Positions 1 to 46,217 of a stretch of 46,217 nt of DNA are shown here, in pieces. Numbering within the stretch: position 1 is the stretch's first letter; each line of letters opens with the position of its first letter. The notes below the pieces were generated by a model, which was given only the letters and a program-made list of their open reading frames with translations, was not told where the DNA came from and did not search any database. The DNA lies in IMG/VR virus record IMGVR_UViG_3300017963_000374, positions 1 through 46,217 of that record; one strand, written 5' to 3'. The stretch is from a virus. The translations under genes were made by a program, and so were the position numbers.

Positions 1-20
1 ACACGCCAGGCGAATCCGGT

Positions 21-383
21 ATGGTTATAAGCCAGATCATAGCCACCGTGACAATGACAGATTGCCAGTGTAATAATTACCACGTTCTCTACCCCGGCGA
101 ATTTGGCCGGGAGGATTTGAGCTACAGCACGGCACCTCAGTATACGAGCCGATTGGATTATCTGAGAGAGGCGCAAGAGGTTGGGGAGAGACACCGGGAT
201 ATTGCTTGCCGTTATTTGGACGATGAGGGAAAGCCGACGATACCCGATGAACACATGGTCATTGTCGAAATGTGGTATAATAGTAAGCAGTTGTTAGGTG
301 TACCGATTATCAGTAACCCGTTAACCGACCCGATACCGATTTATTCAAGGGCGGTTATGCGGAAAGTGAGTGGTAGAGAATGA
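21..383 (+). CDS. Hypothetical protein, possibly cut at its 5' end
   Basis: I do not recognise this 120-residue protein. The frame stays open upstream to the window edge and there is no convincing ribosome binding site before the ATG at 21, so the true start may lie outside. The N-terminal part has a hydrophobic strand followed by a Cys-x-Cys (DCQC), and the middle is rich in charged and aromatic residues (YLREAQEVGERHRD). No membrane segment or signal peptide is seen. Its TGA overlaps the ATG of the truncated ParB-like fragment at 380 by the usual ATGA type overlap, so it was probably co-transcribed with the original ParB-like gene. Real coding is likely from the overlap and normal codon use; function unknown. 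Confidence 0.6.
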   Translation: MVISQIIATVTMTDCQCNNYHVLYPGEFGREDLSYSTAPQYTSRLDYLREAQEVGERHRDIACRYLDDEGKPTIPDEHMVIVEMWYNSKQLLGVPIISNPLTDPIPIYSRAVMRKVSGRE

Positions 384-448
384 CACAGATTAAGACCGTT
401 AAAGATTTGATACCGGATAATTGTAATATAAGGTATGTTAGTGTATAA
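380..448 (+). pseudogene. Truncated N-terminus of a ParB-like gene
   Basis: A 22-codon reading frame starts MTQIKTVKDLIPDNCN and stops at TAA 446-448. It matches the beginning of the intact gene at 1283 (MTKEIKTVADLSPDSHN) in protein and partly in DNA. The frame then runs into the promoter of the homing endonuclease gene. I read it as the start of a second, tandem ParB-like gene whose body was lost, or as the old start of the downstream gene left behind when the endonuclease entered. The product, if made, would have no domain. Confidence 0.55.
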
Positions 449-449
449 T
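421..449 (+). promoter_or_regulatory. Sigma70-type promoter of the homing endonuclease
   Basis: TTGTAA at 421-426 and a perfect TATAAT at 444-449 are separated by exactly 17 bp. The start codon of the endonuclease follows at 478, with AGGTGAT as ribosome binding site. The promoter overlaps the end of the truncated ParB-like frame, so the endonuclease appears to have arrived with its own promoter. Confidence 0.7.
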
Positions 450-477
450 ATCATCAAATAAACCAGGTGATGATATT

Positions 478-1290
478 ATGAAAAAGAAGACATATATTTA
501 TGCGCTTGTTGATCCATTTACGTCTATAGTAAGGTATGTTGGAAAATCAAATAATCCAAATGCCAGATTAAGAAGGCATATAAAGGATGGTAAGGACAAT
601 ACAAAATCAGACCACAAAACAAATTGGATAGCTAAGATAATTAGACTTGGCAAGATTCCAGAATTACGTATTTTAGAAATTTGTGATTATAATAATTGGA
701 AAATAAGAGAGAGGTATTGGATAAAAAAATTACGTGATTCCGGGTGTGATTTAACAAATAGTAAGGATGGTGGAGAAGGATTAAATTTATCTCAAGAATC
801 CAGAGATAAAATGAGCAAAGCAAGAATTGGTAAGGTTCCACACAACAAGGGAAAAAAGACATCTGTTGATATAAGAAAAAAACAGAGTGAAGCCGCAAAG
901 AAAAGATGGGAGAATATGTCAGATGAAGATAGGAATAATATACTAAAAAATCTTTCAAATGACGGTTCCCGCCCTGGGTGGAATCACACAAGGGAAGCTA
1001 AGGAAAAAATAAGCAAATCATTAATTGGGAACAAGAGAACTAAGGGGTATAAGCAGACAAACGAAACAAAAATGAAAAGGGCTGAATCACTCAAGGGGCA
1101 TACTGTAACGAGAGAGACAAGAGAAAAAATAGCTAGAAAAAATAGATCATTAAGTATGGATCAGGCAAGAGAAATAAGAAACTTAATATTAAATGGTAAG
1201 CGACAAAGTGATATTGCAAAAATATATGGTGTTAGTAAAACAACCATAAACCAGATAAAATCGAATAAGAGTTACATTGAATATGACTAA
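478..1290 (+). CDS. GIY-YIG homing endonuclease with NUMOD3 repeats and C-terminal HTH
   Basis: A 270-residue free-standing homing endonuclease that would nick or cut DNA at its target site to copy itself. The GIY-YIG nuclease is at residues 6-90: IYA (7-9), YVG (20-22), catalytic Arg 30 and Glu 78 can be placed. NUMOD3-type DNA-binding motifs follow (SRDKMSKARIGKVPHNKGKK near 113-130, EKISKSLIGN near 180, TREKIARKN near 215), then a helix-turn-helix (QSDIAKIYGVSKTTINQIK, about 243-261). The gene is AT-rich and lysine-rich compared with its neighbours, which indicates transfer. Its last codons overlap the ATG of the methyltransferase gene at 1283, and a promoter lies at 421-449. Confident family call; target site unknown. 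Confidence 0.93.
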   Translation: MKKKTYIYALVDPFTSIVRYVGKSNNPNARLRRHIKDGKDNTKSDHKTNWIAKIIRLGKIPELRILEICDYNNWKIRERYWIKKLRDSGCDLTNSKDGGEGLNLSQESRDKMSKARIGKVPHNKGKKTSVDIRKKQSEAAKKRWENMSDEDRNNILKNLSNDGSRPGWNHTREAKEKISKSLIGNKRTKGYKQTNETKMKRAESLKGHTVTRETREKIARKNRSLSMDQAREIRNLILNGKRQSDIAKIYGVSKTTINQIKSNKSYIEYD

Positions 1291-2500
1291 AGAAATAAAG
1301 ACCGTGGCTGATCTTTCACCGGATAGTCACAACGCCAACGCCGGCACCCCACGCGGCCAAAAGATGATTGAGGCCAGTATCCAGGAAGATGGCTTTGGGC
1401 GGCCTGTTCTAGTTGACAAAAACGGTAAATTGATTGCCGGGAATAAAACCATTCAGAGTGTAGCTGATGCCTTTGGAATTGATACAGAGGTTATACTGGT
1501 CAAGACGGACGGCAAAAAGGTAATAGTCCACCAAAGGGAAGATTTGGACTTGGACGATTTGAAGGGGTCGGCGCGGCGGTTGGCTTATCGTGATAACTTG
1601 ACAAGTCACTTTTCTTTTGAGATGGAACCGGCGGTGGTATTGGCAGACTTTGAGGCCGGCTTTGACTTTGACGCGATAGGGTTAGAGGTTGGGGATTTGG
1701 CTGAGTTGTTGCCGGATGTTGATTTTGGGCAGAATGGTGACGGGGGGAAAGATACAGAGCCGCAGATAGACAAGGCCGAGGAGCTAAGGCAAAAGTGGGG
1801 CGTTGAGATTGGGCAGATGTGGCAATTGGGGGAGCATCGCTTGATTTGCGGTGATTGTACGGATGCGGCGGTTGTCGAGCGGGTGATGGGGGGAGAGAAG
1901 GCGGATATTGAAATACACGACCCGCCTTATGGGATGAATTTGGATACTGATTACTCCAAGATGCCAAGCGCAAAAAAAGGAGGCAATAAGGGTTATAAAC
2001 CGGTTAAAGGTGACAATGTTGATTTTGACCCAAGTCATCTATTGTCATCCTCTGCAAATGAATTATTTTTGTGGGGTGCAGATTATTATTGTGAATTGAT
2101 ACCTAATAAAAATGAGGGGACTTGGCTTATTTGGGACAAGAGGGTTGAAGATAAATTTGACGAGATGATTGGGAGTGCGTTTGAGTTAGTATGGTCAAGG
2201 GTAAGGCACAAGAGGCAAATAATTAGATATAATAATACTTTATTTTCTGGAAATTCTAAGGCAAAAAATAAATTGCATCCTACCCAAAAGCCAACAGCCG
2301 TTTATGAATGGCTATTGAATAAATATAGCAAGGAAGGCGATATAAGCGCAGATTTTTATTTAGGCGCAGGCTCTCATTTGTTAGCCTGCCACAACCTAAA
2401 CCGAAAAGCCAGAGCCATCGAAATCGACCCTGGCTATGTCGCTGTTACCCTGCAACGTTTCAAAGATCACACCGGCGTTAACCCAATTTTAATGGATTAA
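1283..2500 (+). CDS. ParB-like domain fused to a DNA methyltransferase
   Basis: The 405-residue protein starts with a ParB/Srx-like domain (about 1-110; IKTVADLSPDSHNAN, then GRPVLVDKNGKLIAGN, the usual ParB box region) and ends in an N6-adenine or N4-cytosine methyltransferase. Catalytic motif IV is DPPY at 213-216; the SAM-binding motif I comes later (DFYLGAGSH, about 357-365), so the motif order is that of the beta class. Motif I is a little diverged from the usual DPFLGSGT. I chose the ATG at 1283, which overlaps the stop of the endonuclease, over the TTG at 1277. Such proteins are frequent beside phage terminases and probably protect phage DNA or mark packaging sites; specificity cannot be read from sequence. 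Confidence 0.88.
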   Translation: MTKEIKTVADLSPDSHNANAGTPRGQKMIEASIQEDGFGRPVLVDKNGKLIAGNKTIQSVADAFGIDTEVILVKTDGKKVIVHQREDLDLDDLKGSARRLAYRDNLTSHFSFEMEPAVVLADFEAGFDFDAIGLEVGDLAELLPDVDFGQNGDGGKDTEPQIDKAEELRQKWGVEIGQMWQLGEHRLICGDCTDAAVVERVMGGEKADIEIHDPPYGMNLDTDYSKMPSAKKGGNKGYKPVKGDNVDFDPSHLLSSSANELFLWGADYYCELIPNKNEGTWLIWDKRVEDKFDEMIGSAFELVWSRVRHKRQIIRYNNTLFSGNSKAKNKLHPTQKPTAVYEWLLNKYSKEGDISADFYLGAGSHLLACHNLNRKARAIEIDPGYVAVTLQRFKDHTGVNPILMD

Positions 2501-2528
2501 CTTTAGCAGATTGCACAGTATAAAAAAA

Positions 2529-2924
2529 ATGAGTGACACAAAGTACGACAGAGAGACAATTTTAGATGCAATTCGAGGCGAGGGCCGCTGGGCACCAACC
2601 GAACCCGGCAAGATTACCAACTCCTTTGGCAATATAACTATTATTGCCCAACGTTTGCAGGTGAGTCGTAACACCGTTTATGCTTATGCCCGCAAGTGGT
2701 CAACGATTGATGAGGCCATTAAAGAGGGTCGCGAAGCATTAGGTGATTTTGTTGAGAATAAGATGGCTCAAAAGATGCTGGGCGGCGATACCACAATGAT
2801 TATCTTTTATGCCAAGACTCAGTTGAGGGGCAGGGGCTATGTGGAACGGCACGAATGGAGCGGCCCGGACGGTGGCGAAATTCCCATCCGTATAGTTGGC
2901 GGTGTGAATCTAGATGATGTATGA
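2529..2924 (+). CDS. terS: Probable terminase small subunit
   Basis: The protein has 131 residues from the ATG at 2529; an upstream TTG at 2511 is less likely. The N-terminal half carries a helix-turn-helix (TIIAQRLQVSRNTVYAYARKW), followed by a helical region and a C-terminal strand (PIRIVGGVNLDDV). This is the layout of phage small terminase subunits, which recognise the packaging site and load DNA onto the large subunit. The end overlaps the large subunit gene by 11 bp, which supports the call. The ribosome binding site is poor, so translation may depend on upstream translation. Identity rests on position and the HTH; no motif is unique to TerS. Confidence 0.7.
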   Translation: MSDTKYDRETILDAIRGEGRWAPTEPGKITNSFGNITIIAQRLQVSRNTVYAYARKWSTIDEAIKEGREALGDFVENKMAQKMLGGDTTMIIFYAKTQLRGRGYVERHEWSGPDGGEIPIRIVGGVNLDDV

Positions 2925-4212
2925 GATTCGCAACGGAAGGCCATCTGAGGCCGACTTTACATTTTACGGTGGGGCGCGTGAATTTGCCACTTATCACGGG
3001 CCGGAGGCATTATTGCACGGCCCAGCGGAAACCGGCAAGACGATAAGCGCCTTAAATAAGCTGCACATTTGCGCGTGTAAATATCCCGGAGCCAGTATTG
3101 TGATTGCCCGTAAAACACGAGCCAGCATTTACGGGTCGGTGTTGGTAACATTCAAGAATAAGGTGTTGGGGCCTAACCCGCCTTGCGAACCATACGGCGG
3201 GGAAAATGAGCCGAAATGGTTTGATTATACAAACAAGTCTAGGATTTGGATTGCCGGGTTTGATAAGTCATCAAAGGTGTTGTCAACAGAGCACGATATA
3301 ATTTACATTAACCAGCCCGATGAGTGCAGTCTTGACGACTGGGAAACAGCAACAACTAGAACAACGGGCCGGGCCGGGAATATGCCATACTCCCAAACGA
3401 TAGGCGACCCGAATCCAACCTATCCCGGCCATTGGATGTATACACGAGGAAATATAAGGATTTTCTATTCAAAACACACCGAAAACCCGATGCTATACGA
3501 CCAGTTAACCGGCAAGATTACCGAACAGGGCAAGCGTACAATTTCAACTCTTGAGGCACTCACCGGAACTAGGCGCAAGCGACTTTATGAAGGCAAACCG
3601 GCGCAAGCCGAGGGCGTGATTTATGAGGATTGGGATGAAGCAATACACCTTATCTATCAAGACAAAGTACCGCAAGGGATCAGCCGGTATATCGCCGGTC
3701 AGGACTGGGGGTACACTCATGCCGGATGTTTGGGTGTATTTGGGATAGACAACGATGGCCGGGCCTATTTGGTAGCCCAGGTTTACCACACAAAAAAAAC
3801 GGTTGACTGGTGGATAGAACGCGCCAAGGAATTGCACAAGGAGTTCAAGATCGAGGCTATAGCCTGCGGGCCAGATCAACCGGCCTATATTGAGGCATAT
3901 AAAAAAGCCGGGCTTAATGCCGTGGCCGCTGATAATTCGGTACTGCCCGGAATTAACGCCGTACAGCAGCGATTAAAACCGGATGACCAGCGCTTGTTTA
4001 TTGTACGGGACTCGTTGCGTTATCCAGATCAGGAACTTATCAGTGCCAAAAAAGCGCATAAAGTTGAGGATGAATTTGCTTCGTATGTTTGGTCCAATAG
4101 CGCGGTGAAAGAAATTCCAGTTAAGGAAATTGATGATGGTCTTGATATGACAAGGTATGCTATAATGCATGTAGATGGGGGCAAACGAAAAATGAAATTT
4201 GTTCACTTATAG
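2914..4212 (+). CDS. terL: Terminase large subunit
   Basis: A 432-residue packaging motor: an ATPase pumps DNA into the prohead and a nuclease cuts it. Walker A is GPAETGKT (36-43), very near the N-terminus; Walker B is IIYINQPDE (129-137) with Asp-Glu at 136-137. The C-terminal RNase H-like nuclease begins at GQDWGYTHAG (first acidic residue Asp 264), a second acidic region lies near ACGPDQPAYI (about 317), and the last is in DDGLDMTRYAI (about 410). The gene overlaps the small subunit by 11 bp and ends with TAG. An extended -10 sequence (TGCTATAAT, ending 4166) near the 3' end may help express the portal, but no good -35 box is present. Confidence 0.93.
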   Translation: MMYEIRNGRPSEADFTFYGGAREFATYHGPEALLHGPAETGKTISALNKLHICACKYPGASIVIARKTRASIYGSVLVTFKNKVLGPNPPCEPYGGENEPKWFDYTNKSRIWIAGFDKSSKVLSTEHDIIYINQPDECSLDDWETATTRTTGRAGNMPYSQTIGDPNPTYPGHWMYTRGNIRIFYSKHTENPMLYDQLTGKITEQGKRTISTLEALTGTRRKRLYEGKPAQAEGVIYEDWDEAIHLIYQDKVPQGISRYIAGQDWGYTHAGCLGVFGIDNDGRAYLVAQVYHTKKTVDWWIERAKELHKEFKIEAIACGPDQPAYIEAYKKAGLNAVAADNSVLPGINAVQQRLKPDDQRLFIVRDSLRYPDQELISAKKAHKVEDEFASYVWSNSAVKEIPVKEIDDGLDMTRYAIMHVDGGKRKMKFVHL

Positions 4213-4223
4213 GATAAAACACT

Positions 4224-6587
4224 ATGGCCGAACCACAACAGAAATCAATTGATACCCCCAAATTTTTAATGCGGCAAGTCCCTTTATGGAACACCCCGGA
4301 ATGGTTAAACGCGGAACGCTGGCGGCGGGTGTGCTACAATCAGCCGGTTTTGCTTGCCTGTCAGGATGCGCTTATCTCTGATGTGATCGCATCGGAATGG
4401 CAAATCCGACCACGAGACGCCAGCCGGGAAGATGAATTATCCGACGAAATAGACCACTACACCAAAGTATTTAATCCTGACATCGGCAGCGGGATTCGAG
4501 GCTTTGACCCGTGGGCAATCAAAGGCTTGCAGGATATGCTCACCTTGCCGGTGGGCTGGAATAATGAAATCGTGCGTTATCCGGTTAATAACGGCCCTTT
4601 TCGCAATCCTCACCCCAAAGGCCACGTCCACAAATTGGTGTATATTGACGGGGCGACCATTGCCCCAACTTATGATTCCAAGCTGATAATGGTACAATCT
4701 ATCAAGTCTGATATGACCCGGCGCATCTATTTTGAAGATCGGGAGATCGGGCGGATTCTTTGGTCGCCACGGGTTGAAATGGAAATGAGTGGTTACGGGA
4801 TGGCCCCACCGGAACGGGCTTATTTATCCGTTGAATCGTTGTATCGGGGTGATCGGTATTATGCCAATCTTTTGCTGGATACACCAGAGGCCGGATTACT
4901 CGACTTAATGGACATATCCCTGGATGATATGAACGACTGGGCGAAATCACAAAGGGAACTGTTAACCGGCGTTGATCCATTCAAAATCACCATTCTTTAC
5001 GACCACGAAAAACCGGCCCAATTTATCCCCTTTGGCCGACCACCAACGGACATAATGTTCGATGAGGTGATGACCAAAAATAAGCAACTTGTCCACGCCA
5101 TGCACGGGCTAACATTGACTGACACCGGCCTGGGTGATCCTGAAAAGACACTTGCCGGGAGTATCCGAGATGAGCGCCGCAGCCAACGTAGCGGATTCAG
5201 CCGGGATAGAGAGGCTATTAAAACATTTGCCGACAATGAGGTACTTCCCCCTTATCTTGAGTTTGTCTGGATTCTGAATGATGAAGAGCGCCAAACCCAA
5301 AAAGGACGTTCTTTTGTGATGTATGCCAACGCGCTAAAAAGTCTACGCGAGGCCGGGGCGCTGGATGCCGAAAGCGTGCAAGCAATATTAAAGCGTGAAG
5401 GGTTTGTGGTTGAGGATATAGAATTACCAACAACTTTGCTAATACCAACCACAAACGGTGGCAATGGAATGAATCAAAATGAAGTTGATAGAACACCAGC
5501 GCAAAGCGGTGGCCGGGGTGATATTAATGTGACTCGCGGCCCGGCACTAGGCGACCCGTCAATTTCTGCCGCACCAACCCAAGCGCCAACATTTGACCAG
5601 TTAGCCATTATCTTGCGTGGCGGGTTTGACGGGGTATTGAATGAGGCCACTGACGTGAGGATGACTCGCTTAATCAAAAAGGCAACCCGGCTATTATATC
5701 CTCAAACACAAAAGGCGCTCATTCGATTGTCAGATGTAGACATACCCGACTATTTAGAGCAACGGAATCTATTATGGCTGCAACAAGAAAACGCCTTTGA
5801 CGAATTGCCGGATGTGATGAAGGCGTCACAAGATATTCTTGACGAACTAGACGGAACCCTTGAGGATGACAAATGGTATGAGTTACCGCTTAAAATTGCC
5901 ACGTCAATTGCTGTGGTTTTGCAAGCGGCCTATAGTCAGGGGGCGACGCTGGCCGCAGAGCAAGCCTGGGAATTTCTCTATACGGAGGGAGTTGTCTCGA
6001 CTCCCTCCATCCCGGCTTTTAGTTTCAATTTGTCCAATCCGGCTACTATCGAACAGCTAGAGGCGAAAGCGGCACAACTGGTAACGCGGGTAAATGATGG
6101 CACCAAGTTTTATCTAAAGCGCATCATAACAAGCGGAGTTGAGGAAGGATTATCGACTCCCAACATTGCCCAAATGGTCAAAGACGGTGTTGATGTAGAG
6201 GCTATTTTGCGCGAGTCCGGCTATACTGAGCAAACCATCAACCGCGCCAGGATGGAAATTGAGCAAATGACCGACAACCGCATAAATTCAATCGCCAATA
6301 CCGAGATCGCCAGGGCTGAAACTGATGGCCGGTTAGGACAATGGTCAGAAATGGGATTGACGAAAAAGCAATGGGTACACACCGGCCCGGATACACCTTG
6401 CCCGATTTGTCAGCGTAATATTGACCTGGGCTATGTGTCAATTGATTATATGTATGACAGTGTATTTGGTAGCGCCGATACACCCGGCCCACCGGCTCAC
6501 CCGCAGGTTGACCACTGTCACATTGAATTTGATGAGGATGAGTTGATGGACAAAGGGCCGGAGTTGAATGTTTGGGATGGTAGTTAA
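4224..6587 (+). CDS. Portal protein fused to a MuF-type head morphogenesis domain
   Basis: The 787-residue protein has two parts. Residues 1 to about 400 look like a phage portal protein, the dodecameric ring through which DNA enters the head (WRRVCYNQPVLLACQDALISDVIASEW; APPERAYLSVESLYRGDRYYANLLL). After a low-complexity linker (about 410-455) a helical region leads into a MuF/SPP1 gp7-like domain (about 640-787): NTEIARAETDGR, then KQWVHTGPDTPCPICQRN and HPQVDHCHIEF, the typical Cys and His of this family. In most phages these are two adjacent genes; here they are one frame without a stop. MuF proteins are minor head proteins, sometimes carriers of toxin domains; no toxin domain is visible here. 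Confidence 0.85.
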   Translation: MAEPQQKSIDTPKFLMRQVPLWNTPEWLNAERWRRVCYNQPVLLACQDALISDVIASEWQIRPRDASREDELSDEIDHYTKVFNPDIGSGIRGFDPWAIKGLQDMLTLPVGWNNEIVRYPVNNGPFRNPHPKGHVHKLVYIDGATIAPTYDSKLIMVQSIKSDMTRRIYFEDREIGRILWSPRVEMEMSGYGMAPPERAYLSVESLYRGDRYYANLLLDTPEAGLLDLMDISLDDMNDWAKSQRELLTGVDPFKITILYDHEKPAQFIPFGRPPTDIMFDEVMTKNKQLVHAMHGLTLTDTGLGDPEKTLAGSIRDERRSQRSGFSRDREAIKTFADNEVLPPYLEFVWILNDEERQTQKGRSFVMYANALKSLREAGALDAESVQAILKREGFVVEDIELPTTLLIPTTNGGNGMNQNEVDRTPAQSGGRGDINVTRGPALGDPSISAAPTQAPTFDQLAIILRGGFDGVLNEATDVRMTRLIKKATRLLYPQTQKALIRLSDVDIPDYLEQRNLLWLQQENAFDELPDVMKASQDILDELDGTLEDDKWYELPLKIATSIAVVLQAAYSQGATLAAEQAWEFLYTEGVVSTPSIPAFSFNLSNPATIEQLEAKAAQLVTRVNDGTKFYLKRIITSGVEEGLSTPNIAQMVKDGVDVEAILRESGYTEQTINRARMEIEQMTDNRINSIANTEIARAETDGRLGQWSEMGLTKKQWVHTGPDTPCPICQRNIDLGYVSIDYMYDSVFGSADTPGPPAHPQVDHCHIEFDEDELMDKGPELNVWDGS

Positions 6588-6740
6588 ATGACCACCAACC
6601 AATGCACCGAATCCCAATTTGCCCTTGAGATCCGCCGCGCCTTAATTATGATCGCCTCGGCTATAAAAAAGCGGTATGGGGTGGCGTGGCCGTTGGTGGT
6701 GTTGAAGGGTGAGGGAGATAAGGAGCATTTGAAAAATTAA
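6588..6740 (+). CDS. Small hypothetical protein
   Basis: A 50-residue frame begins at the ATG directly after the portal stop codon and encodes a basic helix (FALEIRRALIMIASAIKKRYGVAWPLVVLKG). It has no recognised domain. The zero-base spacing to the portal gene suggests translational coupling. Its last bases contain the -35 box of the promoter at 6729-6757. Confidence 0.55.
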   Translation: MTTNQCTESQFALEIRRALIMIASAIKKRYGVAWPLVVLKGEGDKEHLKN

Positions 6741-6757
6741 GATAGTTGAGTTATAAT
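6729..6757 (+). promoter_or_regulatory. Strong sigma70-type promoter
   Basis: TTGAAA (6729-6734) and a perfect TATAAT (6752-6757) are 17 bp apart. Transcription would start near 6764, directly before the structured RNA. A second, weaker candidate is TTGCTA (6766-6771), 17 bp, TAGACT (6789-6794) with an extended TGC. Confidence 0.65.
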
Positions 6758-6763
6758 GTTGGT

Positions 6764-6860
6764 AATTGCTAACCCGACCTAAATATGCTAGACTTTAATA
6801 AAGTCCGTTTCGGCCAACACCATTAATGGGTTGGGTTAGCAACCGAAGCGGGCCTTTTTT
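6764..6860 (+). ncRNA. Short structured RNA ending in a pseudoknot-capable terminator
   Basis: About 97 nt lie between the promoter and a T6 tract (6855-6860). The segment 6803-6813 pairs with 6843-6853 over 11 bp (three G-U pairs) to make the terminator stem. Segment 6766-6781 pairs with 6827-6842 over 16 bp (14 Watson-Crick, two G-U). The order 5'A, 5'B, 3'A, 3'B makes an H-type pseudoknot with the two 3' strands directly adjacent, or two competing states (terminator versus antiterminator). No open frame longer than a few codons is present. The moron-like gene at 6874 follows 13 bp later. It could be a free small RNA or an attenuator for that gene. Confidence 0.6.
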
Positions 6861-6873
6861 ATTTAGGTGAATT

Positions 6874-7266
6874 ATGACAAATATCCAGCAATCACTATTT
6901 GATTATGCACAACTTGATACGGAAACAAGAATTGTAGTGCAGCAAGAGGATAAAGAATTTGATAGGAATATGGGTGAGGCGAGTAATAGTTTTATCTTTG
7001 CTTGCCAAAATTTAGGAAAAATACACGAGGCATTGAAATACAAGCGCCCTGGGTTTGACGAGTATTGCAGAAACAAAAAAGGATTATCACGTGCAACAGC
7101 TTATAAAATGCTGAATGTCGCAAAAATGTGTCTAGATTCTGGACACATTCCAATTGATAGCAAAGAGGCGTTGTACCTTTTGGCCGAACCTTCCACACCA
7201 GATGAGGCGAGTATTACACATTTAGCAAAAATTGTTAGAAAATGGTTCCTGTGGGCGAATAAATAA
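6874..7266 (+). CDS. Moron-like DUF3102-type DNA-binding protein
   Basis: The 130-residue protein has a helical N-terminus (NSFIFACQNLGKIHEAL) and a central region with the pattern FDEYCRNKKGLSRATAYKMLNVAKM, which resembles the DUF3102/HTH-like proteins of phages in which a lysine-rich helix-turn-helix is followed by a Leu-rich tail. A regulator is a reasonable guess. The gene lies within the head genes but is flanked on both sides by a promoter-RNA-terminator unit, which is the arrangement of a moron: an extra gene expressed on its own. Base composition is more AT-rich than the capsid genes. Ribosome binding site AGGTGA is only 3 nt from the ATG. Confidence 0.6.
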   Translation: MTNIQQSLFDYAQLDTETRIVVQQEDKEFDRNMGEASNSFIFACQNLGKIHEALKYKRPGFDEYCRNKKGLSRATAYKMLNVAKMCLDSGHIPIDSKEALYLLAEPSTPDEASITHLAKIVRKWFLWANK

Positions 7267-7288
7267 TAATTTATCAATAATTATCTTG

Positions 7289-7317
7289 TTGACGTTACCC
7301 CATAACTATGCTAAAAT
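7289..7317 (+). promoter_or_regulatory. Sigma70-type promoter with extended -10
   Basis: TTGACG (7289-7294) and TAAAAT (7312-7317) are 17 bp apart, with TGC directly before the -10 box. It lies after the moron-like gene and before a small RNA/terminator unit. Confidence 0.7.
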
Positions 7318-7323
7318 GAATTA

Positions 7324-7412
7324 TGTAACTAAATAGATTCAGGCTCCATCTGCAAAGATCGCGCCCGTTGTCAAAGGCTCCAATTAAGCGCCCAAGACAC
7401 CGGGCGTTTTTT
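7324..7412 (+). ncRNA. Short RNA unit with intrinsic terminator and duplicated segment
   Basis: The transcript from the promoter at 7289-7317 would end at T6 (7407-7412). The terminator stem pairs 7362-7372 with 7396-7406 (10 of 11 positions). The pattern AGGCTCCA followed by GCGCCC occurs twice (from 7341 and from 7375), so the second GCGCCC can also pair with GGGCGT just before the U-tract, which gives two alternative hairpins. The next gene (7445) has its own good ribosome binding site (AAGGAG). Either a small RNA or a leaky leader for the head genes. Confidence 0.5.
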
Positions 7413-7444
7413 ATTTTAGCCAACTAACCATAAGGAGTTTACAA

Positions 7445-7708
7445 ATGGCGACAGCAACGAAAAAATCAGTTAAGGCAAATGTGGAAGTCGAGCCGGTTTT
7501 GCAAGACATCCGGCACGTGGTCAGAACGCTTGGCCCAATCACCGACGACGCCAAAGGCGTACAAAGTTTTGCCGACTTTGAATTGTATATCAAGGAAACC
7601 TATCTTGACGATGGCTGGGACGTGAAACACGTTCAAGTGGGCAACAACCCCAACCAGAACTTCCAAGAGGCCAACATTCTTTATGTTCTGGTGAAACGTG
7701 CCGCTTAA
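7445..7708 (+). CDS. Small hypothetical protein in the head module
   Basis: An 87-residue protein with ribosome binding site AAGGAGT 8 nt before the ATG. The sequence has alternating strands and helices (DIRHVVRTLGPITDDAKGV, then ANILYVLVKRAA) and no membrane segment. The fold hints at a small alpha/beta protein; I do not recognise the family. It overlaps the next gene by 11 bp, so the two are likely co-translated. The promoter and RNA unit at 7289-7412 directly precede it. Confidence 0.7.
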   Translation: MATATKKSVKANVEVEPVLQDIRHVVRTLGPITDDAKGVQSFADFELYIKETYLDDGWDVKHVQVGNNPNQNFQEANILYVLVKRAA

Positions 7709-8009
7709 GGACTTCGCCTTATTTCTGCTTATCGGGCGACTTCTTATCTGGCTAACCCAAACCAACGGGTTAATTGAGCCGGTATGGAAACGTCACGAAA
7801 AGTTAGAGGAATTGCGCGAGTGCGATTTATGCCTTGGCTTTTGGGTATATTTGGCAATGGCAATCTTTAGATGGGAACGGCCATTCAAGCAATACCCGAA
7901 GCCGGTTGAGTGGGGCATACTCGCAGCGGTAGCCAGTTTTGCAATGCACTTGATTAGATTGGGCTGGGGGCAGAAGTTTCACGGAGTGGTTATAGACGAT
8001 GCCATATAG
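7698..8009 (+). CDS. Small membrane protein (DUF1360-like)
   Basis: The 103-residue protein uses a GTG start overlapping the previous gene. It has hydrophobic segments at about 4-20 and 75-93 and a weaker one near 49-58, with a motif ECDLCLGFWVYLAMA between them. The Cys-x-x-Cys followed by GFW is typical of DUF1360-type small membrane proteins found in several phages beside head genes. Function is unknown; a role at the host membrane is possible. It overlaps the protease gene by 11 bp and ends with TAG. Confidence 0.65.
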   Translation: MPLKDFALFLLIGRLLIWLTQTNGLIEPVWKRHEKLEELRECDLCLGFWVYLAMAIFRWERPFKQYPKPVEWGILAAVASFAMHLIRLGWGQKFHGVVIDDAI

Positions 8010-9669
8010 TAAAAGTAACCCGCCAACATTTGCCAAAAATATGCCCACCGGGGCGCAAAAGATAGCCATTGACACCGCTAACGCGATTCTTGATGAGGGC
8101 GGCAAAGAAGAAGACGCTATTCGCGCCGCCATTGCCAACGTGAAAAAGGAATACAAAAAGAGTGGTGATAAGTGGGTGCCAAAAGCCGCGCTGGCTGAAA
8201 TTGAGTTGATTATCACCAAAGCCAACGTTGGGGCGGATGGGACTCCCCGTTGGGCAGCAACAACCAGCGACACCGGCCCGGACAAGGCCGGGGAATCCGC
8301 GTCGATGGCCTTATTCCAAAACTGGATAGAGCGAGTCGAGAAAAATACAACCATTGACTTTTTGCCGGAACCGCGCACCCCGTTTTTGGGCGTGTCGCAT
8401 TACCCGTCAATGGATGGGTATGGTGAGGCCGGCCCAACCGAAAAAATGTATATTGACGGCAATCGATTCAAGGCCGCCGGATCGTTCTATAACGATGAAG
8501 AGCATCCAATTGGCAAGGCATTATTTGAGGCCGTTTGCGCTGAGCAATCATTGATTAAGCGGGGCGAACAAATAGACGAACCGATGAGAATAAGCGCCGC
8601 GTGGTGGGACTTACAACACTCGCACGGCGATTTTGTTTTCACACGCAAAAATTTAACAGACAAATGCCCATTATGCCAAAAGGGAGAACCCCGGCATTTT
8701 TTAGATGGGCAACTTGACCATTGGGCCGTGACTCGCGTCCCAATGAATCCCCGTACCGATTTAGAATTGGAGGAAAAGTCAATGGCTAACAAAAGGACCC
8801 GTAAAGAAGATGCGGAATCTATCGTTGGGCCGCAAATGGCCGAAAATCTGGAAGCGCACTCAGATGCCGTGGTGGGCAAGTCGGACACCGAAGAGGCAAC
8901 CGAGGCAATGGTTATTAAGGCGGAAGATGAAGCGCTAGAGCCGGATGTCGAAAAGACAGACGAAGGGATGATGGAGCGCCCATTTGGTGGGGCTATGGAT
9001 TTAGAACGTGCCCGCGCCTGGATTTCCGAAGTGGACAAACTCAATACCACGATGGACTACTGGCAAATGTTTGATGTGGTCATGATGAACATTTTGGAAT
9101 CTGATGAAGAAGACAAAATGGGGATGATGAAAAAGGCCATTTCAGACTTTGGTGAAATGGTAGACACCGTTAAGGCAGGATTATCCGACCCCGTTATGAG
9201 GTCGTTAATTAGTAACCCGGAACAAACTCTTACAGGAGGTAATGAAATGTCCGAGGAAAAAGCAACTCAGGAAACCCCAGCGGAAGCGACTCAGGATGTG
9301 CCTGAAGGTGATGTGTTTGATGCCTTGCGGCGTGAAGTTCAGGGCGCGATGACCGCCGGGGATCGGGAAAAGGCCGCCGACGCGATTCAGAAATCATTCA
9401 GCGCCTTTGCCGGTGTTGTGCGCGGCGAACTTGACACCAAGTATCCGCCCAACGTTGAACAGATGGTTCAGGAAACCGTTGCCAAGTCAATGGCCCCCTT
9501 TGCTGAAAAGCTGGATTTGGTGTTGGCAAAAATGAATCAGGCACCGGCACCGGCCCAACCCGTGCAAAAGTCCATCTCTATGAACCCGGCTGAAAACCTG
9601 GGAGAATACAAGGTGGAAAAATCATCTATCCGCGATTTAGCGCGGCGGTCTGTAGGATTGCCGCAGTAA
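7999..9669 (+). CDS. Head maturation protease with ChaB-like N-terminus and scaffold tail
   Basis: The 556-residue protein has three parts. Residues about 10-60 resemble the ChaB-like domain found in phage head proteins (MPTGAQKIAIDTANAILDEGG...KKSGDKWVPK). Residues about 110-255 form an alpha/beta region (FLGVSHYPSMDGYGEAG, RISAAWWDLQHSHGDFVF) in the place of a prohead protease; His 212 and nearby Ser/His residues are possible catalytic residues, but I cannot assign the triad. The rest is acidic, helical and low-complexity, like a scaffold. Two in-frame ATGs with strong ribosome binding sites (8782, 9247) could yield scaffold alone. The major capsid gene follows at 9789. Confidence 0.7.
   Translation: MPYSKSNPPTFAKNMPTGAQKIAIDTANAILDEGGKEEDAIRAAIANVKKEYKKSGDKWVPKAALAEIELIITKANVGADGTPRWAATTSDTGPDKAGESASMALFQNWIERVEKNTTIDFLPEPRTPFLGVSHYPSMDGYGEAGPTEKMYIDGNRFKAAGSFYNDEEHPIGKALFEAVCAEQSLIKRGEQIDEPMRISAAWWDLQHSHGDFVFTRKNLTDKCPLCQKGEPRHFLDGQLDHWAVTRVPMNPRTDLELEEKSMANKRTRKEDAESIVGPQMAENLEAHSDAVVGKSDTEEATEAMVIKAEDEALEPDVEKTDEGMMERPFGGAMDLERARAWISEVDKLNTTMDYWQMFDVVMMNILESDEEDKMGMMKKAISDFGEMVDTVKAGLSDPVMRSLISNPEQTLTGGNEMSEEKATQETPAEATQDVPEGDVFDALRREVQGAMTAGDREKAADAIQKSFSAFAGVVRGELDTKYPPNVEQMVQETVAKSMAPFAEKLDLVLAKMNQAPAPAQPVQKSISMNPAENLGEYKVEKSSIRDLARRSVGLPQ
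8782..9669 (+). CDS. Possible nested scaffold product (long form)
   Basis: In-frame ATG at 8782 is preceded by GGAGGA (8769-8774) with 7 nt spacing. It would give a 295-residue acidic, helical protein lacking the protease part, similar in logic to lambda Nu3 inside C. The start begins MANKRTRKEDAES, right after the protease-like region. Support is the strong ribosome binding site and its position at the domain border; expression is not shown. Confidence 0.4.
   Translation: MANKRTRKEDAESIVGPQMAENLEAHSDAVVGKSDTEEATEAMVIKAEDEALEPDVEKTDEGMMERPFGGAMDLERARAWISEVDKLNTTMDYWQMFDVVMMNILESDEEDKMGMMKKAISDFGEMVDTVKAGLSDPVMRSLISNPEQTLTGGNEMSEEKATQETPAEATQDVPEGDVFDALRREVQGAMTAGDREKAADAIQKSFSAFAGVVRGELDTKYPPNVEQMVQETVAKSMAPFAEKLDLVLAKMNQAPAPAQPVQKSISMNPAENLGEYKVEKSSIRDLARRSVGLPQ
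9247..9669 (+). CDS. Possible nested scaffold product (short form)
   Basis: In-frame ATG at 9247 follows a near-perfect AGGAGGT (9234-9240) by 6 nt, better than most starts in this window. The product would be 140 residues: an acidic N-terminus, helices (AADAIQKSFSAFAGVVRGEL, VAKSMAPFAEKLDLVLAKM), a Pro/Ala linker and a basic C-terminus (SSIRDLARRSVG), as in phage scaffolds that bind the capsid with a basic C-terminal tail. Confidence 0.5.
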   Translation: MSEEKATQETPAEATQDVPEGDVFDALRREVQGAMTAGDREKAADAIQKSFSAFAGVVRGELDTKYPPNVEQMVQETVAKSMAPFAEKLDLVLAKMNQAPAPAQPVQKSISMNPAENLGEYKVEKSSIRDLARRSVGLPQ

Positions 9670-9691
9670 CCAAACCATACCAACGTGTGCA

Positions 9692-9720
9692 TTGTTAACC
9701 CGGCGTGGGGCCAATATAGG
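9692..9720 (+). promoter_or_regulatory. Promoter of the major capsid gene
   Basis: TTGTTA (9692-9697), 17 bp, TATAGG (9715-9720). The leader contains a 7-bp hairpin (9746-9752 with 9758-9764, loop GGGGT) and then TTAAGGAG before the ATG at 9789. A dedicated promoter fits the high demand for capsid protein. Confidence 0.5.
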
Positions 9721-9788
9721 CTAGACCGTTAAGCCGGGGGGATGCGTTAAACGGGGTGTTTAACACAATCTATTAAGGAGATTATAAA

Positions 9789-10967
9789 ATGACTACTCCA
9801 AACGCCCCAACAGGTGAACAAGTTTTGGATTTGGGCGGCGGTGGTAATGAGGCTTTTGTTAGCCGAACCACTGACCCGCTTATTTTGCCCCAGCCGTATT
9901 CAAGCCCGGCGGATTTTTCGGCGCAATACCCGACTCCGCTGGATACGACTGAACTGGTGGCAATGTGTGAAGAAATCAGCTTGTGGCAGGCTATCCCGGA
10001 ATTGACCACCGGCCTGCAACAAGAAACGTGGCGCGAACTTAACGAACTGGCTTTTACTTCCGGCTCGGCTTATATCAGCTTTGCTGATGGCGAATGTCCC
10101 GAAGAATACAGCCACGATGGCGACAACACCACGATTACCCTGAAAAACATTGGTGCCAAAAAGTCACTGTCAATCAGTGACATTATGCACAGCGCGGCGG
10201 TTGCGGCTGCCGGTTGGAACGGTATCAATCGCCTTGTGGGCGGCCCTCCGTCAAGTGAAGGTATGCCCGGCGGGGCTAATGGCGGCACGTTTATGCAAGA
10301 AACCGTTGCTGACGTGAAAGAAAAAGAGATCCGCCTTGCCTCAACTCTGGTTATGAATGGCTGGGATCGTCTGTTAGCTGAGGGTGACGCCACCAGTAAT
10401 AGCCTTGAGTTTGACGGGATTGAAAATCTGGTGACTACCGATTGTGCCCACAATAACACATCAACTCCGTCCGGTACGTTCAGCGCGGCAACCTATGATC
10501 GTTTCTTGGCTGACAGTTGCGCCAAGCCAACCACGATTATGGGCCATTCAAGCGCCATTCAGGAAATGATGGCCGGGTACTTCCAGTTGGGATACCAGGG
10601 CAGCCAGTTGGTTAACTTTAACGATGGTGACCGCATCACCCCGGGTTATAACTTCGCCAGCTTTGTTAATACCGGCGTTGGTCGGTTAGCCGTGGTAGCT
10701 GACTATAACTTCAACCGGGATGCCGCAGGTGGGGCAACCTTCCTGGGTACATTGTTCGGGATGCGGATGACCCACAACGGGGTTCCTCTGGTGTATCGCC
10801 GCACTCAGATTCCATTTTCGGTACGTGACCTTGTGCCGGGTTGTACTGCGGTATCGTTTGAGGTTTGGGCCAAAACAGCGTTGATTGTCAAACACTGTTG
10901 CGCCCATAGCCGGTTTACCGCTGTGTTTAACGGCACGATTAACACGACTTGCCCGCAGATTGGGTAA
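9789..10967 (+). CDS. Major capsid protein (probably HK97 fold)
   Basis: A 392-residue protein directly downstream of the protease/scaffold gene, with its own promoter and ribosome binding site AAGGAG. Length, place and features such as a flexible N-terminus, a long helix-rich middle (GIGAKKSLSISDIMHSAAVAAAGWNG region, KEKEIRLASTLVMNGWD) and a C-terminal beta-rich part (TAVSFEVWAKTALIV) fit HK97-fold capsid proteins. It has at least eight cysteines including a CC pair near the C-terminus (VKHCCAHS), unusual for a capsid protein and possibly relevant to stability. Family assignment is by context. Confidence 0.75.
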   Translation: MTTPNAPTGEQVLDLGGGGNEAFVSRTTDPLILPQPYSSPADFSAQYPTPLDTTELVAMCEEISLWQAIPELTTGLQQETWRELNELAFTSGSAYISFADGECPEEYSHDGDNTTITLKNIGAKKSLSISDIMHSAAVAAAGWNGINRLVGGPPSSEGMPGGANGGTFMQETVADVKEKEIRLASTLVMNGWDRLLAEGDATSNSLEFDGIENLVTTDCAHNNTSTPSGTFSAATYDRFLADSCAKPTTIMGHSSAIQEMMAGYFQLGYQGSQLVNFNDGDRITPGYNFASFVNTGVGRLAVVADYNFNRDAAGGATFLGTLFGMRMTHNGVPLVYRRTQIPFSVRDLVPGCTAVSFEVWAKTALIVKHCCAHSRFTAVFNGTINTTCPQIG

Positions 10968-10985
10968 CAGTTAATAGTTAATATC

Positions 10986-11009
10986 AAGGGGTGGGGAAAC
11001 TCACCCCTT
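10986..11009 (+). terminator. Hairpin after the capsid gene, weak terminator
   Basis: AAGGGGTG (10986-10993) pairs perfectly with CACCCCTT (11002-11009), loop of 8 nt, 18 bp after the capsid stop. There is no U-tract behind it, so it may act as a partial terminator or as a 3' stabiliser of the capsid mRNA. Confidence 0.4.
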
Positions 11010-11028
11010 AATCAATAGGGGGCATCCT

Positions 11029-11280
11029 ATGATAACGAATGATGATGGTTGGATAGCGTTAAAACATCGCCAGCCAACGCAGGTGCTAACCAAAAAAACA
11101 CCATCCGGCCACGATTATGTTTTTGTGCCGAAAGCCAATATTTCAATGGCCTGGGTAAGGCCGGATGATGTTGACAACCTCTTAGCTAGAAAATCGGGTT
11201 GTTGCGGTAATAAGAAAAAATCTTACACCTATGCCAATGAAGATGATGTAAGGCGTTGGACGAATGGCGGGGGGCGATGA
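11029..11280 (+). CDS. Small GCCG-motif protein
   Basis: An 83-residue protein of a kind seen in phage head regions: ISMAWVRPDDVDNLLARKSGCCGNKKKSYTYANEDDVRRWTNGGG. The Cys-Cys-Gly with neighbouring basic residues recurs in the protein encoded at 22768-23100 (RGESGCCGSSGKPRNYFELV), and both follow the same VxxLxxxK-SGCCG-K-Y layout. Metal binding by paired subunits or a head-tail role are possible; neither is shown. Its stop overlaps the start of the first sugar-island gene. Confidence 0.65.
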   Translation: MITNDDGWIALKHRQPTQVLTKKTPSGHDYVFVPKANISMAWVRPDDVDNLLARKSGCCGNKKKSYTYANEDDVRRWTNGGGR

Positions 11281-11873
11281 TGAACGTTATCGACTTTGAC
11301 CGCTGGCGTCAAGATTATGCCCAACTGACATACAAAGACCAGTTGGCATTTTACAATCAGGTAGCCATAGATCACCCTTTACAGCACGGCTTTGATGAAG
11401 CGGCTTTTGAGGATTTTATAAAACCGCTGGGTGAGGCTGATGTCATAGAATTGGGCGGCTGGAAAGGTGAACTGGCTGCTTTTGTTTTGCCCAAATTGCC
11501 AAAGGTTCGGAAATGGCTTAATTACGAAATATCAGAGCAGGCGATAAAAGAAACGTATTGTAAAGATGAACGCTATCACCCGCTTATCCCGTCTGACTTT
11601 TTGTGGAATATTGAAATTCCAAAAGCCGATGTATTTATCAGTAGTCACACTATAGAGCATATCACAGCTAAGGAACTCGATAAACTATTCTCGAAATTGC
11701 CGGTCAAGCATATCGGATTACAAGCGCCGCTTGGGGATAATGGCACAGATTGGGCCGGGTATTATGGTAGCCATATTTTAGAAATTGGATGGAATAGCGT
11801 TATTGAGATGTTATCCGGTTACGGTTTCAGCTTGACCGTTTCAAGCGGCGAGTTTAGGGGGTTTGCGCGATGA
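11277..11873 (+). CDS. SAM-dependent methyltransferase-like protein
   Basis: From the ATG at 11277 (overlapping the upstream TGA) the protein has 198 residues. DVIELGGWKGELAAFVL resembles motif I of class I SAM methyltransferases and WLNYEIS the acidic strand after it; FISSHTIEHI matches the usual H-x-x-EH region of sugar-type methyltransferases. It opens a tightly packed set of genes for sugar transfer, so methylation of a virion glycan is plausible. The ORF could also be read from a TTG at 11256, but the ATG keeps the ATGA overlap. Confidence 0.65.
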   Translation: MMNVIDFDRWRQDYAQLTYKDQLAFYNQVAIDHPLQHGFDEAAFEDFIKPLGEADVIELGGWKGELAAFVLPKLPKVRKWLNYEISEQAIKETYCKDERYHPLIPSDFLWNIEIPKADVFISSHTIEHITAKELDKLFSKLPVKHIGLQAPLGDNGTDWAGYYGSHILEIGWNSVIEMLSGYGFSLTVSSGEFRGFAR

Positions 11874-12553
11874 CTACTATCTCAACTGTCTCTATCATAA
11901 CTCCCGTTTGGAACCGTGCTGATCTTACCTATAATTTTCTCAATCAGAATTTGCACTATCTGGGAGATTATGAGGGCGCTGAGTGGATCATTGTCAATAA
12001 CGGCTCAAACGATGGTACACCCGGGGTCCTAAAGGCTTTTGAAAACAAAGCCAATGTAAAGATAATAAATAATGATACAAACATCGGCTTTGGGGCTGCC
12101 AACAATCGGGCGGCTAAACTCTCAAAAGCGGATGTTTTTATTTTTATCAATAATGATGTGATAACAAGCGGCGATTATATCACGCCAATTATGGACACAT
12201 TGCAACGTGTGCCCAATGCAATCACCGGGGCTGAGTTGCTCAATTATGATACCGGATGGAACGTGTTTGACGGGAAGATCATTAGCTATATTCACGGATG
12301 GTGCATGGCGATGCGGGCTGACGTGTTTTATGATTTGGGCGGCTTTGATGAGCGATACACGCCGGGAGATTATGAGGATATTGACATCTGTTATGCGGCA
12401 ACACAAAAGGATTATGTCCTGATGGCCTTGAATCTACCGCTTGAACATATGTCAGGACAAACGGGCCGACAACTACCAAACCGGCGCGAAATAACAAACA
12501 AACACCGGGGGCTATTTGCTGAGAAATGGAGTCTTAAAAATGAACCTGGATAA
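11870..12553 (+). CDS. Family 2 glycosyltransferase
   Basis: A 227-residue GT-A-fold glycosyltransferase that would pass a sugar from a nucleotide donor to an acceptor. SIITPVWNRADLTYNFLNQ is the N-terminal strand and helix; WIIVNNGSNDGT carries the donor-binding region; FIFINNDV holds the metal-binding motif (NND in place of DxD). GGFDERYTPGDYEDIDIC is the usual acceptor-side GGFDE..ED motif, so the catalytic Asp is present. The gene overlaps its neighbours by 4 and 14 bp, within one operon. Confidence 0.85.
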   Translation: MTTISTVSIITPVWNRADLTYNFLNQNLHYLGDYEGAEWIIVNNGSNDGTPGVLKAFENKANVKIINNDTNIGFGAANNRAAKLSKADVFIFINNDVITSGDYITPIMDTLQRVPNAITGAELLNYDTGWNVFDGKIISYIHGWCMAMRADVFYDLGGFDERYTPGDYEDIDICYAATQKDYVLMALNLPLEHMSGQTGRQLPNRREITNKHRGLFAEKWSLKNEPG

Positions 12554-12815
12554 ATTGAACATACCAAGTAATGTAAAGCGCAACCTTGAGAAAAACGATT
12601 TGACTATGCAAAAGCTAGCTACCGCTTCACCCTCTCAACTGTCAGTTATTCCCGGCATTGGTCAGAAAACAGCAGAGAGTGTAATCAAGGCCGCGCGCGA
12701 AGTTGTCAATACTGAATTGTTAAAAGAATCTGCTATGCCGGAATATAGACCGTCTCCACCGGAGCCAACCCAAAGGTCGGTACGGGTACGGCGGATTTAT
12801 GGGGAAACAGTATGA
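12540..12815 (+). CDS. Helix-hairpin-helix protein
   Basis: A 91-residue protein starting at ATG 12540 inside the end of the glycosyltransferase gene. The HhH motif is LATASPSQLSVIPGIGQKTAESVIKAARE, with IPGIG as hairpin, which binds DNA backbone without sequence preference. The C-terminal 30 residues are proline- and arginine-rich. A DNA-binding protein between glycosyltransferases is odd; the HhH may be used for protein-protein contact. Confidence 0.65.
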   Translation: MNLDKLNIPSNVKRNLEKNDLTMQKLATASPSQLSVIPGIGQKTAESVIKAAREVVNTELLKESAMPEYRPSPPEPTQRSVRVRRIYGETV

Positions 12816-13306
12816 AATTAAATATAGGCGCAGGCCCAAGCGGTGAAGGCGATTACAAGGTTGACATTGTACCCTATCCCGGTGTAACCGACATCGTAGA
12901 CATTGCGGTGGAGCCACTACCTTATGATGATAATTTCTTTGATGAAGTTGAGGCCAATCAGGTATTAGAACACGTCCCGAATACCATCTATTATAAAGAG
13001 GATGGTAAATTTATCAGGCGGTATTGCCGGATTGAGGCAATGCGCGAGATTCACCGGGTACTTAAGCCGGGGGGCATCCTCCGGGCCAGTGCGCCATACC
13101 AATGGCCGGAATGGGCGCAAGACCCGACTCATACCGGCGTGCCGTGGAACCGTGAAGCGTTCTCTTATTTCTGCGGAATGTGGGGCGGCAATAAACCTGG
13201 CGATTTTGCCCACGACTCTTACGGCATCAATTTTGAGTTTGAGATGATGAAGGGTGACTATGAAGGGGCACATCTGTTTGTCGAGTTAAGAAAGCCGATG
13301 AAATGA
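12812..13306 (+). CDS. Class I SAM-dependent methyltransferase
   Basis: A 164-residue protein beginning MKLNIGAGPSGEGDYKVDIVP, a clear SAM-binding motif I and acidic loop. DEVEANQVLEHVPN corresponds to motif IV and REIHRVLKPGGILRASAPY to the motif V/VI region of Methyltransf_11-type enzymes. The domain is short but complete. ATGA-type overlaps bind it into the sugar operon; the substrate is likely a sugar or peptide of the virion or of the host, but this is inference. Confidence 0.85.
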   Translation: MKLNIGAGPSGEGDYKVDIVPYPGVTDIVDIAVEPLPYDDNFFDEVEANQVLEHVPNTIYYKEDGKFIRRYCRIEAMREIHRVLKPGGILRASAPYQWPEWAQDPTHTGVPWNREAFSYFCGMWGGNKPGDFAHDSYGINFEFEMMKGDYEGAHLFVELRKPMK

Positions 13307-14001
13307 GGATAGTCGCACTGGTTAGGTCATTAAACGAGCAAGGTTGGATAGGTCGCTGCATATCTAACTACCAATGGTGTGATAAGGTTTTGCTTGCCGA
13401 TGGTGGCTCAACAGATGATACACTGAAAATAGCTAACAGATTCGGCAATGTGTCAATTCGGTATTTTGACGGGCGCCTTGAATTACCGGATGGCTCATTT
13501 ATGAATCCCGAACCCGCACACCTTAACTTTTTGTTTGATTGGGCTGATGAAGAACAAGTAGACTGGGTATTGATTGCCGACTGTGACACGTGGCCTAATT
13601 TGGCCTTACAGAGAAACGCAAGGGATTTTATCAATCGCGCCGACATAACCGGCGCGGAGGGTATCTTTACAACTTTTATCTATTTATGGGGGGAAGATAA
13701 ATATTTCCCCAAGATTAACGAGGCAGGCCCACAGCAATGGGTATGGCGGGCTGATTTAGGATTACGCTATCCGACAACGGGGAATAATAATTTTGAAGTT
13801 GTCGCGCCGGGACCGGATAAAGCTAATTCTATGATACTAGAAAAACCTTATGTCGTAATGCACTATGTATCAGACGAAAAAAGAGAACTCGAAAAAATGA
13901 AACGTTATGAAGCCTGGGGGCATCCAAAAACGCATCTACTTGAGAGTATTTACGCGCCACCGGAGCCGTTACCAGATTGGGTTAGGGAGTGTCAAGTATG
14001 A
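13303..14001 (+). CDS. Family 2 glycosyltransferase
   Basis: A 232-residue GT-A protein: VALVRSLNEQGWIGRCISN at the N-terminus, KVLLADGGSTDDTLKIAN for donor binding, WVLIADCDTWPN with the DxD (Asp-Cys-Asp) metal motif. It resembles the subgroup that handles a single sugar step and lacks membrane helices, so it acts in the cytoplasm. It overlaps both neighbours (4 bp each side or so), in the same operon. Confidence 0.85.
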   Translation: MRIVALVRSLNEQGWIGRCISNYQWCDKVLLADGGSTDDTLKIANRFGNVSIRYFDGRLELPDGSFMNPEPAHLNFLFDWADEEQVDWVLIADCDTWPNLALQRNARDFINRADITGAEGIFTTFIYLWGEDKYFPKINEAGPQQWVWRADLGLRYPTTGNNNFEVVAPGPDKANSMILEKPYVVMHYVSDEKRELEKMKRYEAWGHPKTHLLESIYAPPEPLPDWVRECQV

Positions 14002-14885
14002 AAAAGGTCGTATTATCCGGCATCTTCTATCCTATGGCAATCCTCCGCTATTTTGAGGGCGCATTAAAGCGCCGCAACGACATTGAACTATTCACCGTTG
14101 GGCCGTACACCGGCATGAATATTCCCTGGAATGGGGGAATGGATTTACTACCCAAATATGCCAAGCCGCCCGATTTACCATTGCAAATGACTCAAGCCGT
14201 CCCGATTCGGTTTATCGAGAATCAAGTACCATTTGAGCCGGATGCCTGGATACAAATTGACGCCGGTTTCCATATGACCGATAGACCACGCAATGGAAAA
14301 AATATCATTGTAGGGACTGACCCGCATTGTTTAAATTATGATTACCAGCGCAAGGTATCTGATACGTTTTATTGTATGCAAACACCCTATATGCAAGATG
14401 GTGACAACCACCTCCCGTATGCCTATGATCCGGTATGGCACGCGTCGGAAGAACAACCGCGAAATTATGATGTTGTGCTTTGTGGTTTGCATTATGACAA
14501 CCGTAACCAGTTGGTTGATGCTTTGCGCGGGCGCGGCGTGAATGTCTATTATGATCTTGGGCCGGTATTTGATGAAGCGCGGGCATTGTACAATCAAGCG
14601 CCCATTGGCTTTAACTGGTCGAGCTTGCAGGATTTAACCGCTCGCGTGTTTGAACTCACAGCAATGCGGCGGCTGGCAGTAGTTAACCGGGTGCCGGATT
14701 TGGCAATATTCTTTGAGGATGGAAAAGACCTTGTTGTCTTTGACAATCTGACTGATGCGGTGGATAAAATCACCTATTATTTAGCCAATGAAGATGAGGC
14801 TGAGAAGATAGCCGCGCAAGGCAGAAAAACGGTAATCCCGCATAGTTGGGATGCCAGAATTGACACTATTTTGGGGGCAATATGA
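13998..14885 (+). CDS. GT-B-fold glycosyltransferase (CgeB-like)
   Basis: The ATG at 13998 follows AGGGAG by 8 nt and gives 295 residues; an upstream GTG at 13989 is less likely. The protein starts KKVVLSGIFYPMAILRYFEGALKRR and contains DVVLCGLHYDNRNQLVDALRGRGVNVYYDLGP, the Rossmann half that binds a nucleotide sugar, then FELTAMRRLAVVNRVPDLAIFFEDGKDLVVF, as in CgeB/DUF3880-type glycosyltransferases. Sugar and acceptor unknown. It is packed with its neighbours by 4-bp overlaps. Confidence 0.75.
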   Translation: MKKVVLSGIFYPMAILRYFEGALKRRNDIELFTVGPYTGMNIPWNGGMDLLPKYAKPPDLPLQMTQAVPIRFIENQVPFEPDAWIQIDAGFHMTDRPRNGKNIIVGTDPHCLNYDYQRKVSDTFYCMQTPYMQDGDNHLPYAYDPVWHASEEQPRNYDVVLCGLHYDNRNQLVDALRGRGVNVYYDLGPVFDEARALYNQAPIGFNWSSLQDLTARVFELTAMRRLAVVNRVPDLAIFFEDGKDLVVFDNLTDAVDKITYYLANEDEAEKIAAQGRKTVIPHSWDARIDTILGAI

Positions 14886-15238
14886 GCTTTAATATCTTAT
14901 CCAACAAAACCGGCAAAGTCACAAAGTTTTTTGATGAGCGAACCGGGAAAACAGTAAAACGGCAAGACCAAATATTTGTACCGGAATGGGAGCAAATGGT
15001 TCCAACCGCGCCGTATGATGAGCATTTCATTTATGAAAACCCGGACAAAACCAAAGGCGCTCCCTCATTCCGTTGTACCTGCGGCTCGTTTGGTATCGTT
15101 GTGCCACCGTTTGGAAAAAATAGAATGTTTGTTTGTCATCATCACACAACCTATGGATTTCATACCACGTCAATGGTCAATAAAAAAGACGTTGAACGTG
15201 GTAATACTAAGATATTTAAGGGGCGAAAATGGGCCTAA
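14882..15238 (+). CDS. Small zinc-site protein of unknown function
   Basis: A 118-residue protein with FRCTCGSFGIVVPPFGKNRMFVCHHHTTYGFH, where C-x-C and CHHH could bind one metal ion. I do not recognise a family. Its position within the sugar operon suggests that it helps with the same pathway or is simply carried along. It overlaps the genes on either side (4 bp before, 10 bp after). Confidence 0.6.
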   Translation: MSFNILSNKTGKVTKFFDERTGKTVKRQDQIFVPEWEQMVPTAPYDEHFIYENPDKTKGAPSFRCTCGSFGIVVPPFGKNRMFVCHHHTTYGFHTTSMVNKKDVERGNTKIFKGRKWA

Positions 15239-16260
15239 AAATTGATTTATACTGCAACGATGGCTCGCCTATCGGCCTGATACCGGCTGATATTTACGGG
15301 CGCGGGGTCGGTGGGGCTGAATTGGCTATGATGTCGTGGGCTGATGAAATGGCAAAGCGTGGCCACAGCATACGAATCTATAACGACCCGAAGGCGCCGG
15401 GGGAATATGACGGCGTTGAATACATAGCTAAAGGCCACTACCGCCCACAAGATAAACGCGATGTGTTTGTCCTGTTCCGTAGCCCTAACCCTGTACTCAA
15501 TCCGACAAAAGCCGATGTTAAAATTCATTGGTCAACAGATCAATATACTGTTGGGGATTTCGGAAGGGATATATTTCCGTTTGTTGACCATATAGTTTGC
15601 ATCTCACCTTACCACGTCGATTATCACAAAGGCCGGTATGGAGCCGATGAATCTAAAATAGGCTACTTTGATTTAGGAGTACGGCTGGGGGATTATGACC
15701 AGCAAGTCGATAAGATTCCGGGGCGGTGTATCTTTTGCAGTGTGCCGGATCGCGGGCTTGACGTTCTCTATGATACGTGGCCAGCCATCAAAAGAGATGT
15801 GCCGGAAGCGTCCATTGTCATCACCGCAGACTATACTTTATGGGGCGCAGAAGGGCCGCGCAATCATAACCACCGGCTGAAATGGCTGGAGCGTGATGAT
15901 GTGATTTTTTTAGGAAATATACCACGCGAACAATTAGCACGCGAACAATTAGCCGCCGTAGTGCAATCGTATCCGTGTACCTATGAGGAATTATTTTGTA
16001 TATCATCTGCCGAGTGCCAGGTAGCCGGGGTGGTATCGGTAACGAGCGGGATGGGCGCGCTAAAGACTACAAATGAATTTGGTAGGATGCAACCGGGCAA
16101 TCCCCATGACATTAACTGGAAAAGATGGTTCATAGATTCAGTTGTTGAATCGATTGATAATCCAATGACAAAAGCGGCCATTAACAAGGCGCGAAAGCGC
16201 TTTGACTGGCAGCGGATTTGTAAACAATGGGAAGCGCTTATTAATACGGGGGCGTGGTAA
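15229..16260 (+). CDS. GT4-type glycosyltransferase
   Basis: The 343-residue protein has two Rossmann halves: GRGVGGAELAMMSWADEMAKRGH at the N-terminus (the GGAE donor-domain loop of GT4), and CIFCSVPDRGLDVLYDTWPAIK to SYPCTYEELFCISSAECQVAGVVSV, which matches the E-x7-E motif (EELFCISSAE) of retaining GT4 enzymes. A 15-bp tandem duplication inside the gene doubles the pentapeptide REQLA. No membrane segment. Probably elongates a glycan begun by the neighbours. Confidence 0.85.
   Translation: MGLKIDLYCNDGSPIGLIPADIYGRGVGGAELAMMSWADEMAKRGHSIRIYNDPKAPGEYDGVEYIAKGHYRPQDKRDVFVLFRSPNPVLNPTKADVKIHWSTDQYTVGDFGRDIFPFVDHIVCISPYHVDYHKGRYGADESKIGYFDLGVRLGDYDQQVDKIPGRCIFCSVPDRGLDVLYDTWPAIKRDVPEASIVITADYTLWGAEGPRNHNHRLKWLERDDVIFLGNIPREQLAREQLAAVVQSYPCTYEELFCISSAECQVAGVVSVTSGMGALKTTNEFGRMQPGNPHDINWKRWFIDSVVESIDNPMTKAAINKARKRFDWQRICKQWEALINTGAW
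15924..15953 (+). repeat. Perfect 15-bp tandem duplication
   Basis: ACGCGAACAATTAGC occurs twice head-to-tail at 15924-15938 and 15939-15953. It keeps the reading frame and adds five residues (REQLA) near the acceptor side of the glycosyltransferase. It looks like a recent slippage event. Confidence 0.85.
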
Positions 16261-17435
16261 TGATCCTTTACGTATCTGATTTTGATTTACGAGGCAGCGG
16301 GTATTGCAATATAGGTATTGGTCTATGTACCGAACTCGCCAAAAATTATGATGTGATGGTTTTGGGGGTAGGGTATAAACGAGAAGAGCATCATTATCCG
16401 TTTAGGATCATTCCGGCTCAAATTGGTGAATTGGCCCAAATGGTGAATAACTTAAGGGCAAAATTTGATATAGAGGCCATTATTGTGGCGTTGGATATAC
16501 CATTGCAAGAGAGGCTACTTGCTCAATTCAACGCGCCAAATGACATTCCTTATATTGGCATATTCCCTCTTGAGTCCGGGCCATTGTGCGGCCCGTGGGC
16601 GGTGAACTTGTTAAGGATGGACAAGCGGTTGATTATGTCGCAATTCGGCAAAGACGAACTCGCAAAGCAAGGCGTTGAAAGTGATTATTTGCCGGTGGGG
16701 TTTGATAAAGAAGCCTGGCGACCGCCAACACCCGAAGAGCGTCAGATGTTGCGCGATGGCCTGGGTGTTGGAAAGGATACAAAAGTTGTATTGACCGTAG
16801 CCGACAACCAGGAGCGAAAGAATCTAAGCAAGGGATTCGAGATTTTTGCCGACTATGTTTATGGCTTTGAGGTTGGGCGCGGTCAAAAGTTTACACAAGA
16901 GCAAAAGGGCCTGCGTAAAGACGCGGTATACTGGCTTGTCACCCGGCCAAAGTCGCCCGTGGGCTGGAAATTGGAAGATTACGCGCAGGATTACGGCATA
17001 CTTGACCGGCTCAATATTTGGGAGCGTGGCATCTCATTTAAGCAATTATGGAGCCTGTACGCGGCGGCTGATGTGTTCTTGCTCACCAGTAAGGCCGAAG
17101 GATTAGCAATGCCCGTACTTGAAGCGATGTCATGCCGCTTGCCCGTGATCGGGACAGATTGCGCCGCGATTGCTGAACACGTAACCGATGGGCGCGGGTT
17201 AGGTATTAAACCGGATTATGTGATGGTTGACCCGTGGGGAAACTCTAACCGGTACATGGCCGGGCGTGCTGATGGTGTTTACAAAATGCAATTGTATTTT
17301 AACGGGATGGATGATACAGACCGGGTGGCAATGTTGAACAAGGCGCAGCAGTACGCCAACGAGCGCGATTGGGCTACAGCCGGAAATGTAGTTATAAAGG
17401 CGATTGAAGAATCAAAGAAGCTCAAGGGGGCTTAA
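16260..17435 (+). CDS. GT4-type glycosyltransferase
   Basis: A 391-residue protein whose ATG overlaps the upstream TAA by one base. The N-terminal domain begins MILYVSDFDLRGSGYCNIGIGLCTELAK; the C-terminal domain has LTVADNQERKNLSKGFEIFADY, FKQLWSLYAAADVFLLTSKAEGLAMPVLEAMSCRLPVIGTD, the full GT4 signature with E-x7-E (EGLAMPVLE). This is the clearest retaining glycosyltransferase of the island. Length is normal for the family. Confidence 0.92.
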   Translation: MILYVSDFDLRGSGYCNIGIGLCTELAKNYDVMVLGVGYKREEHHYPFRIIPAQIGELAQMVNNLRAKFDIEAIIVALDIPLQERLLAQFNAPNDIPYIGIFPLESGPLCGPWAVNLLRMDKRLIMSQFGKDELAKQGVESDYLPVGFDKEAWRPPTPEERQMLRDGLGVGKDTKVVLTVADNQERKNLSKGFEIFADYVYGFEVGRGQKFTQEQKGLRKDAVYWLVTRPKSPVGWKLEDYAQDYGILDRLNIWERGISFKQLWSLYAAADVFLLTSKAEGLAMPVLEAMSCRLPVIGTDCAAIAEHVTDGRGLGIKPDYVMVDPWGNSNRYMAGRADGVYKMQLYFNGMDDTDRVAMLNKAQQYANERDWATAGNVVIKAIEESKKLKGA

Positions 17436-17438
17436 GTG

Positions 17439-18299
17439 ATGGCAAAGCGAAAACGACGACCGGCAAAAGAATACGGTTTGGATATAGTTATACCTGTCTA
17501 TGGGCGGCCTGATTTACTCAAGAATTGCCTTGAGAGTATCGAGGCCACGAGGGGGAAACTGGATGTCAATATCATCATAGTTGATGACGCCAGCCCGCCG
17601 GAATCACAAAACGAACTTGACGACATATATCACAATCTGAACAGCAATAGTCGTGTGTCGAGAAATAGCCAAAACTCCGGCTTTGCCAGAACCGTTAATA
17701 ACGGGATTAAACTGGGTAACGCTCCGCTTGTGTTGGTCTTGAATACAGACATCGTTCTTCGGGATGGTTGCCTGTTAGCCTTGCAAGCTGAGTTTACTGA
17801 CCCGGCGGTGGGGGTCACCGCCCCCAAGCTATTATTTCCACAAGATAGCTTAGATCCCCACCGTCCGGCGAATAAAGTGCAACATGCGGGATTATGCTTT
17901 GACTTACACGGCAATGTGGTACATGCTGGTATAGGTTGGGGCAAAGACAATCCGGCGGTGATGGAGCGCAAAGAATGTCAATCCGTGACTGGGGCGTGCA
18001 TGATGATCCGGCGCGATGTACTGAAAAAGATACTGGAAACCTACCAGAAAAACGGAGATCCGACACAGGGGCCGTTTAATGAGATATACGGCAAGGGCAC
18101 TTACGAGGATGTTGAACTCTGTTTTGTCGCCAGGTCATTGGGGTACAAGGTGATTTATGTACCGGGGGCAGAAGCATATCATTATGTGGGGGCCAGTGTA
18201 GAGCAAGACGGCGGTGGTTATCCTCTATCAAGAAATGAAATGATCTTCAAGGCAAGATGCGGGGCGCTTATGTATTGGGATGAATTTGAATTTCTATAA
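17439..18299 (+). CDS. Family 2 glycosyltransferase
   Basis: The 286-residue protein has a basic N-terminus (MAKRKRRPAKEYG) before the GT-A core. LDIVIPVYGRPDLLKNCLESIE, NIIIVDDASPP, NSGFARTVNNGIKLGNAPLVLVLNTDI (NTD in the DxD place) and TYEDVELCFVARSLGYKVIYVPGAEAYHY are all rhamnosyltransferase-type GT2 features. The ATG at 17439 lies 8 bp after a purine-rich ribosome binding site (AAGGGGG). It ends the sugar island. Confidence 0.9.
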   Translation: MAKRKRRPAKEYGLDIVIPVYGRPDLLKNCLESIEATRGKLDVNIIIVDDASPPESQNELDDIYHNLNSNSRVSRNSQNSGFARTVNNGIKLGNAPLVLVLNTDIVLRDGCLLALQAEFTDPAVGVTAPKLLFPQDSLDPHRPANKVQHAGLCFDLHGNVVHAGIGWGKDNPAVMERKECQSVTGACMMIRRDVLKKILETYQKNGDPTQGPFNEIYGKGTYEDVELCFVARSLGYKVIYVPGAEAYHYVGASVEQDGGGYPLSRNEMIFKARCGALMYWDEFEFL

Positions 18300-18315
18300 T
18301 ACAGGAGCGTAAGAA

Positions 18316-19122
18316 ATGGCTACACAAAACACAGACGAAGGGCGGGCAATTTTACAGCACGGTAGAGAGGTATTTTTTGGTGGTCAGGCCGCTGGGAGTT
18401 CTCTTGATGTTTTTATTCAGGATCAGGATACACCGCCATTTCAGTATTTTTTAATGCAGAATCTAAAAGAGGATATTTTACTTGTTACCGGCACGGCTAT
18501 TGACGATGAAGTTATTTATGTTGATGCCGGTCACGGTATTACGACAGACAGCTATTTGTCTATTCGCGAGGGCGCGTATCAATCACAAGTTGGTGTGTCT
18601 GGCGTGGCTGGGGATGATATAACATTAGCTACCCCGTTATCCAATGCCTACACAACCGACGCCCAGGTTATTCGGGGCAATATCGAAATGAATATTTCCG
18701 GCAGTTATTCAGACCAAATATTTGAGATGGAAGTTTGGGGAACTGAACCGATAGACATTCAAACGGTGGTGGTTACAATTCAACACGACGGCGCAGGGGA
18801 TGACAGCAAGTTTGGCGATTTGGCAGCGTTAACAAATGGGCTATTATTTGTGAAAGATGGCGATGTAATACACCAACATTTGGGTAACTATAAGCAAAAT
18901 CAAGATTTTAGGGAGTTTGGGGCAACGGTTGAATATTCCGATAAGGCCGGTGGGGGTAATTACGCCACAAATATAACATACGACATTAAGAAAATTTATG
19001 GCATTGTTATTAGGGTTGACCCGGATTATAATGAATCATTACAAGCAATCGTACAAGATGATTTGAATGATCTTGTCAGGCTCAGAGTTTCCATAATGGG
19101 CCAAATAACACTTGGTGAATAA
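18316..19122 (+). CDS. Putative virion structural protein
   Basis: A 268-residue, beta-rich, acidic protein without membrane segments or enzyme motifs (repeated short strands such as DEVIYVDAGHGITTDSYLSIREG and EMNISGSYSDQIFEMEVWG). Its ribosome binding site (CAGGAGCG) is good. Placed between the sugar island and a second likely virion protein, before the connector genes, it may be a decoration or neck protein and a candidate acceptor for the glycans. Function is inferred from place only. Confidence 0.55.
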   Translation: MATQNTDEGRAILQHGREVFFGGQAAGSSLDVFIQDQDTPPFQYFLMQNLKEDILLVTGTAIDDEVIYVDAGHGITTDSYLSIREGAYQSQVGVSGVAGDDITLATPLSNAYTTDAQVIRGNIEMNISGSYSDQIFEMEVWGTEPIDIQTVVVTIQHDGAGDDSKFGDLAALTNGLLFVKDGDVIHQHLGNYKQNQDFREFGATVEYSDKAGGGNYATNITYDIKKIYGIVIRVDPDYNESLQAIVQDDLNDLVRLRVSIMGQITLGE

Positions 19123-19157
19123 TAATAGTAGGGGGCATTAGACAACAGGAGAATAAG

Positions 19158-20177
19158 ATGCCTACCAGACCATTATTGCAAAATTCAAGAGAGATTGACG
19201 GCGGTGAAGGCGGTGTGACTATCAAGGCGGGGGATAGCGGCTCTATAGATGCCTTTGCCAGGTTGCGAGTTAGTAACAATGTCGGTTTGTTTGACAGTCA
19301 ACTGGAATATGGCACAAATGACTTGTTATGGGATACCTCGCCAAGTACCGGCTCATTTGTCACCCACCTACCGAATGAGGCAAGTGCCAATTTAACGGTT
19401 GCCGCCGGTCAAACGGTTATCAGGCAAACCCGGCAGTATCACCGCTATCAGCCGGGAAAATCCCAGCTTATTTTGCAAACCTTTGTCTGTCAAAAACCGA
19501 CACTTGGTTTATATCAAAATGTTGGATACTTTGACACGCAAAACGGGGTATTTTTCCGCATAAGCGAAAATGACAACAGCCTCAATTTTGTGCAGCGCTC
19601 TTATGTCAGCGGGTCGCCGGTTGATATGACAATTGCTCAAACAGATTGGAATCTTGACACGTTGACCGGGGCCGGTGGCGACGGGAACCCCAGCGGAATC
19701 CGGTTAGACATCGAGCAATCGCAAATTTTAATTATTGACCTTGAATGGCTTGGGGTTGGGCGCGTGCGTGTCGGCTTTGTGATTGACGGAATCCCGGTAT
19801 ACTGCCACGAATTTCTAAATGCCAATGTCAACGACTCGGTTTATATGACAACGGCCAACCTGCCGTTAAGATATGAGATCAGCGCCGCCGGGGGAATGAC
19901 CGGAACATATAGCCTTAAGCAGATTTGTAACCAGGTATCTAGCGAGGGCGGTTACGAAAACGAGCGCGGCTTACCGGTGGCAGTTGATACCAGTCCAACA
20001 GGAACAATAGGAGTTACTACTAGGCAGGCGGTTTTATCAATTAGACCAAAGGCAACATTTAACGGGTTTGTGAACCGGGCGCAGATCATACCGGAATCTT
20101 ACAATATTGCAGCGGCCACAAACGCGGCACTAATTGAGGTTGTGTATAATCCAACTCTACCCACCGGCACAGCTTGA
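19158..20177 (+). CDS. Virion protein, first part, ending at an in-frame TGA
   Basis: The 339-residue product begins after ACAGGAG. SIDAFARLRVSNNVGLFDSQLEYGTND is the start region I remember from several phage structural proteins (AFxRLRxSxPxTLFDSQ). The rest is beta-rich. The frame ends at TGA 20175-20177 but continues open for 88 more codons with normal coding sequence, so this is either a truncated gene or the shorter of two products. Possible decoration, fibre or neck protein; adjoining connectors support a virion role. Confidence 0.7.
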   Translation: MPTRPLLQNSREIDGGEGGVTIKAGDSGSIDAFARLRVSNNVGLFDSQLEYGTNDLLWDTSPSTGSFVTHLPNEASANLTVAAGQTVIRQTRQYHRYQPGKSQLILQTFVCQKPTLGLYQNVGYFDTQNGVFFRISENDNSLNFVQRSYVSGSPVDMTIAQTDWNLDTLTGAGGDGNPSGIRLDIEQSQILIIDLEWLGVGRVRVGFVIDGIPVYCHEFLNANVNDSVYMTTANLPLRYEISAAGGMTGTYSLKQICNQVSSEGGYENERGLPVAVDTSPTGTIGVTTRQAVLSIRPKATFNGFVNRAQIIPESYNIAAATNAALIEVVYNPTLPTGTA

Positions 20178-20444
20178 GCCAGCGCAGACGATGAAAGCGC
20201 CGTTGAATACGCGGTGGACGCCGGGGCAATCACCGGAGGTATCAAGATTTATTCGGAATTTGTAGCCGCAGCCGGAACAAATGCTAACAACAGAGTTGGC
20301 GAGGGTGGCGACGCGCTATTATCAAGGTTGCCGGTAACGCTTGATATAAATGGAGAAAACCCAATCAATGTATCAATTATCGCCACTGCTATGACCGGAA
20401 CATCTAATATTGACGCGGCGGTGCGATGGCGGGAGATAAAATAA
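20178..20444 (+). other. In-frame continuation of the virion protein after the TGA
   Basis: The same frame as 19158 runs on for 88 codons (ASADDESAVEYAVDAGAITGG to DAAVRWREIK) before TAA. An ATG-less start at GTG 20214 is possible but has no good ribosome binding site. In relatives that I recall, this place holds Trp (a ...GxSWTSV...SAVEYD-type stretch), so TGG to TGA is the simplest explanation. Readthrough would give a 428-residue protein. Confidence 0.6.
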
Positions 20445-20445
20445 T

Positions 20446-21144
20446 ATGCCTGATATTTTAACCGATGATATTTTTGTGGCTTATGGTGGGGCAACCGGCA
20501 CGACTACAGCGGCACAACGCGAAGCGGCTTATGATATAGCCGAATCACAAGCGGCTGAGGAAGTAGGGACGTTTTTACAACCCACGGACGTGACGGGTAC
20601 CTATAGTTGGCCGATTATATTTGGCATCCCCTTGCAATTGCCCTATACCTATCTCAATAGTGTGGCCTCTGTTACGTCGATACACGAGGCCGGTTGTGAT
20701 TGTGCCGATGATAGCATTGAACTTGAGGGATGCGCCTGGATTAAAGATGCACCGGGGGGATTGGTTGACTTGCGCGAGTGCGGCAATACACTTAAAGCAT
20801 CGTGTTCCGGTTGTCGTTGTGGCGGGGTTGGTTGGGCTGGGGCGTATCAAGCGCGAATTGTCTATAATGCCGGACTCCCGGCATCGGCGGCAAGTGATTC
20901 GGTGATACTTATGGCCTTAACGGTGGCCGCCAGGCTTGCGTTAGAGCAAATAACCGACCCGGAAGCGGCAGCCGGGGGCGCGGGTGATCCGGGTATAAAG
21001 TCATTCAGGAGTTTAACCTATTCAGAAACACGCGCCGAAAGTAGTTATAAAAACACGGCCTTTGGATCGTCGGCAAAAGCCAACTATGCGGCGAATCTGC
21101 TAAAGGTTTACAAATACAAACGGGCATTCAAAATGGGGTGGTAA
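20446..21144 (+). CDS. Head-tail connector (adaptor) protein
   Basis: A 232-residue protein in the place of the HK97 gp6-like head-tail adaptor. It is helical at both ends (TAAQREAAYDIAESQAAEEVGTFLQP; SVILMALTVAARLALEQITDPEAA) with a beta insert. The insert is rich in cysteines (CDCADDS, EGC, ECGNTLKASCSGCRCGG), eight or nine in about 50 residues, which is unusual for this family and could bind metal. It starts one base after the previous stop and is followed by the stopper gene. Confidence 0.65.
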   Translation: MPDILTDDIFVAYGGATGTTTAAQREAAYDIAESQAAEEVGTFLQPTDVTGTYSWPIIFGIPLQLPYTYLNSVASVTSIHEAGCDCADDSIELEGCAWIKDAPGGLVDLRECGNTLKASCSGCRCGGVGWAGAYQARIVYNAGLPASAASDSVILMALTVAARLALEQITDPEAAAGGAGDPGIKSFRSLTYSETRAESSYKNTAFGSSAKANYAANLLKVYKYKRAFKMGW

Positions 21145-21145
21145 T

Positions 21146-21514
21146 ATGCTTGGACTGAATACAGAGGTTACATTTTACCAATGGCAATATGTAGGGGATG
21201 ATTCAGTTGGCGGGGCCACCGGCACCTATGCGGCATTTTATGCCAACACCCCGGCCAGGATAAGCGCCCGCAGGCCTTCTCAGCAATCCCTTGATGCTGG
21301 GCTTGAAGTGGTACGTGTATTTGATATGATAACCACTGGGCAGATAAACTCTATTTATGAAAAAGACGAAGTTGAAGTTGTGGCACCGGCGGGCAGCCCG
21401 TATTTTGGGGAAAGATTCCGTATAACTGGACTTCAACACGATAGCCGCCGGGCGTCGATTGGCCACACCGAGTGGACACTTGAACGAATTGAACGCAGCC
21501 GGAGTCGGCAATAA
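21146..21514 (+). CDS. Head-tail joining (stopper) protein
   Basis: A 122-residue beta-barrel-like protein: NTEVTFYQWQYVGDDSVGGATGTYAAFYANTPARISARRPS and the end ERFRITGLQHDSRRASIGHTEWTLERIE. Length and the basic C-terminal strands fit the SPP1 gp16/HK97 gp7-like stopper that closes the head and binds the tail. It overlaps the next gene by one base. Confidence 0.65.
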   Translation: MLGLNTEVTFYQWQYVGDDSVGGATGTYAAFYANTPARISARRPSQQSLDAGLEVVRVFDMITTGQINSIYEKDEVEVVAPAGSPYFGERFRITGLQHDSRRASIGHTEWTLERIERSRSRQ

Positions 21515-21861
21515 TGGCAACCGTTAAGCGTAAGAATTTACTTGATAGCAAGCTGGCAAAGTTAGACAATGCCCAAAAGTTGGGATTGTTTGAATCTGGT
21601 ATACTGGTAGCACAGCGGGCGCAAGGCAAAGCGCCGGTATTAACTGGCAGACTCAAGAGATCGATTCACCCTACCATACCCCACCAAACAAGGCCGGGAG
21701 TCCAGCAAACCGAAGTTGGCACTAATGTTGAATATGCGAGATTTCAAGAAGAGGGGACAAAGTACATTGCCCCTCACCCGTATCTTACCCCGGCCCTAAA
21801 TGAGAGTATAGACGATGTGGTTAAGCTGGTTAGAAAAGCCATTATAAAGGCGATGCAATGA
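21514..21861 (+). CDS. HK97 gp10-like tail completion protein
   Basis: The 115-residue protein has the family signature: helix FESGILVAQRAQGKAPVLTGRLKRSI, then VGTNVEYARFQEEGTKYIAPHPYLTPALNES. In HK97 and relatives this protein sits at the tail end that meets the head. It is followed by a 4-bp overlap with the interrupted small gene at 21858. Confidence 0.85.
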   Translation: MATVKRKNLLDSKLAKLDNAQKLGLFESGILVAQRAQGKAPVLTGRLKRSIHPTIPHQTRPGVQQTEVGTNVEYARFQEEGTKYIAPHPYLTPALNESIDDVVKLVRKAIIKAMQ

Positions 21862-22034
21862 AAGAAAGCAAATAGACAGAAATACCGGTTGTCTTGCGTG
21901 GTAGCGAGCGGGTTGTTTATGCTATCCCGGCCAAGCCAAAGAAAAAGCCATCCTTTTGGTATCGCAATGCGGATGGCTTGCTTTTGATATGGGGTTGTAT
22001 TGTGTTGGCGGTGTGGATTTGGTTTAATCCGTAG
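21858..22034 (+). pseudogene. Small membrane protein gene interrupted by an in-frame TAG
   Basis: The ATG overlaps the upstream stop (ATGA). After MKESK there is a TAG at 21873-21875, then an intact frame for 52 codons: TEIPVVLRGSERVVYAIPAKPKKKPSFWYRNADG and a membrane segment LLLIWGCIVLAVWIWF. A CAG to TAG change is the simplest explanation; readthrough or a non-ATG start further in (TTG at 21891) is possible. With no ribosome binding site before the TTG, I call it a broken gene. Confidence 0.5.
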
Positions 22035-22173
22035 ATTTATTCATTCGTTTTTTTTCGTCCTTGACAACCCTATCAAGAAATTTAACCAAAGTTTCTCCAT
22101 TGCGCTCTGCAAGTACTTTTGCGAGAGTTTTTGTTTTTCTCCATATTTTTATGGTTATATATGGATTGCTCAT
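22024..22173 (-). CDS. Small ribbon-helix-helix-type regulator on the opposite strand
   Basis: On the minus strand a 49-residue frame begins MSNPYITIKIWRKTKTLAKV and continues LAERNGETLVKFLDRVVKDEKKR. A beta strand followed by two helices with a basic face is the ribbon-helix-helix pattern of small repressors and antitoxins. It runs against all surrounding tail genes and overlaps the interrupted gene by 11 bp tail-to-tail. TTGACA lies upstream (22204-22209, minus strand). No toxin gene is adjacent. The ribosome binding site is weak, so I am moderately sure. Confidence 0.5.
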   Translation of the reverse strand: MSNPYITIKIWRKTKTLAKVLAERNGETLVKFLDRVVKDEKKRMNKSTD

Positions 22174-22181
22174 AGTTTATT

Positions 22182-22209
22182 CTGATATAAAATTACTAAA
22201 TCTTGTCAA
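22182..22209 (-). promoter_or_regulatory. Possible promoter of the RHH gene
   Basis: On the minus strand TTGACA (22209-22204) is perfect; the best -10 is TATCAG (22187-22182) with 16 bp spacing, so it is imperfect. It is divergent from the promoter at 22218-22246, only 8 bp away, so the RHH protein could bind between them and regulate both. Confidence 0.4.
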
Positions 22210-22217
22210 ACTCCCTC

Positions 22218-22246
22218 TTTACATTGTGCCCGTTTTTTGGTAAAAT
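22218..22246 (+). promoter_or_regulatory. Sigma70-type promoter before the tail module
   Basis: TTTACA (22218-22223), 17 bp, TAAAAT (22241-22246). It drives a short structured transcript that meets a terminator just before the tail terminator gene at 22347. Confidence 0.6.
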
Positions 22247-22252
22247 AAGATT

Positions 22253-22338
22253 ACTGATAAGCGCATCCAAGCGCAGACAAACAAATAACGAAAGACGAAA
22301 GCGTAGCCGGGGGCGGCCTGCCCTCACTGCGCTTTTTT
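22253..22338 (+). ncRNA. Short RNA unit with terminator and competing upstream strand
   Basis: About 86 nt from the promoter at 22218 to T6 (22333-22338). The terminator pairs 22299-22306 (one G-U) with CTGCGCTT at 22327-22334, enclosing a GGGC/GCCC hairpin. An upstream copy, AAGCGCAG at 22269-22276, matches the same CTGCGCTT perfectly and could compete, as in attenuators. The downstream start codon is only 8 bp after the U-tract. Confidence 0.5.
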
Positions 22339-22346
22339 GTTTGCTT

Positions 22347-22778
22347 ATGATCGCCAATAATTTAATTCAAGCTGCTATCATATCGCACCTAAAAGCCAAT
22401 GCTAACCTTACGGCTTATTTAACCGCGCAAGCCGCCACTAATGAGATTCGAGAATTGGAATGGCAAGCGGCTCAATTTGTCTATCCATCGGTGCGGGTTG
22501 GAATCGGTACACAAACACCCGATACCATCACTTCTGTTTGTTATACCACAAATGGAGAGGTGACATTCACGGTAGTTTGTTTTGGTGAGGGCGATAGCAG
22601 CTTACAGGCTGATGAGTTAGCCGGGCTTGTCAATGATGCCTTAGTTGGCACAAGATTAAGCGGAGCCGGATTCAGATCAAACGTTATTCAAAGTGATGGC
22701 CTGACTCACGCGGCTCGCACGGGCGAGCGCGTTTGGAGGGCTGTAGGATTATATAGGGCTTACATCTATGAAACCTAA
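22347..22778 (+). CDS. Tail terminator protein (DUF3168-like)
   Basis: From ATG 22347 the protein has 143 residues: IQAAIISHLKANANLTAYL, then VRVGIGTQTPDT, VTFTVVCFGEGDSSLQADELAGLVNDALVG, as in DUF3168-type tail terminator/completion proteins that stop tail tube growth. A longer frame opens at TTG 22203 but would run through the promoter and terminator, so I reject it. There is no Shine-Dalgarno before this ATG, which lies 8 nt after the U-tract; the start may be leaderless-like or rely on other signals. Confidence 0.7.
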   Translation: MIANNLIQAAIISHLKANANLTAYLTAQAATNEIRELEWQAAQFVYPSVRVGIGTQTPDTITSVCYTTNGEVTFTVVCFGEGDSSLQADELAGLVNDALVGTRLSGAGFRSNVIQSDGLTHAARTGERVWRAVGLYRAYIYET

Positions 22779-23100
22779 AGTAGAAAAACCAAAAGTAGGA
22801 ACACCGGTTCGGGATAATGTTGATAAAGTTGAAACCGTCGAGACAAAAGAAGAGCAAAAAGCACAGCCGGTTAAGGTAGAAAAGAAAACAACCACTTACC
22901 GGGTAAAGTGCATCTGGTCTAGCTCGGTTAAGGTTTCAGCCTCAAGAACACCATCCTGCACAGCGTATGAATTTCAACCCAATCAAGAAATGGACATTAC
23001 CAGCAACGCCGATGCTTTATACCTTGTTGGCTTAAAGCGCGGGGAATCCGGCTGTTGTGGCTCATCGGGTAAACCGCGTAATTATTTTGAATTAGTATAA
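22768..23100 (+). CDS. Small GCCG-motif protein before the tail tube gene
   Basis: A 110-residue protein: a lysine/glutamate-rich N-terminus (residues 1-45, likely disordered) and a small C-terminal domain (TTYRVKCIWSSSVKVSASRTPSCTAYEF... ALYLVGLKRGESGCCGSSGKPRNYFELV). The SGCCG motif recurs in the protein at 11029, as noted there. A minor virion role or a chaperone is possible. It overlaps the tail terminator gene by 11 bp. Confidence 0.6.
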   Translation: MKPKVEKPKVGTPVRDNVDKVETVETKEEQKAQPVKVEKKTTTYRVKCIWSSSVKVSASRTPSCTAYEFQPNQEMDITSNADALYLVGLKRGESGCCGSSGKPRNYFELV

Positions 23101-23114
23101 CGGAGGATTAAATT

Positions 23115-23741
23115 ATGGCCTTAGTAACAGGGACACCACTTGGAGTCATTAACGAACAGGATAATATCTACATAGATACCCCGCCATCGTTATGGTTTCA
23201 GGACGCAACCGCCGATGAACTCAATAACCCGGATGGCGACGGGTTTTATTGGGGACTTACCGGTTCATCAACTTATCCCGTGTATGAGATCGAATGTTAT
23301 GAGGGGTTGACTATCACGGCCACCTATGAATCTAATGCGGTGCGCTGTGATACCATTGGCGACAATGCCAACATTCAGAAACTGAATAGTATAGACTTGG
23401 CGCTGACCCTCAAGACATTACTGCCGTTTGATACACTCAGTAAATTCTTGCGGGGTGGGGCGGTTACAACTACCGCTGGGGCAACTGAAAAATTCGGTAT
23501 CGGCCAGCCAAATAATAACCAGTATTGGCACGTATACGGGGCCAGCGTCTACGATACGGCTGCCGGGGATTACATTAACTTTACCGGCCACCGGGCGCAG
23601 TTTGTAGACACGTGGACATTGACGCCAACCTATGGCAATGTCACAACCCTGTCAGCGACATTGCGCTTGTTTGCCGATAGTAACAAACCGGCTGACCAGT
23701 TGTTTATGACCTTAGTCCGGGCAGATCCCAGCGCCATTTAA
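23115..23741 (+). CDS. Major tail (tube) protein
   Basis: The 208-residue protein, with ribosome binding site GGAGG, is beta-rich (TYPVYEIECYEGLTITATYESNAVR; TWTLTPTYGNVTTLSATLRLFADSN) and lies in the tail tube place: after the tail terminator and before the chaperones and tape measure. Tail tube proteins stack as hexamers to form the tube. No sheath gene follows, so the tail is non-contractile. Context-based. Confidence 0.75.
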   Translation: MALVTGTPLGVINEQDNIYIDTPPSLWFQDATADELNNPDGDGFYWGLTGSSTYPVYEIECYEGLTITATYESNAVRCDTIGDNANIQKLNSIDLALTLKTLLPFDTLSKFLRGGAVTTTAGATEKFGIGQPNNNQYWHVYGASVYDTAAGDYINFTGHRAQFVDTWTLTPTYGNVTTLSATLRLFADSNKPADQLFMTLVRADPSAI

Positions 23742-23753
23742 GCCGGAGTCCTA

Positions 23754-24419
23754 ATGGACTTTTTGACCGTAACCGACCCGGCGCAAGGCGAGACAATAGC
23801 CGGGCAATGGATTAAGCGCCCGCGCTTTGGTTTACATTTGCGCCTGGGGAAGTTGTCAGAAAAGATAATGGATGCAATTGAGGGGGGCGACAACGAACAA
23901 GCCGCCGCCCTCATTGCCCGTTATTTTGAATTATCCGGCTTTGATACAACCCAACTAAGTGGCGTTGAACAGCTAATTTGTTTGACGCCACTTTTGGAAT
24001 TGAACCGGGTTAAGATGCTATTCGCCTTCCAGAAATACCCGGCGGGTGAACACGACAAGCCGCCTTATGAGTACAACGGGCGTAACTGGGCATGGTGGGT
24101 GCATAAACTGGCGACTCGTTATGGTTGGACATCGGATTATATTTTTAACCTATGGCCGGAAGAAGCCGCCGCATATCTACAAGAGATCATTGTCTCAGAA
24201 TATGATGAACTAGACGAACGGCGCAGCCTGTCAAAGGTGGCTTATCAGTACAACAAGGCCACCAAGGAATATAATTTCCACCCGATACCCCGGCCCGGTT
24301 GGATTATTGAGGATAAGAAGAAAACCAAACCGCGCCGGGTAAGGCGTGATATGTTGCCCGTGGGGAACGTGATTAGATTAAATGATAAGACCGCAGATGA
24401 TTTTGAGATTATTCAATAA
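23754..24419 (+). CDS. Tail assembly chaperone, first part
   Basis: A 221-residue protein between the tail tube and the tape measure, where the gpG-like chaperone lies. It is helical (RLGKLSEKIMDAIEGGDNEQAAALIARYFELSGFD; HKLATRYGWTSDYIFNLWPEEAAAYLQEIIVSEYDEL) and acidic-aromatic, ending in a Lys/Arg-rich tail. Such proteins keep the tape measure soluble until assembly. Identity is by context. Confidence 0.55.
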   Translation: MDFLTVTDPAQGETIAGQWIKRPRFGLHLRLGKLSEKIMDAIEGGDNEQAAALIARYFELSGFDTTQLSGVEQLICLTPLLELNRVKMLFAFQKYPAGEHDKPPYEYNGRNWAWWVHKLATRYGWTSDYIFNLWPEEAAAYLQEIIVSEYDELDERRSLSKVAYQYNKATKEYNFHPIPRPGWIIEDKKKTKPRRVRRDMLPVGNVIRLNDKTADDFEIIQ

Positions 24420-24804
24420 AGAGGGCTTGACGGTTGGTGGGGAAACAATCACGCCGGAACCGTTGAATCTTGAAGAAACAATTGAGCTTGTTATCCTGCT
24501 TGCGCCCTATATCGGCCTTATTGAAAATCATTTGGCCGAGTTTAACCGGATTCTCAAAAACACCTCCGGCGACAGGCCGCAATTATTATCTTCTCTTTTG
24601 GCGGCCATTGTGGATGATGTGAAACCGGCTGATTTCACAAGAATGTTTGCTATTTTGCTGCACAAAGAACCGGAATGGTTTAGAGGGGTAACGGCTCAGG
24701 AGTTAATAAGCGCATTACCAGAACTTGACCGGGTGAATAATTTTGGTGGGCTTATCCAATCGATTCGTGCATTGGGGCTAACGGTGAGGTATCAAGATGC
24801 CTGA
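24382..24804 (+). CDS. Tail assembly chaperone, second part
   Basis: A 140-residue helical protein (ETIELVILLAPYIGLIENHLAEFNRIL; ALPELDRVNNFGGLIQSIRALGL). It overlaps the previous frame by 38 bp in the +1 frame. In many phages the second chaperone is made by a programmed shift (-1 in lambda, -2 in Mu); here it would need +1 or -2. The ATG at 24382 has no ribosome binding site. It overlaps the tape measure start by 8 bp. Confidence 0.6.
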   Translation: MIRPQMILRLFNKEGLTVGGETITPEPLNLEETIELVILLAPYIGLIENHLAEFNRILKNTSGDRPQLLSSLLAAIVDDVKPADFTRMFAILLHKEPEWFRGVTAQELISALPELDRVNNFGGLIQSIRALGLTVRYQDA

Positions 24805-27547
24805 ACCAATCGAAGAACTTTATGTTGTTATCGGTAGTGATATTTCTAAACTCCTAAAGGAAACAAAAGAGGGGGTTGACCGGGTTGAAGAAGAACTTAA
24901 GGGGATGGGGAATACTGCCGATAAGGAAACAAAAAAAGCCAGCAAAGGAATCGAGAAAGCTTCACTAGCCCTTGCCGGAATGGCCGCCGCCGCCGCCGCT
25001 GCTGCTGTTGCCATTGGTGTTAAACTCGCAAAGGCCGCCGGTGATTTTTTTGTAAAATTCAGCAAGGCCGCAATTGCGGCAAACTCAGAGTTTGAGGTAT
25101 TTACAACGCAATTTGAGACTCTTTTAGGTTCATCCGGCGCGGCAAAAAAACGCCTTGAAGAATTAGCCCAATTCGGCATAGAAACCCCGTTTGAATTAAA
25201 TGAAATTGTAGAAGCATCAAGAATCTTGCAGGTATTCGGTGGTGATGTTCTGGCAACGGGCGACAATCTAAGAACGATTGGAGATATAGCCGCCGGGGTA
25301 AACCAGCCATTCAAAGACGTTGCCACGTGGGTCGGGCGAATGTATGACGCTATGCAATCAGGGCGGCCATTTGGTGAGGCTGCTTCCAGACTTCAGGAAA
25401 TGGGGGCGCTATCAGGCAAAGCACGCGCCGAACTTGAGAAGATGCAAAAAGAGGGCGCAAGCGGGGCCGAACTTTGGGCAAAATTCAACGAATTAGTTGG
25501 ATCGAAATTTGCCGGTAATATGGACAAGTTATCAGGAACATTACAGGGCATTACATCAAACCTTGTTGATTTTAAGGATAATTTACTTAGAAAAGGCGGG
25601 GAAGATTTATTTGCTCAAGTTAAAGGTGATGCTCAAGAATTTTTGGACATCATATCAAAAAAGGAATTTTCGGCAGCAGCCGAGAATGTATCGAGGGCGT
25701 TTGGCAAATTAGCCGCTGCGATAACTGGAATCGGCACAGCGCCAATATTAAGCGAATTTAGAGATTTAGACCCGGAAGTCTTAAATAATCTCGCCGCCGC
25801 GTTAGAGGATGCTGGGGCAGCACTAAGCGAATTGTTTGGTTTAGAGGGTGAGATAGGGCTTGAAGGGCTAATAGAATCTCTAACAATTGCCATTGATTCT
25901 GTGACGATATTAACAAATAGACTAAACGATTTAGGCGGCAATGTAGTATTTCAGGCGTCTATTGATTACTTGCCATTTGTCCGTGATTTGAAGTATCTTG
26001 AAGATAGCACAGCACCGGATACAATAAGAGATTTAGCAAACGCCAGTGAAACCGCGAGCCAAAAAACCAAAAAAACAATGAACGCCTATAAAGAGGGATT
26101 ACAGGCGCTTTATGAATCCCAAAGAAACGCAACCACTGGGAATGACGACCTAAACGACTCACTTGATGAAACGGTTATGGTAAGCGATGCCGCTGCCAAA
26201 GCTATCGACTCCTATGGTTCCCAATTGTTAGACCTGCAAGAGGATAACGCCCAACAGTCCATTGATCTTGAGATGGAGCATACCCAAGCCCTAACAGAAA
26301 TACAAGACGACTATACCGACGCCTTAGCCGATGCCGAAGAAAAACGAACAAAGGCAATAGCCGATGCCGAAGCAGACCGGGCCGAGGCCGTAGCTGATGC
26401 CGAGAAAAACAGAGTCGACGCGATAGCCGACCTTGAAAAAGAGGTAGCTAAGGCCAGGAAAGAGGCGGTTGAAAATACCCGTAAAGAATTGGCCGACCTT
26501 GAGGAAGAAACCAACCGGACACTTAAAAAAGAACAAGACACATTTAACCGGGATGAACTCAGGGAGACAGAGGATCATCTTAATGCCTTGCGGCAATTGC
26601 GCCAACAGTACCTTGATACCATAGACGATGCGGTAAAAAACCGGGATGCGCGGGCGCTGGTCGATGCCAAAAAACGATTCCAACAAGAGCAACAAGAGCA
26701 AGAGAGCGCATTTTCTACAGAACAGCAACGCCGCCGGGAAGATCAGGACTTACGGCTGCAAGAAATACGCGAACAGGAACAACGCCGCGCCCAGGAAATA
26801 ATGGACGCGCAAGCAGAAGAACTCGCCAATCTTGCCGAACATGAATCCGAAAAACGCGCAGAGATAGAGAAATCATATCAAGAGCAATTATTAAAGGCTG
26901 AAGAATCCTATCAAGAGGCAGCGCAAAAAGCACAAGATAATTACGACAACGAATCACAAAAGGCCCAAGAGCGCCGAGATGAACAACTCCAAAAAGAGCA
27001 AGAGAGTTATGAAAAAGAAAAAGAACAATTGGAAGGCCAAATTGACGAGCGTCTTGAGCAGATCGCCAAAGGCCTGGCAGATCAAGAAGATATTACCGAC
27101 GAGGAAGCCGCCAAGATTTTAGAAACGTTTGCCAAGTATTTTGGCAGAGAGGGAGAAATTGATAAACTGATGGAGGATTTTGCCAATCGCAGGCGGGCAA
27201 AACTTGAGATACAAGTCGCGTTTGACGCCGGTGGCGATCTTCCAACGGGGCCGCTGCCAAACGATCCTAACACACCTATACCCTCATTTGCCACCGGTGG
27301 CACAATGATTGCCACGCGCCCAACCCTGGCCCAATTTGGGGAAGTGCCGGAAATGGTACAATTTACTCCATTAAGCAAGATAGGCGGGGGTGGCAATGGG
27401 CCGCAACGGGTAGAGGTAGACTTGAAGATGTCAGGCAGCGCACCGCCGGGAATCCGAAGTGGTGACCGTGATCAGATAGCCGGGGTGTTACTTAATGCCT
27501 TGATGGAAGCCGGTTTTGATAGAGCAAGCGGAGGGCGCGGGCAATGA
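24797..27547 (+). CDS. Tape measure protein
   Basis: The 916-residue protein sets tail length. It has an N-terminal helix, an alanine-rich hydrophobic stretch (SLALAGMAAAAAAAAVAIGVKLAKAAG, 54-80), the conserved tape measure domain (TTQFETLLGSSGAAKKRLEELAQFGIETPFE and following, about 105-240), then a long coiled coil (about 480-790) with hendecad repeats, and a C-terminal domain with a Gly/Pro-rich loop. At about 0.15 nm per residue the tail would be near 135 nm, a siphovirus range. It overlaps both neighbours. Confidence 0.93.
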   Translation: MPEPIEELYVVIGSDISKLLKETKEGVDRVEEELKGMGNTADKETKKASKGIEKASLALAGMAAAAAAAAVAIGVKLAKAAGDFFVKFSKAAIAANSEFEVFTTQFETLLGSSGAAKKRLEELAQFGIETPFELNEIVEASRILQVFGGDVLATGDNLRTIGDIAAGVNQPFKDVATWVGRMYDAMQSGRPFGEAASRLQEMGALSGKARAELEKMQKEGASGAELWAKFNELVGSKFAGNMDKLSGTLQGITSNLVDFKDNLLRKGGEDLFAQVKGDAQEFLDIISKKEFSAAAENVSRAFGKLAAAITGIGTAPILSEFRDLDPEVLNNLAAALEDAGAALSELFGLEGEIGLEGLIESLTIAIDSVTILTNRLNDLGGNVVFQASIDYLPFVRDLKYLEDSTAPDTIRDLANASETASQKTKKTMNAYKEGLQALYESQRNATTGNDDLNDSLDETVMVSDAAAKAIDSYGSQLLDLQEDNAQQSIDLEMEHTQALTEIQDDYTDALADAEEKRTKAIADAEADRAEAVADAEKNRVDAIADLEKEVAKARKEAVENTRKELADLEEETNRTLKKEQDTFNRDELRETEDHLNALRQLRQQYLDTIDDAVKNRDARALVDAKKRFQQEQQEQESAFSTEQQRRREDQDLRLQEIREQEQRRAQEIMDAQAEELANLAEHESEKRAEIEKSYQEQLLKAEESYQEAAQKAQDNYDNESQKAQERRDEQLQKEQESYEKEKEQLEGQIDERLEQIAKGLADQEDITDEEAAKILETFAKYFGREGEIDKLMEDFANRRRAKLEIQVAFDAGGDLPTGPLPNDPNTPIPSFATGGTMIATRPTLAQFGEVPEMVQFTPLSKIGGGGNGPQRVEVDLKMSGSAPPGIRSGDRDQIAGVLLNALMEAGFDRASGGRGQ
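26330..26461 (+). repeat. Hendecad repeats in the tape measure coiled coil
   Basis: Four successive 11-residue units start at residue 512: DAEEKRTKAIA, DAEADRAEAVA, DAEKNRVDAIA, DLEKEVAKARK. The 33-bp periodicity in DNA is imperfect. Hendecads support a parallel long helical bundle. Confidence 0.7.
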
Positions 27548-27909
27548 GCGGAACATACCAGATTGATGGGATTCTATTCCCTAAAAACCCACTCGCCAAG
27601 CGATGGACAAGGCAAGCCATTGACACCACCGGAGTCGGCGAGTCAATTTATAGCGACTTTTGGCAGATAGAATTGACATTCGGGGCGTTAAAGGTACAAA
27701 ATGAAATGTCATTTTTAGAAACAAGGTGGTTAACGGGCGGCCTGCATACGGCGGTTTTGCCGCATCCGGTAACGGGTCAACTGGTCGGATTTACGGGCGT
27801 GAACATTAGTGATGTGTCTTTTGAATTTACAGATGTGGATTCTGACTATTGGGCCGAAGGTGGCCGAGCCTTGTTTAATCATATCTCATTAAGTGCGACA
27901 GGTACATAA
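27544..27909 (+). CDS. Small tail protein (distal tail candidate)
   Basis: A 121-residue beta-rich protein directly after the tape measure with a 4-bp overlap. TYQIDGILFPKNPLAKRWTRQAIDTTGVGESIYSDFWQIELTFG to HISLSATGT shows no enzyme motif. The place and size suit a distal tail or tail-tip assembly protein. It overlaps the next gene by one base. Confidence 0.55.
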   Translation: MSGTYQIDGILFPKNPLAKRWTRQAIDTTGVGESIYSDFWQIELTFGALKVQNEMSFLETRWLTGGLHTAVLPHPVTGQLVGFTGVNISDVSFEFTDVDSDYWAEGGRALFNHISLSATGT

Positions 27910-30638
27910 TGGCCGAAGCATCCCCCCTCAAATTCTATCTTGCCCCACAGCCGCCGGACACTATATTCACCGGGCGAGTTAACGGCGCTCCCTCTGACCC
28001 GTATATCAACATCAATTTTGACGGTGGCAGCGTGGGCGCGTTTGGGAATCCTTTGCCGGGAATGACTGTCTATATTGGCACTACCGCCGGGGGCAGCGAG
28101 CGCGGCAAGCGGCGACTTCGATCATTCTCAGGGGGCCCCGCCACCGGCACAATCAAGATAGATGAATCTGACGATGTTGGGCCAATCATCCAAAATAATG
28201 ACTATATCACCATCCGGGCTGACATCCGGCTTTGGGGCAAGTATCCGCGTTTTGTGCAATCCGGGGCCAATGTCACTATTTACGAAGATTATGACATAGC
28301 CTACAATGACCAAACCAACCAATGGCAGCCGGTAGCCAATGCCGGGCCGCCGGGCTTTGCCTTGATTGAGGGGGGTCAGGCTCAAATATCATTTGTGGGG
28401 GATCGCTCACAACCAATGGCAGCCGGGGCCACAATAACCGATTATCTTTGGACGGCATACGATAGCACCGAAGGCACAAGCGCAAGCCAGGGAACCGAAG
28501 GGAGTCCGGTTGTCTTTACCTGGACAACGCCGGGATGGTACTTGGTATCGCTCAAAGTAACCGATTCCAACGGCAAAACCCACACAAATTACACATGGGC
28601 CATTATTGACGACCCGGACTCCCCCTCCGTTGTCTATGATGATTTCTATAACACCTCAGATAGTTTTGATTTTAACCAGGGTGGCGGGGAATGCTCTTTT
28701 ATTGTGCGCGGCGATGCCTCAATAGACAATTTCCCCGAAGAGTGCATGGTAGTCCATATTGCCGATGGCAACCAAACCACACCAACGGGAGGTTGGCCGT
28801 TTAGAACTAATATTCTTTTTGTGGGGTGGGTATTGACCGACAGTGTACGCCAGAACCCGGAAACAGGTGATGTATCATTCAGGGCCGGGACGATTGACTC
28901 GATAATGCGTACCGTGTCACTATTCCCGGTGTCATTGACAGATGTAACTACGCCGGTAGACTGGACACAGGCCAAAGGGCTGACGGTTGACCGGGCGGCC
29001 TCGTATCTTTACAAATGGCACAGCACGCTTGACGCAATGACCCCGATTGTCTTTAGTGGTGACACGCGCCTGGTTAAACGCCAGGATTTTGGGCCAACCG
29101 ACCTCTATTCGACTTCTCAAAATGAGTTGGTTTCCTCTATTTTGGGTAAGGTATTATCAACGCATCAGGGCGTTATTTACATTACGATTGATTACAACGT
29201 AATGAACAGCACAGAACGGGCGACAATCAGCACCGGCAAGACACTACACAAAGGCGTGTGGGTTGGGGATGTTGGCATTGAAGAACGGGCCGATTACCAA
29301 TGGCCAAGCCGACAGGTTAAAATGTCGGGCATTGCCTATTTTGGCGGGGAAGCTGAGGATATTTGTCCCCTGTTCTCCGAGGCTCCAGGCGATGCAATGA
29401 AAAGCTACGGCAAGGAAAACAACTTTGACCGGCTGATTTTATCAAGTCAGAGTGATCTTAATGTCCGCTGTGGTCATATGTTAGAGAAGTTAAACCAGAG
29501 ATATTATAGCTATCGGATGGCCTTTATCAATGATGGCTCATTTATTACGGCACCACAAGAATTATTTTTAGCAATCATAGAATCGACTGACAATGAAAGG
29601 CAAATAGCGTTCTCCGGGAATCTAATCCCGCGCCGGGTGAGTCGGCAATATAATTATGCGCTGGGGTATTATCGGGTAGATGTCGAGTTTGAACCGGCCA
29701 CCAGTGGTCAACCAGGAGTAACGGTTGATATACCCTGTGGCCCGCCGGAGCAAAAACTTGGCACGGTACCGGAGCCGCCAAGCAGCATTGACCCCGGAGT
29801 CAATTCGCTTGTTTTGTCTACTACGGGCAGTAGCTTCTATTTTGCCGATGATGCCGGGCAAAGTTGGGAGCGCCGGGTCAATGGCTTAACTGAGGCACAA
29901 ACCGGCCTACTTGATATTGTCTCTGACCCGTGGTCAACATTTAAGCAAGGATACAACCCCAACAAGGTGATTGTTTGGGGCTGCGGGCGGGGCTTTTTGG
30001 CCCGCACCAAAGACAGCGGCAAAAACTGGGCAGATCGCACGCCGTTTTTGACTTCTCCCTCTAATGATGTCGGCCTGGGTGAAATTGATTTTATCCGCTT
30101 ATCACCGTCTATTTTTCACGAAGATGAAATGTACATGCTGGCCCGCTGGCAGGTGTCAGGCACCTATCACGGGGCGGTGGGCAAAACAACAGACGGGTTT
30201 GATTTTAACTGGTATCAACTCACCGGATCAGCAGAGGTGCGACCATTGGGGATGGAACTGGACAAGGGCAACGGTTCAATTTTATGGGTGACAACCTGGG
30301 AAGGCGACCCGACCGGCACTATTTGGCTTAACAACTTAAGTCCTACCGACGCCAGCACAGCCGCCCGTTATGAACTGGGTATCACCAGGGCTTTTGAGAT
30401 TGACACATATCAATATTTTGCCACGCCATTTAACCGGGTAGGGCAAGCCGGTGAGGTATTTGTTTATGGTCGAATGAAAAACCCGCAGGGGCTGGGTGAT
30501 CCGGTACATGTGATTTACAATAATAATTCCGGGGCAACCGGTAGCTATACGGTTGTGGAGAATACTTGGGGGGATAATATTGCTGTATTTCATGCCGATG
30601 AGAATGGCAACTATTACGGGGTAAGGGGGATTGTATAA
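27909..30638 (+). CDS. Large tail tip protein with PKD-like and Asp-box repeats
   Basis: A 909-residue protein, likely part of the tail tip or central fibre. Residues about 150-235 form a PKD-like domain (AQISFVGDRSQPMAAGATITDYLWTAYDS; VVFTWTTPGWYLVSLKVTDSNGKTH). Residues about 250-600 are mixed alpha/beta and may be a hub-like domain. From about 635 on the chain looks like a beta-propeller: Asp-box motifs (ADDAGQSWERR, TKDSGKNWADRT) recur. It may bind glycans of the host surface. Length is long for this position. No signal peptide. Confidence 0.6.
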   Translation: MAEASPLKFYLAPQPPDTIFTGRVNGAPSDPYININFDGGSVGAFGNPLPGMTVYIGTTAGGSERGKRRLRSFSGGPATGTIKIDESDDVGPIIQNNDYITIRADIRLWGKYPRFVQSGANVTIYEDYDIAYNDQTNQWQPVANAGPPGFALIEGGQAQISFVGDRSQPMAAGATITDYLWTAYDSTEGTSASQGTEGSPVVFTWTTPGWYLVSLKVTDSNGKTHTNYTWAIIDDPDSPSVVYDDFYNTSDSFDFNQGGGECSFIVRGDASIDNFPEECMVVHIADGNQTTPTGGWPFRTNILFVGWVLTDSVRQNPETGDVSFRAGTIDSIMRTVSLFPVSLTDVTTPVDWTQAKGLTVDRAASYLYKWHSTLDAMTPIVFSGDTRLVKRQDFGPTDLYSTSQNELVSSILGKVLSTHQGVIYITIDYNVMNSTERATISTGKTLHKGVWVGDVGIEERADYQWPSRQVKMSGIAYFGGEAEDICPLFSEAPGDAMKSYGKENNFDRLILSSQSDLNVRCGHMLEKLNQRYYSYRMAFINDGSFITAPQELFLAIIESTDNERQIAFSGNLIPRRVSRQYNYALGYYRVDVEFEPATSGQPGVTVDIPCGPPEQKLGTVPEPPSSIDPGVNSLVLSTTGSSFYFADDAGQSWERRVNGLTEAQTGLLDIVSDPWSTFKQGYNPNKVIVWGCGRGFLARTKDSGKNWADRTPFLTSPSNDVGLGEIDFIRLSPSIFHEDEMYMLARWQVSGTYHGAVGKTTDGFDFNWYQLTGSAEVRPLGMELDKGNGSILWVTTWEGDPTGTIWLNNLSPTDASTAARYELGITRAFEIDTYQYFATPFNRVGQAGEVFVYGRMKNPQGLGDPVHVIYNNNSGATGSYTVVENTWGDNIAVFHADENGNYYGVRGIV

Positions 30639-31915
30639 TGGCTACATGGTCAAGCTATCGAGCGCCATTAAATAATAATCCTGACATGAGTTATGGTATC
30701 CATAACGATGACGATTATTGCTATTGGGTATCAACCTCCGGCAGCACTGCAAACCTCGTGCAATATGATCCAGAGGCGGATACAGAGATATTGATTTGGA
30801 ACGAAACCAGTCAGGGAAGCGCATTTATCTGGAACCATACAGTTTTTAACGGTGATGTATATATAATCGCCTCAGAAGATAGCACCGGTGATCCGGTTGT
30901 ACTAAAATATGACGGGACGCCGGATAGCTGGGTAGAGGTGCAAAAATTACGAGTTGGCCGCACCGCCGGGACTTATGGCAATATATTCGCAAATGATGAA
31001 TATATTGCCGCCGTACATGTTGATTACCAGGAAGGGATTGATTCTATCGGGTATCATTCCGCAGATGGCACAAGCTGGTCAGAGTCCAGCTTTGAAACGA
31101 TGCCAATAATGGGTGATAGCCTTGATCCCGGTGTGCGTTGCAGTAAGATATACAAATACCGCCCGATAATCACGGCATTTTGTACAACAAATACAGGCGC
31201 GCCGGACAGAGATTGCACCAACACAAACACAATGAAATTTAATGGATCGGGTTGGGTTGATATTGTATCTGGGGTAGTTGATAATTCAGACCTTGCGTTT
31301 TTGATTTCGCCAATCTATAACCAGTTATGGACGTGGGAAGTTGATGGGGTATCGTTGCTGTATACAGAGCGCAATACAGATGCATTCGCATCACCCGATG
31401 TTCCGGATAATCAAATTATGCCGGTACAAACACCAAGTTATTATCAACAATTTGGTATATCTAGTGGTACAACATCCTCAGAGTTGTATTTTTGGCAATC
31501 GAACAATAGGGATGATTGGGAGTTATTAGATACTATATCGGATGGGGTCAATGTCGCATCGTCTGACTATCCGGCAATGATGGTATTTGAGTTTGATAAT
31601 TACAATGCCTATTTTCTGTTTTATAACCTTGACAATACTCAATATGAGATATGGAAACGAGACGAACCTTTGCCGGGGCCACAGGCGACATTATATTTTG
31701 GTGTTGGATTACTCGAAGAAAAGGCGACTCTACAATTCAAAAAATCACCACCGCAAGGGCTTGCGCTCAGGGAAAGTTTAGGGACTCTTGTGGCCGGGTC
31801 TGACACGCCGGATAATACAATGGTAGAATATACTGAACATCCCTATATTACACCAATCGAATCTGATACCGGCATACCGACCGGTACCTCAGTATCGGCA
31901 ATCAGGTGGATATAA
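30638..31915 (+). CDS. Tail-associated beta-propeller-like protein
   Basis: The 425-residue protein follows the tail tip gene with a one-base overlap. It consists of repeated short blades (WVSTSGSTANLVQYDPEADTEIL; IIASEDSTGDPVVLKYDGTPDSW; SIGYHSADGTSWSESSFE; LYFWQSNNRDDWELLDT), as in sialidase- or photosystem-type propellers. A sugar-binding or adhesion role is plausible. No catalytic residues can be assigned. Confidence 0.5.
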   Translation: MATWSSYRAPLNNNPDMSYGIHNDDDYCYWVSTSGSTANLVQYDPEADTEILIWNETSQGSAFIWNHTVFNGDVYIIASEDSTGDPVVLKYDGTPDSWVEVQKLRVGRTAGTYGNIFANDEYIAAVHVDYQEGIDSIGYHSADGTSWSESSFETMPIMGDSLDPGVRCSKIYKYRPIITAFCTTNTGAPDRDCTNTNTMKFNGSGWVDIVSGVVDNSDLAFLISPIYNQLWTWEVDGVSLLYTERNTDAFASPDVPDNQIMPVQTPSYYQQFGISSGTTSSELYFWQSNNRDDWELLDTISDGVNVASSDYPAMMVFEFDNYNAYFLFYNLDNTQYEIWKRDEPLPGPQATLYFGVGLLEEKATLQFKKSPPQGLALRESLGTLVAGSDTPDNTMVEYTEHPYITPIESDTGIPTGTSVSAIRWI

Positions 31916-34120
31916 ATGGCAGAATTTGACGACCTTAAAAAAGCATTAGAGGATTTACTCTATAATAAATTCAGTCCAAAGCCGACATTTACGCGGGGAA
32001 TTTTGGGTGATGGGCAGGGCAATGTAACCGTGCCTGAGCGTCCTGATAAAAGTTATGTGAGATTCAACCGGGGCGCTAATGAATTTTTTGAGGTATTCAA
32101 TCGCACCGTGAACCCGGTTGAAGGTTGGCCGGTGTTGATTGGCGAATTGCCGTGGCAGCCGGGGTTAACACAGGTTGTCGATACTGACTGGAGCGCCGTT
32201 GCGCAATCCGGGGGGGGGGATAATCTGGGTGATACCTCACCCCATGCGCCGACTCATGAATGGCCGGACGGGTCGCCGGGTAGTGATCCCGTTAATGTTT
32301 ATACACGGTCTATTGTTCCTTTGCGGGGATACGCCAATAATAGTGGCACCTCTGTTTTTGTTAATGCTTACGAATACGAATATTATGGTAGCGGCCACGT
32401 TTGGGGGGGGACTCCAAGTATAGACCTATCGCCCGTTATTAGTTCAATGCCCAGCGGAACCATGCGTTTTATGGGGGTATATCTCAATCCGGCTACTAAT
32501 TTATTGGGCGTTGTCACAGGCTCAACAGCGGTGTTCACCTCCGCATTTGACCCGCCGCGTGTCCAATTTCCGGCTAATGTTTTACCATCGGCACGGGTGC
32601 GCGTTTACGGCAGCCAAGCCAACGTAACCGAGTTTGATATGAGGGACGCCCGCCAACCGTGGGGCGTTGCCAATTGGACGACAGCGGGAGGTGATTTAAC
32701 CGGCACTTATCCTAATCCGCAAGTATCCGGCTTGTTTGGGTATCCATTAGAAAATGGCGCTCCGACCGAAGGCGACATTTGGATGTTTAGCGGTTCAGCC
32801 TGGATTCATTTGCCATTGAGTGCCACCGGTGGCAACGTTTGGCCCAAGGCCGGTGAGTCCGGCATATCGGACACACCATACACAAATATTGATAATTTTT
32901 TCGACGTCCTAGCCAATGGCGATCAGGGCATTATTGGGGAGGGCAGCTTTACCACAGATTGGACGGGCGGCCATGCCGCAATCCCAACCGGCGCAGATGT
33001 TAAGGGCAGCGGGATCGACGTCACCGTGTTAACCGATGCCGATTCTAACGTGATCGAAATCGAGGGAGTGTCCATTGTTGAGGATTTGACCGTAACCAAC
33101 ACGACCACAACCGGAGCCAAGGCCATATTGCAAGACACAGCCGCGAATGGATACTACAGCCGGGTAAAAGCAATATCAACCGCCAGCAGCGGCACCACAA
33201 CCGGATTTTATATTTTTGATGGTGACGCCGTTTTAGTAAATTGCGAGGCTGAGGCCGCCGGCGGAGCCACAAACCGGGCCTTGTATGCTTACGACGCCGG
33301 GACAGGGACAACGGTTGAGGTACGCGGCGGGTATTTTGACGGCGATGTGATAGCAGACCAGGCCGGGACTACAATCCACCTGGACGGGCCAACTATAACC
33401 GGAAGTGTAACGGAACAAAACAGCGGAGTTATAACCGGGTGGTATTATGATTCCAATGGTAGTTTGATTCAATACGATTCAACACCTGACGTTTATCCGC
33501 AAGGGGATGCTTTTGGCCTTATGAGTAGAATCAATATAGGCCGCACAATAAATTATGGTTTTAATGATTCCTCTGAGGCCAGCGCAATTACATGGGCCGG
33601 TGCTCCATTTTCCGGCGCCCCCACGGTTAATGTGACAAATTCCCTGCTTCTTCCGTATAGCGCAACCGCAGGAAATAGATATTTTGGATACTTTGCTGTT
33701 TCCGGCGCTTCTAGCGATATTACCCTTATCGTTAGGATGTATAAAAGGTCCATTGGGACTCTGTTTAGTGGAATCAGATACGATGACGGGACAGACAACA
33801 ATTATGTTGAATTAGGATTATATAATAATAGTTCTTTTTCCTCCACATCTATGCCTAGGGTTTATCAAGTGACCGGCGGCGGCGGGGTTGTCACAACAGA
33901 TTACCCTAATTACATTATCAGGGGTGAGCATGTTTACTTGTCTTTATATTACAGTAATTCTACCGGAAAAGGAACAAAATACGTTGCTGTAAATCCATAT
34001 TTTTTCCTTGATATCTTAAACTCTGCGTCTTTAGGTTGGAGTCCAAGCCGGGCCGGGGTTTATTTCACCGGATCGGCAGGGTCTAATTACATTGTCGGCT
34101 ATGATAACTTGGTTATATAA
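31916..34120 (+). CDS. Tail fibre / receptor-binding protein
   Basis: The 734-residue protein starts one base after the previous stop. The N-terminal part binds the tail (AEFDDLKKALEDLLYNKFSP), followed by a collagen-poor shaft, a region resembling a right-handed beta-helix (about 350-510; short repeats like VNCEAEAAGGATNRALYAYDAGTGTTVEVRGG), and a C-terminal beta domain (about 535-734) likely to bind the receptor. Two poly-G tracts (10 and 8 G) lie at residues near 100 and 163. No depolymerase motif is seen. Confidence 0.65.
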   Translation: MAEFDDLKKALEDLLYNKFSPKPTFTRGILGDGQGNVTVPERPDKSYVRFNRGANEFFEVFNRTVNPVEGWPVLIGELPWQPGLTQVVDTDWSAVAQSGGGDNLGDTSPHAPTHEWPDGSPGSDPVNVYTRSIVPLRGYANNSGTSVFVNAYEYEYYGSGHVWGGTPSIDLSPVISSMPSGTMRFMGVYLNPATNLLGVVTGSTAVFTSAFDPPRVQFPANVLPSARVRVYGSQANVTEFDMRDARQPWGVANWTTAGGDLTGTYPNPQVSGLFGYPLENGAPTEGDIWMFSGSAWIHLPLSATGGNVWPKAGESGISDTPYTNIDNFFDVLANGDQGIIGEGSFTTDWTGGHAAIPTGADVKGSGIDVTVLTDADSNVIEIEGVSIVEDLTVTNTTTTGAKAILQDTAANGYYSRVKAISTASSGTTTGFYIFDGDAVLVNCEAEAAGGATNRALYAYDAGTGTTVEVRGGYFDGDVIADQAGTTIHLDGPTITGSVTEQNSGVITGWYYDSNGSLIQYDSTPDVYPQGDAFGLMSRINIGRTINYGFNDSSEASAITWAGAPFSGAPTVNVTNSLLLPYSATAGNRYFGYFAVSGASSDITLIVRMYKRSIGTLFSGIRYDDGTDNNYVELGLYNNSSFSSTSMPRVYQVTGGGGVVTTDYPNYIIRGEHVYLSLYYSNSTGKGTKYVAVNPYFFLDILNSASLGWSPSRAGVYFTGSAGSNYIVGYDNLVI
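32210..32219 (+). repeat. Poly-G tract of ten in the fibre gene
   Basis: Ten consecutive G at 32210-32219 (encoding Gly-Gly-Gly and the first base of Asp). A change of one base would shift the frame near residue 100 and end the fibre early. Sites like this are known to vary by slippage. Confidence 0.8.
32403..32410 (+). repeat. Poly-G tract of eight in the fibre gene
   Basis: Eight G at 32403-32410 inside the same gene, 184 bp after the longer tract. Shorter and so less prone to slip. Confidence 0.75.
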
Positions 34121-34143
34121 TATAGCTTGATAGTGGGGTAAAA

Positions 34144-34515
34144 ATGCCAAAATATAAAAATATTTATGCAGATGATATTAACGATTTATATTTAACCGCA
34201 AAAGATCAAGTTGATTTTGAGACCGGGCAAGATACACCATTATCAGAAATTCAGGCAATGGTTGATCAATACATAGCCGGGCAAATTGACGAGGCCGCTT
34301 TACTGGACGATATACAAGGCGAATTGGATTGGATACCGGGTGAGCAAGACAACCTCCAAAATGCCATTGACAATGTGATTCCGGGGCTAACAATACCAAA
34401 CCCGGCTAAAGCAATATTAACCGGGCTTTGTGAGAATCAAAAGCGGATTTTACAGGAGCAATTGAGGGAGCTTAGGGCGTGGCGATTTGTCATTAAAAAT
34501 GCCAAATTTGAATAA
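34144..34515 (+). CDS. Small hypothetical protein after the fibre
   Basis: A 123-residue mostly helical protein (YADDINDLYLTAKDQVDFETGQDTPLSEIQAMVDQYIAGQIDEAAL; NQKRILQEQLRELRAWRFVIKNAKFE). It lies between the fibre and the bidirectional terminator and may be a fibre assembly chaperone or a minor virion protein. The function is not recognised. Confidence 0.6.
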   Translation: MPKYKNIYADDINDLYLTAKDQVDFETGQDTPLSEIQAMVDQYIAGQIDEAALLDDIQGELDWIPGEQDNLQNAIDNVIPGLTIPNPAKAILTGLCENQKRILQEQLRELRAWRFVIKNAKFE

Positions 34516-34516
34516 A

Positions 34517-34540
34517 AAGGCCGCCCAATGAGGCGGCCTT
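34517..34540. terminator. Bidirectional terminator between convergent operons
   Basis: AAGGCCGCC (34517-34525) pairs perfectly with GGCGGCCTT (34532-34540), loop of six. A-rich sequence before and T-rich sequence after allow termination of the rightward tail operon and, better, of the leftward operon (five T in the minus direction). Confidence 0.8.
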
Positions 34541-34560
34541 GTTTGCGTAATCGCGTCATT

Positions 34561-35334
34561 TTATCCCTTTCCATTGTCCCCAAAAATAGCCTTTTTGTCA
34601 TTTTTGATTGTCCCCTCACTTACCCGCAAATACTCTGCCTGTTGTCCTATCGTTAGCCCGGCATTAGACATTTTTTTGACAAACAATTGTCTTGATCTGA
34701 TCGGCAAATTGTCCGGTAAGTATTCAAAAATTGCCCCCTGGTCTACCTGCTTTTGCTTAGTTTTTAGCCGGTCAATTGTCTGTTCTGCCGTTTCAATTTG
34801 TCCGGTCAGGTTGTCTAATTGTCTGGTCAATTGTCCCTTTTTAGATTCTATTTTGTCCCTCTCATTGTCCCATTCCGACTCCAAATTAGCCAATGATTTT
34901 ATGATACTATCCCTCTTGATTGCCTTGCGGAGCATAGACATTAGAGTCTCAAACGACAATACTAGGGCAACCGGCGGTACAGTACGCACAATAAACGGTA
35001 GAGAATTGCCCACAAAATCAGGTAGTCTATCGGTACCACCATCAACAAAATTAAAGGCAATTGTTAGGATCGTAAAGAGAATAACCATAGACCATCTCAA
35101 TTTTGTGCTATCTTTTGACAAGCTGGCATTGATAACGGCAAGGCTAAATACCAGCAAAGCGCCGTCTATGGTTAACGGCCAAATGTAGGCAAGCCCCAGG
35201 CCAAAGGCGGAGCCGGTCAGACCGTTATCATAGGCAACATCATACAGCGCGTTATAGGTCAAAATTATTGAGACAACGGTCAATAAAAAGACAAACCCGG
35301 CGGACAACCAGGATATAAATTTAGTCCAATTCAT
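34561..35334 (-). CDS. DUF2637-like membrane protein with C-terminal HTH
   Basis: A 257-residue protein with four membrane segments (about 7-28, 44-68, 83-100, 110-130; first part with SAGFVFLLTVVSIILTYNALYDVAYDNGLTG, as in DUF2637), a coiled coil (about 145-195: ESEWDNERDKIESKKGQLTRQLDNLTGQIETAEQTIDRLK) and a C-terminal helix-turn-helix (GLTIGQQAEYLRVSEGTIKNDKKAIFG). It seems to place a DNA-binding domain at the membrane. It is the last gene of the leftward operon. Confidence 0.7.
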   Translation of the reverse strand: MNWTKFISWLSAGFVFLLTVVSIILTYNALYDVAYDNGLTGSAFGLGLAYIWPLTIDGALLVFSLAVINASLSKDSTKLRWSMVILFTILTIAFNFVDGGTDRLPDFVGNSLPFIVRTVPPVALVLSFETLMSMLRKAIKRDSIIKSLANLESEWDNERDKIESKKGQLTRQLDNLTGQIETAEQTIDRLKTKQKQVDQGAIFEYLPDNLPIRSRQLFVKKMSNAGLTIGQQAEYLRVSEGTIKNDKKAIFGDNGKG

Positions 35335-35380
35335 TTGAATTTTCTCCCGCTGGGGCGGGACACCCCACCACCCCAGCCCG

Positions 35381-36136
35381 CTATTTTTCTATAAATTCAG
35401 AGAACCCGCCCTCTTGATGGGGTAGGGTAACATTATTTACATTCCCGTAAAATTTTATGGGTACGTTGAACCTTCGTTCCAGCAAATCCCTAACGCTATC
35501 AAGATTGGGGTAGTCATCAATATTTATTTTATCCGAGGCGATAACGTTCTCACGTTCCAGAAACCTTTTAACTTTCCCGTTGATGATTGTCTCCCCAACC
35601 GGCTTTGATTCACCGGCTATGGTTAGTGCGGCCACACTTCGGCGGCTCCACGGTTTGGCGTCGTTTGCTCCATACTCGCCAAATCGAGAATAATGGTCAT
35701 AAGCGTGCCACATTACAAGCATGATCAATTTTCCAAGCCGGGTTTCCTCCGAGGTTGGGCGGCTGGCAGGGACTCCGGTTTGAGCCAATAATTGTTGGCT
35801 TCGCTGGTGATCGTTAATAAGTTGTTGCAATTCAAGCCTACCATCAAACCATTTTGAGATGATGTAGCCGATAATCTCACGCGACACGATACCTAAAACA
35901 GCCAAGCACAACAAACCAAAAACAACCAATGATGATTGATAACCGGGTTTCTCAAATTCCATTTCATAAAAAAGAAACGTCAAGAAAGCCCACACCAAAA
36001 ATAGCGCAAGCGGAATTGACAGGACAGACACAAGGATTATCAACGGCCAGTTGGTGCCATGCTGGTGTATCGTTTGGCGCGGGGCTTGTGGCTGGATTGC
36101 CGTGGTTGCTGCGTTTCTCATTTTACGGGATCGCAT
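35381..36136 (-). CDS. Membrane-anchored hypothetical protein
   Basis: About 251 residues from the ATG at 36136 (an in-frame ATG at 36154 adds six). Two membrane segments near the N-terminus (LIILVSVLSIPLALFLVWAFLTFLFY and SLVVFGLLCLAVLGIVSREIIGYII) and a soluble C-terminal part of about 160 residues. I do not recognise its family. It overlaps the upstream gene by about 14-32 bp, and a hairpin at 35344-35375 separates it from the next gene. Confidence 0.6.
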   Translation of the reverse strand: MRSRKMRNAATTAIQPQAPRQTIHQHGTNWPLIILVSVLSIPLALFLVWAFLTFLFYEMEFEKPGYQSSLVVFGLLCLAVLGIVSREIIGYIISKWFDGRLELQQLINDHQRSQQLLAQTGVPASRPTSEETRLGKLIMLVMWHAYDHYSRFGEYGANDAKPWSRRSVAALTIAGESKPVGETIINGKVKRFLERENVIASDKINIDDYPNLDSVRDLLERRFNVPIKFYGNVNNVTLPHQEGGFSEFIEK

Positions 36137-36410
36137 AGAACGCCCTCCAAACAAAGTACAACGGCCACCACTGGGGCAGATTATTTATGGTGATTCTGTA
36201 ATGCCGGTATGTTGCCGATAAGTCCCGATTTACACCAGATAAAACACGACCAGCTAGGCCAACAGCAAATAAAATGGCAAACAAGCGCATAATAAGCCGG
36301 TCTGACAACCAGGCTGACTGTTCAGATACTATTCTGTCAACACTTGCCCCATCCATCCTGATTGATAACGTGTTAGTGACGGTGGCATAGTTTAGGTTTT
36401 GTTTTGCCAT
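36123..36410 (-). CDS. Small hypothetical membrane-associated protein
   Basis: A 95-residue protein with a hydrophobic segment (MRLFAILFAVGLAGRVL, about 41-57) and an aromatic C-terminus (NLPQWWPLYFVWRAFYAIP). No family recognised. It overlaps the following membrane gene, so the two may work together. Confidence 0.55.
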   Translation of the reverse strand: MAKQNLNYATVTNTLSIRMDGASVDRIVSEQSAWLSDRLIMRLFAILFAVGLAGRVLSGVNRDLSATYRHYRITINNLPQWWPLYFVWRAFYAIP

Positions 36411-36426
36411 TTCTCAATCCTCTAAT

Positions 36427-36544
36427 GGGCAAGGCCGGGAATCGAACCCGGCATATAACACGGCTGGCGTATTGCCTAAAGTCTTGAGGGATGGTCCCGA
36501 TTTATACTTTTGACCGTGCGCGTTAACAATTTCGCCACTTGCCC
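36427..36544 (-). tRNA. tRNA-like gene with a ~43-nt insertion in the anticodon loop
   Basis: On the minus strand, GGGCAAG (36544-36538) pairs with CTTGCCC (36433-36427), a full 7-bp acceptor stem followed by A. The D-arm (GCG ... CGC) and a T-arm (GCCGGG, loop TTCGATT, CCCGGC; six base pairs, one more than normal) are clear. CACGG and CCGTG form the anticodon stem, but 50 nt lie between them instead of 7. Without ~43 nt the molecule would be 75 nt long. The anticodon cannot be assigned with confidence (TCAAAAG or a shifted loop). It could be a degraded tRNA or one with an intron-like insertion. Confidence 0.55.
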
Positions 36545-36549
36545 CCATC

Positions 36550-36747
36550 TTATACGCTCCGGTGTTCGGCTGGCGTTTCCAGTAGATCATACTCATCCAC
36601 ATTGCCACAATTCAAACACTCGACTTGCCAGCCGCGCCAATTAGTCACTACCGGGTAAGCCTCAACGTTTGTTGAGTCGCATTCCTGACACGGGTTATTT
36701 TTGGCTATTTCTTCGGCTGCTGTTTCTCCGTTCCAATGTTTTTTCAT
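36550..36747 (-). CDS. Small zinc-ribbon protein
   Basis: A 65-residue protein with two CxxC knuckles (NPCQECDSTNVEAYP; VECLNCGNVDEYD), the usual zinc ribbon. The ATGA overlap with the previous gene shows co-transcription. A Lar-like or regulatory role is possible, but nothing in the sequence decides it. Confidence 0.75.
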   Translation of the reverse strand: MKKHWNGETAAEEIAKNNPCQECDSTNVEAYPVVTNWRGWQVECLNCGNVDEYDLLETPAEHRSV

Positions 36748-36953
36748 TCGGCTTCCTCGTCTGGTTTGTCGTACTCAACAAGCGCGGCTTTTAGGCAGGC
36801 TTGAAATATATTTCCGGGGTCTAGCTCATCCAGCACAGATCGCGGAACCGTTATTTCACATTGGCCGCTGTATCGCTTGCCTCCCCATTGCTCATCTCTA
36901 ACATCCACATTAAATGATATAAATAAATTTTTGTCCATTGGTTTTCGCTCCAT
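36744..36953 (-). CDS. Small hypothetical protein
   Basis: A 69-residue acidic protein (VDVRDEQWGGKRYSGQCEITVPRSVLDEL). The ATG at 36953 or, with a better ribosome binding site (GGAG), the in-frame ATG at 36938 may be the start. Upstream, 36973-37013 holds a GC-rich hairpin without U-tract. Confidence 0.6.
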   Translation of the reverse strand: MERKPMDKNLFISFNVDVRDEQWGGKRYSGQCEITVPRSVLDELDPGNIFQACLKAALVEYDKPDEEAE

Positions 36954-37021
36954 AGCTAACCAGCCACCCCGCCGCCAAGCCCTGATAGGCTGAGTCGCGG
37001 GCGGGGTCGCTGGGGGTTGGT

Positions 37022-38107
37022 TTATTTTGGTAATTCGGTCTGATTGTCGGTGAAAATTTCACCTAAAGATGATTCGGATTCTTCTTCTGCCTGAGTTGTT
37101 AACTTCTCAAACGTCTTTACTTTTTCATTGTCATCATTCAGTATGGCCCACGTGATTCCATTGTTTTCCATAGTTTTGAGAAAATGAAATTCATTTTTCC
37201 AACGGTTGCCGGTTTGCCTTTGGCAATCATTATAGAATTTTTCAGCGGCCGCGCTGGGGAATTTGAAAGGCTTGCCTTTTTCCTCTTGTTTGGCCGGAGC
37301 CGGTTTGTCTTCTTGTTTCTTTTGTTCTGGCTTTGATTCCGGCAAAACTTCGGCGGTGGTATCAATTACTGAAATGTCCATATCTTCCAAGTCTTGAGTA
37401 AAGAACTCAGATGCGTTGACGGCAACCAACACGGCGGCCACGAGCGCCCGTTTTTGAGCCATTTTATCAATCGTGTTAATTTGGCTATACACCTCGTCAT
37501 TGGGGATGCGATAGGATACAGAGGCGATTTCATAAGCCTCAAGTTCATTTCCGTTGCGTGTTTTTCTGGTTGTTGGTTTTGCCTCACCGTTTTCAATTGC
37601 CACCTGGAATCGATTCCAGTATTCAGCCGGTTTCCCATACTTTCCGCCGGTTTCTGCTTTTTCAATGGCAAAGGCAAACTCAACAACAGATGACCGGCGA
37701 GTCCCGCAGGAATCCGGGTTGATGCTATTGGGCAGATCGTCACCGGAAACCCAGCGCCAGCGGTATTTGGTTTCCATGCTATTGCACGAGCCAACGCCTT
37801 CACCCATAAGCCTGTCACCCTTATACAGCTTGCACTTGTATTGATAATGGAAAAGGGGCTTGTCCCAATCTTCAACACTTTTGACAATCTCAAAAGCCGG
37901 GCTAAAACCAAAGAACGTCGACAACTTTTCCGCGCCGGGCTTAAGTAGGGTTGGTTTATCTGTTCCGGGTACAGTACCGTAGTCAGTACCCTCAGACATA
38001 ATACTCTTGACAAATCCGACAAACCAGTCACGCCGAACAATAGCCGTTTGCACGTCCATTGCAGGCATCATATCATTTTGCTGCACAGTTAAAGCGTTTT
38101 CACTCAT
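37022..38107 (-). CDS. Probable single-strand annealing recombinase
   Basis: From the ATG at 38107, which has AGGAGA 7 nt upstream, the protein has 361 residues. KPTLLKPGAEKLSTFFGFSPAFEIV, GEGVGSCNSMETKYRWRW and NTIDKMAQKRALVAAVLVAVNASEFFTQDLEDM are recurrent in phage recombination proteins of Rad52/Erf-like (Sak-type) families, which anneal single strands during replication and repair. A Lys/Pro/Glu-rich linker (about 255-285) separates a C-terminal helical domain. The exact family is my estimate. In the leftward early operon it fits homologous recombination. Confidence 0.55.
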   Translation of the reverse strand: MSENALTVQQNDMMPAMDVQTAIVRRDWFVGFVKSIMSEGTDYGTVPGTDKPTLLKPGAEKLSTFFGFSPAFEIVKSVEDWDKPLFHYQYKCKLYKGDRLMGEGVGSCNSMETKYRWRWVSGDDLPNSINPDSCGTRRSSVVEFAFAIEKAETGGKYGKPAEYWNRFQVAIENGEAKPTTRKTRNGNELEAYEIASVSYRIPNDEVYSQINTIDKMAQKRALVAAVLVAVNASEFFTQDLEDMDISVIDTTAEVLPESKPEQKKQEDKPAPAKQEEKGKPFKFPSAAAEKFYNDCQRQTGNRWKNEFHFLKTMENNGITWAILNDDNEKVKTFEKLTTQAEEESESSLGEIFTDNQTELPK

Positions 38108-38133
38108 TATCGATTCTCCTATCAATAGATTGA

Positions 38134-38448
38134 TTAAAATATACCTTCGGGGTATTCCACTGGCTCACCCAAAAATGGGATTTCCGGCACCGGCGAATCC
38201 TCTGGATCGCCGTTCCAATGGATCGCTTCACTAAAAATTTTGTCATCCTCGTTATCTTCCGGCCAACCAACAAACGGCACAAATCCGGCGCGGATGTCAT
38301 CGGCAAGTGGCCTTAAAAGCTGGCCGGGACAATCAAGGTGATTGCCGTAAAATATATCATACGGTTTGCCGTTGATGGTGATTTCTGTGGTTTCCACATC
38401 AACAGCCCGCGCTTCGATTCTGTAACCTTTGACAGTAATCAAAAACAT
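38134..38448 (-). CDS. Small hypothetical protein
   Basis: A 104-residue acidic protein (VKGYRIEARAVDVETTEITINGKPYDIFYG; acidic C-terminal half rich in Pro and Glu). Its ATG overlaps the upstream stop (TAATG). No family recognised. Confidence 0.65.
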   Translation of the reverse strand: MFLITVKGYRIEARAVDVETTEITINGKPYDIFYGNHLDCPGQLLRPLADDIRAGFVPFVGWPEDNEDDKIFSEAIHWNGDPEDSPVPEIPFLGEPVEYPEGIF

Positions 38449-38558
38449 TATCGTACCTCTTTCTCGATAATACGGGCCAGCCGTAAAGCCAATTTAAGAT
38501 CGGTGATAAGTGCATCGAGAAACCGCCGCCATAATGGGTGAGTGTCGTACCTTGTCAT
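38448..38558 (-). CDS. Very small basic protein
   Basis: A 36-residue frame (MTRYDTHPLWRRFLDALITDLKLALRLARIIEKEVR) lies between two genes with ATGA and TAATG overlaps. It is a single amphipathic helix. The overlaps and the uninterrupted operon support it being real. Confidence 0.55.
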   Translation of the reverse strand: MTRYDTHPLWRRFLDALITDLKLALRLARIIEKEVR

Positions 38559-38683
38559 ATCGCCACCACCAACCGCCCGGCATCCCGGTTAATGTCCAAC
38601 GCCCGAAAAATGGCACCGTGGGGGCCGGTATAGTCGGGATTTTGGGGCTTGCGTTTACCAAACAAAAAGTGTATAATGTTCAT
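38555..38683 (-). CDS. Very small hypothetical protein
   Basis: A 42-residue frame starts at ATG 38683 after AAAGGAACC and encodes MNIIHFLFGKRKPQNPDYTG ... RLVVAI. A longer frame upstream lacks a start signal. Its start codon and 5' leader lie opposite the promoter and 5' end of a predicted plus-strand small RNA. Confidence 0.5.
   Translation of the reverse strand: MNIIHFLFGKRKPQNPDYTGPHGAIFRALDINRDAGRLVVAI
38649..38677 (+). promoter_or_regulatory. Plus-strand promoter inside the leftward operon
   Basis: TTGCGT (38649-38654), 17 bp, perfect TATAAT (38672-38677). All nearby genes are on the minus strand, so this would start an antisense transcript. Confidence 0.6.
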
Positions 38684-38750
38684 AGGAAACGGTTCCTTTC
38701 TTGGGGAACTAATTGAACCCGCGCCGACCACCGGCGCGGGTTTTGTTTTT
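38684..38750 (+). ncRNA. Small antisense RNA with strong terminator
   Basis: About 67 nt from the promoter at 38649 to a U-rich tract (38741-38751). It has a hairpin AGGAA-ACGG-TTCCT (38684-38697) and an 11-bp terminator stem (38716-38726 with 38732-38742). The terminator has the U-tract only in the plus direction. The RNA is complementary to the ribosome binding site and leader of the minus-strand gene at 38555-38683, so it could block its translation. Confidence 0.6.
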
Positions 38751-39011
38751 TTATTTCTCGTAATCAAAATAGAGGTTTCCAGATTGTTTAGCCGATTGCA
38801 GAACGGAGTCAAAATCATCTTTGTAGTGTTCTGACAACGGCTGCATTCCAAACCCGGCCACGATACCCCGTTGACAATTCGGGCATTCCCAAAAATCGGC
38901 ACTCCAAATTTTATATGGTTGTGGTGGAGTTGAAAACATCTCTACAACAAATATTCCATTTTTTTTGATTTCCAATTCCACCTGACAGTCAGTGCATACC
39001 ATTTTAGGCAT
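38751..39011 (-). CDS. Zinc-binding hypothetical protein
   Basis: An 86-residue protein, first gene of the leftward operon, with GGAGGCG before the ATG. C-x-x-C pairs occur near the N-terminus (MVCTDCQVELEI) and at ECPNCQRGIVAG, which together form a zinc ribbon. Function unknown; early expression is likely from its place next to the promoter. Confidence 0.65.
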   Translation of the reverse strand: MPKMVCTDCQVELEIKKNGIFVVEMFSTPPQPYKIWSADFWECPNCQRGIVAGFGMQPLSEHYKDDFDSVLQSAKQSGNLYFDYEK

Positions 39012-39046
39012 TTCGCGCCTCCAAAAAATTATTTTTAACTGTACTC

Positions 39047-39075
39047 AGTTTATCACATTTTTTTGTATTTGTCAA
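39047..39075 (-). promoter_or_regulatory. Leftward early promoter
   Basis: On the minus strand TTGACA (39075-39070), 17 bp, TAAACT (39052-39047). It serves the operon 39011 to 34561. Confidence 0.75.
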
Positions 39076-39107
39076 GACTTCTTTATAAATTTGTATCTTG
39101 ACAAATA
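39066..39107. promoter_or_regulatory. Inverted repeat joining two divergent -35 boxes
   Basis: TATTTGTCAAGA (39066-39077) and its perfect inverse TCTTGACAAATA (39096-39107), centres 30 bp apart, contain both -35 boxes. One regulator bound to both halves could control both operons; the XRE protein at 39156 is the nearest candidate. Confidence 0.6.
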
Positions 39108-39127
39108 TATATAGAGTGTGGTAAGAT
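39098..39127 (+). promoter_or_regulatory. Rightward early promoter
   Basis: TTGACA (39098-39103), 18 bp, TAAGAT (39122-39127), ahead of the XRE gene at 39156. Confidence 0.75.
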
Positions 39128-39155
39128 AGAGTATAGCAAATTTTGGAGGTATAGA

Positions 39156-39383
39156 ATGATAAATTTAATCCCGAAGATTATAAATGATCGCGGATTTACT
39201 TTGGCCGATTTTCAGCGCAAAATGAACGATAACGGGAACGGCATTAGTTACCAGTCATTGCATAAAATAGCCAATCAGTCGCAAACAATTTTGCCGGGAT
39301 CAACCAGGATTGAAACCCTGCAAAAAATTGCCGATACGCTTGGCTTGCAAGTTGCCGACCTCTACCAAAAGGATAGTGAATAA
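39156..39383 (+). CDS. XRE-family regulator
   Basis: A 75-residue Cro/C1-type protein with ribosome binding site TTTGGAGG. The helix-turn-helix covers GFTLADFQRKMNDNGNGISYQSLHKIANQ and TRIETLQKIADTLGLQVADLYQK. It is the first gene of the rightward operon and sits beside the divergent promoters, as a phage repressor or Cro-like protein does. Confidence 0.9.
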   Translation: MINLIPKIINDRGFTLADFQRKMNDNGNGISYQSLHKIANQSQTILPGSTRIETLQKIADTLGLQVADLYQKDSE

Positions 39384-39868
39384 TGCCGATTTATTTTATC
39401 CAAGCCGCAGACAAGACCGGGCTAATAAAAATCGGATGGGCGGTTGATGTCAACAAGAGATTAAAAGACATTCAGCGCATGTGTCCTATCCGACTCATTG
39501 TTTTGGATACCCACAAGGGCGACGCCCGCACAGAATATATCATTCACCGCATATTTCAAGAATACAGACTACACGGCGAATGGTTTGAGCCAGAACAAAA
39601 ATTGCTTAATTTTATTCAGGATGAAGAATCGAGAAACAAAATAATTAATAATAAAAAAGGTATCAACAAAAAAATTAGGCAGCTAAGATATAATAGCGGA
39701 CTAACAAAAGCCTCTTTTTGTAAAAAAATAGGGGTTAGTGTAGGTGCTATTGATAGGTGGGAATCTGGTGTCAATCTCCCATCTGATAATAGCATTCAGA
39801 AAATCGAGGCTGCATTTAACATTAAACTCGACTCTCTTTTTGTTGTTGAGGCGCAAGAGTCCGCATAA
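39383..39868 (+). CDS. T5orf172-type GIY-YIG domain fused to XRE HTH
   Basis: The 161-residue protein joins an N-terminal GIY-YIG domain of the T5orf172/Mug113 type (IYFIQA at 3-8, IKIGWA at 15-20, Arg 26, His 55, HGEWF 64-68 with catalytic-type Glu 66) to a C-terminal XRE HTH (IRQLRYNSGLTKASFCKKIGVSVGAIDRWESGVNLPSDNSIQKIEAAFNI). A DNA nuclease or nickase guided by its own DNA-binding domain is plausible. The gene overlaps the regulator and endonuclease genes by one base each. Confidence 0.8.
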   Translation: MPIYFIQAADKTGLIKIGWAVDVNKRLKDIQRMCPIRLIVLDTHKGDARTEYIIHRIFQEYRLHGEWFEPEQKLLNFIQDEESRNKIINNKKGINKKIRQLRYNSGLTKASFCKKIGVSVGAIDRWESGVNLPSDNSIQKIEAAFNIKLDSLFVVEAQESA

Positions 39869-40185
39869 TGTCAACCGCCCTTGAGCGCAAATTTGATTAT
39901 CTTTGGCGCGTGTTAGGCGGCCCGGAACTTGAGACAGAATACCGTTTCCACAAAAAGCGCCGTTGGCGATTTGACCGGGCTATACCAGACCAAAGAATCG
40001 GAATCGAGATCGAGGGCGGCACATGGGGCAAAGGGCGGCACAATCGGGAACCCGGCTTCACAAAGGATTGCGAGAAATACAACACCGCCGCCCGGCTTGG
40101 CTGGAAAGTTTACCGCTTCACGGGTTTGATGTTGGATAGTCCAGATAAGTACATCAAGCCAATTATAGAGGATTTATCATTATGA
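39868..40185 (+). CDS. Vsr/PD-(D/E)XK-like endonuclease
   Basis: The 105-residue protein has the fold pattern RFDRAIPDQRIGIEIEGGTWGKGRHNREPGFTKDCEKYNTAARLGWKVYRFT: Asp 33, Glu 46 or 48, and a following His/Lys set match PD-(D/E)XK/Vsr-like nucleases (strand D..., strand ExEG, helix, strand VYRFT). It may cut or nick phage or host DNA during replication and recombination. It is in the early operon with a one-base overlap. Confidence 0.75.
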   Translation: MSTALERKFDYLWRVLGGPELETEYRFHKKRRWRFDRAIPDQRIGIEIEGGTWGKGRHNREPGFTKDCEKYNTAARLGWKVYRFTGLMLDSPDKYIKPIIEDLSL

Positions 40186-40382
40186 CATTCTACCACTACC
40201 ACACGCACGACCTAACCGAATCTGCTATTCTATCCGCGCTCCAATACCACCGGCAGCGTGGGCGCAAACCCCAGGCAGTGATTGTGAGGCCGGATAACCA
40301 GATCAAAAAAGAGGTTGACGGGTTGCCAGTTGAGGTTAGCGACAAAATGAAACCGGCCAAGCATTTTGGGGTGGTGATATGA
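40182..40382 (+). CDS. Small hypothetical protein
   Basis: A 66-residue protein (ESAILSALQYHRQRGRKPQAVIVRPDNQIKKEVDGLPVEV), basic with mixed helix and strand. It overlaps its neighbours by 4 bp on both sides. No known family. Confidence 0.65.
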   Translation: MTFYHYHTHDLTESAILSALQYHRQRGRKPQAVIVRPDNQIKKEVDGLPVEVSDKMKPAKHFGVVI

Positions 40383-40627
40383 TAGTCTTACACCAGCAAT
40401 ACAAGCAACTGATACAAGATTTATTTAACGACAAAAAGCAAGCCATAGCTTATAACCTCGCCCAACGCATCGATTTACACCTTACCCGTCAAACGTTCCA
40501 CTTCCATCGGCGGGGCGAATTGCTCACCAAGTTTGATGATGTGATTCGGGCGATTTTGGCGGGTGAATTGGACGAGGAAACTATACCGGAAAATTATATC
40601 ACGGTGCCGGGTTGGATGGTGAAATAA
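40379..40627 (+). CDS. Small hypothetical protein
   Basis: An 82-residue mainly helical protein (QQYKQLIQDLFNDKKQAIAYNLAQRIDLHL; KFDDVIRAILAGELDEETI). It overlaps the next small gene by one base. No function recognised. Confidence 0.65.
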   Translation: MIVLHQQYKQLIQDLFNDKKQAIAYNLAQRIDLHLTRQTFHFHRRGELLTKFDDVIRAILAGELDEETIPENYITVPGWMVK

Positions 40628-40713
40628 TGGATGAACTATTAGAAAATCTCGTCGGTGCATTATGTGCCGTGTTTTTTTGGCTATGGCTGGCGTATCAATG
40701 GCGGAAGAAATGA
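40627..40713 (+). CDS. Very small membrane peptide
   Basis: A 28-residue frame starting MDELLENLVGALCAVFFWLWLAYQW and ending RKK is a single membrane segment with basic C-terminus. The TAATG overlap couples it to the previous gene. Confidence 0.5.
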   Translation: MDELLENLVGALCAVFFWLWLAYQWRKK

Positions 40714-40799
40714 CTCCAACCGTATTCAGGAATAGGCAGTCTCATAAACCAGGCGCTACAGAATGAAAATAATAAACGAAATCAAATGGAGTTAGAATT

Positions 40800-40985
40800 G
40801 TGAATAAGCCAGAAATGATAAGAGTCCAGCACTTGGACAAGGTGACAACATTTTACGGTAAAAAAACCTTGTCCATTGACTATATGAGCCACCGTTATCT
40901 ATATGATCCACAGCGCAACGTGATTTACTGGACGCAATTGCAACCGGCCATTGTCGGGTGGGGATTTACGCTTAAGGAAAATTGA
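40800..40985 (+). CDS. Small hypothetical protein
   Basis: A 61-residue protein with GTG start and GGAG 11 nt upstream (MNKPEMIRVQHLDKVTTFYG). It is beta-rich. Followed at once by a promoter and a long structured RNA. An 86-bp gap before it holds only short frames. Confidence 0.55.
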   Translation: MNKPEMIRVQHLDKVTTFYGKKTLSIDYMSHRYLYDPQRNVIYWTQLQPAIVGWGFTLKEN

Positions 40986-40988
40986 CCC

Positions 40989-41017
40989 TTGCAATTTTTA
41001 GCAAGGTGTGTTATGAT
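40989..41017 (+). promoter_or_regulatory. Sigma70-type promoter of the structured RNA
   Basis: TTGCAA (40989-40994), 17 bp, TATGAT (41012-41017) with TG two bases before the -10 box. Transcription would start near 41024. Confidence 0.6.
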
Positions 41018-41023
41018 TGATTT

Positions 41024-41196
41024 TGTAAGGCGGTGCCGGAATTGACCACCCGGCGGTGAAAAAGAATAAGACTCAACGGGACACGAAACCTTTAATGGTT
41101 TTAAGCTGGTGATTTACGCGGTACTGCCCCCGTCAAGGGCAAAACCCCGTTGAGTCACCCGTAAGTCATCAGCTTAAAGTTATTGAGGGTTTTTTG
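41024..41196 (+). ncRNA. Long structured RNA with a large pseudoknot
   Basis: About 170 nt without a reading frame. 41086-41118 pairs with 41160-41192 in a continuous stem of about 33 bp, several of them G-U, that runs into the T-tract. The 41-nt loop contains a TGCCC/GGGCA hairpin (41125-41141) and segment 41146-41156, which is a perfect 11-bp complement of GACTCAACGGG at 41070-41080, upstream of the stem: an H-type pseudoknot. A 5' hairpin GCCGG/CCGGC (41035-41054) precedes. It does not match a family I know. Confidence 0.65.
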
Positions 41197-41233
41197 TTTC
41201 TCCAAAAGTTAGAAAAGTTAAAGGAGTCCACTT

Positions 41234-41398
41234 GTGACACTATTTTTTATCGGTTTTGTTATCGGTTTTTTCGTCGGATTTATCGCCCACGCCGGCCTAT
41301 TGGTTTGGCGCGACATCCAGCGCAGCCGGGTTGATCGGATTCGGGTAGCGGCGGGTGAACGCAGGGTAAGCGAAATCAAGGTGAGGCGGGAGAGATGA
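41234..41398 (+). CDS. Small membrane protein
   Basis: A 54-residue protein with GTG start and AAGGAGT 7 nt upstream: MTLFFIGFVIGFFVGFIAHAGLL is a membrane segment with glycine zipper, then an arginine-rich cytoplasmic tail. It overlaps the next gene by 4 bp. May act at the host membrane. Confidence 0.6.
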   Translation: MTLFFIGFVIGFFVGFIAHAGLLVWRDIQRSRVDRIRVAAGERRVSEIKVRRER

Positions 41399-41580
41399 AA
41401 AAAATTATACCGATACCGAGATGGGAAGATGCAAACAATAAGGTAATGATGGATAAAGCTGATCCGCTTGATTGGTTTGTGTATAATAATGAACCCGGTG
41501 GCGATGAGTCTGAGATGGTTTTTAGAGAATCGTTAAGATACTTGATAGATTATATTGTCCAATTATGCAATGAAGATTAA
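41395..41580 (+). CDS. Small acidic hypothetical protein
   Basis: A 61-residue acidic protein (MKKIIPIPRWEDANNKVMMDKADPLDWFVYNNEPGGDE). ATGA overlap with the membrane gene. No function recognised. Confidence 0.6.
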   Translation: MKKIIPIPRWEDANNKVMMDKADPLDWFVYNNEPGGDESEMVFRESLRYLIDYIVQLCNED

Positions 41581-41616
41581 GGCTTACAAAAAATGAAAAA
41601 CTGGACTCCGGTAGGG

Positions 41617-41659
41617 ATCGCCAAGTAGACAAGTAGACACACTCAAGAGGCGGTTTTTT
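41617..41659 (+). terminator. Terminator-like element before the replication gene
   Basis: ATCGCC (41617-41622) pairs with GGCGGT (41649-41654) with one G-U, followed by T6. The 26-nt loop holds two copies of AAGTAGAC. An 11-codon frame (MKNWTPVGIAK, from 41594) lies across its 5' side. It may attenuate entry into the replication genes. Confidence 0.4.
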
Positions 41660-41679
41660 ATTATCAGAATTGAGGGATT

Positions 41680-42480
41680 ATGGCAACAATAATTGATATA
41701 CTCGGAAACAGTACACCCGTATCTGAAACACTAGCTCAAAAATGGGGATATGTAAAGGCGGCAATAGCCTGCAAGGTGTTTTTCTATCAACAATTAAAAA
41801 ATGGGGTATGCTCCGCCAGGGTGTCCACCATAGCTAAAAAACTTGGAATGTCTGCCGGAACCGTAAGCGGGAATCTGAGATGGTTAAGAGAAAACGGGTA
41901 TATCGAAGTTATCGGAGAACATAAAAGCGGCAATGTAACGAACAAATATCGGGTTACAAAGTTATTTTTTGATGCCTTAGAACATTCAGCAGATGAATGT
42001 TATCATTCAGCAGATGAAAGTAACATTCAGCAGATGAATGGAGAAGAAGAAGTAAAAGAATATATAGAATATCCTCTCTATAAAGGCAAGTCACCCCAAA
42101 AACCAAAACAGCAAAAAACACAAAAACCAACCCCGGCAGACATCGAATACTATAACCCGTTAGCACAAGAGTTATTATCTATTTGTGAATTATCCATACC
42201 ACTTGTTAACGGGACAAAGTTAGACTTTATGGGAGTTATTAAGTTTCTGCAAGCCAATCACGCCAACCCAGATATGGTACGCGACTTTGGCCGGTGGTAT
42301 GATGACACGCCCTCGCTGAAAGTTGTTACAGATCAATGGGGGCTTTTTGTTAAAGGGAAACAACCCCGCAAATTTAAGCAAAACGGAAACGGAGCGCACA
42401 AAAATCGCACCGGTTCAAAGCCAGCCCGCAAGCCACGCAATCATATTAAAGTACCAGATGATCAAAAAATGCCATTTTAA
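41680..42480 (+). CDS. Replication initiator with winged-helix domain
   Basis: The 266-residue protein has an N-terminal winged helix (CSARVSTIAKKLGMSAGTVSGNLRWLRENGYIEVIGEHKSGNVTNKYRV, about 48-96), a low-complexity acidic and lysine-rich middle, a C-terminal helical domain (AQELLSICELSIPLVNGTKLDFMGVIKFLQANH) and a basic tail ending MPF, similar to the C-terminal tip of SSB-binding proteins. Three iterons lie within the gene (41983-42040), as in lambda O. Next comes the DnaC-like loader, so it likely opens the origin and recruits it. Confidence 0.75.
   Translation: MATIIDILGNSTPVSETLAQKWGYVKAAIACKVFFYQQLKNGVCSARVSTIAKKLGMSAGTVSGNLRWLRENGYIEVIGEHKSGNVTNKYRVTKLFFDALEHSADECYHSADESNIQQMNGEEEVKEYIEYPLYKGKSPQKPKQQKTQKPTPADIEYYNPLAQELLSICELSIPLVNGTKLDFMGVIKFLQANHANPDMVRDFGRWYDDTPSLKVVTDQWGLFVKGKQPRKFKQNGNGAHKNRTGSKPARKPRNHIKVPDDQKMPF
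41983..42040 (+). repeat. Three iterons within the initiator gene, candidate origin
   Basis: CATTCAGCAGATGAATG occurs at 41983-41999, 42004-42020 (last three bases AAG) and 42024-42040, spaced 21 and 20 bp, about two helical turns. Each copy is a partial palindrome (CATTCA, five bases, TGAATG). AT-rich sequence follows (42047-42090), suited to strand opening. Confidence 0.75.
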
Positions 42481-42496
42481 CTAAAGGAGAATTGTT

Positions 42497-43219
42497 ATGG
42501 AATTTCCAGAATTACGTGAAAAAGAATTGTCTCGATATAGAAACGAAGTGTGGGGCCAGCCACTTTATAATTGTTCCAATTGCGCTGATTTGCAAGTAGT
42601 GAAAAATCAGACCGGCCCGGAAACGTTTGAGATCATCCATTGCCCGGTATGCACCGGTGGAACTCGTCAAACTTGGCTAAATAAGCACAGCGGATTATCG
42701 CAAGGCGAATTACAACGGGCGATGGTAGATTATAAAATCCTCACACCCCAGCACAAAAACGCAAAAATGATGATTGACAAGGCGCTAAAAACTCGCGCCG
42801 GCCTGTATTCATTTTGGGGCGATTTCGGAAGCGGCAAAAGTGCAGCATTGACTACGGTCACGGCTGAGGTTATCCGGGCCGGGGTTGAGGCATACTACGC
42901 GCCGATGGCCAGTATATTGGACCACATCCGGTCAATGTATGCCTTACACCAGGATAGCACGGCTTTTTGGGATCGTTTGCTGACTATACCATGCCTGGCA
43001 TTGGATGAGGTAAATCGATTCAATGATACCTCATGGGCTAAAGAGAAATTGTTCATTTTGGCAGATCAGCGGTATAGGCTACGGGCGACTCATATTACTG
43101 TTTTTGCAACCAATGAAAACCCGACTACCGACTGGTCAGCGGATGAGGCCATAGGCTATTTGTTTTCCAGAATGAATGATGGCGACATTGTTCATTTGGA
43201 AGGGGATTTGAGAGGTTAA
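42497..43219 (+). CDS. DnaC-like helicase loader
   Basis: A 240-residue AAA+ ATPase that would load the host DnaB helicase on the phage origin. A zinc knuckle (C26-C29, C49-C52) comes first, then Walker A GDFGSGKS (108-115), Walker B LALDE (167-171), sensor 1 VFATNEN (202-208) and an arginine-containing LFSRMNDG (about 226-233). Length and order match phage DnaC homologues. Ribosome binding site AAGGAG is 8 nt before the ATG. Next to the initiator gene. Confidence 0.88.
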   Translation: MEFPELREKELSRYRNEVWGQPLYNCSNCADLQVVKNQTGPETFEIIHCPVCTGGTRQTWLNKHSGLSQGELQRAMVDYKILTPQHKNAKMMIDKALKTRAGLYSFWGDFGSGKSAALTTVTAEVIRAGVEAYYAPMASILDHIRSMYALHQDSTAFWDRLLTIPCLALDEVNRFNDTSWAKEKLFILADQRYRLRATHITVFATNENPTTDWSADEAIGYLFSRMNDGDIVHLEGDLRG

Positions 43220-43252
43220 TTATTAAACCGGCCCAGCCGGAAGGAGTCAATT

Positions 43253-43480
43253 ATGGATTGGTTAGAAATTTATCACGATTCAATAAGTATTGCCTCAGTA
43301 GCTTACGAGTTCAATAGTGATCCGTTTTACGCTTTGATAATGGCAGCGGCCCGAAGTGCCGACAGTGAAAATATGGCAAAACTTGAGGCCGCGTTCCCGG
43401 AAGTTTTGGACCAATTCAGGCAACGTTATAATGCTGGGTTGGGGATTCTGGACGGTGACAATCACCGAGAAATGAGTTAG
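43253..43480 (+). CDS. Small hypothetical protein
   Basis: A 75-residue acidic, helical protein (SIASVAYEFNSDPFYALIMAAARSADSENMAKLEAAFPEVL). Ribosome binding site AAGGAG. It could be a small partner of the replication proteins, but this is not decided by sequence. Confidence 0.65.
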   Translation: MDWLEIYHDSISIASVAYEFNSDPFYALIMAAARSADSENMAKLEAAFPEVLDQFRQRYNAGLGILDGDNHREMS

Positions 43481-43482
43481 TG

Positions 43483-43674
43483 ATGAACCTCACCCCAACC
43501 GCCCAAAAATTGCTTGACTTGTTGGCCGAATCCGGCCCGTTATCCTGGTATGAAATCATAGCCGTGATCAACGACGGCCCGGCGTTATTGGCGGCGGTGG
43601 ATCGGTTGCGAGAGTTAGGGTTGATTGAAGATTATTTTAATGGGACAGTGACAGAATTGAGGATAAAAGAATGA
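43483..43674 (+). CDS. Small winged-helix-like protein
   Basis: A 63-residue protein from ATG 43483 (a GTG at 43480 is possible): NLTPTAQKLLDLLAESGPLSWYEIIAVINDGPALLAAVDRLRELGLIEDYFNGTVTELRI has the order of a winged helix (helix, helix-turn-helix, wing strands). Possible DNA-binding regulator. ATGA overlap with the next gene. Confidence 0.65.
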   Translation: MNLTPTAQKLLDLLAESGPLSWYEIIAVINDGPALLAAVDRLRELGLIEDYFNGTVTELRIKE

Positions 43675-43844
43675 GAACTATAATTTTCCACAAAAACCAT
43701 ATGATAGACACCCGGCCCGGCGGCCTCATAATCATCACCCGCTTTTTTGATGTTGGGCGGCGGGTGTATACGTTTAATAATGGCTTGTGGGGTGATGAGG
43801 CGATAAGCTGGGGGCGGCGGTGGGTTGAGAGGGTGGTCTATTAA
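43671..43844 (+). CDS. Small hypothetical protein
   Basis: A 57-residue beta-rich basic protein (MRTIIFHKNHMIDTRPGGLIIITRFFDVGRRVYTFNN to ERVVY). The ATGA overlap and intact frame support it. It ends the rightward early operon before a promoter. Confidence 0.55.
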   Translation: MRTIIFHKNHMIDTRPGGLIIITRFFDVGRRVYTFNNGLWGDEAISWGRRWVERVVY

Positions 43845-43860
43845 TTAGAATCCTCTAACT

Positions 43861-43897
43861 TTTTCACCTTGTTTTTTGGGTGAAAATGGTTTATACT
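43861..43897 (+). promoter_or_regulatory. Promoter within an inverted repeat before the lysis genes
   Basis: TTTTCACC (43861-43868) and GGTGAAAA (43879-43886) form an inverted repeat with nine bases between. It encloses the -35 box TTGTTT (43869-43874); -10 is TATACT (43892-43897), 17 bp away. The inverted repeat may be an operator or an early terminator. Confidence 0.6.
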
Positions 43898-43942
43898 GAT
43901 TATTGACAACGTTTATTAATTAGCTAATTTGGAGGATGAAAA

Positions 43943-44215
43943 ATGGAATTTCTTGAAGGTATCATGATTGGTGGTATCGCGCTCGCGCCGTTGGTTGTTG
44001 GTTTGGTTGCGTTAGCCAAAAAGCTGGGGTTGCCCGAACAATACGCGCCGTGGGCAAACGGGACTCTTGCTGTTGTTGCTGTGATTGGCGCCCAGTTTAT
44101 GGAATTGTACCCGGCCTACACCCAATATTTTGTTATGGCGGCCACCGCCGTTATGACGTTTTTGTCGGCCTCCGGTGTTTACCAGTTCGGCAAAACCACA
44201 ATGAGTAAAAAATAA
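43943..44215 (+). CDS. Holin-like membrane protein
   Basis: A 90-residue protein with two or three membrane segments (GGIALAPLVVGLVALAKKL; NGTLAVVAVIGAQFMEL; YFVMAATAVMTFLSASGVYQF) and a short basic C-terminus (KTTMSKK). Small size, its own promoter and location suit a holin that opens the membrane at lysis. TTGGAGG ribosome binding site. No endolysin is next to it in this window, so the assignment stays tentative. Confidence 0.6.
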   Translation: MEFLEGIMIGGIALAPLVVGLVALAKKLGLPEQYAPWANGTLAVVAVIGAQFMELYPAYTQYFVMAATAVMTFLSASGVYQFGKTTMSKK

Positions 44216-44221
44216 CCACCT

Positions 44222-44274
44222 AACCGGCCCGCGTGTTTTCCCTCCTTTCCACGCGGGCCGGTTGGTATTTTTTG
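44222..44274 (+). terminator. Strong intrinsic terminator
   Basis: A 14-bp perfect stem (44222-44235 with 44250-44263) and T-tract (44269-44274) follow the holin-like gene. Confidence 0.85.
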
Positions 44275-44287
44275 GGGCCGGGTTGAT

Positions 44288-44701
44288 GTGGCGAAAGATC
44301 AGGATGAGGTTAAATACATTGCAAAATCTCTTAGGGAGTTATTTCTCATTGTCCAGTCATTTGAAAAGTGTGTGCATTATCTGGTTGTCACGGATGACCT
44401 ACTCAGGGAGTTTTTGGCCGAAGTTGTTGACCGCCTCGACCGGATAGAGGAGGATATACCCGGCAAAGAGGAATTGCACCAGATCACGCGGGAACTAGAG
44501 CAACAGAGAATCCGAGATCATATCCGGTCATTACAAACGACAATCACCCAGCAATATGCAAACAAGGACAGGCTAACAGAGGAAGCGGCAAAATACGGGG
44601 CCAATGTGCCGCTTGAAATAACAAACCATATTATATCAATCAACGTTGAGATTGATAAACTGAAATCAGAGCTAGAACATTTTAGGGAGTTGCTGGAATG
44701 A
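44288..44701 (+). CDS. Coiled-coil protein resembling an effector-associated helical domain
   Basis: A 137-residue protein with a GTG start. It is almost all helix. The C-terminal half (DRLTEEAAKYGANVPLEITNHIISINVEIDKLKSELE) recalls the helical segments found before STAND-type domains in Chloroflexota and Cyanobacteria proteins (LxxLEEQAAxYGxxVPxHIxNxIxxxxxEIxxLExEL). A spanin, regulator or holin partner is possible. It lies just after a strong terminator, so its promoter is not evident. Confidence 0.55.
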   Translation: MAKDQDEVKYIAKSLRELFLIVQSFEKCVHYLVVTDDLLREFLAEVVDRLDRIEEDIPGKEELHQITRELEQQRIRDHIRSLQTTITQQYANKDRLTEEAAKYGANVPLEITNHIISINVEIDKLKSELEHFRELLE

Positions 44702-44781
44702 AACTATTGCACAAATTAAAATCACTCTTTAGGCGGCGCACAACGCAAGAAATCACCAGGGCAATACTGGTTGTTGTGTAA
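44698..44781 (+). CDS. Very small basic peptide
   Basis: A 27-residue frame (MKLLHKLKSLFRRRTTQEI followed by TRAILVVV) starts with an ATGA overlap. A basic amphipathic N-terminus and hydrophobic C-terminus suggest membrane contact. Confidence 0.45.
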   Translation: MKLLHKLKSLFRRRTTQEITRAILVVV

Positions 44782-44783
44782 TT

Positions 44784-45116
44784 ATGATCGATGTAATAAA
44801 CACGACCTACAGAATAATAATTTCACTTGGGGTGTTTATCCTGTTTGCATGGCTGGCCTATTGGTCGGTCAGGTTTTTTCGGGGTAGGTTCATTCGCAAA
44901 GAAAACGGGATAACGCTGGCAATCGCTGTATTGTGCCTGTCATTCTCTTTAGGTCATTTATGGTCTGTTGCTGCTGCTATTTATCCGATATTCGACATAA
45001 CACCTATATTTACCTTTATCAGCCTAACCGCCAGATTTATAACGGTTTATTTTGCGATTGCGGCGATGGTGTTCGTGACTTGGGAGTTTGGCAATGACAA
45101 AGACAGTGATAAATAA
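44784..45116 (+). CDS. Membrane protein with three to four segments
   Basis: A 110-residue protein: IIISLGVFILFAWLAYWSVRFF, ITLAIAVLCLSFSLGHLWSVAAAIY, ITPIFTFISLTARFITVYFAIAAMVFVTW. A holin or antiholin role is possible since it follows the holin-like gene. The C-terminus (EFGNDKDSDK) is acidic. Confidence 0.6.
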   Translation: MIDVINTTYRIIISLGVFILFAWLAYWSVRFFRGRFIRKENGITLAIAVLCLSFSLGHLWSVAAAIYPIFDITPIFTFISLTARFITVYFAIAAMVFVTWEFGNDKDSDK

Positions 45117-45528
45117 AATTCAGGAGCGCGTTAACCGGGAATTTAATCAGCTTACGGCGGCAGCTAATACCATAGATCAAGTGGCCTATTCTCTTGATGG
45201 CGAGGTTAAGGATTTTGACGCAGCCATGCGCGGCCTGGATGAGTTGAGAGGAATCTTTAGTGATATTTTGGGCGGCCTACGAGCCACCACGGGCAATCTG
45301 CGCGAAGGGCAAGAGTTACTTAATGATTTGGTTGACGGTAGCGCCAACAGTGTAACCCTGATTAACCAATTGGTTGATGTATTTATGGCCGGCGATTATG
45401 GTATACTTGTGCAAGCATTGGAGGTTTTGGATCCGCCGCTTAGGGTTGAGGCACTGAGGAAATTGCCCAGGGATGCCCGGCAGCAGTTATTAAAAGAATT
45501 GAATCAGGTTGATTATGAGCTTGGATAG
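45094..45528 (+). CDS. Helical hypothetical protein
   Basis: From ATG 45094, GGGAG 7 nt upstream, the protein has 144 residues and overlaps the membrane gene. Long amphipathic helices (INKIQERVNREFNQLTAAANTIDQVAYSL; NLREGQELLNDLVDGSANSVTLINQLVDVF) and a compact C-terminal part (VLDPPLRVEALRKLPRDARQQLLKELN). Perhaps a partner of the membrane protein. It ends with TAG. Confidence 0.6.
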   Translation: MTKTVINKIQERVNREFNQLTAAANTIDQVAYSLDGEVKDFDAAMRGLDELRGIFSDILGGLRATTGNLREGQELLNDLVDGSANSVTLINQLVDVFMAGDYGILVQALEVLDPPLRVEALRKLPRDARQQLLKELNQVDYELG

Positions 45529-45551
45529 TACCAATGTACTATAATTATAAT

Positions 45552-45580
45552 TTGCTTTTTTTATCGGTATTGTGTATAAT
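45552..45580 (+). promoter_or_regulatory. Sigma70-type promoter
   Basis: TTGCTT (45552-45557), 17 bp, perfect TATAAT (45575-45580), before the GNAT-like gene at 45633. Confidence 0.75.
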
Positions 45581-45632
45581 AGCAGTATATAAGTAATGTT
45601 ATTAGGTTGTTAGGCAGAACTGAGCAAACACT

Positions 45633-45938
45633 ATGATTTTTGAAACTCTTCACGAAAGCGCCCAGCGCGGTGAACTGCTGTTAATTGACGGTGGCTTTTG
45701 CCATTGGCATCTGCGCCGCGATGGTCAATTGACCATCCGTGAGATTATCAGCACTCGCCCCGGCGCAGGCTCGGCAATGCTGGCCGAACTCAAACGGCAG
45801 CCGGCACAATCAATTTTTGCCAAATGCCCGGTTGATTTGCCAGCGAATGACTGGTACAGGCGGCGAGGTTTTGAGTTGGAGCGCACCGAAACGACGCGCA
45901 CCGGGCGGGAGTTGAACTTGTGGCGACTCCGGCTTTGA
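45633..45938 (+). CDS. GNAT-like acetyltransferase, short
   Basis: A 101-residue protein with a short GNAT core: ISTRPGAGSAMLAELKRQ is motif A for acetyl-CoA binding (RPGAGSAM; normally R/QxxGxG/A) and PANDWYRRRGFELERTET is motif B. The N-terminal strands are reduced, so it is a minimal member. It may modify a host or phage protein. No clear ribosome binding site. It overlaps the next gene by 19 bp. Confidence 0.65.
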   Translation: MIFETLHESAQRGELLLIDGGFCHWHLRRDGQLTIREIISTRPGAGSAMLAELKRQPAQSIFAKCPVDLPANDWYRRRGFELERTETTRTGRELNLWRLRL

Positions 45939-46217
45939 TTTACTGCGCCGATGGCAACGCCCGGTTTGCAGAAATCGCCGTCAATGCTGGCTTTTTGTAC
46001 GGCGCTCAATTGCCTCCGCGTGGATTGCCATTCCTGCCGTATTTTGCGGATCAGAATTGGAAAAATCCGAACCGTGAGCGGTATATGGCAGAACTGGCTA
46101 AATATCAGCCACATATTGCCAGCGTGTTGGATTGGGAGTGTCAGGAGCAATTGCCGGAGGTACTGGCCTGGGCAGAGGATGCCGCGCAGTTTGTTGAGGT
46201 TGTGATGATAATCCCAA
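45920..46217 (+). CDS. Conserved phage protein, cut by the window end
   Basis: A GTG at 45920 opens a frame that continues to the end: ALIYCADGNARFAEIAVNAGFLYGAQLPP ... FADQNWKNPNRERYMAELAKYQ ... LDWECQEQLPEVLAWAEDAAQFVEVVMIIP. I recall similar proteins in other phages (DUF6610-like), perhaps related to TIM-barrel base-exchange enzymes; this is uncertain. 99 codons are visible. Confidence 0.6.
   Translation, partial: MATPALIYCADGNARFAEIAVNAGFLYGAQLPPRGLPFLPYFADQNWKNPNRERYMAELAKYQPHIASVLDWECQEQLPEVLAWAEDAAQFVEVVMIIP

Follow-up and report, generated by a model that had tools for sequence, protein, structure and literature searches.

RydC (Rfam RF00505; PDB 4V2S chain G) is a small RNA in which two helices interlock in the order A-B-A'-B' ahead of a U-tract, with the loop of the terminator pairing to an upstream strand. 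The available text of one study reports that opening this pseudoknot shortens the life of the RNA (PMC4337610), and excerpts of another describe RydC as the only knotted RNA known (PMC11218946). A precedent in gene layout is RCd22/abiF, for which the accessible portion of the report gives one promoter, a structured RNA, a Rho-independent terminator, a Shine-Dalgarno sequence and the gene, most transcripts stopping at the terminator (PMC12373285). Phage leaders provide further cases. A pseudoknot in the 5' leader of T4 gene 32 controls the gene, according to the excerpted account (PMC3014915), and the available part of the work on T4-type homing endonucleases places RNA structure immediately ahead of the genes for free-standing endonucleases; at seg43(25) it is a stable hairpin that precedes the ribosome site and leaves it exposed (PMC2988022).

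We analysed a stretch of 46,217 bases that makes up the whole of the IMG/VR virus record IMGVR_UViG_3300017963_000374 (hereafter the window), in which an earlier note had marked two terminator RNAs of interlocked design. The first (unit 1) separates a 50-aa reading frame, which follows the portal gene, from a 130-aa gene (Table 1). The A-B-A'-B' pairing proposed for it was confirmed exactly, helix A comprising 16 bp (14 Watson-Crick and 2 G-U pairs) and the terminator helix B 11 bp (9 Watson-Crick and 2 G-U pairs). Its promoter scores 11/12, the top of 41 matches in a promoter scan of bases 1-20000. When helix B forms, the terminator loop is predicted to fold into an apical hairpin, C; A:A' and hairpin C are mutually exclusive because both use 6827-6834. 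The sequence TATTTAGGT overlaps the Shine-Dalgarno of the next gene, and its exact complement consists of the 3' end of the first strand of helix A and its flank. A third pairing between them is thus conceivable in the read-through RNA and may add translational control.

Table 1. Coordinates of the two units of the window, the features around them and possible helix D sites in related phages
Feature	Position	Strand	Remarks
Unit 1, promoter, sigma-70-type TTGAAA-17-TATAAT	6729-6757	+	predicted RNA start ~6764, at helix A
Unit 1, RNA	6764-6860	+	~97 nt if terminated; ends predicted from promoter and U-tract
Unit 1, helix A 5' strand	6766-6781	+	begins at ~+3
Unit 1, ACCTAAATA	6777-6785	+	exact complement of TATTTAGGT at 6860-6868
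Unit 1, helix B (terminator) 5' strand	6803-6813	+
Unit 1, apical hairpin C in terminator loop	6814-6834	+	6814-6822 with 6827-6834; predicted B-state fold
Unit 1, helix A 3' strand (A')	6827-6842	+	sits in terminator loop
Unit 1, helix B 3' strand (B')	6843-6853	+	abuts A', 0 nt between
Unit 1, C then U-tract TTTTTT	C at 6854, TTTTTT 6855-6860	+
Shine-Dalgarno-like AGGTG behind unit 1	6866-6870	+
130-aa gene	6874-7266	+	no family assigned
Unit 2, promoter TTGCAA-17-TATGAT with TG	40989-41017	+	9/12
Unit 2, helix A 5' strand	41070-41080	+	A' 41146-41156, 11 bp
Unit 2, helix B 5' strand	41085-41118	+	B' 41160-41193, 34 bp with G-U, then U-tract
54-aa gene behind unit 2	41234-41398	+
Replication-initiation O-like gene behind unit 2	41680-42480	+	DnaC-like gene next, at 42497
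Possible helix D site, L148	8962-9065
Possible helix D site, L141	15742-15642	minus
Possible helix D site, L122	8016-8130
Possible helix D site, L122	13599-13705

The second unit, which the earlier note had located at 41024 and credited with the same architecture in different sequence, bears out that description: the plan is common to both, the sequence is not, and it forms the second clear match of a scan of both strands for a gapless A-B-A'-B'-T5 arrangement. That scan returned three matches in the window, at 41070 (score 90.5), at 6766 (62.0) and one at 38.5. The note was to be given up if such matches proved as frequent in shuffled sequence; among 100 dinucleotide-shuffled windows none reached 55, the best scoring 49. 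The helix A score of unit 1 was reached by none of 20,000 locally shuffled segment pairs, and helix A of unit 2, judged by itself, stands out less (16 of 5,000 local shuffles score as high). A loose, bulge-tolerant version of the scan was dropped, its output being mostly noise. No copy of the unit 1 sequence was found in phage sequences, its own record holding the single instance, and Rfam gave no match in the window at gathering score, with neither unit near threshold.

Related phages were found by capsid protein query (17 loci, then 44); a portal protein query found no relative, and a capsid profile search of genome contigs found no provirus. The resulting survey covered the window and the records of 29 relatives, fetched in stretches (111 stretches, 1.98 Mb with overlaps). 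A U-tract-anchored scan yielded eight matches at a score of at least 56 as compared to 0.5 per shuffled set (ten sets), and six as compared to 0.1 when a promoter of at least 9/12 was added. In a promoter-anchored scan, where the U-tract is not required, eight matches scored at least 62 and none did so in four shuffled sets; twelve further shuffled sets peak at 61. Among promoter-anchored matches of at least 54, helix A begins 4-9 nt past the -10 box in 7 of 13 real cases and in 0 of 13 from the twelve shuffled sets, and five or more of the eight bases past B' are T in 6 of 13 and 0 of 13, respectively. With both scans combined, 11 strong units occur in 7 of 30 records: the window (units 1 and 2), G007 (L031a, L032), G014 (L040), G018 (L116), G020 (L124, L178, L179), G026 (L141a) and G028 (L149). 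They follow the order promoter, A, B, A', B', U-rich tail, usually then a Shine-Dalgarno and start codon; the plan is common, the sequence is not, and loop lengths vary widely.

For closer comparison, a hand list of 13 units was used that takes in two weaker ones, L148 (52.5) and L141b (53.5 in the U-tract-anchored scan). L148 and L169, one unit in two similar records, were counted once, and L031b (56.0, promoter-anchored) was left out. Before counting, L056 and L049 (promoter-anchored, at least 54) were dropped as chance matches, and L047, L167, L120 and L028 were removed from the U-tract-anchored matches of at least 50. Lambda and 50 kb each of BcepMigl and Moonbeam, taken as controls, contain no promoter-anchored match of 46 or more; their U-tract-anchored matches reach 50.5, without a promoter. 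Among 28 other viral loci, a phage contig found without the capsid query holds a weaker promoter-anchored unit (L188:2766-2890, score 46) before an HNH-type gene, and the remaining matches there, mostly AT-rich, were taken for chance. The earlier proposal of a family of RNA elements rather than an accident is supported, since promoter-bearing units recur in related phages far above the shuffled background and two homologous leaders show two-sided changes (see below).

Two other kinds of RNA-like sequence were noticed in these records. On the minus strand of L031, 5200-4600, about four promoter and structured-RNA units stand in tandem within 600 bases, and two or more follow the A-B-A'-B' plan. 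An RNA-like repeat of ~130 nt occurs at L015:4111-4260, on the L031 minus strand at 4719-4571 and in L030, with several copies in one phage; two copies are 80% alike, an exact 21-mer is found in a second contig of the same sample, and Rfam gave no match at E up to 1.

With hand-trimmed stems, T occupies five or more of the eight positions after the stem in 12 of the 13 listed units. An initial count had suggested that many units lack a U-tract; it used automatically extended stems and was discarded upon the recount. L149 has no U-rich tail, and that of L179 is weak, only TTTCTGTA. Membership in the family put forward in the earlier note thus does not require a strong terminator. A start codon with a Shine-Dalgarno-like sequence follows 18-45 nt behind 10 of the 13 units and 3 nt behind L124, and no qualifying start lies within 200 nt of L031a or L141a. 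The terminator thus stands between promoter and start codon, as expected of a leader attenuator, in unit 1 and in 10 of the 13. Replication genes are situated 0 to 1.9 kb behind five units: O-like then DnaC-like for unit 2, O-like directly for L040 and at 0.85 kb for L116, initiation/DnaD-like at 1.9 kb for L032 and DnaB-like at 1.25 kb for L141a. Another five precede HNH-type genes, assigned by Pfam for L124 (HNH_3) and L148 (Endonuclease VII), by matches to phage HNH genes for L178, as its paralogue for L179 and by eye for L141b, where a 59-aa remnant resembles L148. Behind unit 1, L149 and L031a there is no gene of a known family, or no gene.

Record G020 encodes two paralogous endonucleases, 51% identical, with homologous leaders L178 and L179. 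Between these leaders, 10 of the 11 helix A pairs are preserved, two of them through two-sided changes (in the inner part, 4 of 4 ungapped pairs do not change). Of 15 ungapped helix B pairs, an automatic alignment shows 11 preserved, five through two-sided changes, and four broken. The seven two-sided changes across both helices suggest selection on pairing, a good but not deep case drawn from one sequence pair. A possible third helix, D, crossing A and B in the order A-D-B-A'-D'-B', was seen in the endonuclease leaders L178, L179, L148 and L141b; its count used an ambiguous anchor, and nothing is claimed from it.

The 130-aa protein encoded behind unit 1 has no Pfam, NCBIfam or PADLOC match, one weak PHROG match (E 0.059) and no relative in the viral contigs, phage sequences or 31 records searched. 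Unit 1 may plausibly control its gene, as suggested earlier, given that a Shine-Dalgarno-preceded start codon is usually found 18-45 nt past the end of a unit. A further promoter (TTGACG-17-TAAAAT) and terminator, with ~90 nt between them and without the A-B-A'-B' plan, occupy 7289-7412, just upstream of an 87-aa gene at 7445; by eye, the corresponding gene has a promoter and terminator upstream in L014 and L015 and a terminator in L012. Elsewhere in the window, a GIY-YIG/NUMOD3 homing-type endonuclease gene (478-1290) with a promoter match just upstream adjoins a ParB-methylase-like gene and the terminase genes.

Sequences and statistics attest to the promoter and U-tract, to helices that interlock, to recurrence in related phages, to two-sided changes in a single homologous pair and to a location that is usually just in front of a gene. 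From these we propose, as an even call, that each unit would be a 5' leader attenuator throttling the gene behind it. The first bases of the RNA (A) complement the loop of B:B', an intrinsic terminator set between promoter and gene. A:A' would form first because A' is made before B', and in unit 1 would also take half of a strand needed by hairpin C, such that RNA polymerase would meet a terminator already handicapped by an internal competitor. The majority of transcripts would end there as short RNAs able to lock into a RydC-type pseudoknot, and a set fraction would read into the gene. Any protein or RNA binding A would shift the ratio of stopping to read-through, and the same device would serve before replication blocks and inserted genes.

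Folding calculations bear on this scheme. In a pseudoknot-free fold of unit 1 from the promoter start, A has -30.6 kcal/mol and B plus C -26.0 kcal/mol, and in the growing RNA A forms before B' exists. In 10 of the 14 units, B beats A at pseudoknot-free equilibrium, which would make A a transient competitor there and not a stable antiterminator, or else the helices would coexist as a pseudoknot. By hand estimate, units with a long B, such as L032 (helices of 18 and 33 bp, linkers of 4, 4 and 0), can hardly hold both helices complete. We had also considered that a unit might tell promoter-started from read-through RNA, an attractive idea for unit 1; of the 14 units only unit 1 (noisily) and L148 fit, and the idea was rejected.

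The late leader of lambda, which we take to be pR'-tR' (6S RNA), resembles the units when its sequence is read: promoter, short leader, long-loop terminator, then genes. In tR' (L210:44700-44780) a loop 6-mer is complementary to sequence just upstream, the same plan in small, though a 6-bp pairing is easily due to chance. Lambda uses protein Q; unlike there, no antiterminator family is found among the matches of the window proteins searched. Compared with the units, the T4 gene 32 leader is under translational control by the gene's own protein and no terminator is named in the available text, and the T4-type homing endonuclease leaders are simple hairpins, mostly hiding the ribosome site, with no pseudoknot mentioned in the excerpts (PMC2988022).

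The units share with RydC an A-B-A'-B' pseudoknot whose second helix is an intrinsic terminator, which upholds the layout described in the earlier note and removes its novelty, the helix plan being already known. Indeed, rydC of MG1655 has the same A-B-A'-B'-U order and is recovered by the same scan (A of 7 bp and B of 9 bp, then T-rich, as compared to 16 and 11 bp, and up to 34, here). These likenesses, together with a reported need of the RydC pseudoknot for stability (PMC4337610, as excerpted), favour a free-standing small RNA of that kind, acting in trans or on a host chaperone with the next gene incidental. We nonetheless hold this to be unlikely. RydC leaves 5' bases unpaired ahead of A, and a seed has been proposed there, whereas A of unit 1 leaves no unpaired 5' seed. 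The units, unlike RydC, have a Shine-Dalgarno and a gene behind them, in phages, and stand repeatedly just before replication or HNH genes; replication genes behind five of the 13 are hard to explain for a free small RNA gene. Phage genes mostly run one way, and a same-strand gene close behind a unit is for that reason partly expected. The RF00505 covariance model, which gives rydC itself 92.5 bits, found no match in the window units, L122, L148 or L031. A different function, in which a pseudoknot at +1 protects the message against decay that depends on the 5' end, with termination secondary, fits the start of A at about +1 in many units and the helices kept by L149 and L179 with little or no U-tract. 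The U-rich tails of 12 of the 13 listed units speak against it, as does the distance of A from the start in unit 2 and L032 (52 and 120 nt past the -10 box), and we consider it quite improbable.

In position, the units are like RCd22/abiF and type III leaders, including a terminator between RNA and gene, and the gene behind them differs with the unit. An RNA that binds the product of the next gene and keeps it in check, in the manner of AbiF or type III antitoxin RNAs, would suit the layout shared with RCd22/abiF in the accessible report (PMC12373285). Such a role is nonetheless very improbable: neither window unit contains any direct-repeat family such as the tandem repeats of type III systems, the AbiF RNA motif (RF03085) gave no match at E up to 5, and Pfam, NCBIfam and PADLOC matched no ToxN/AbiQ-like toxin to the gene behind unit 1. 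No AbiF/ToxN-like gene was found behind the window units, no defence family matched the window genes searched, and the downstream genes include replication initiators and methylases. By the criteria examined, the units belong to neither RydC nor AbiF/type III and at most would work like them. That the repeats are accidental, or protein-binding sites acting as DNA, would agree with the want of common sequence between the window units and of copies of unit 1; the shuffle tests, the promoter placement, the U-tract enrichment and the two-sided changes leave this reading hardly any probability.

The leader attenuator could be taken further. In such a reading, a terminator whose loop is already paired to the 5' end of the RNA would have to thread, or else break the first helix, in order to close; two helices of at least a full turn would make the finished RNA a true knot. 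To our knowledge, few natural RNAs combine two crossing helices as long as 11 to 34 bp. We regard as rather unlikely the full version, in which these phage leaders would be switches working by RNA topology and a standard throttle carried by replication blocks and by genes of mobile endonucleases. Knots in RNA are nearly unknown, according to the available text (PMC11218946). No description of this class was found in the literature on pseudoknots with terminators, phage and endonuclease leaders, and knots, which is weak evidence of absence with subscription journals thinly covered. If the attenuator reading is true, the units would form a class of phage leader RNAs with diverse sequences, which family models overlook since conservation is confined to the pairing plan, and they make testable the question of whether pairing of the 5' end with a terminator loop can set read-through.

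Follow-up and report, generated by a model that had tools for sequence, protein, structure and literature searches.

Does the RNA made from the gene-free stretch in front of the replication genes of this phage act on its own, or does it decide in cis whether those genes are transcribed? The window, that is, the whole stretch of DNA analysed, is a single linear phage record, 46,217 bases long. Within it, positions 41024-41199 are flanked by a small gene ending at 40985 and a 54-aa gene starting at 41234, and the genes upstream of the stretch point the same way as those downstream. The original prediction placed here a promoter followed by about 170 nt without a gene, encoding a large pseudoknotted RNA with a terminator that might be a regulatory RNA, an attenuator or an RNA decoy. 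The gene-free part was borne out: no convincing gene or tRNA was found inside 41024-41199, and neither ARAGORN nor Rfam detected a tRNA or tmRNA. Our best reading of the leader is a cis-acting attenuator rather than a free-standing ncRNA. The features on which the argument turns are as follows.

40987-41006, + strand: dyad CCTTGC-N8-GCAAGG, overlapping the -35 region; sole perfect copy in the window
40989-41017, + strand: sigma-70-like promoter, TTGCAA-17-TATGAT with extended -10 TGn; consensus match only
41030-41058, + strand: 5′ hairpin of the leader; -12.2 kcal/mol, z -0.8, not significant
41070-41156, + strand: cloverleaf, an alternative fold and candidate antiterminator, closed by an 11-bp helix; z -4.0
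41085-41193, + strand: long hairpin of 34 pairs, the intrinsic terminator stem, with arms 41085-41118 and 41160-41193; z -7.6
41188-41199, + strand: terminator U-tract, read from the sequence

The stem of about 33 bp that had been proposed on the terminator side holds throughout. Segments 41086-41118 and 41160-41192 pair at 33 of 33 positions (26 Watson-Crick and seven G-U pairs, with 0 A-C), and addition of 41085/41193 extends the stem to 34 uninterrupted pairs, far beyond chance. Relative to shuffles, the fold z was -5.5 for 41024-41200 and -7.6 for 41085-41195. The U-tract, GGGTTTTTTG, sits directly 3′ of the stem. Across 1.6 Mb of phage and bacterial DNA, only three stems of at least 18 uninterrupted pairs with a loop of 15-90 and a U-tract were found; that of the leader is the longest, the other two having 18-19 pairs, and it alone has a complement of >5 nt between loop and 5′ flank. 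The other terminator-like hairpin examined, at 44222-44263 directly after a holin-like gene (43943-44215), has a conventional perfect 14-bp stem.

Wherever the long stem departs from perfect symmetry, at seven positions in all, the + strand has G-U and never A-C, and it therefore seems to be the + strand RNA rather than the DNA that is kept; the two-sided chance of 1/64 is support for this, not proof. Minus-strand RNA was rejected as a candidate, having a weaker fold (z -2.7) and seven A-C mismatches in the long stem. We also discarded 6S RNA, which needs a long hairpin with a large central bubble, as the leader stem is uninterrupted over 34 pairs. A 13-nt near-repeat (12/13) that links 40959-40971 in the preceding gene to 41107-41119 in the 5′ arm of the terminator may be due to chance.

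The loop of this hairpin was also said to carry an 11-nt segment perfectly complementary to one upstream, and the two exact complements were located precisely, at 41070-41080 and 41146-41156. The accompanying statement that such a match is not expected by chance was too strong for the window as a whole, where ∼1.4 11-nt pairs at a spacing of 40-120 are expected and 2 were observed, but for this loop against this 62-nt 5′ flank such a complement arose in shuffles with a frequency of 4.5e-4. The cloverleaf that the 11-bp helix closes is 87 nt long and has a folding energy of -35.6 kcal/mol.

Growing transcripts were folded with a nearest-neighbour model, which ignores the polymerase footprint and tertiary contacts. 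In these prefix folds the 11-bp helix was absent up to 41150; its probability was 0.999 when the transcript ended at 41156, 0.97 at 41172, 0.27 at 41176 and ∼0 at 41188. Cloverleaf and terminator were even at 41174, with the terminator ahead from ∼41176, and the full-length nested folds had energies of -68.8 kcal/mol for the terminator and -55.8 kcal/mol for the cloverleaf. At equilibrium the full transcript is thus predicted to be in the terminator form, and the leader may simply terminate unless a signal intervenes.

This competition bears on the H-type pseudoknot at the centre of the original prediction. Pairing of a hairpin loop with an outside segment is provided by the exact 11-nt complement, and a simple energy sum favours it: once 7-18 kcal/mol is charged as a penalty for the pseudoknot, the two helices together would have -82 to -71 kcal/mol, below the terminator alone, linker strain being ignored. 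When the helices were placed as rigid bodies, 31+11 pairs fitted easily, and 33+11 pairs fitted only with the 5-nt and 3-nt linkers stretched to ∼5.9 Å per nt. The idea that the terminator sterically excludes the pseudoknot was weakened by this test, as stretched linkers or slight fraying would allow the two to coexist. A helix of ∼34 pairs makes ∼3 turns, and its formation with the 11-bp helix already closed would presumably require threading. A pseudoknot as the defining fold is possible, perhaps as the end state of the leader RNA, but 33+11 pairs strain the linkers, and the nested cloverleaf, closed by the same 11-bp helix, is predicted to form first. In these models a two-state description, cloverleaf and terminator, appears at least as good, and the folding path with its competition against the terminator is more informative than the pseudoknot as a description of the leader.

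The promoter of the original prediction is present as a consensus-like site, with 9 of 12 consensus positions matched, but the region has no more such matches than background (11 against 10.2 in shuffles); these counts refer to a sigma-70-like consensus, and promoters of the host may look different. The dyad over the -35 region is a possible operator, a candidate site for a repressor, and is perhaps bound by the T5orf172/HTH_3 protein encoded at 39383-39868.

Behind the terminator lies a rightward operon, whose first gene starts only ∼30 bases after the U-tract.

41234-41398, + strand: small membrane-like protein, 54 aa, the first gene past the terminator, with a good ribosome-binding site
41680-42480, + strand: O-like replication initiator gene, carrying three 19-nt iterons at 41981-42040
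42497-43219, + strand: DnaC-like helicase loader

The 54-aa protein had no family match. The three iteron copies, of sequence AACATTCAGCAGATGAATG, lie inside the O-like gene and probably mark a lambda-like origin; the genes of the operon are presumably early. A search of the + strand from the terminator to the initiator gene revealed no promoter-like site, and expression behind the terminator should therefore need read-through.

We believe, with a probability of about 0.5, that the leader is a cis-acting attenuator, a conditional intrinsic terminator, of the replication operon, a reading made from one sequence. It is favoured because the long stem and the 11-bp helix are real, the cloverleaf has a fold signal of its own, the folds form in a definite order, and replication genes with iterons lie downstream; both helices, their significance, their order of formation and their position come directly from the computations. 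An intrinsic terminator is present between the first gene and a promoter recognized by consensus, and an earlier-forming fold sequesters one of the terminator arms according to the energy model. Of the options originally offered, a structured RNA with a terminator that acts as an attenuator draws support from the folding statistics, the wobble asymmetry and the position, while no evidence emerged for an RNA decoy or a stand-alone ncRNA.

We envisage that RNA polymerase would start near 41024 and make the leader. As 41156 emerges, the 11-bp helix would close the 87-nt cloverleaf, in which the 5′ arm of the terminator would be held in side hairpins. With onward transcription, the 3′ arm would displace the side hairpins and build the 34-pair terminator, and the 11-bp helix would then either be given up or be kept as a pseudoknot, which would have to thread and strain the last pairs at the terminator foot. 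A phage or host protein, a small molecule, pausing or the polymerase itself might hold the cloverleaf long enough for transcription to continue through the membrane gene, the O-like initiator gene that contains the iterons and the gene for the loader; failing that, transcription would stop at ∼41197-41200. The leader would then be in use as a switch set by some signal, with the operon dependent on read-through. No ligand, leader peptide or antiterminator protein for the leader was identified, and leader-peptide attenuation was rejected, as the sole short frame over the 5′ strand (GTG near 41055, 18 codons, found by eye) is without a ribosome-binding site.

The same compact structured RNA, framed by a promoter-like site and a strong terminator, might instead be a small RNA in its own right, ∼175 nt long with its 3′ end at the terminator. 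It would then work in trans, as an antisense RNA, as a sponge or by dimerizing through its two 11-nt segments, which could also pair from one molecule to another, and the downstream genes would be expressed otherwise. We consider this unlikely: the window holds no notable target, the longest other matches (15 nt same-sense, 11 nt antisense) all being scattered, there is no other copy of the 11-mer with <2 mismatches, and no promoter-like site was found behind the terminator. Action in trans could also take the form of immunity resembling that of P4 CI or C4, in which the loop of a processed hairpin would pair with the upstream (seqA-like) segment of new transcripts and force termination before the replication genes are reached, thereby conferring superinfection immunity. 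The place, a replication-gene leader, and the logic, a loop complementary to an upstream segment, are those of P4 (PMC4825925). Nevertheless the complement fits equally well in cis, no second, seqC-like complement was found downstream of the leader RNA with up to 2 mismatches, Rfam returned no match to such families, and the proteins scanned included no integrase, leaving a temperate life-style unsupported; an immunity RNA of this kind is therefore, in our view, very doubtful.

Coincidence of the 11-nt complement is assumed if the hairpin is an ordinary, though unusually long, intrinsic terminator that insulates operons, and the window-wide count of such pairs (1.4 expected, 2 seen) agrees with this. 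An insulator would also be sensible between genes that point in the same direction. The conditional chance of the complement, 4.5e-4, and the cloverleaf z of -4.0 nevertheless make it distinctly unlikely, and the hairpin at 44222-44263, the other terminator-like one examined, manages with its conventional 14 bp. An element acting at the level of DNA, such as an origin, a recombination site or a binding site with palindromic arms, would suitably adjoin the replication genes, but is extremely improbable when every wobble pair is of a type tolerated in + strand RNA alone, a U-tract is present and the origin iterons lie elsewhere.

The cis-acting attenuator remains the reading we prefer, and we asked whether relatives of the leader occur elsewhere. 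In keeping with the original statement that the RNA matches no known family, Rfam 15 yielded none at gathering or relaxed thresholds, the best sub-threshold match reaching 21.9 bits (E 0.09) where the threshold was 53.1; weak matches to plastid psbJ and the Phe leader were discounted as reflecting the palindromes. No DNA relatives of the leader were found in its own record, the phage records, the IMG/VR patterns or nine related or neighbouring phage records. The cloverleaf was also made into a covariance model, which is insensitive because it was built from one sequence. Its sole match in 1.2 Mb of loci was the window itself, and it had no match among 32 phage records, 5 bacterial genomes and 199 genomes from the phylum of the Singulisphaera hit. 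The O-like protein, the membrane gene and the loader likewise had no relative in IMG/VR. The searched sets may lack records very close to that of the window, so the absence of relatives is not proven. As no homologue was found, covariation of either helix has no comparative basis.

The closest functional parallels are P4 CI/seqA, IsrK of Gifsy-1, HK022 put and the pseudoknotted riboswitches, and membership in any of these would be by analogy only. The lambda pR′-tR′ leader (lambda 6S RNA) is a phage leader that ends at a terminator which must be passed for operon expression; there, loading of Q depends on DNA and a sigma-dependent pause rather than on an RNA fold. The leader described here has a similar length and a terminator to be passed before the operon, but would rely on an RNA fold, and no Q-like protein was found among those scanned. 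The C4 RNAs of P1 and P7 are the same kind of leader as P4 CI, with termination set by pairing between the loop and an upstream segment. P4 CI RNA brings about premature termination before the replication genes through pairing with seqA upstream and seqC downstream (PMC4825925), and resembles our leader in its place before replication genes and in the control of termination by loop-upstream pairing (PMC4825925). In contrast to P4 CI and C4, the leader here has its 11-nt pair in cis around a 34-pair terminator stem.

IsrK of the prophage Gifsy-1 is transcribed from a single promoter both as a short RNA, which stops at an intrinsic terminator, and as a read-through mRNA that opens with a small ORF (PMC4825925). 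This layout, a terminated short form and a small-ORF-first read-through form, would be shared, but replication genes lie behind the leader here and an antirepressor behind IsrK, and Rfam gave no match. HK022 put, ∼70 nt with two stem-loops bound to RNA polymerase, acts on terminators kilobases away (PMC9378689); its stem-loops bind the zinc-binding domain of the polymerase. Like our leader, put is a structured phage leader RNA that follows closely on an early promoter and influences termination further downstream, whereas our predicted cloverleaf overlaps its own terminator and differs in fold from the two stem-loops of put. A precedent for competition between a pseudoknotted domain and an intrinsic terminator is the fluoride riboswitch (PMC11077080). 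Fluoride and ZTP riboswitches resemble the leader in having a 5′ domain closed by long-range pairing and then a competing terminator; the leader, unlike them, is without a known aptamer, as judged by Rfam, and has a 34-pair terminator stem.

Should the switch prove real, phage replication would start under the control of an RNA that chooses between two folds during its synthesis. The phage has no studied close relative, and the switch is a prediction from a single sequence; the two helices yield exact, testable predictions in the form of single and compensatory mutations. A long shot is that the leader represents a new class of phage antitermination, in which a cloverleaf closed by an 11-bp long-range helix would turn into a pseudoknot that is topologically hindered and involves the leader's own terminator of 34 pairs. 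Both expression of the replication operon and transcription across the iterons would then be gated by folding kinetics, possibly with a dedicated ligand.

The nearest phages by terminase share 65% and 48% identity, and their early regions are different bar one protein. A 101-aa protein of unknown kind (45633-46217 in the window; L124:10020-10605) is 81% identical, with DNA ∼70% identical, in a 59-kb phage record (L124) that is otherwise related via its terminase (48%). A second metagenome contig (L002) shares 99.8% identity with window positions 1-3514 and continues for another 1170 bases to their left. The end of the window is absent from these extra 1170 bases and the window ends do not join, so the window is not a closed genome. 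At the left end, by the terminase genes, the gene for a GIY-YIG/NUMOD3 protein overlaps that for a DNA N4/N6 methylase (478-2500), and glycosyltransferase-like genes lie inside the structural gene block at 13303-16260.
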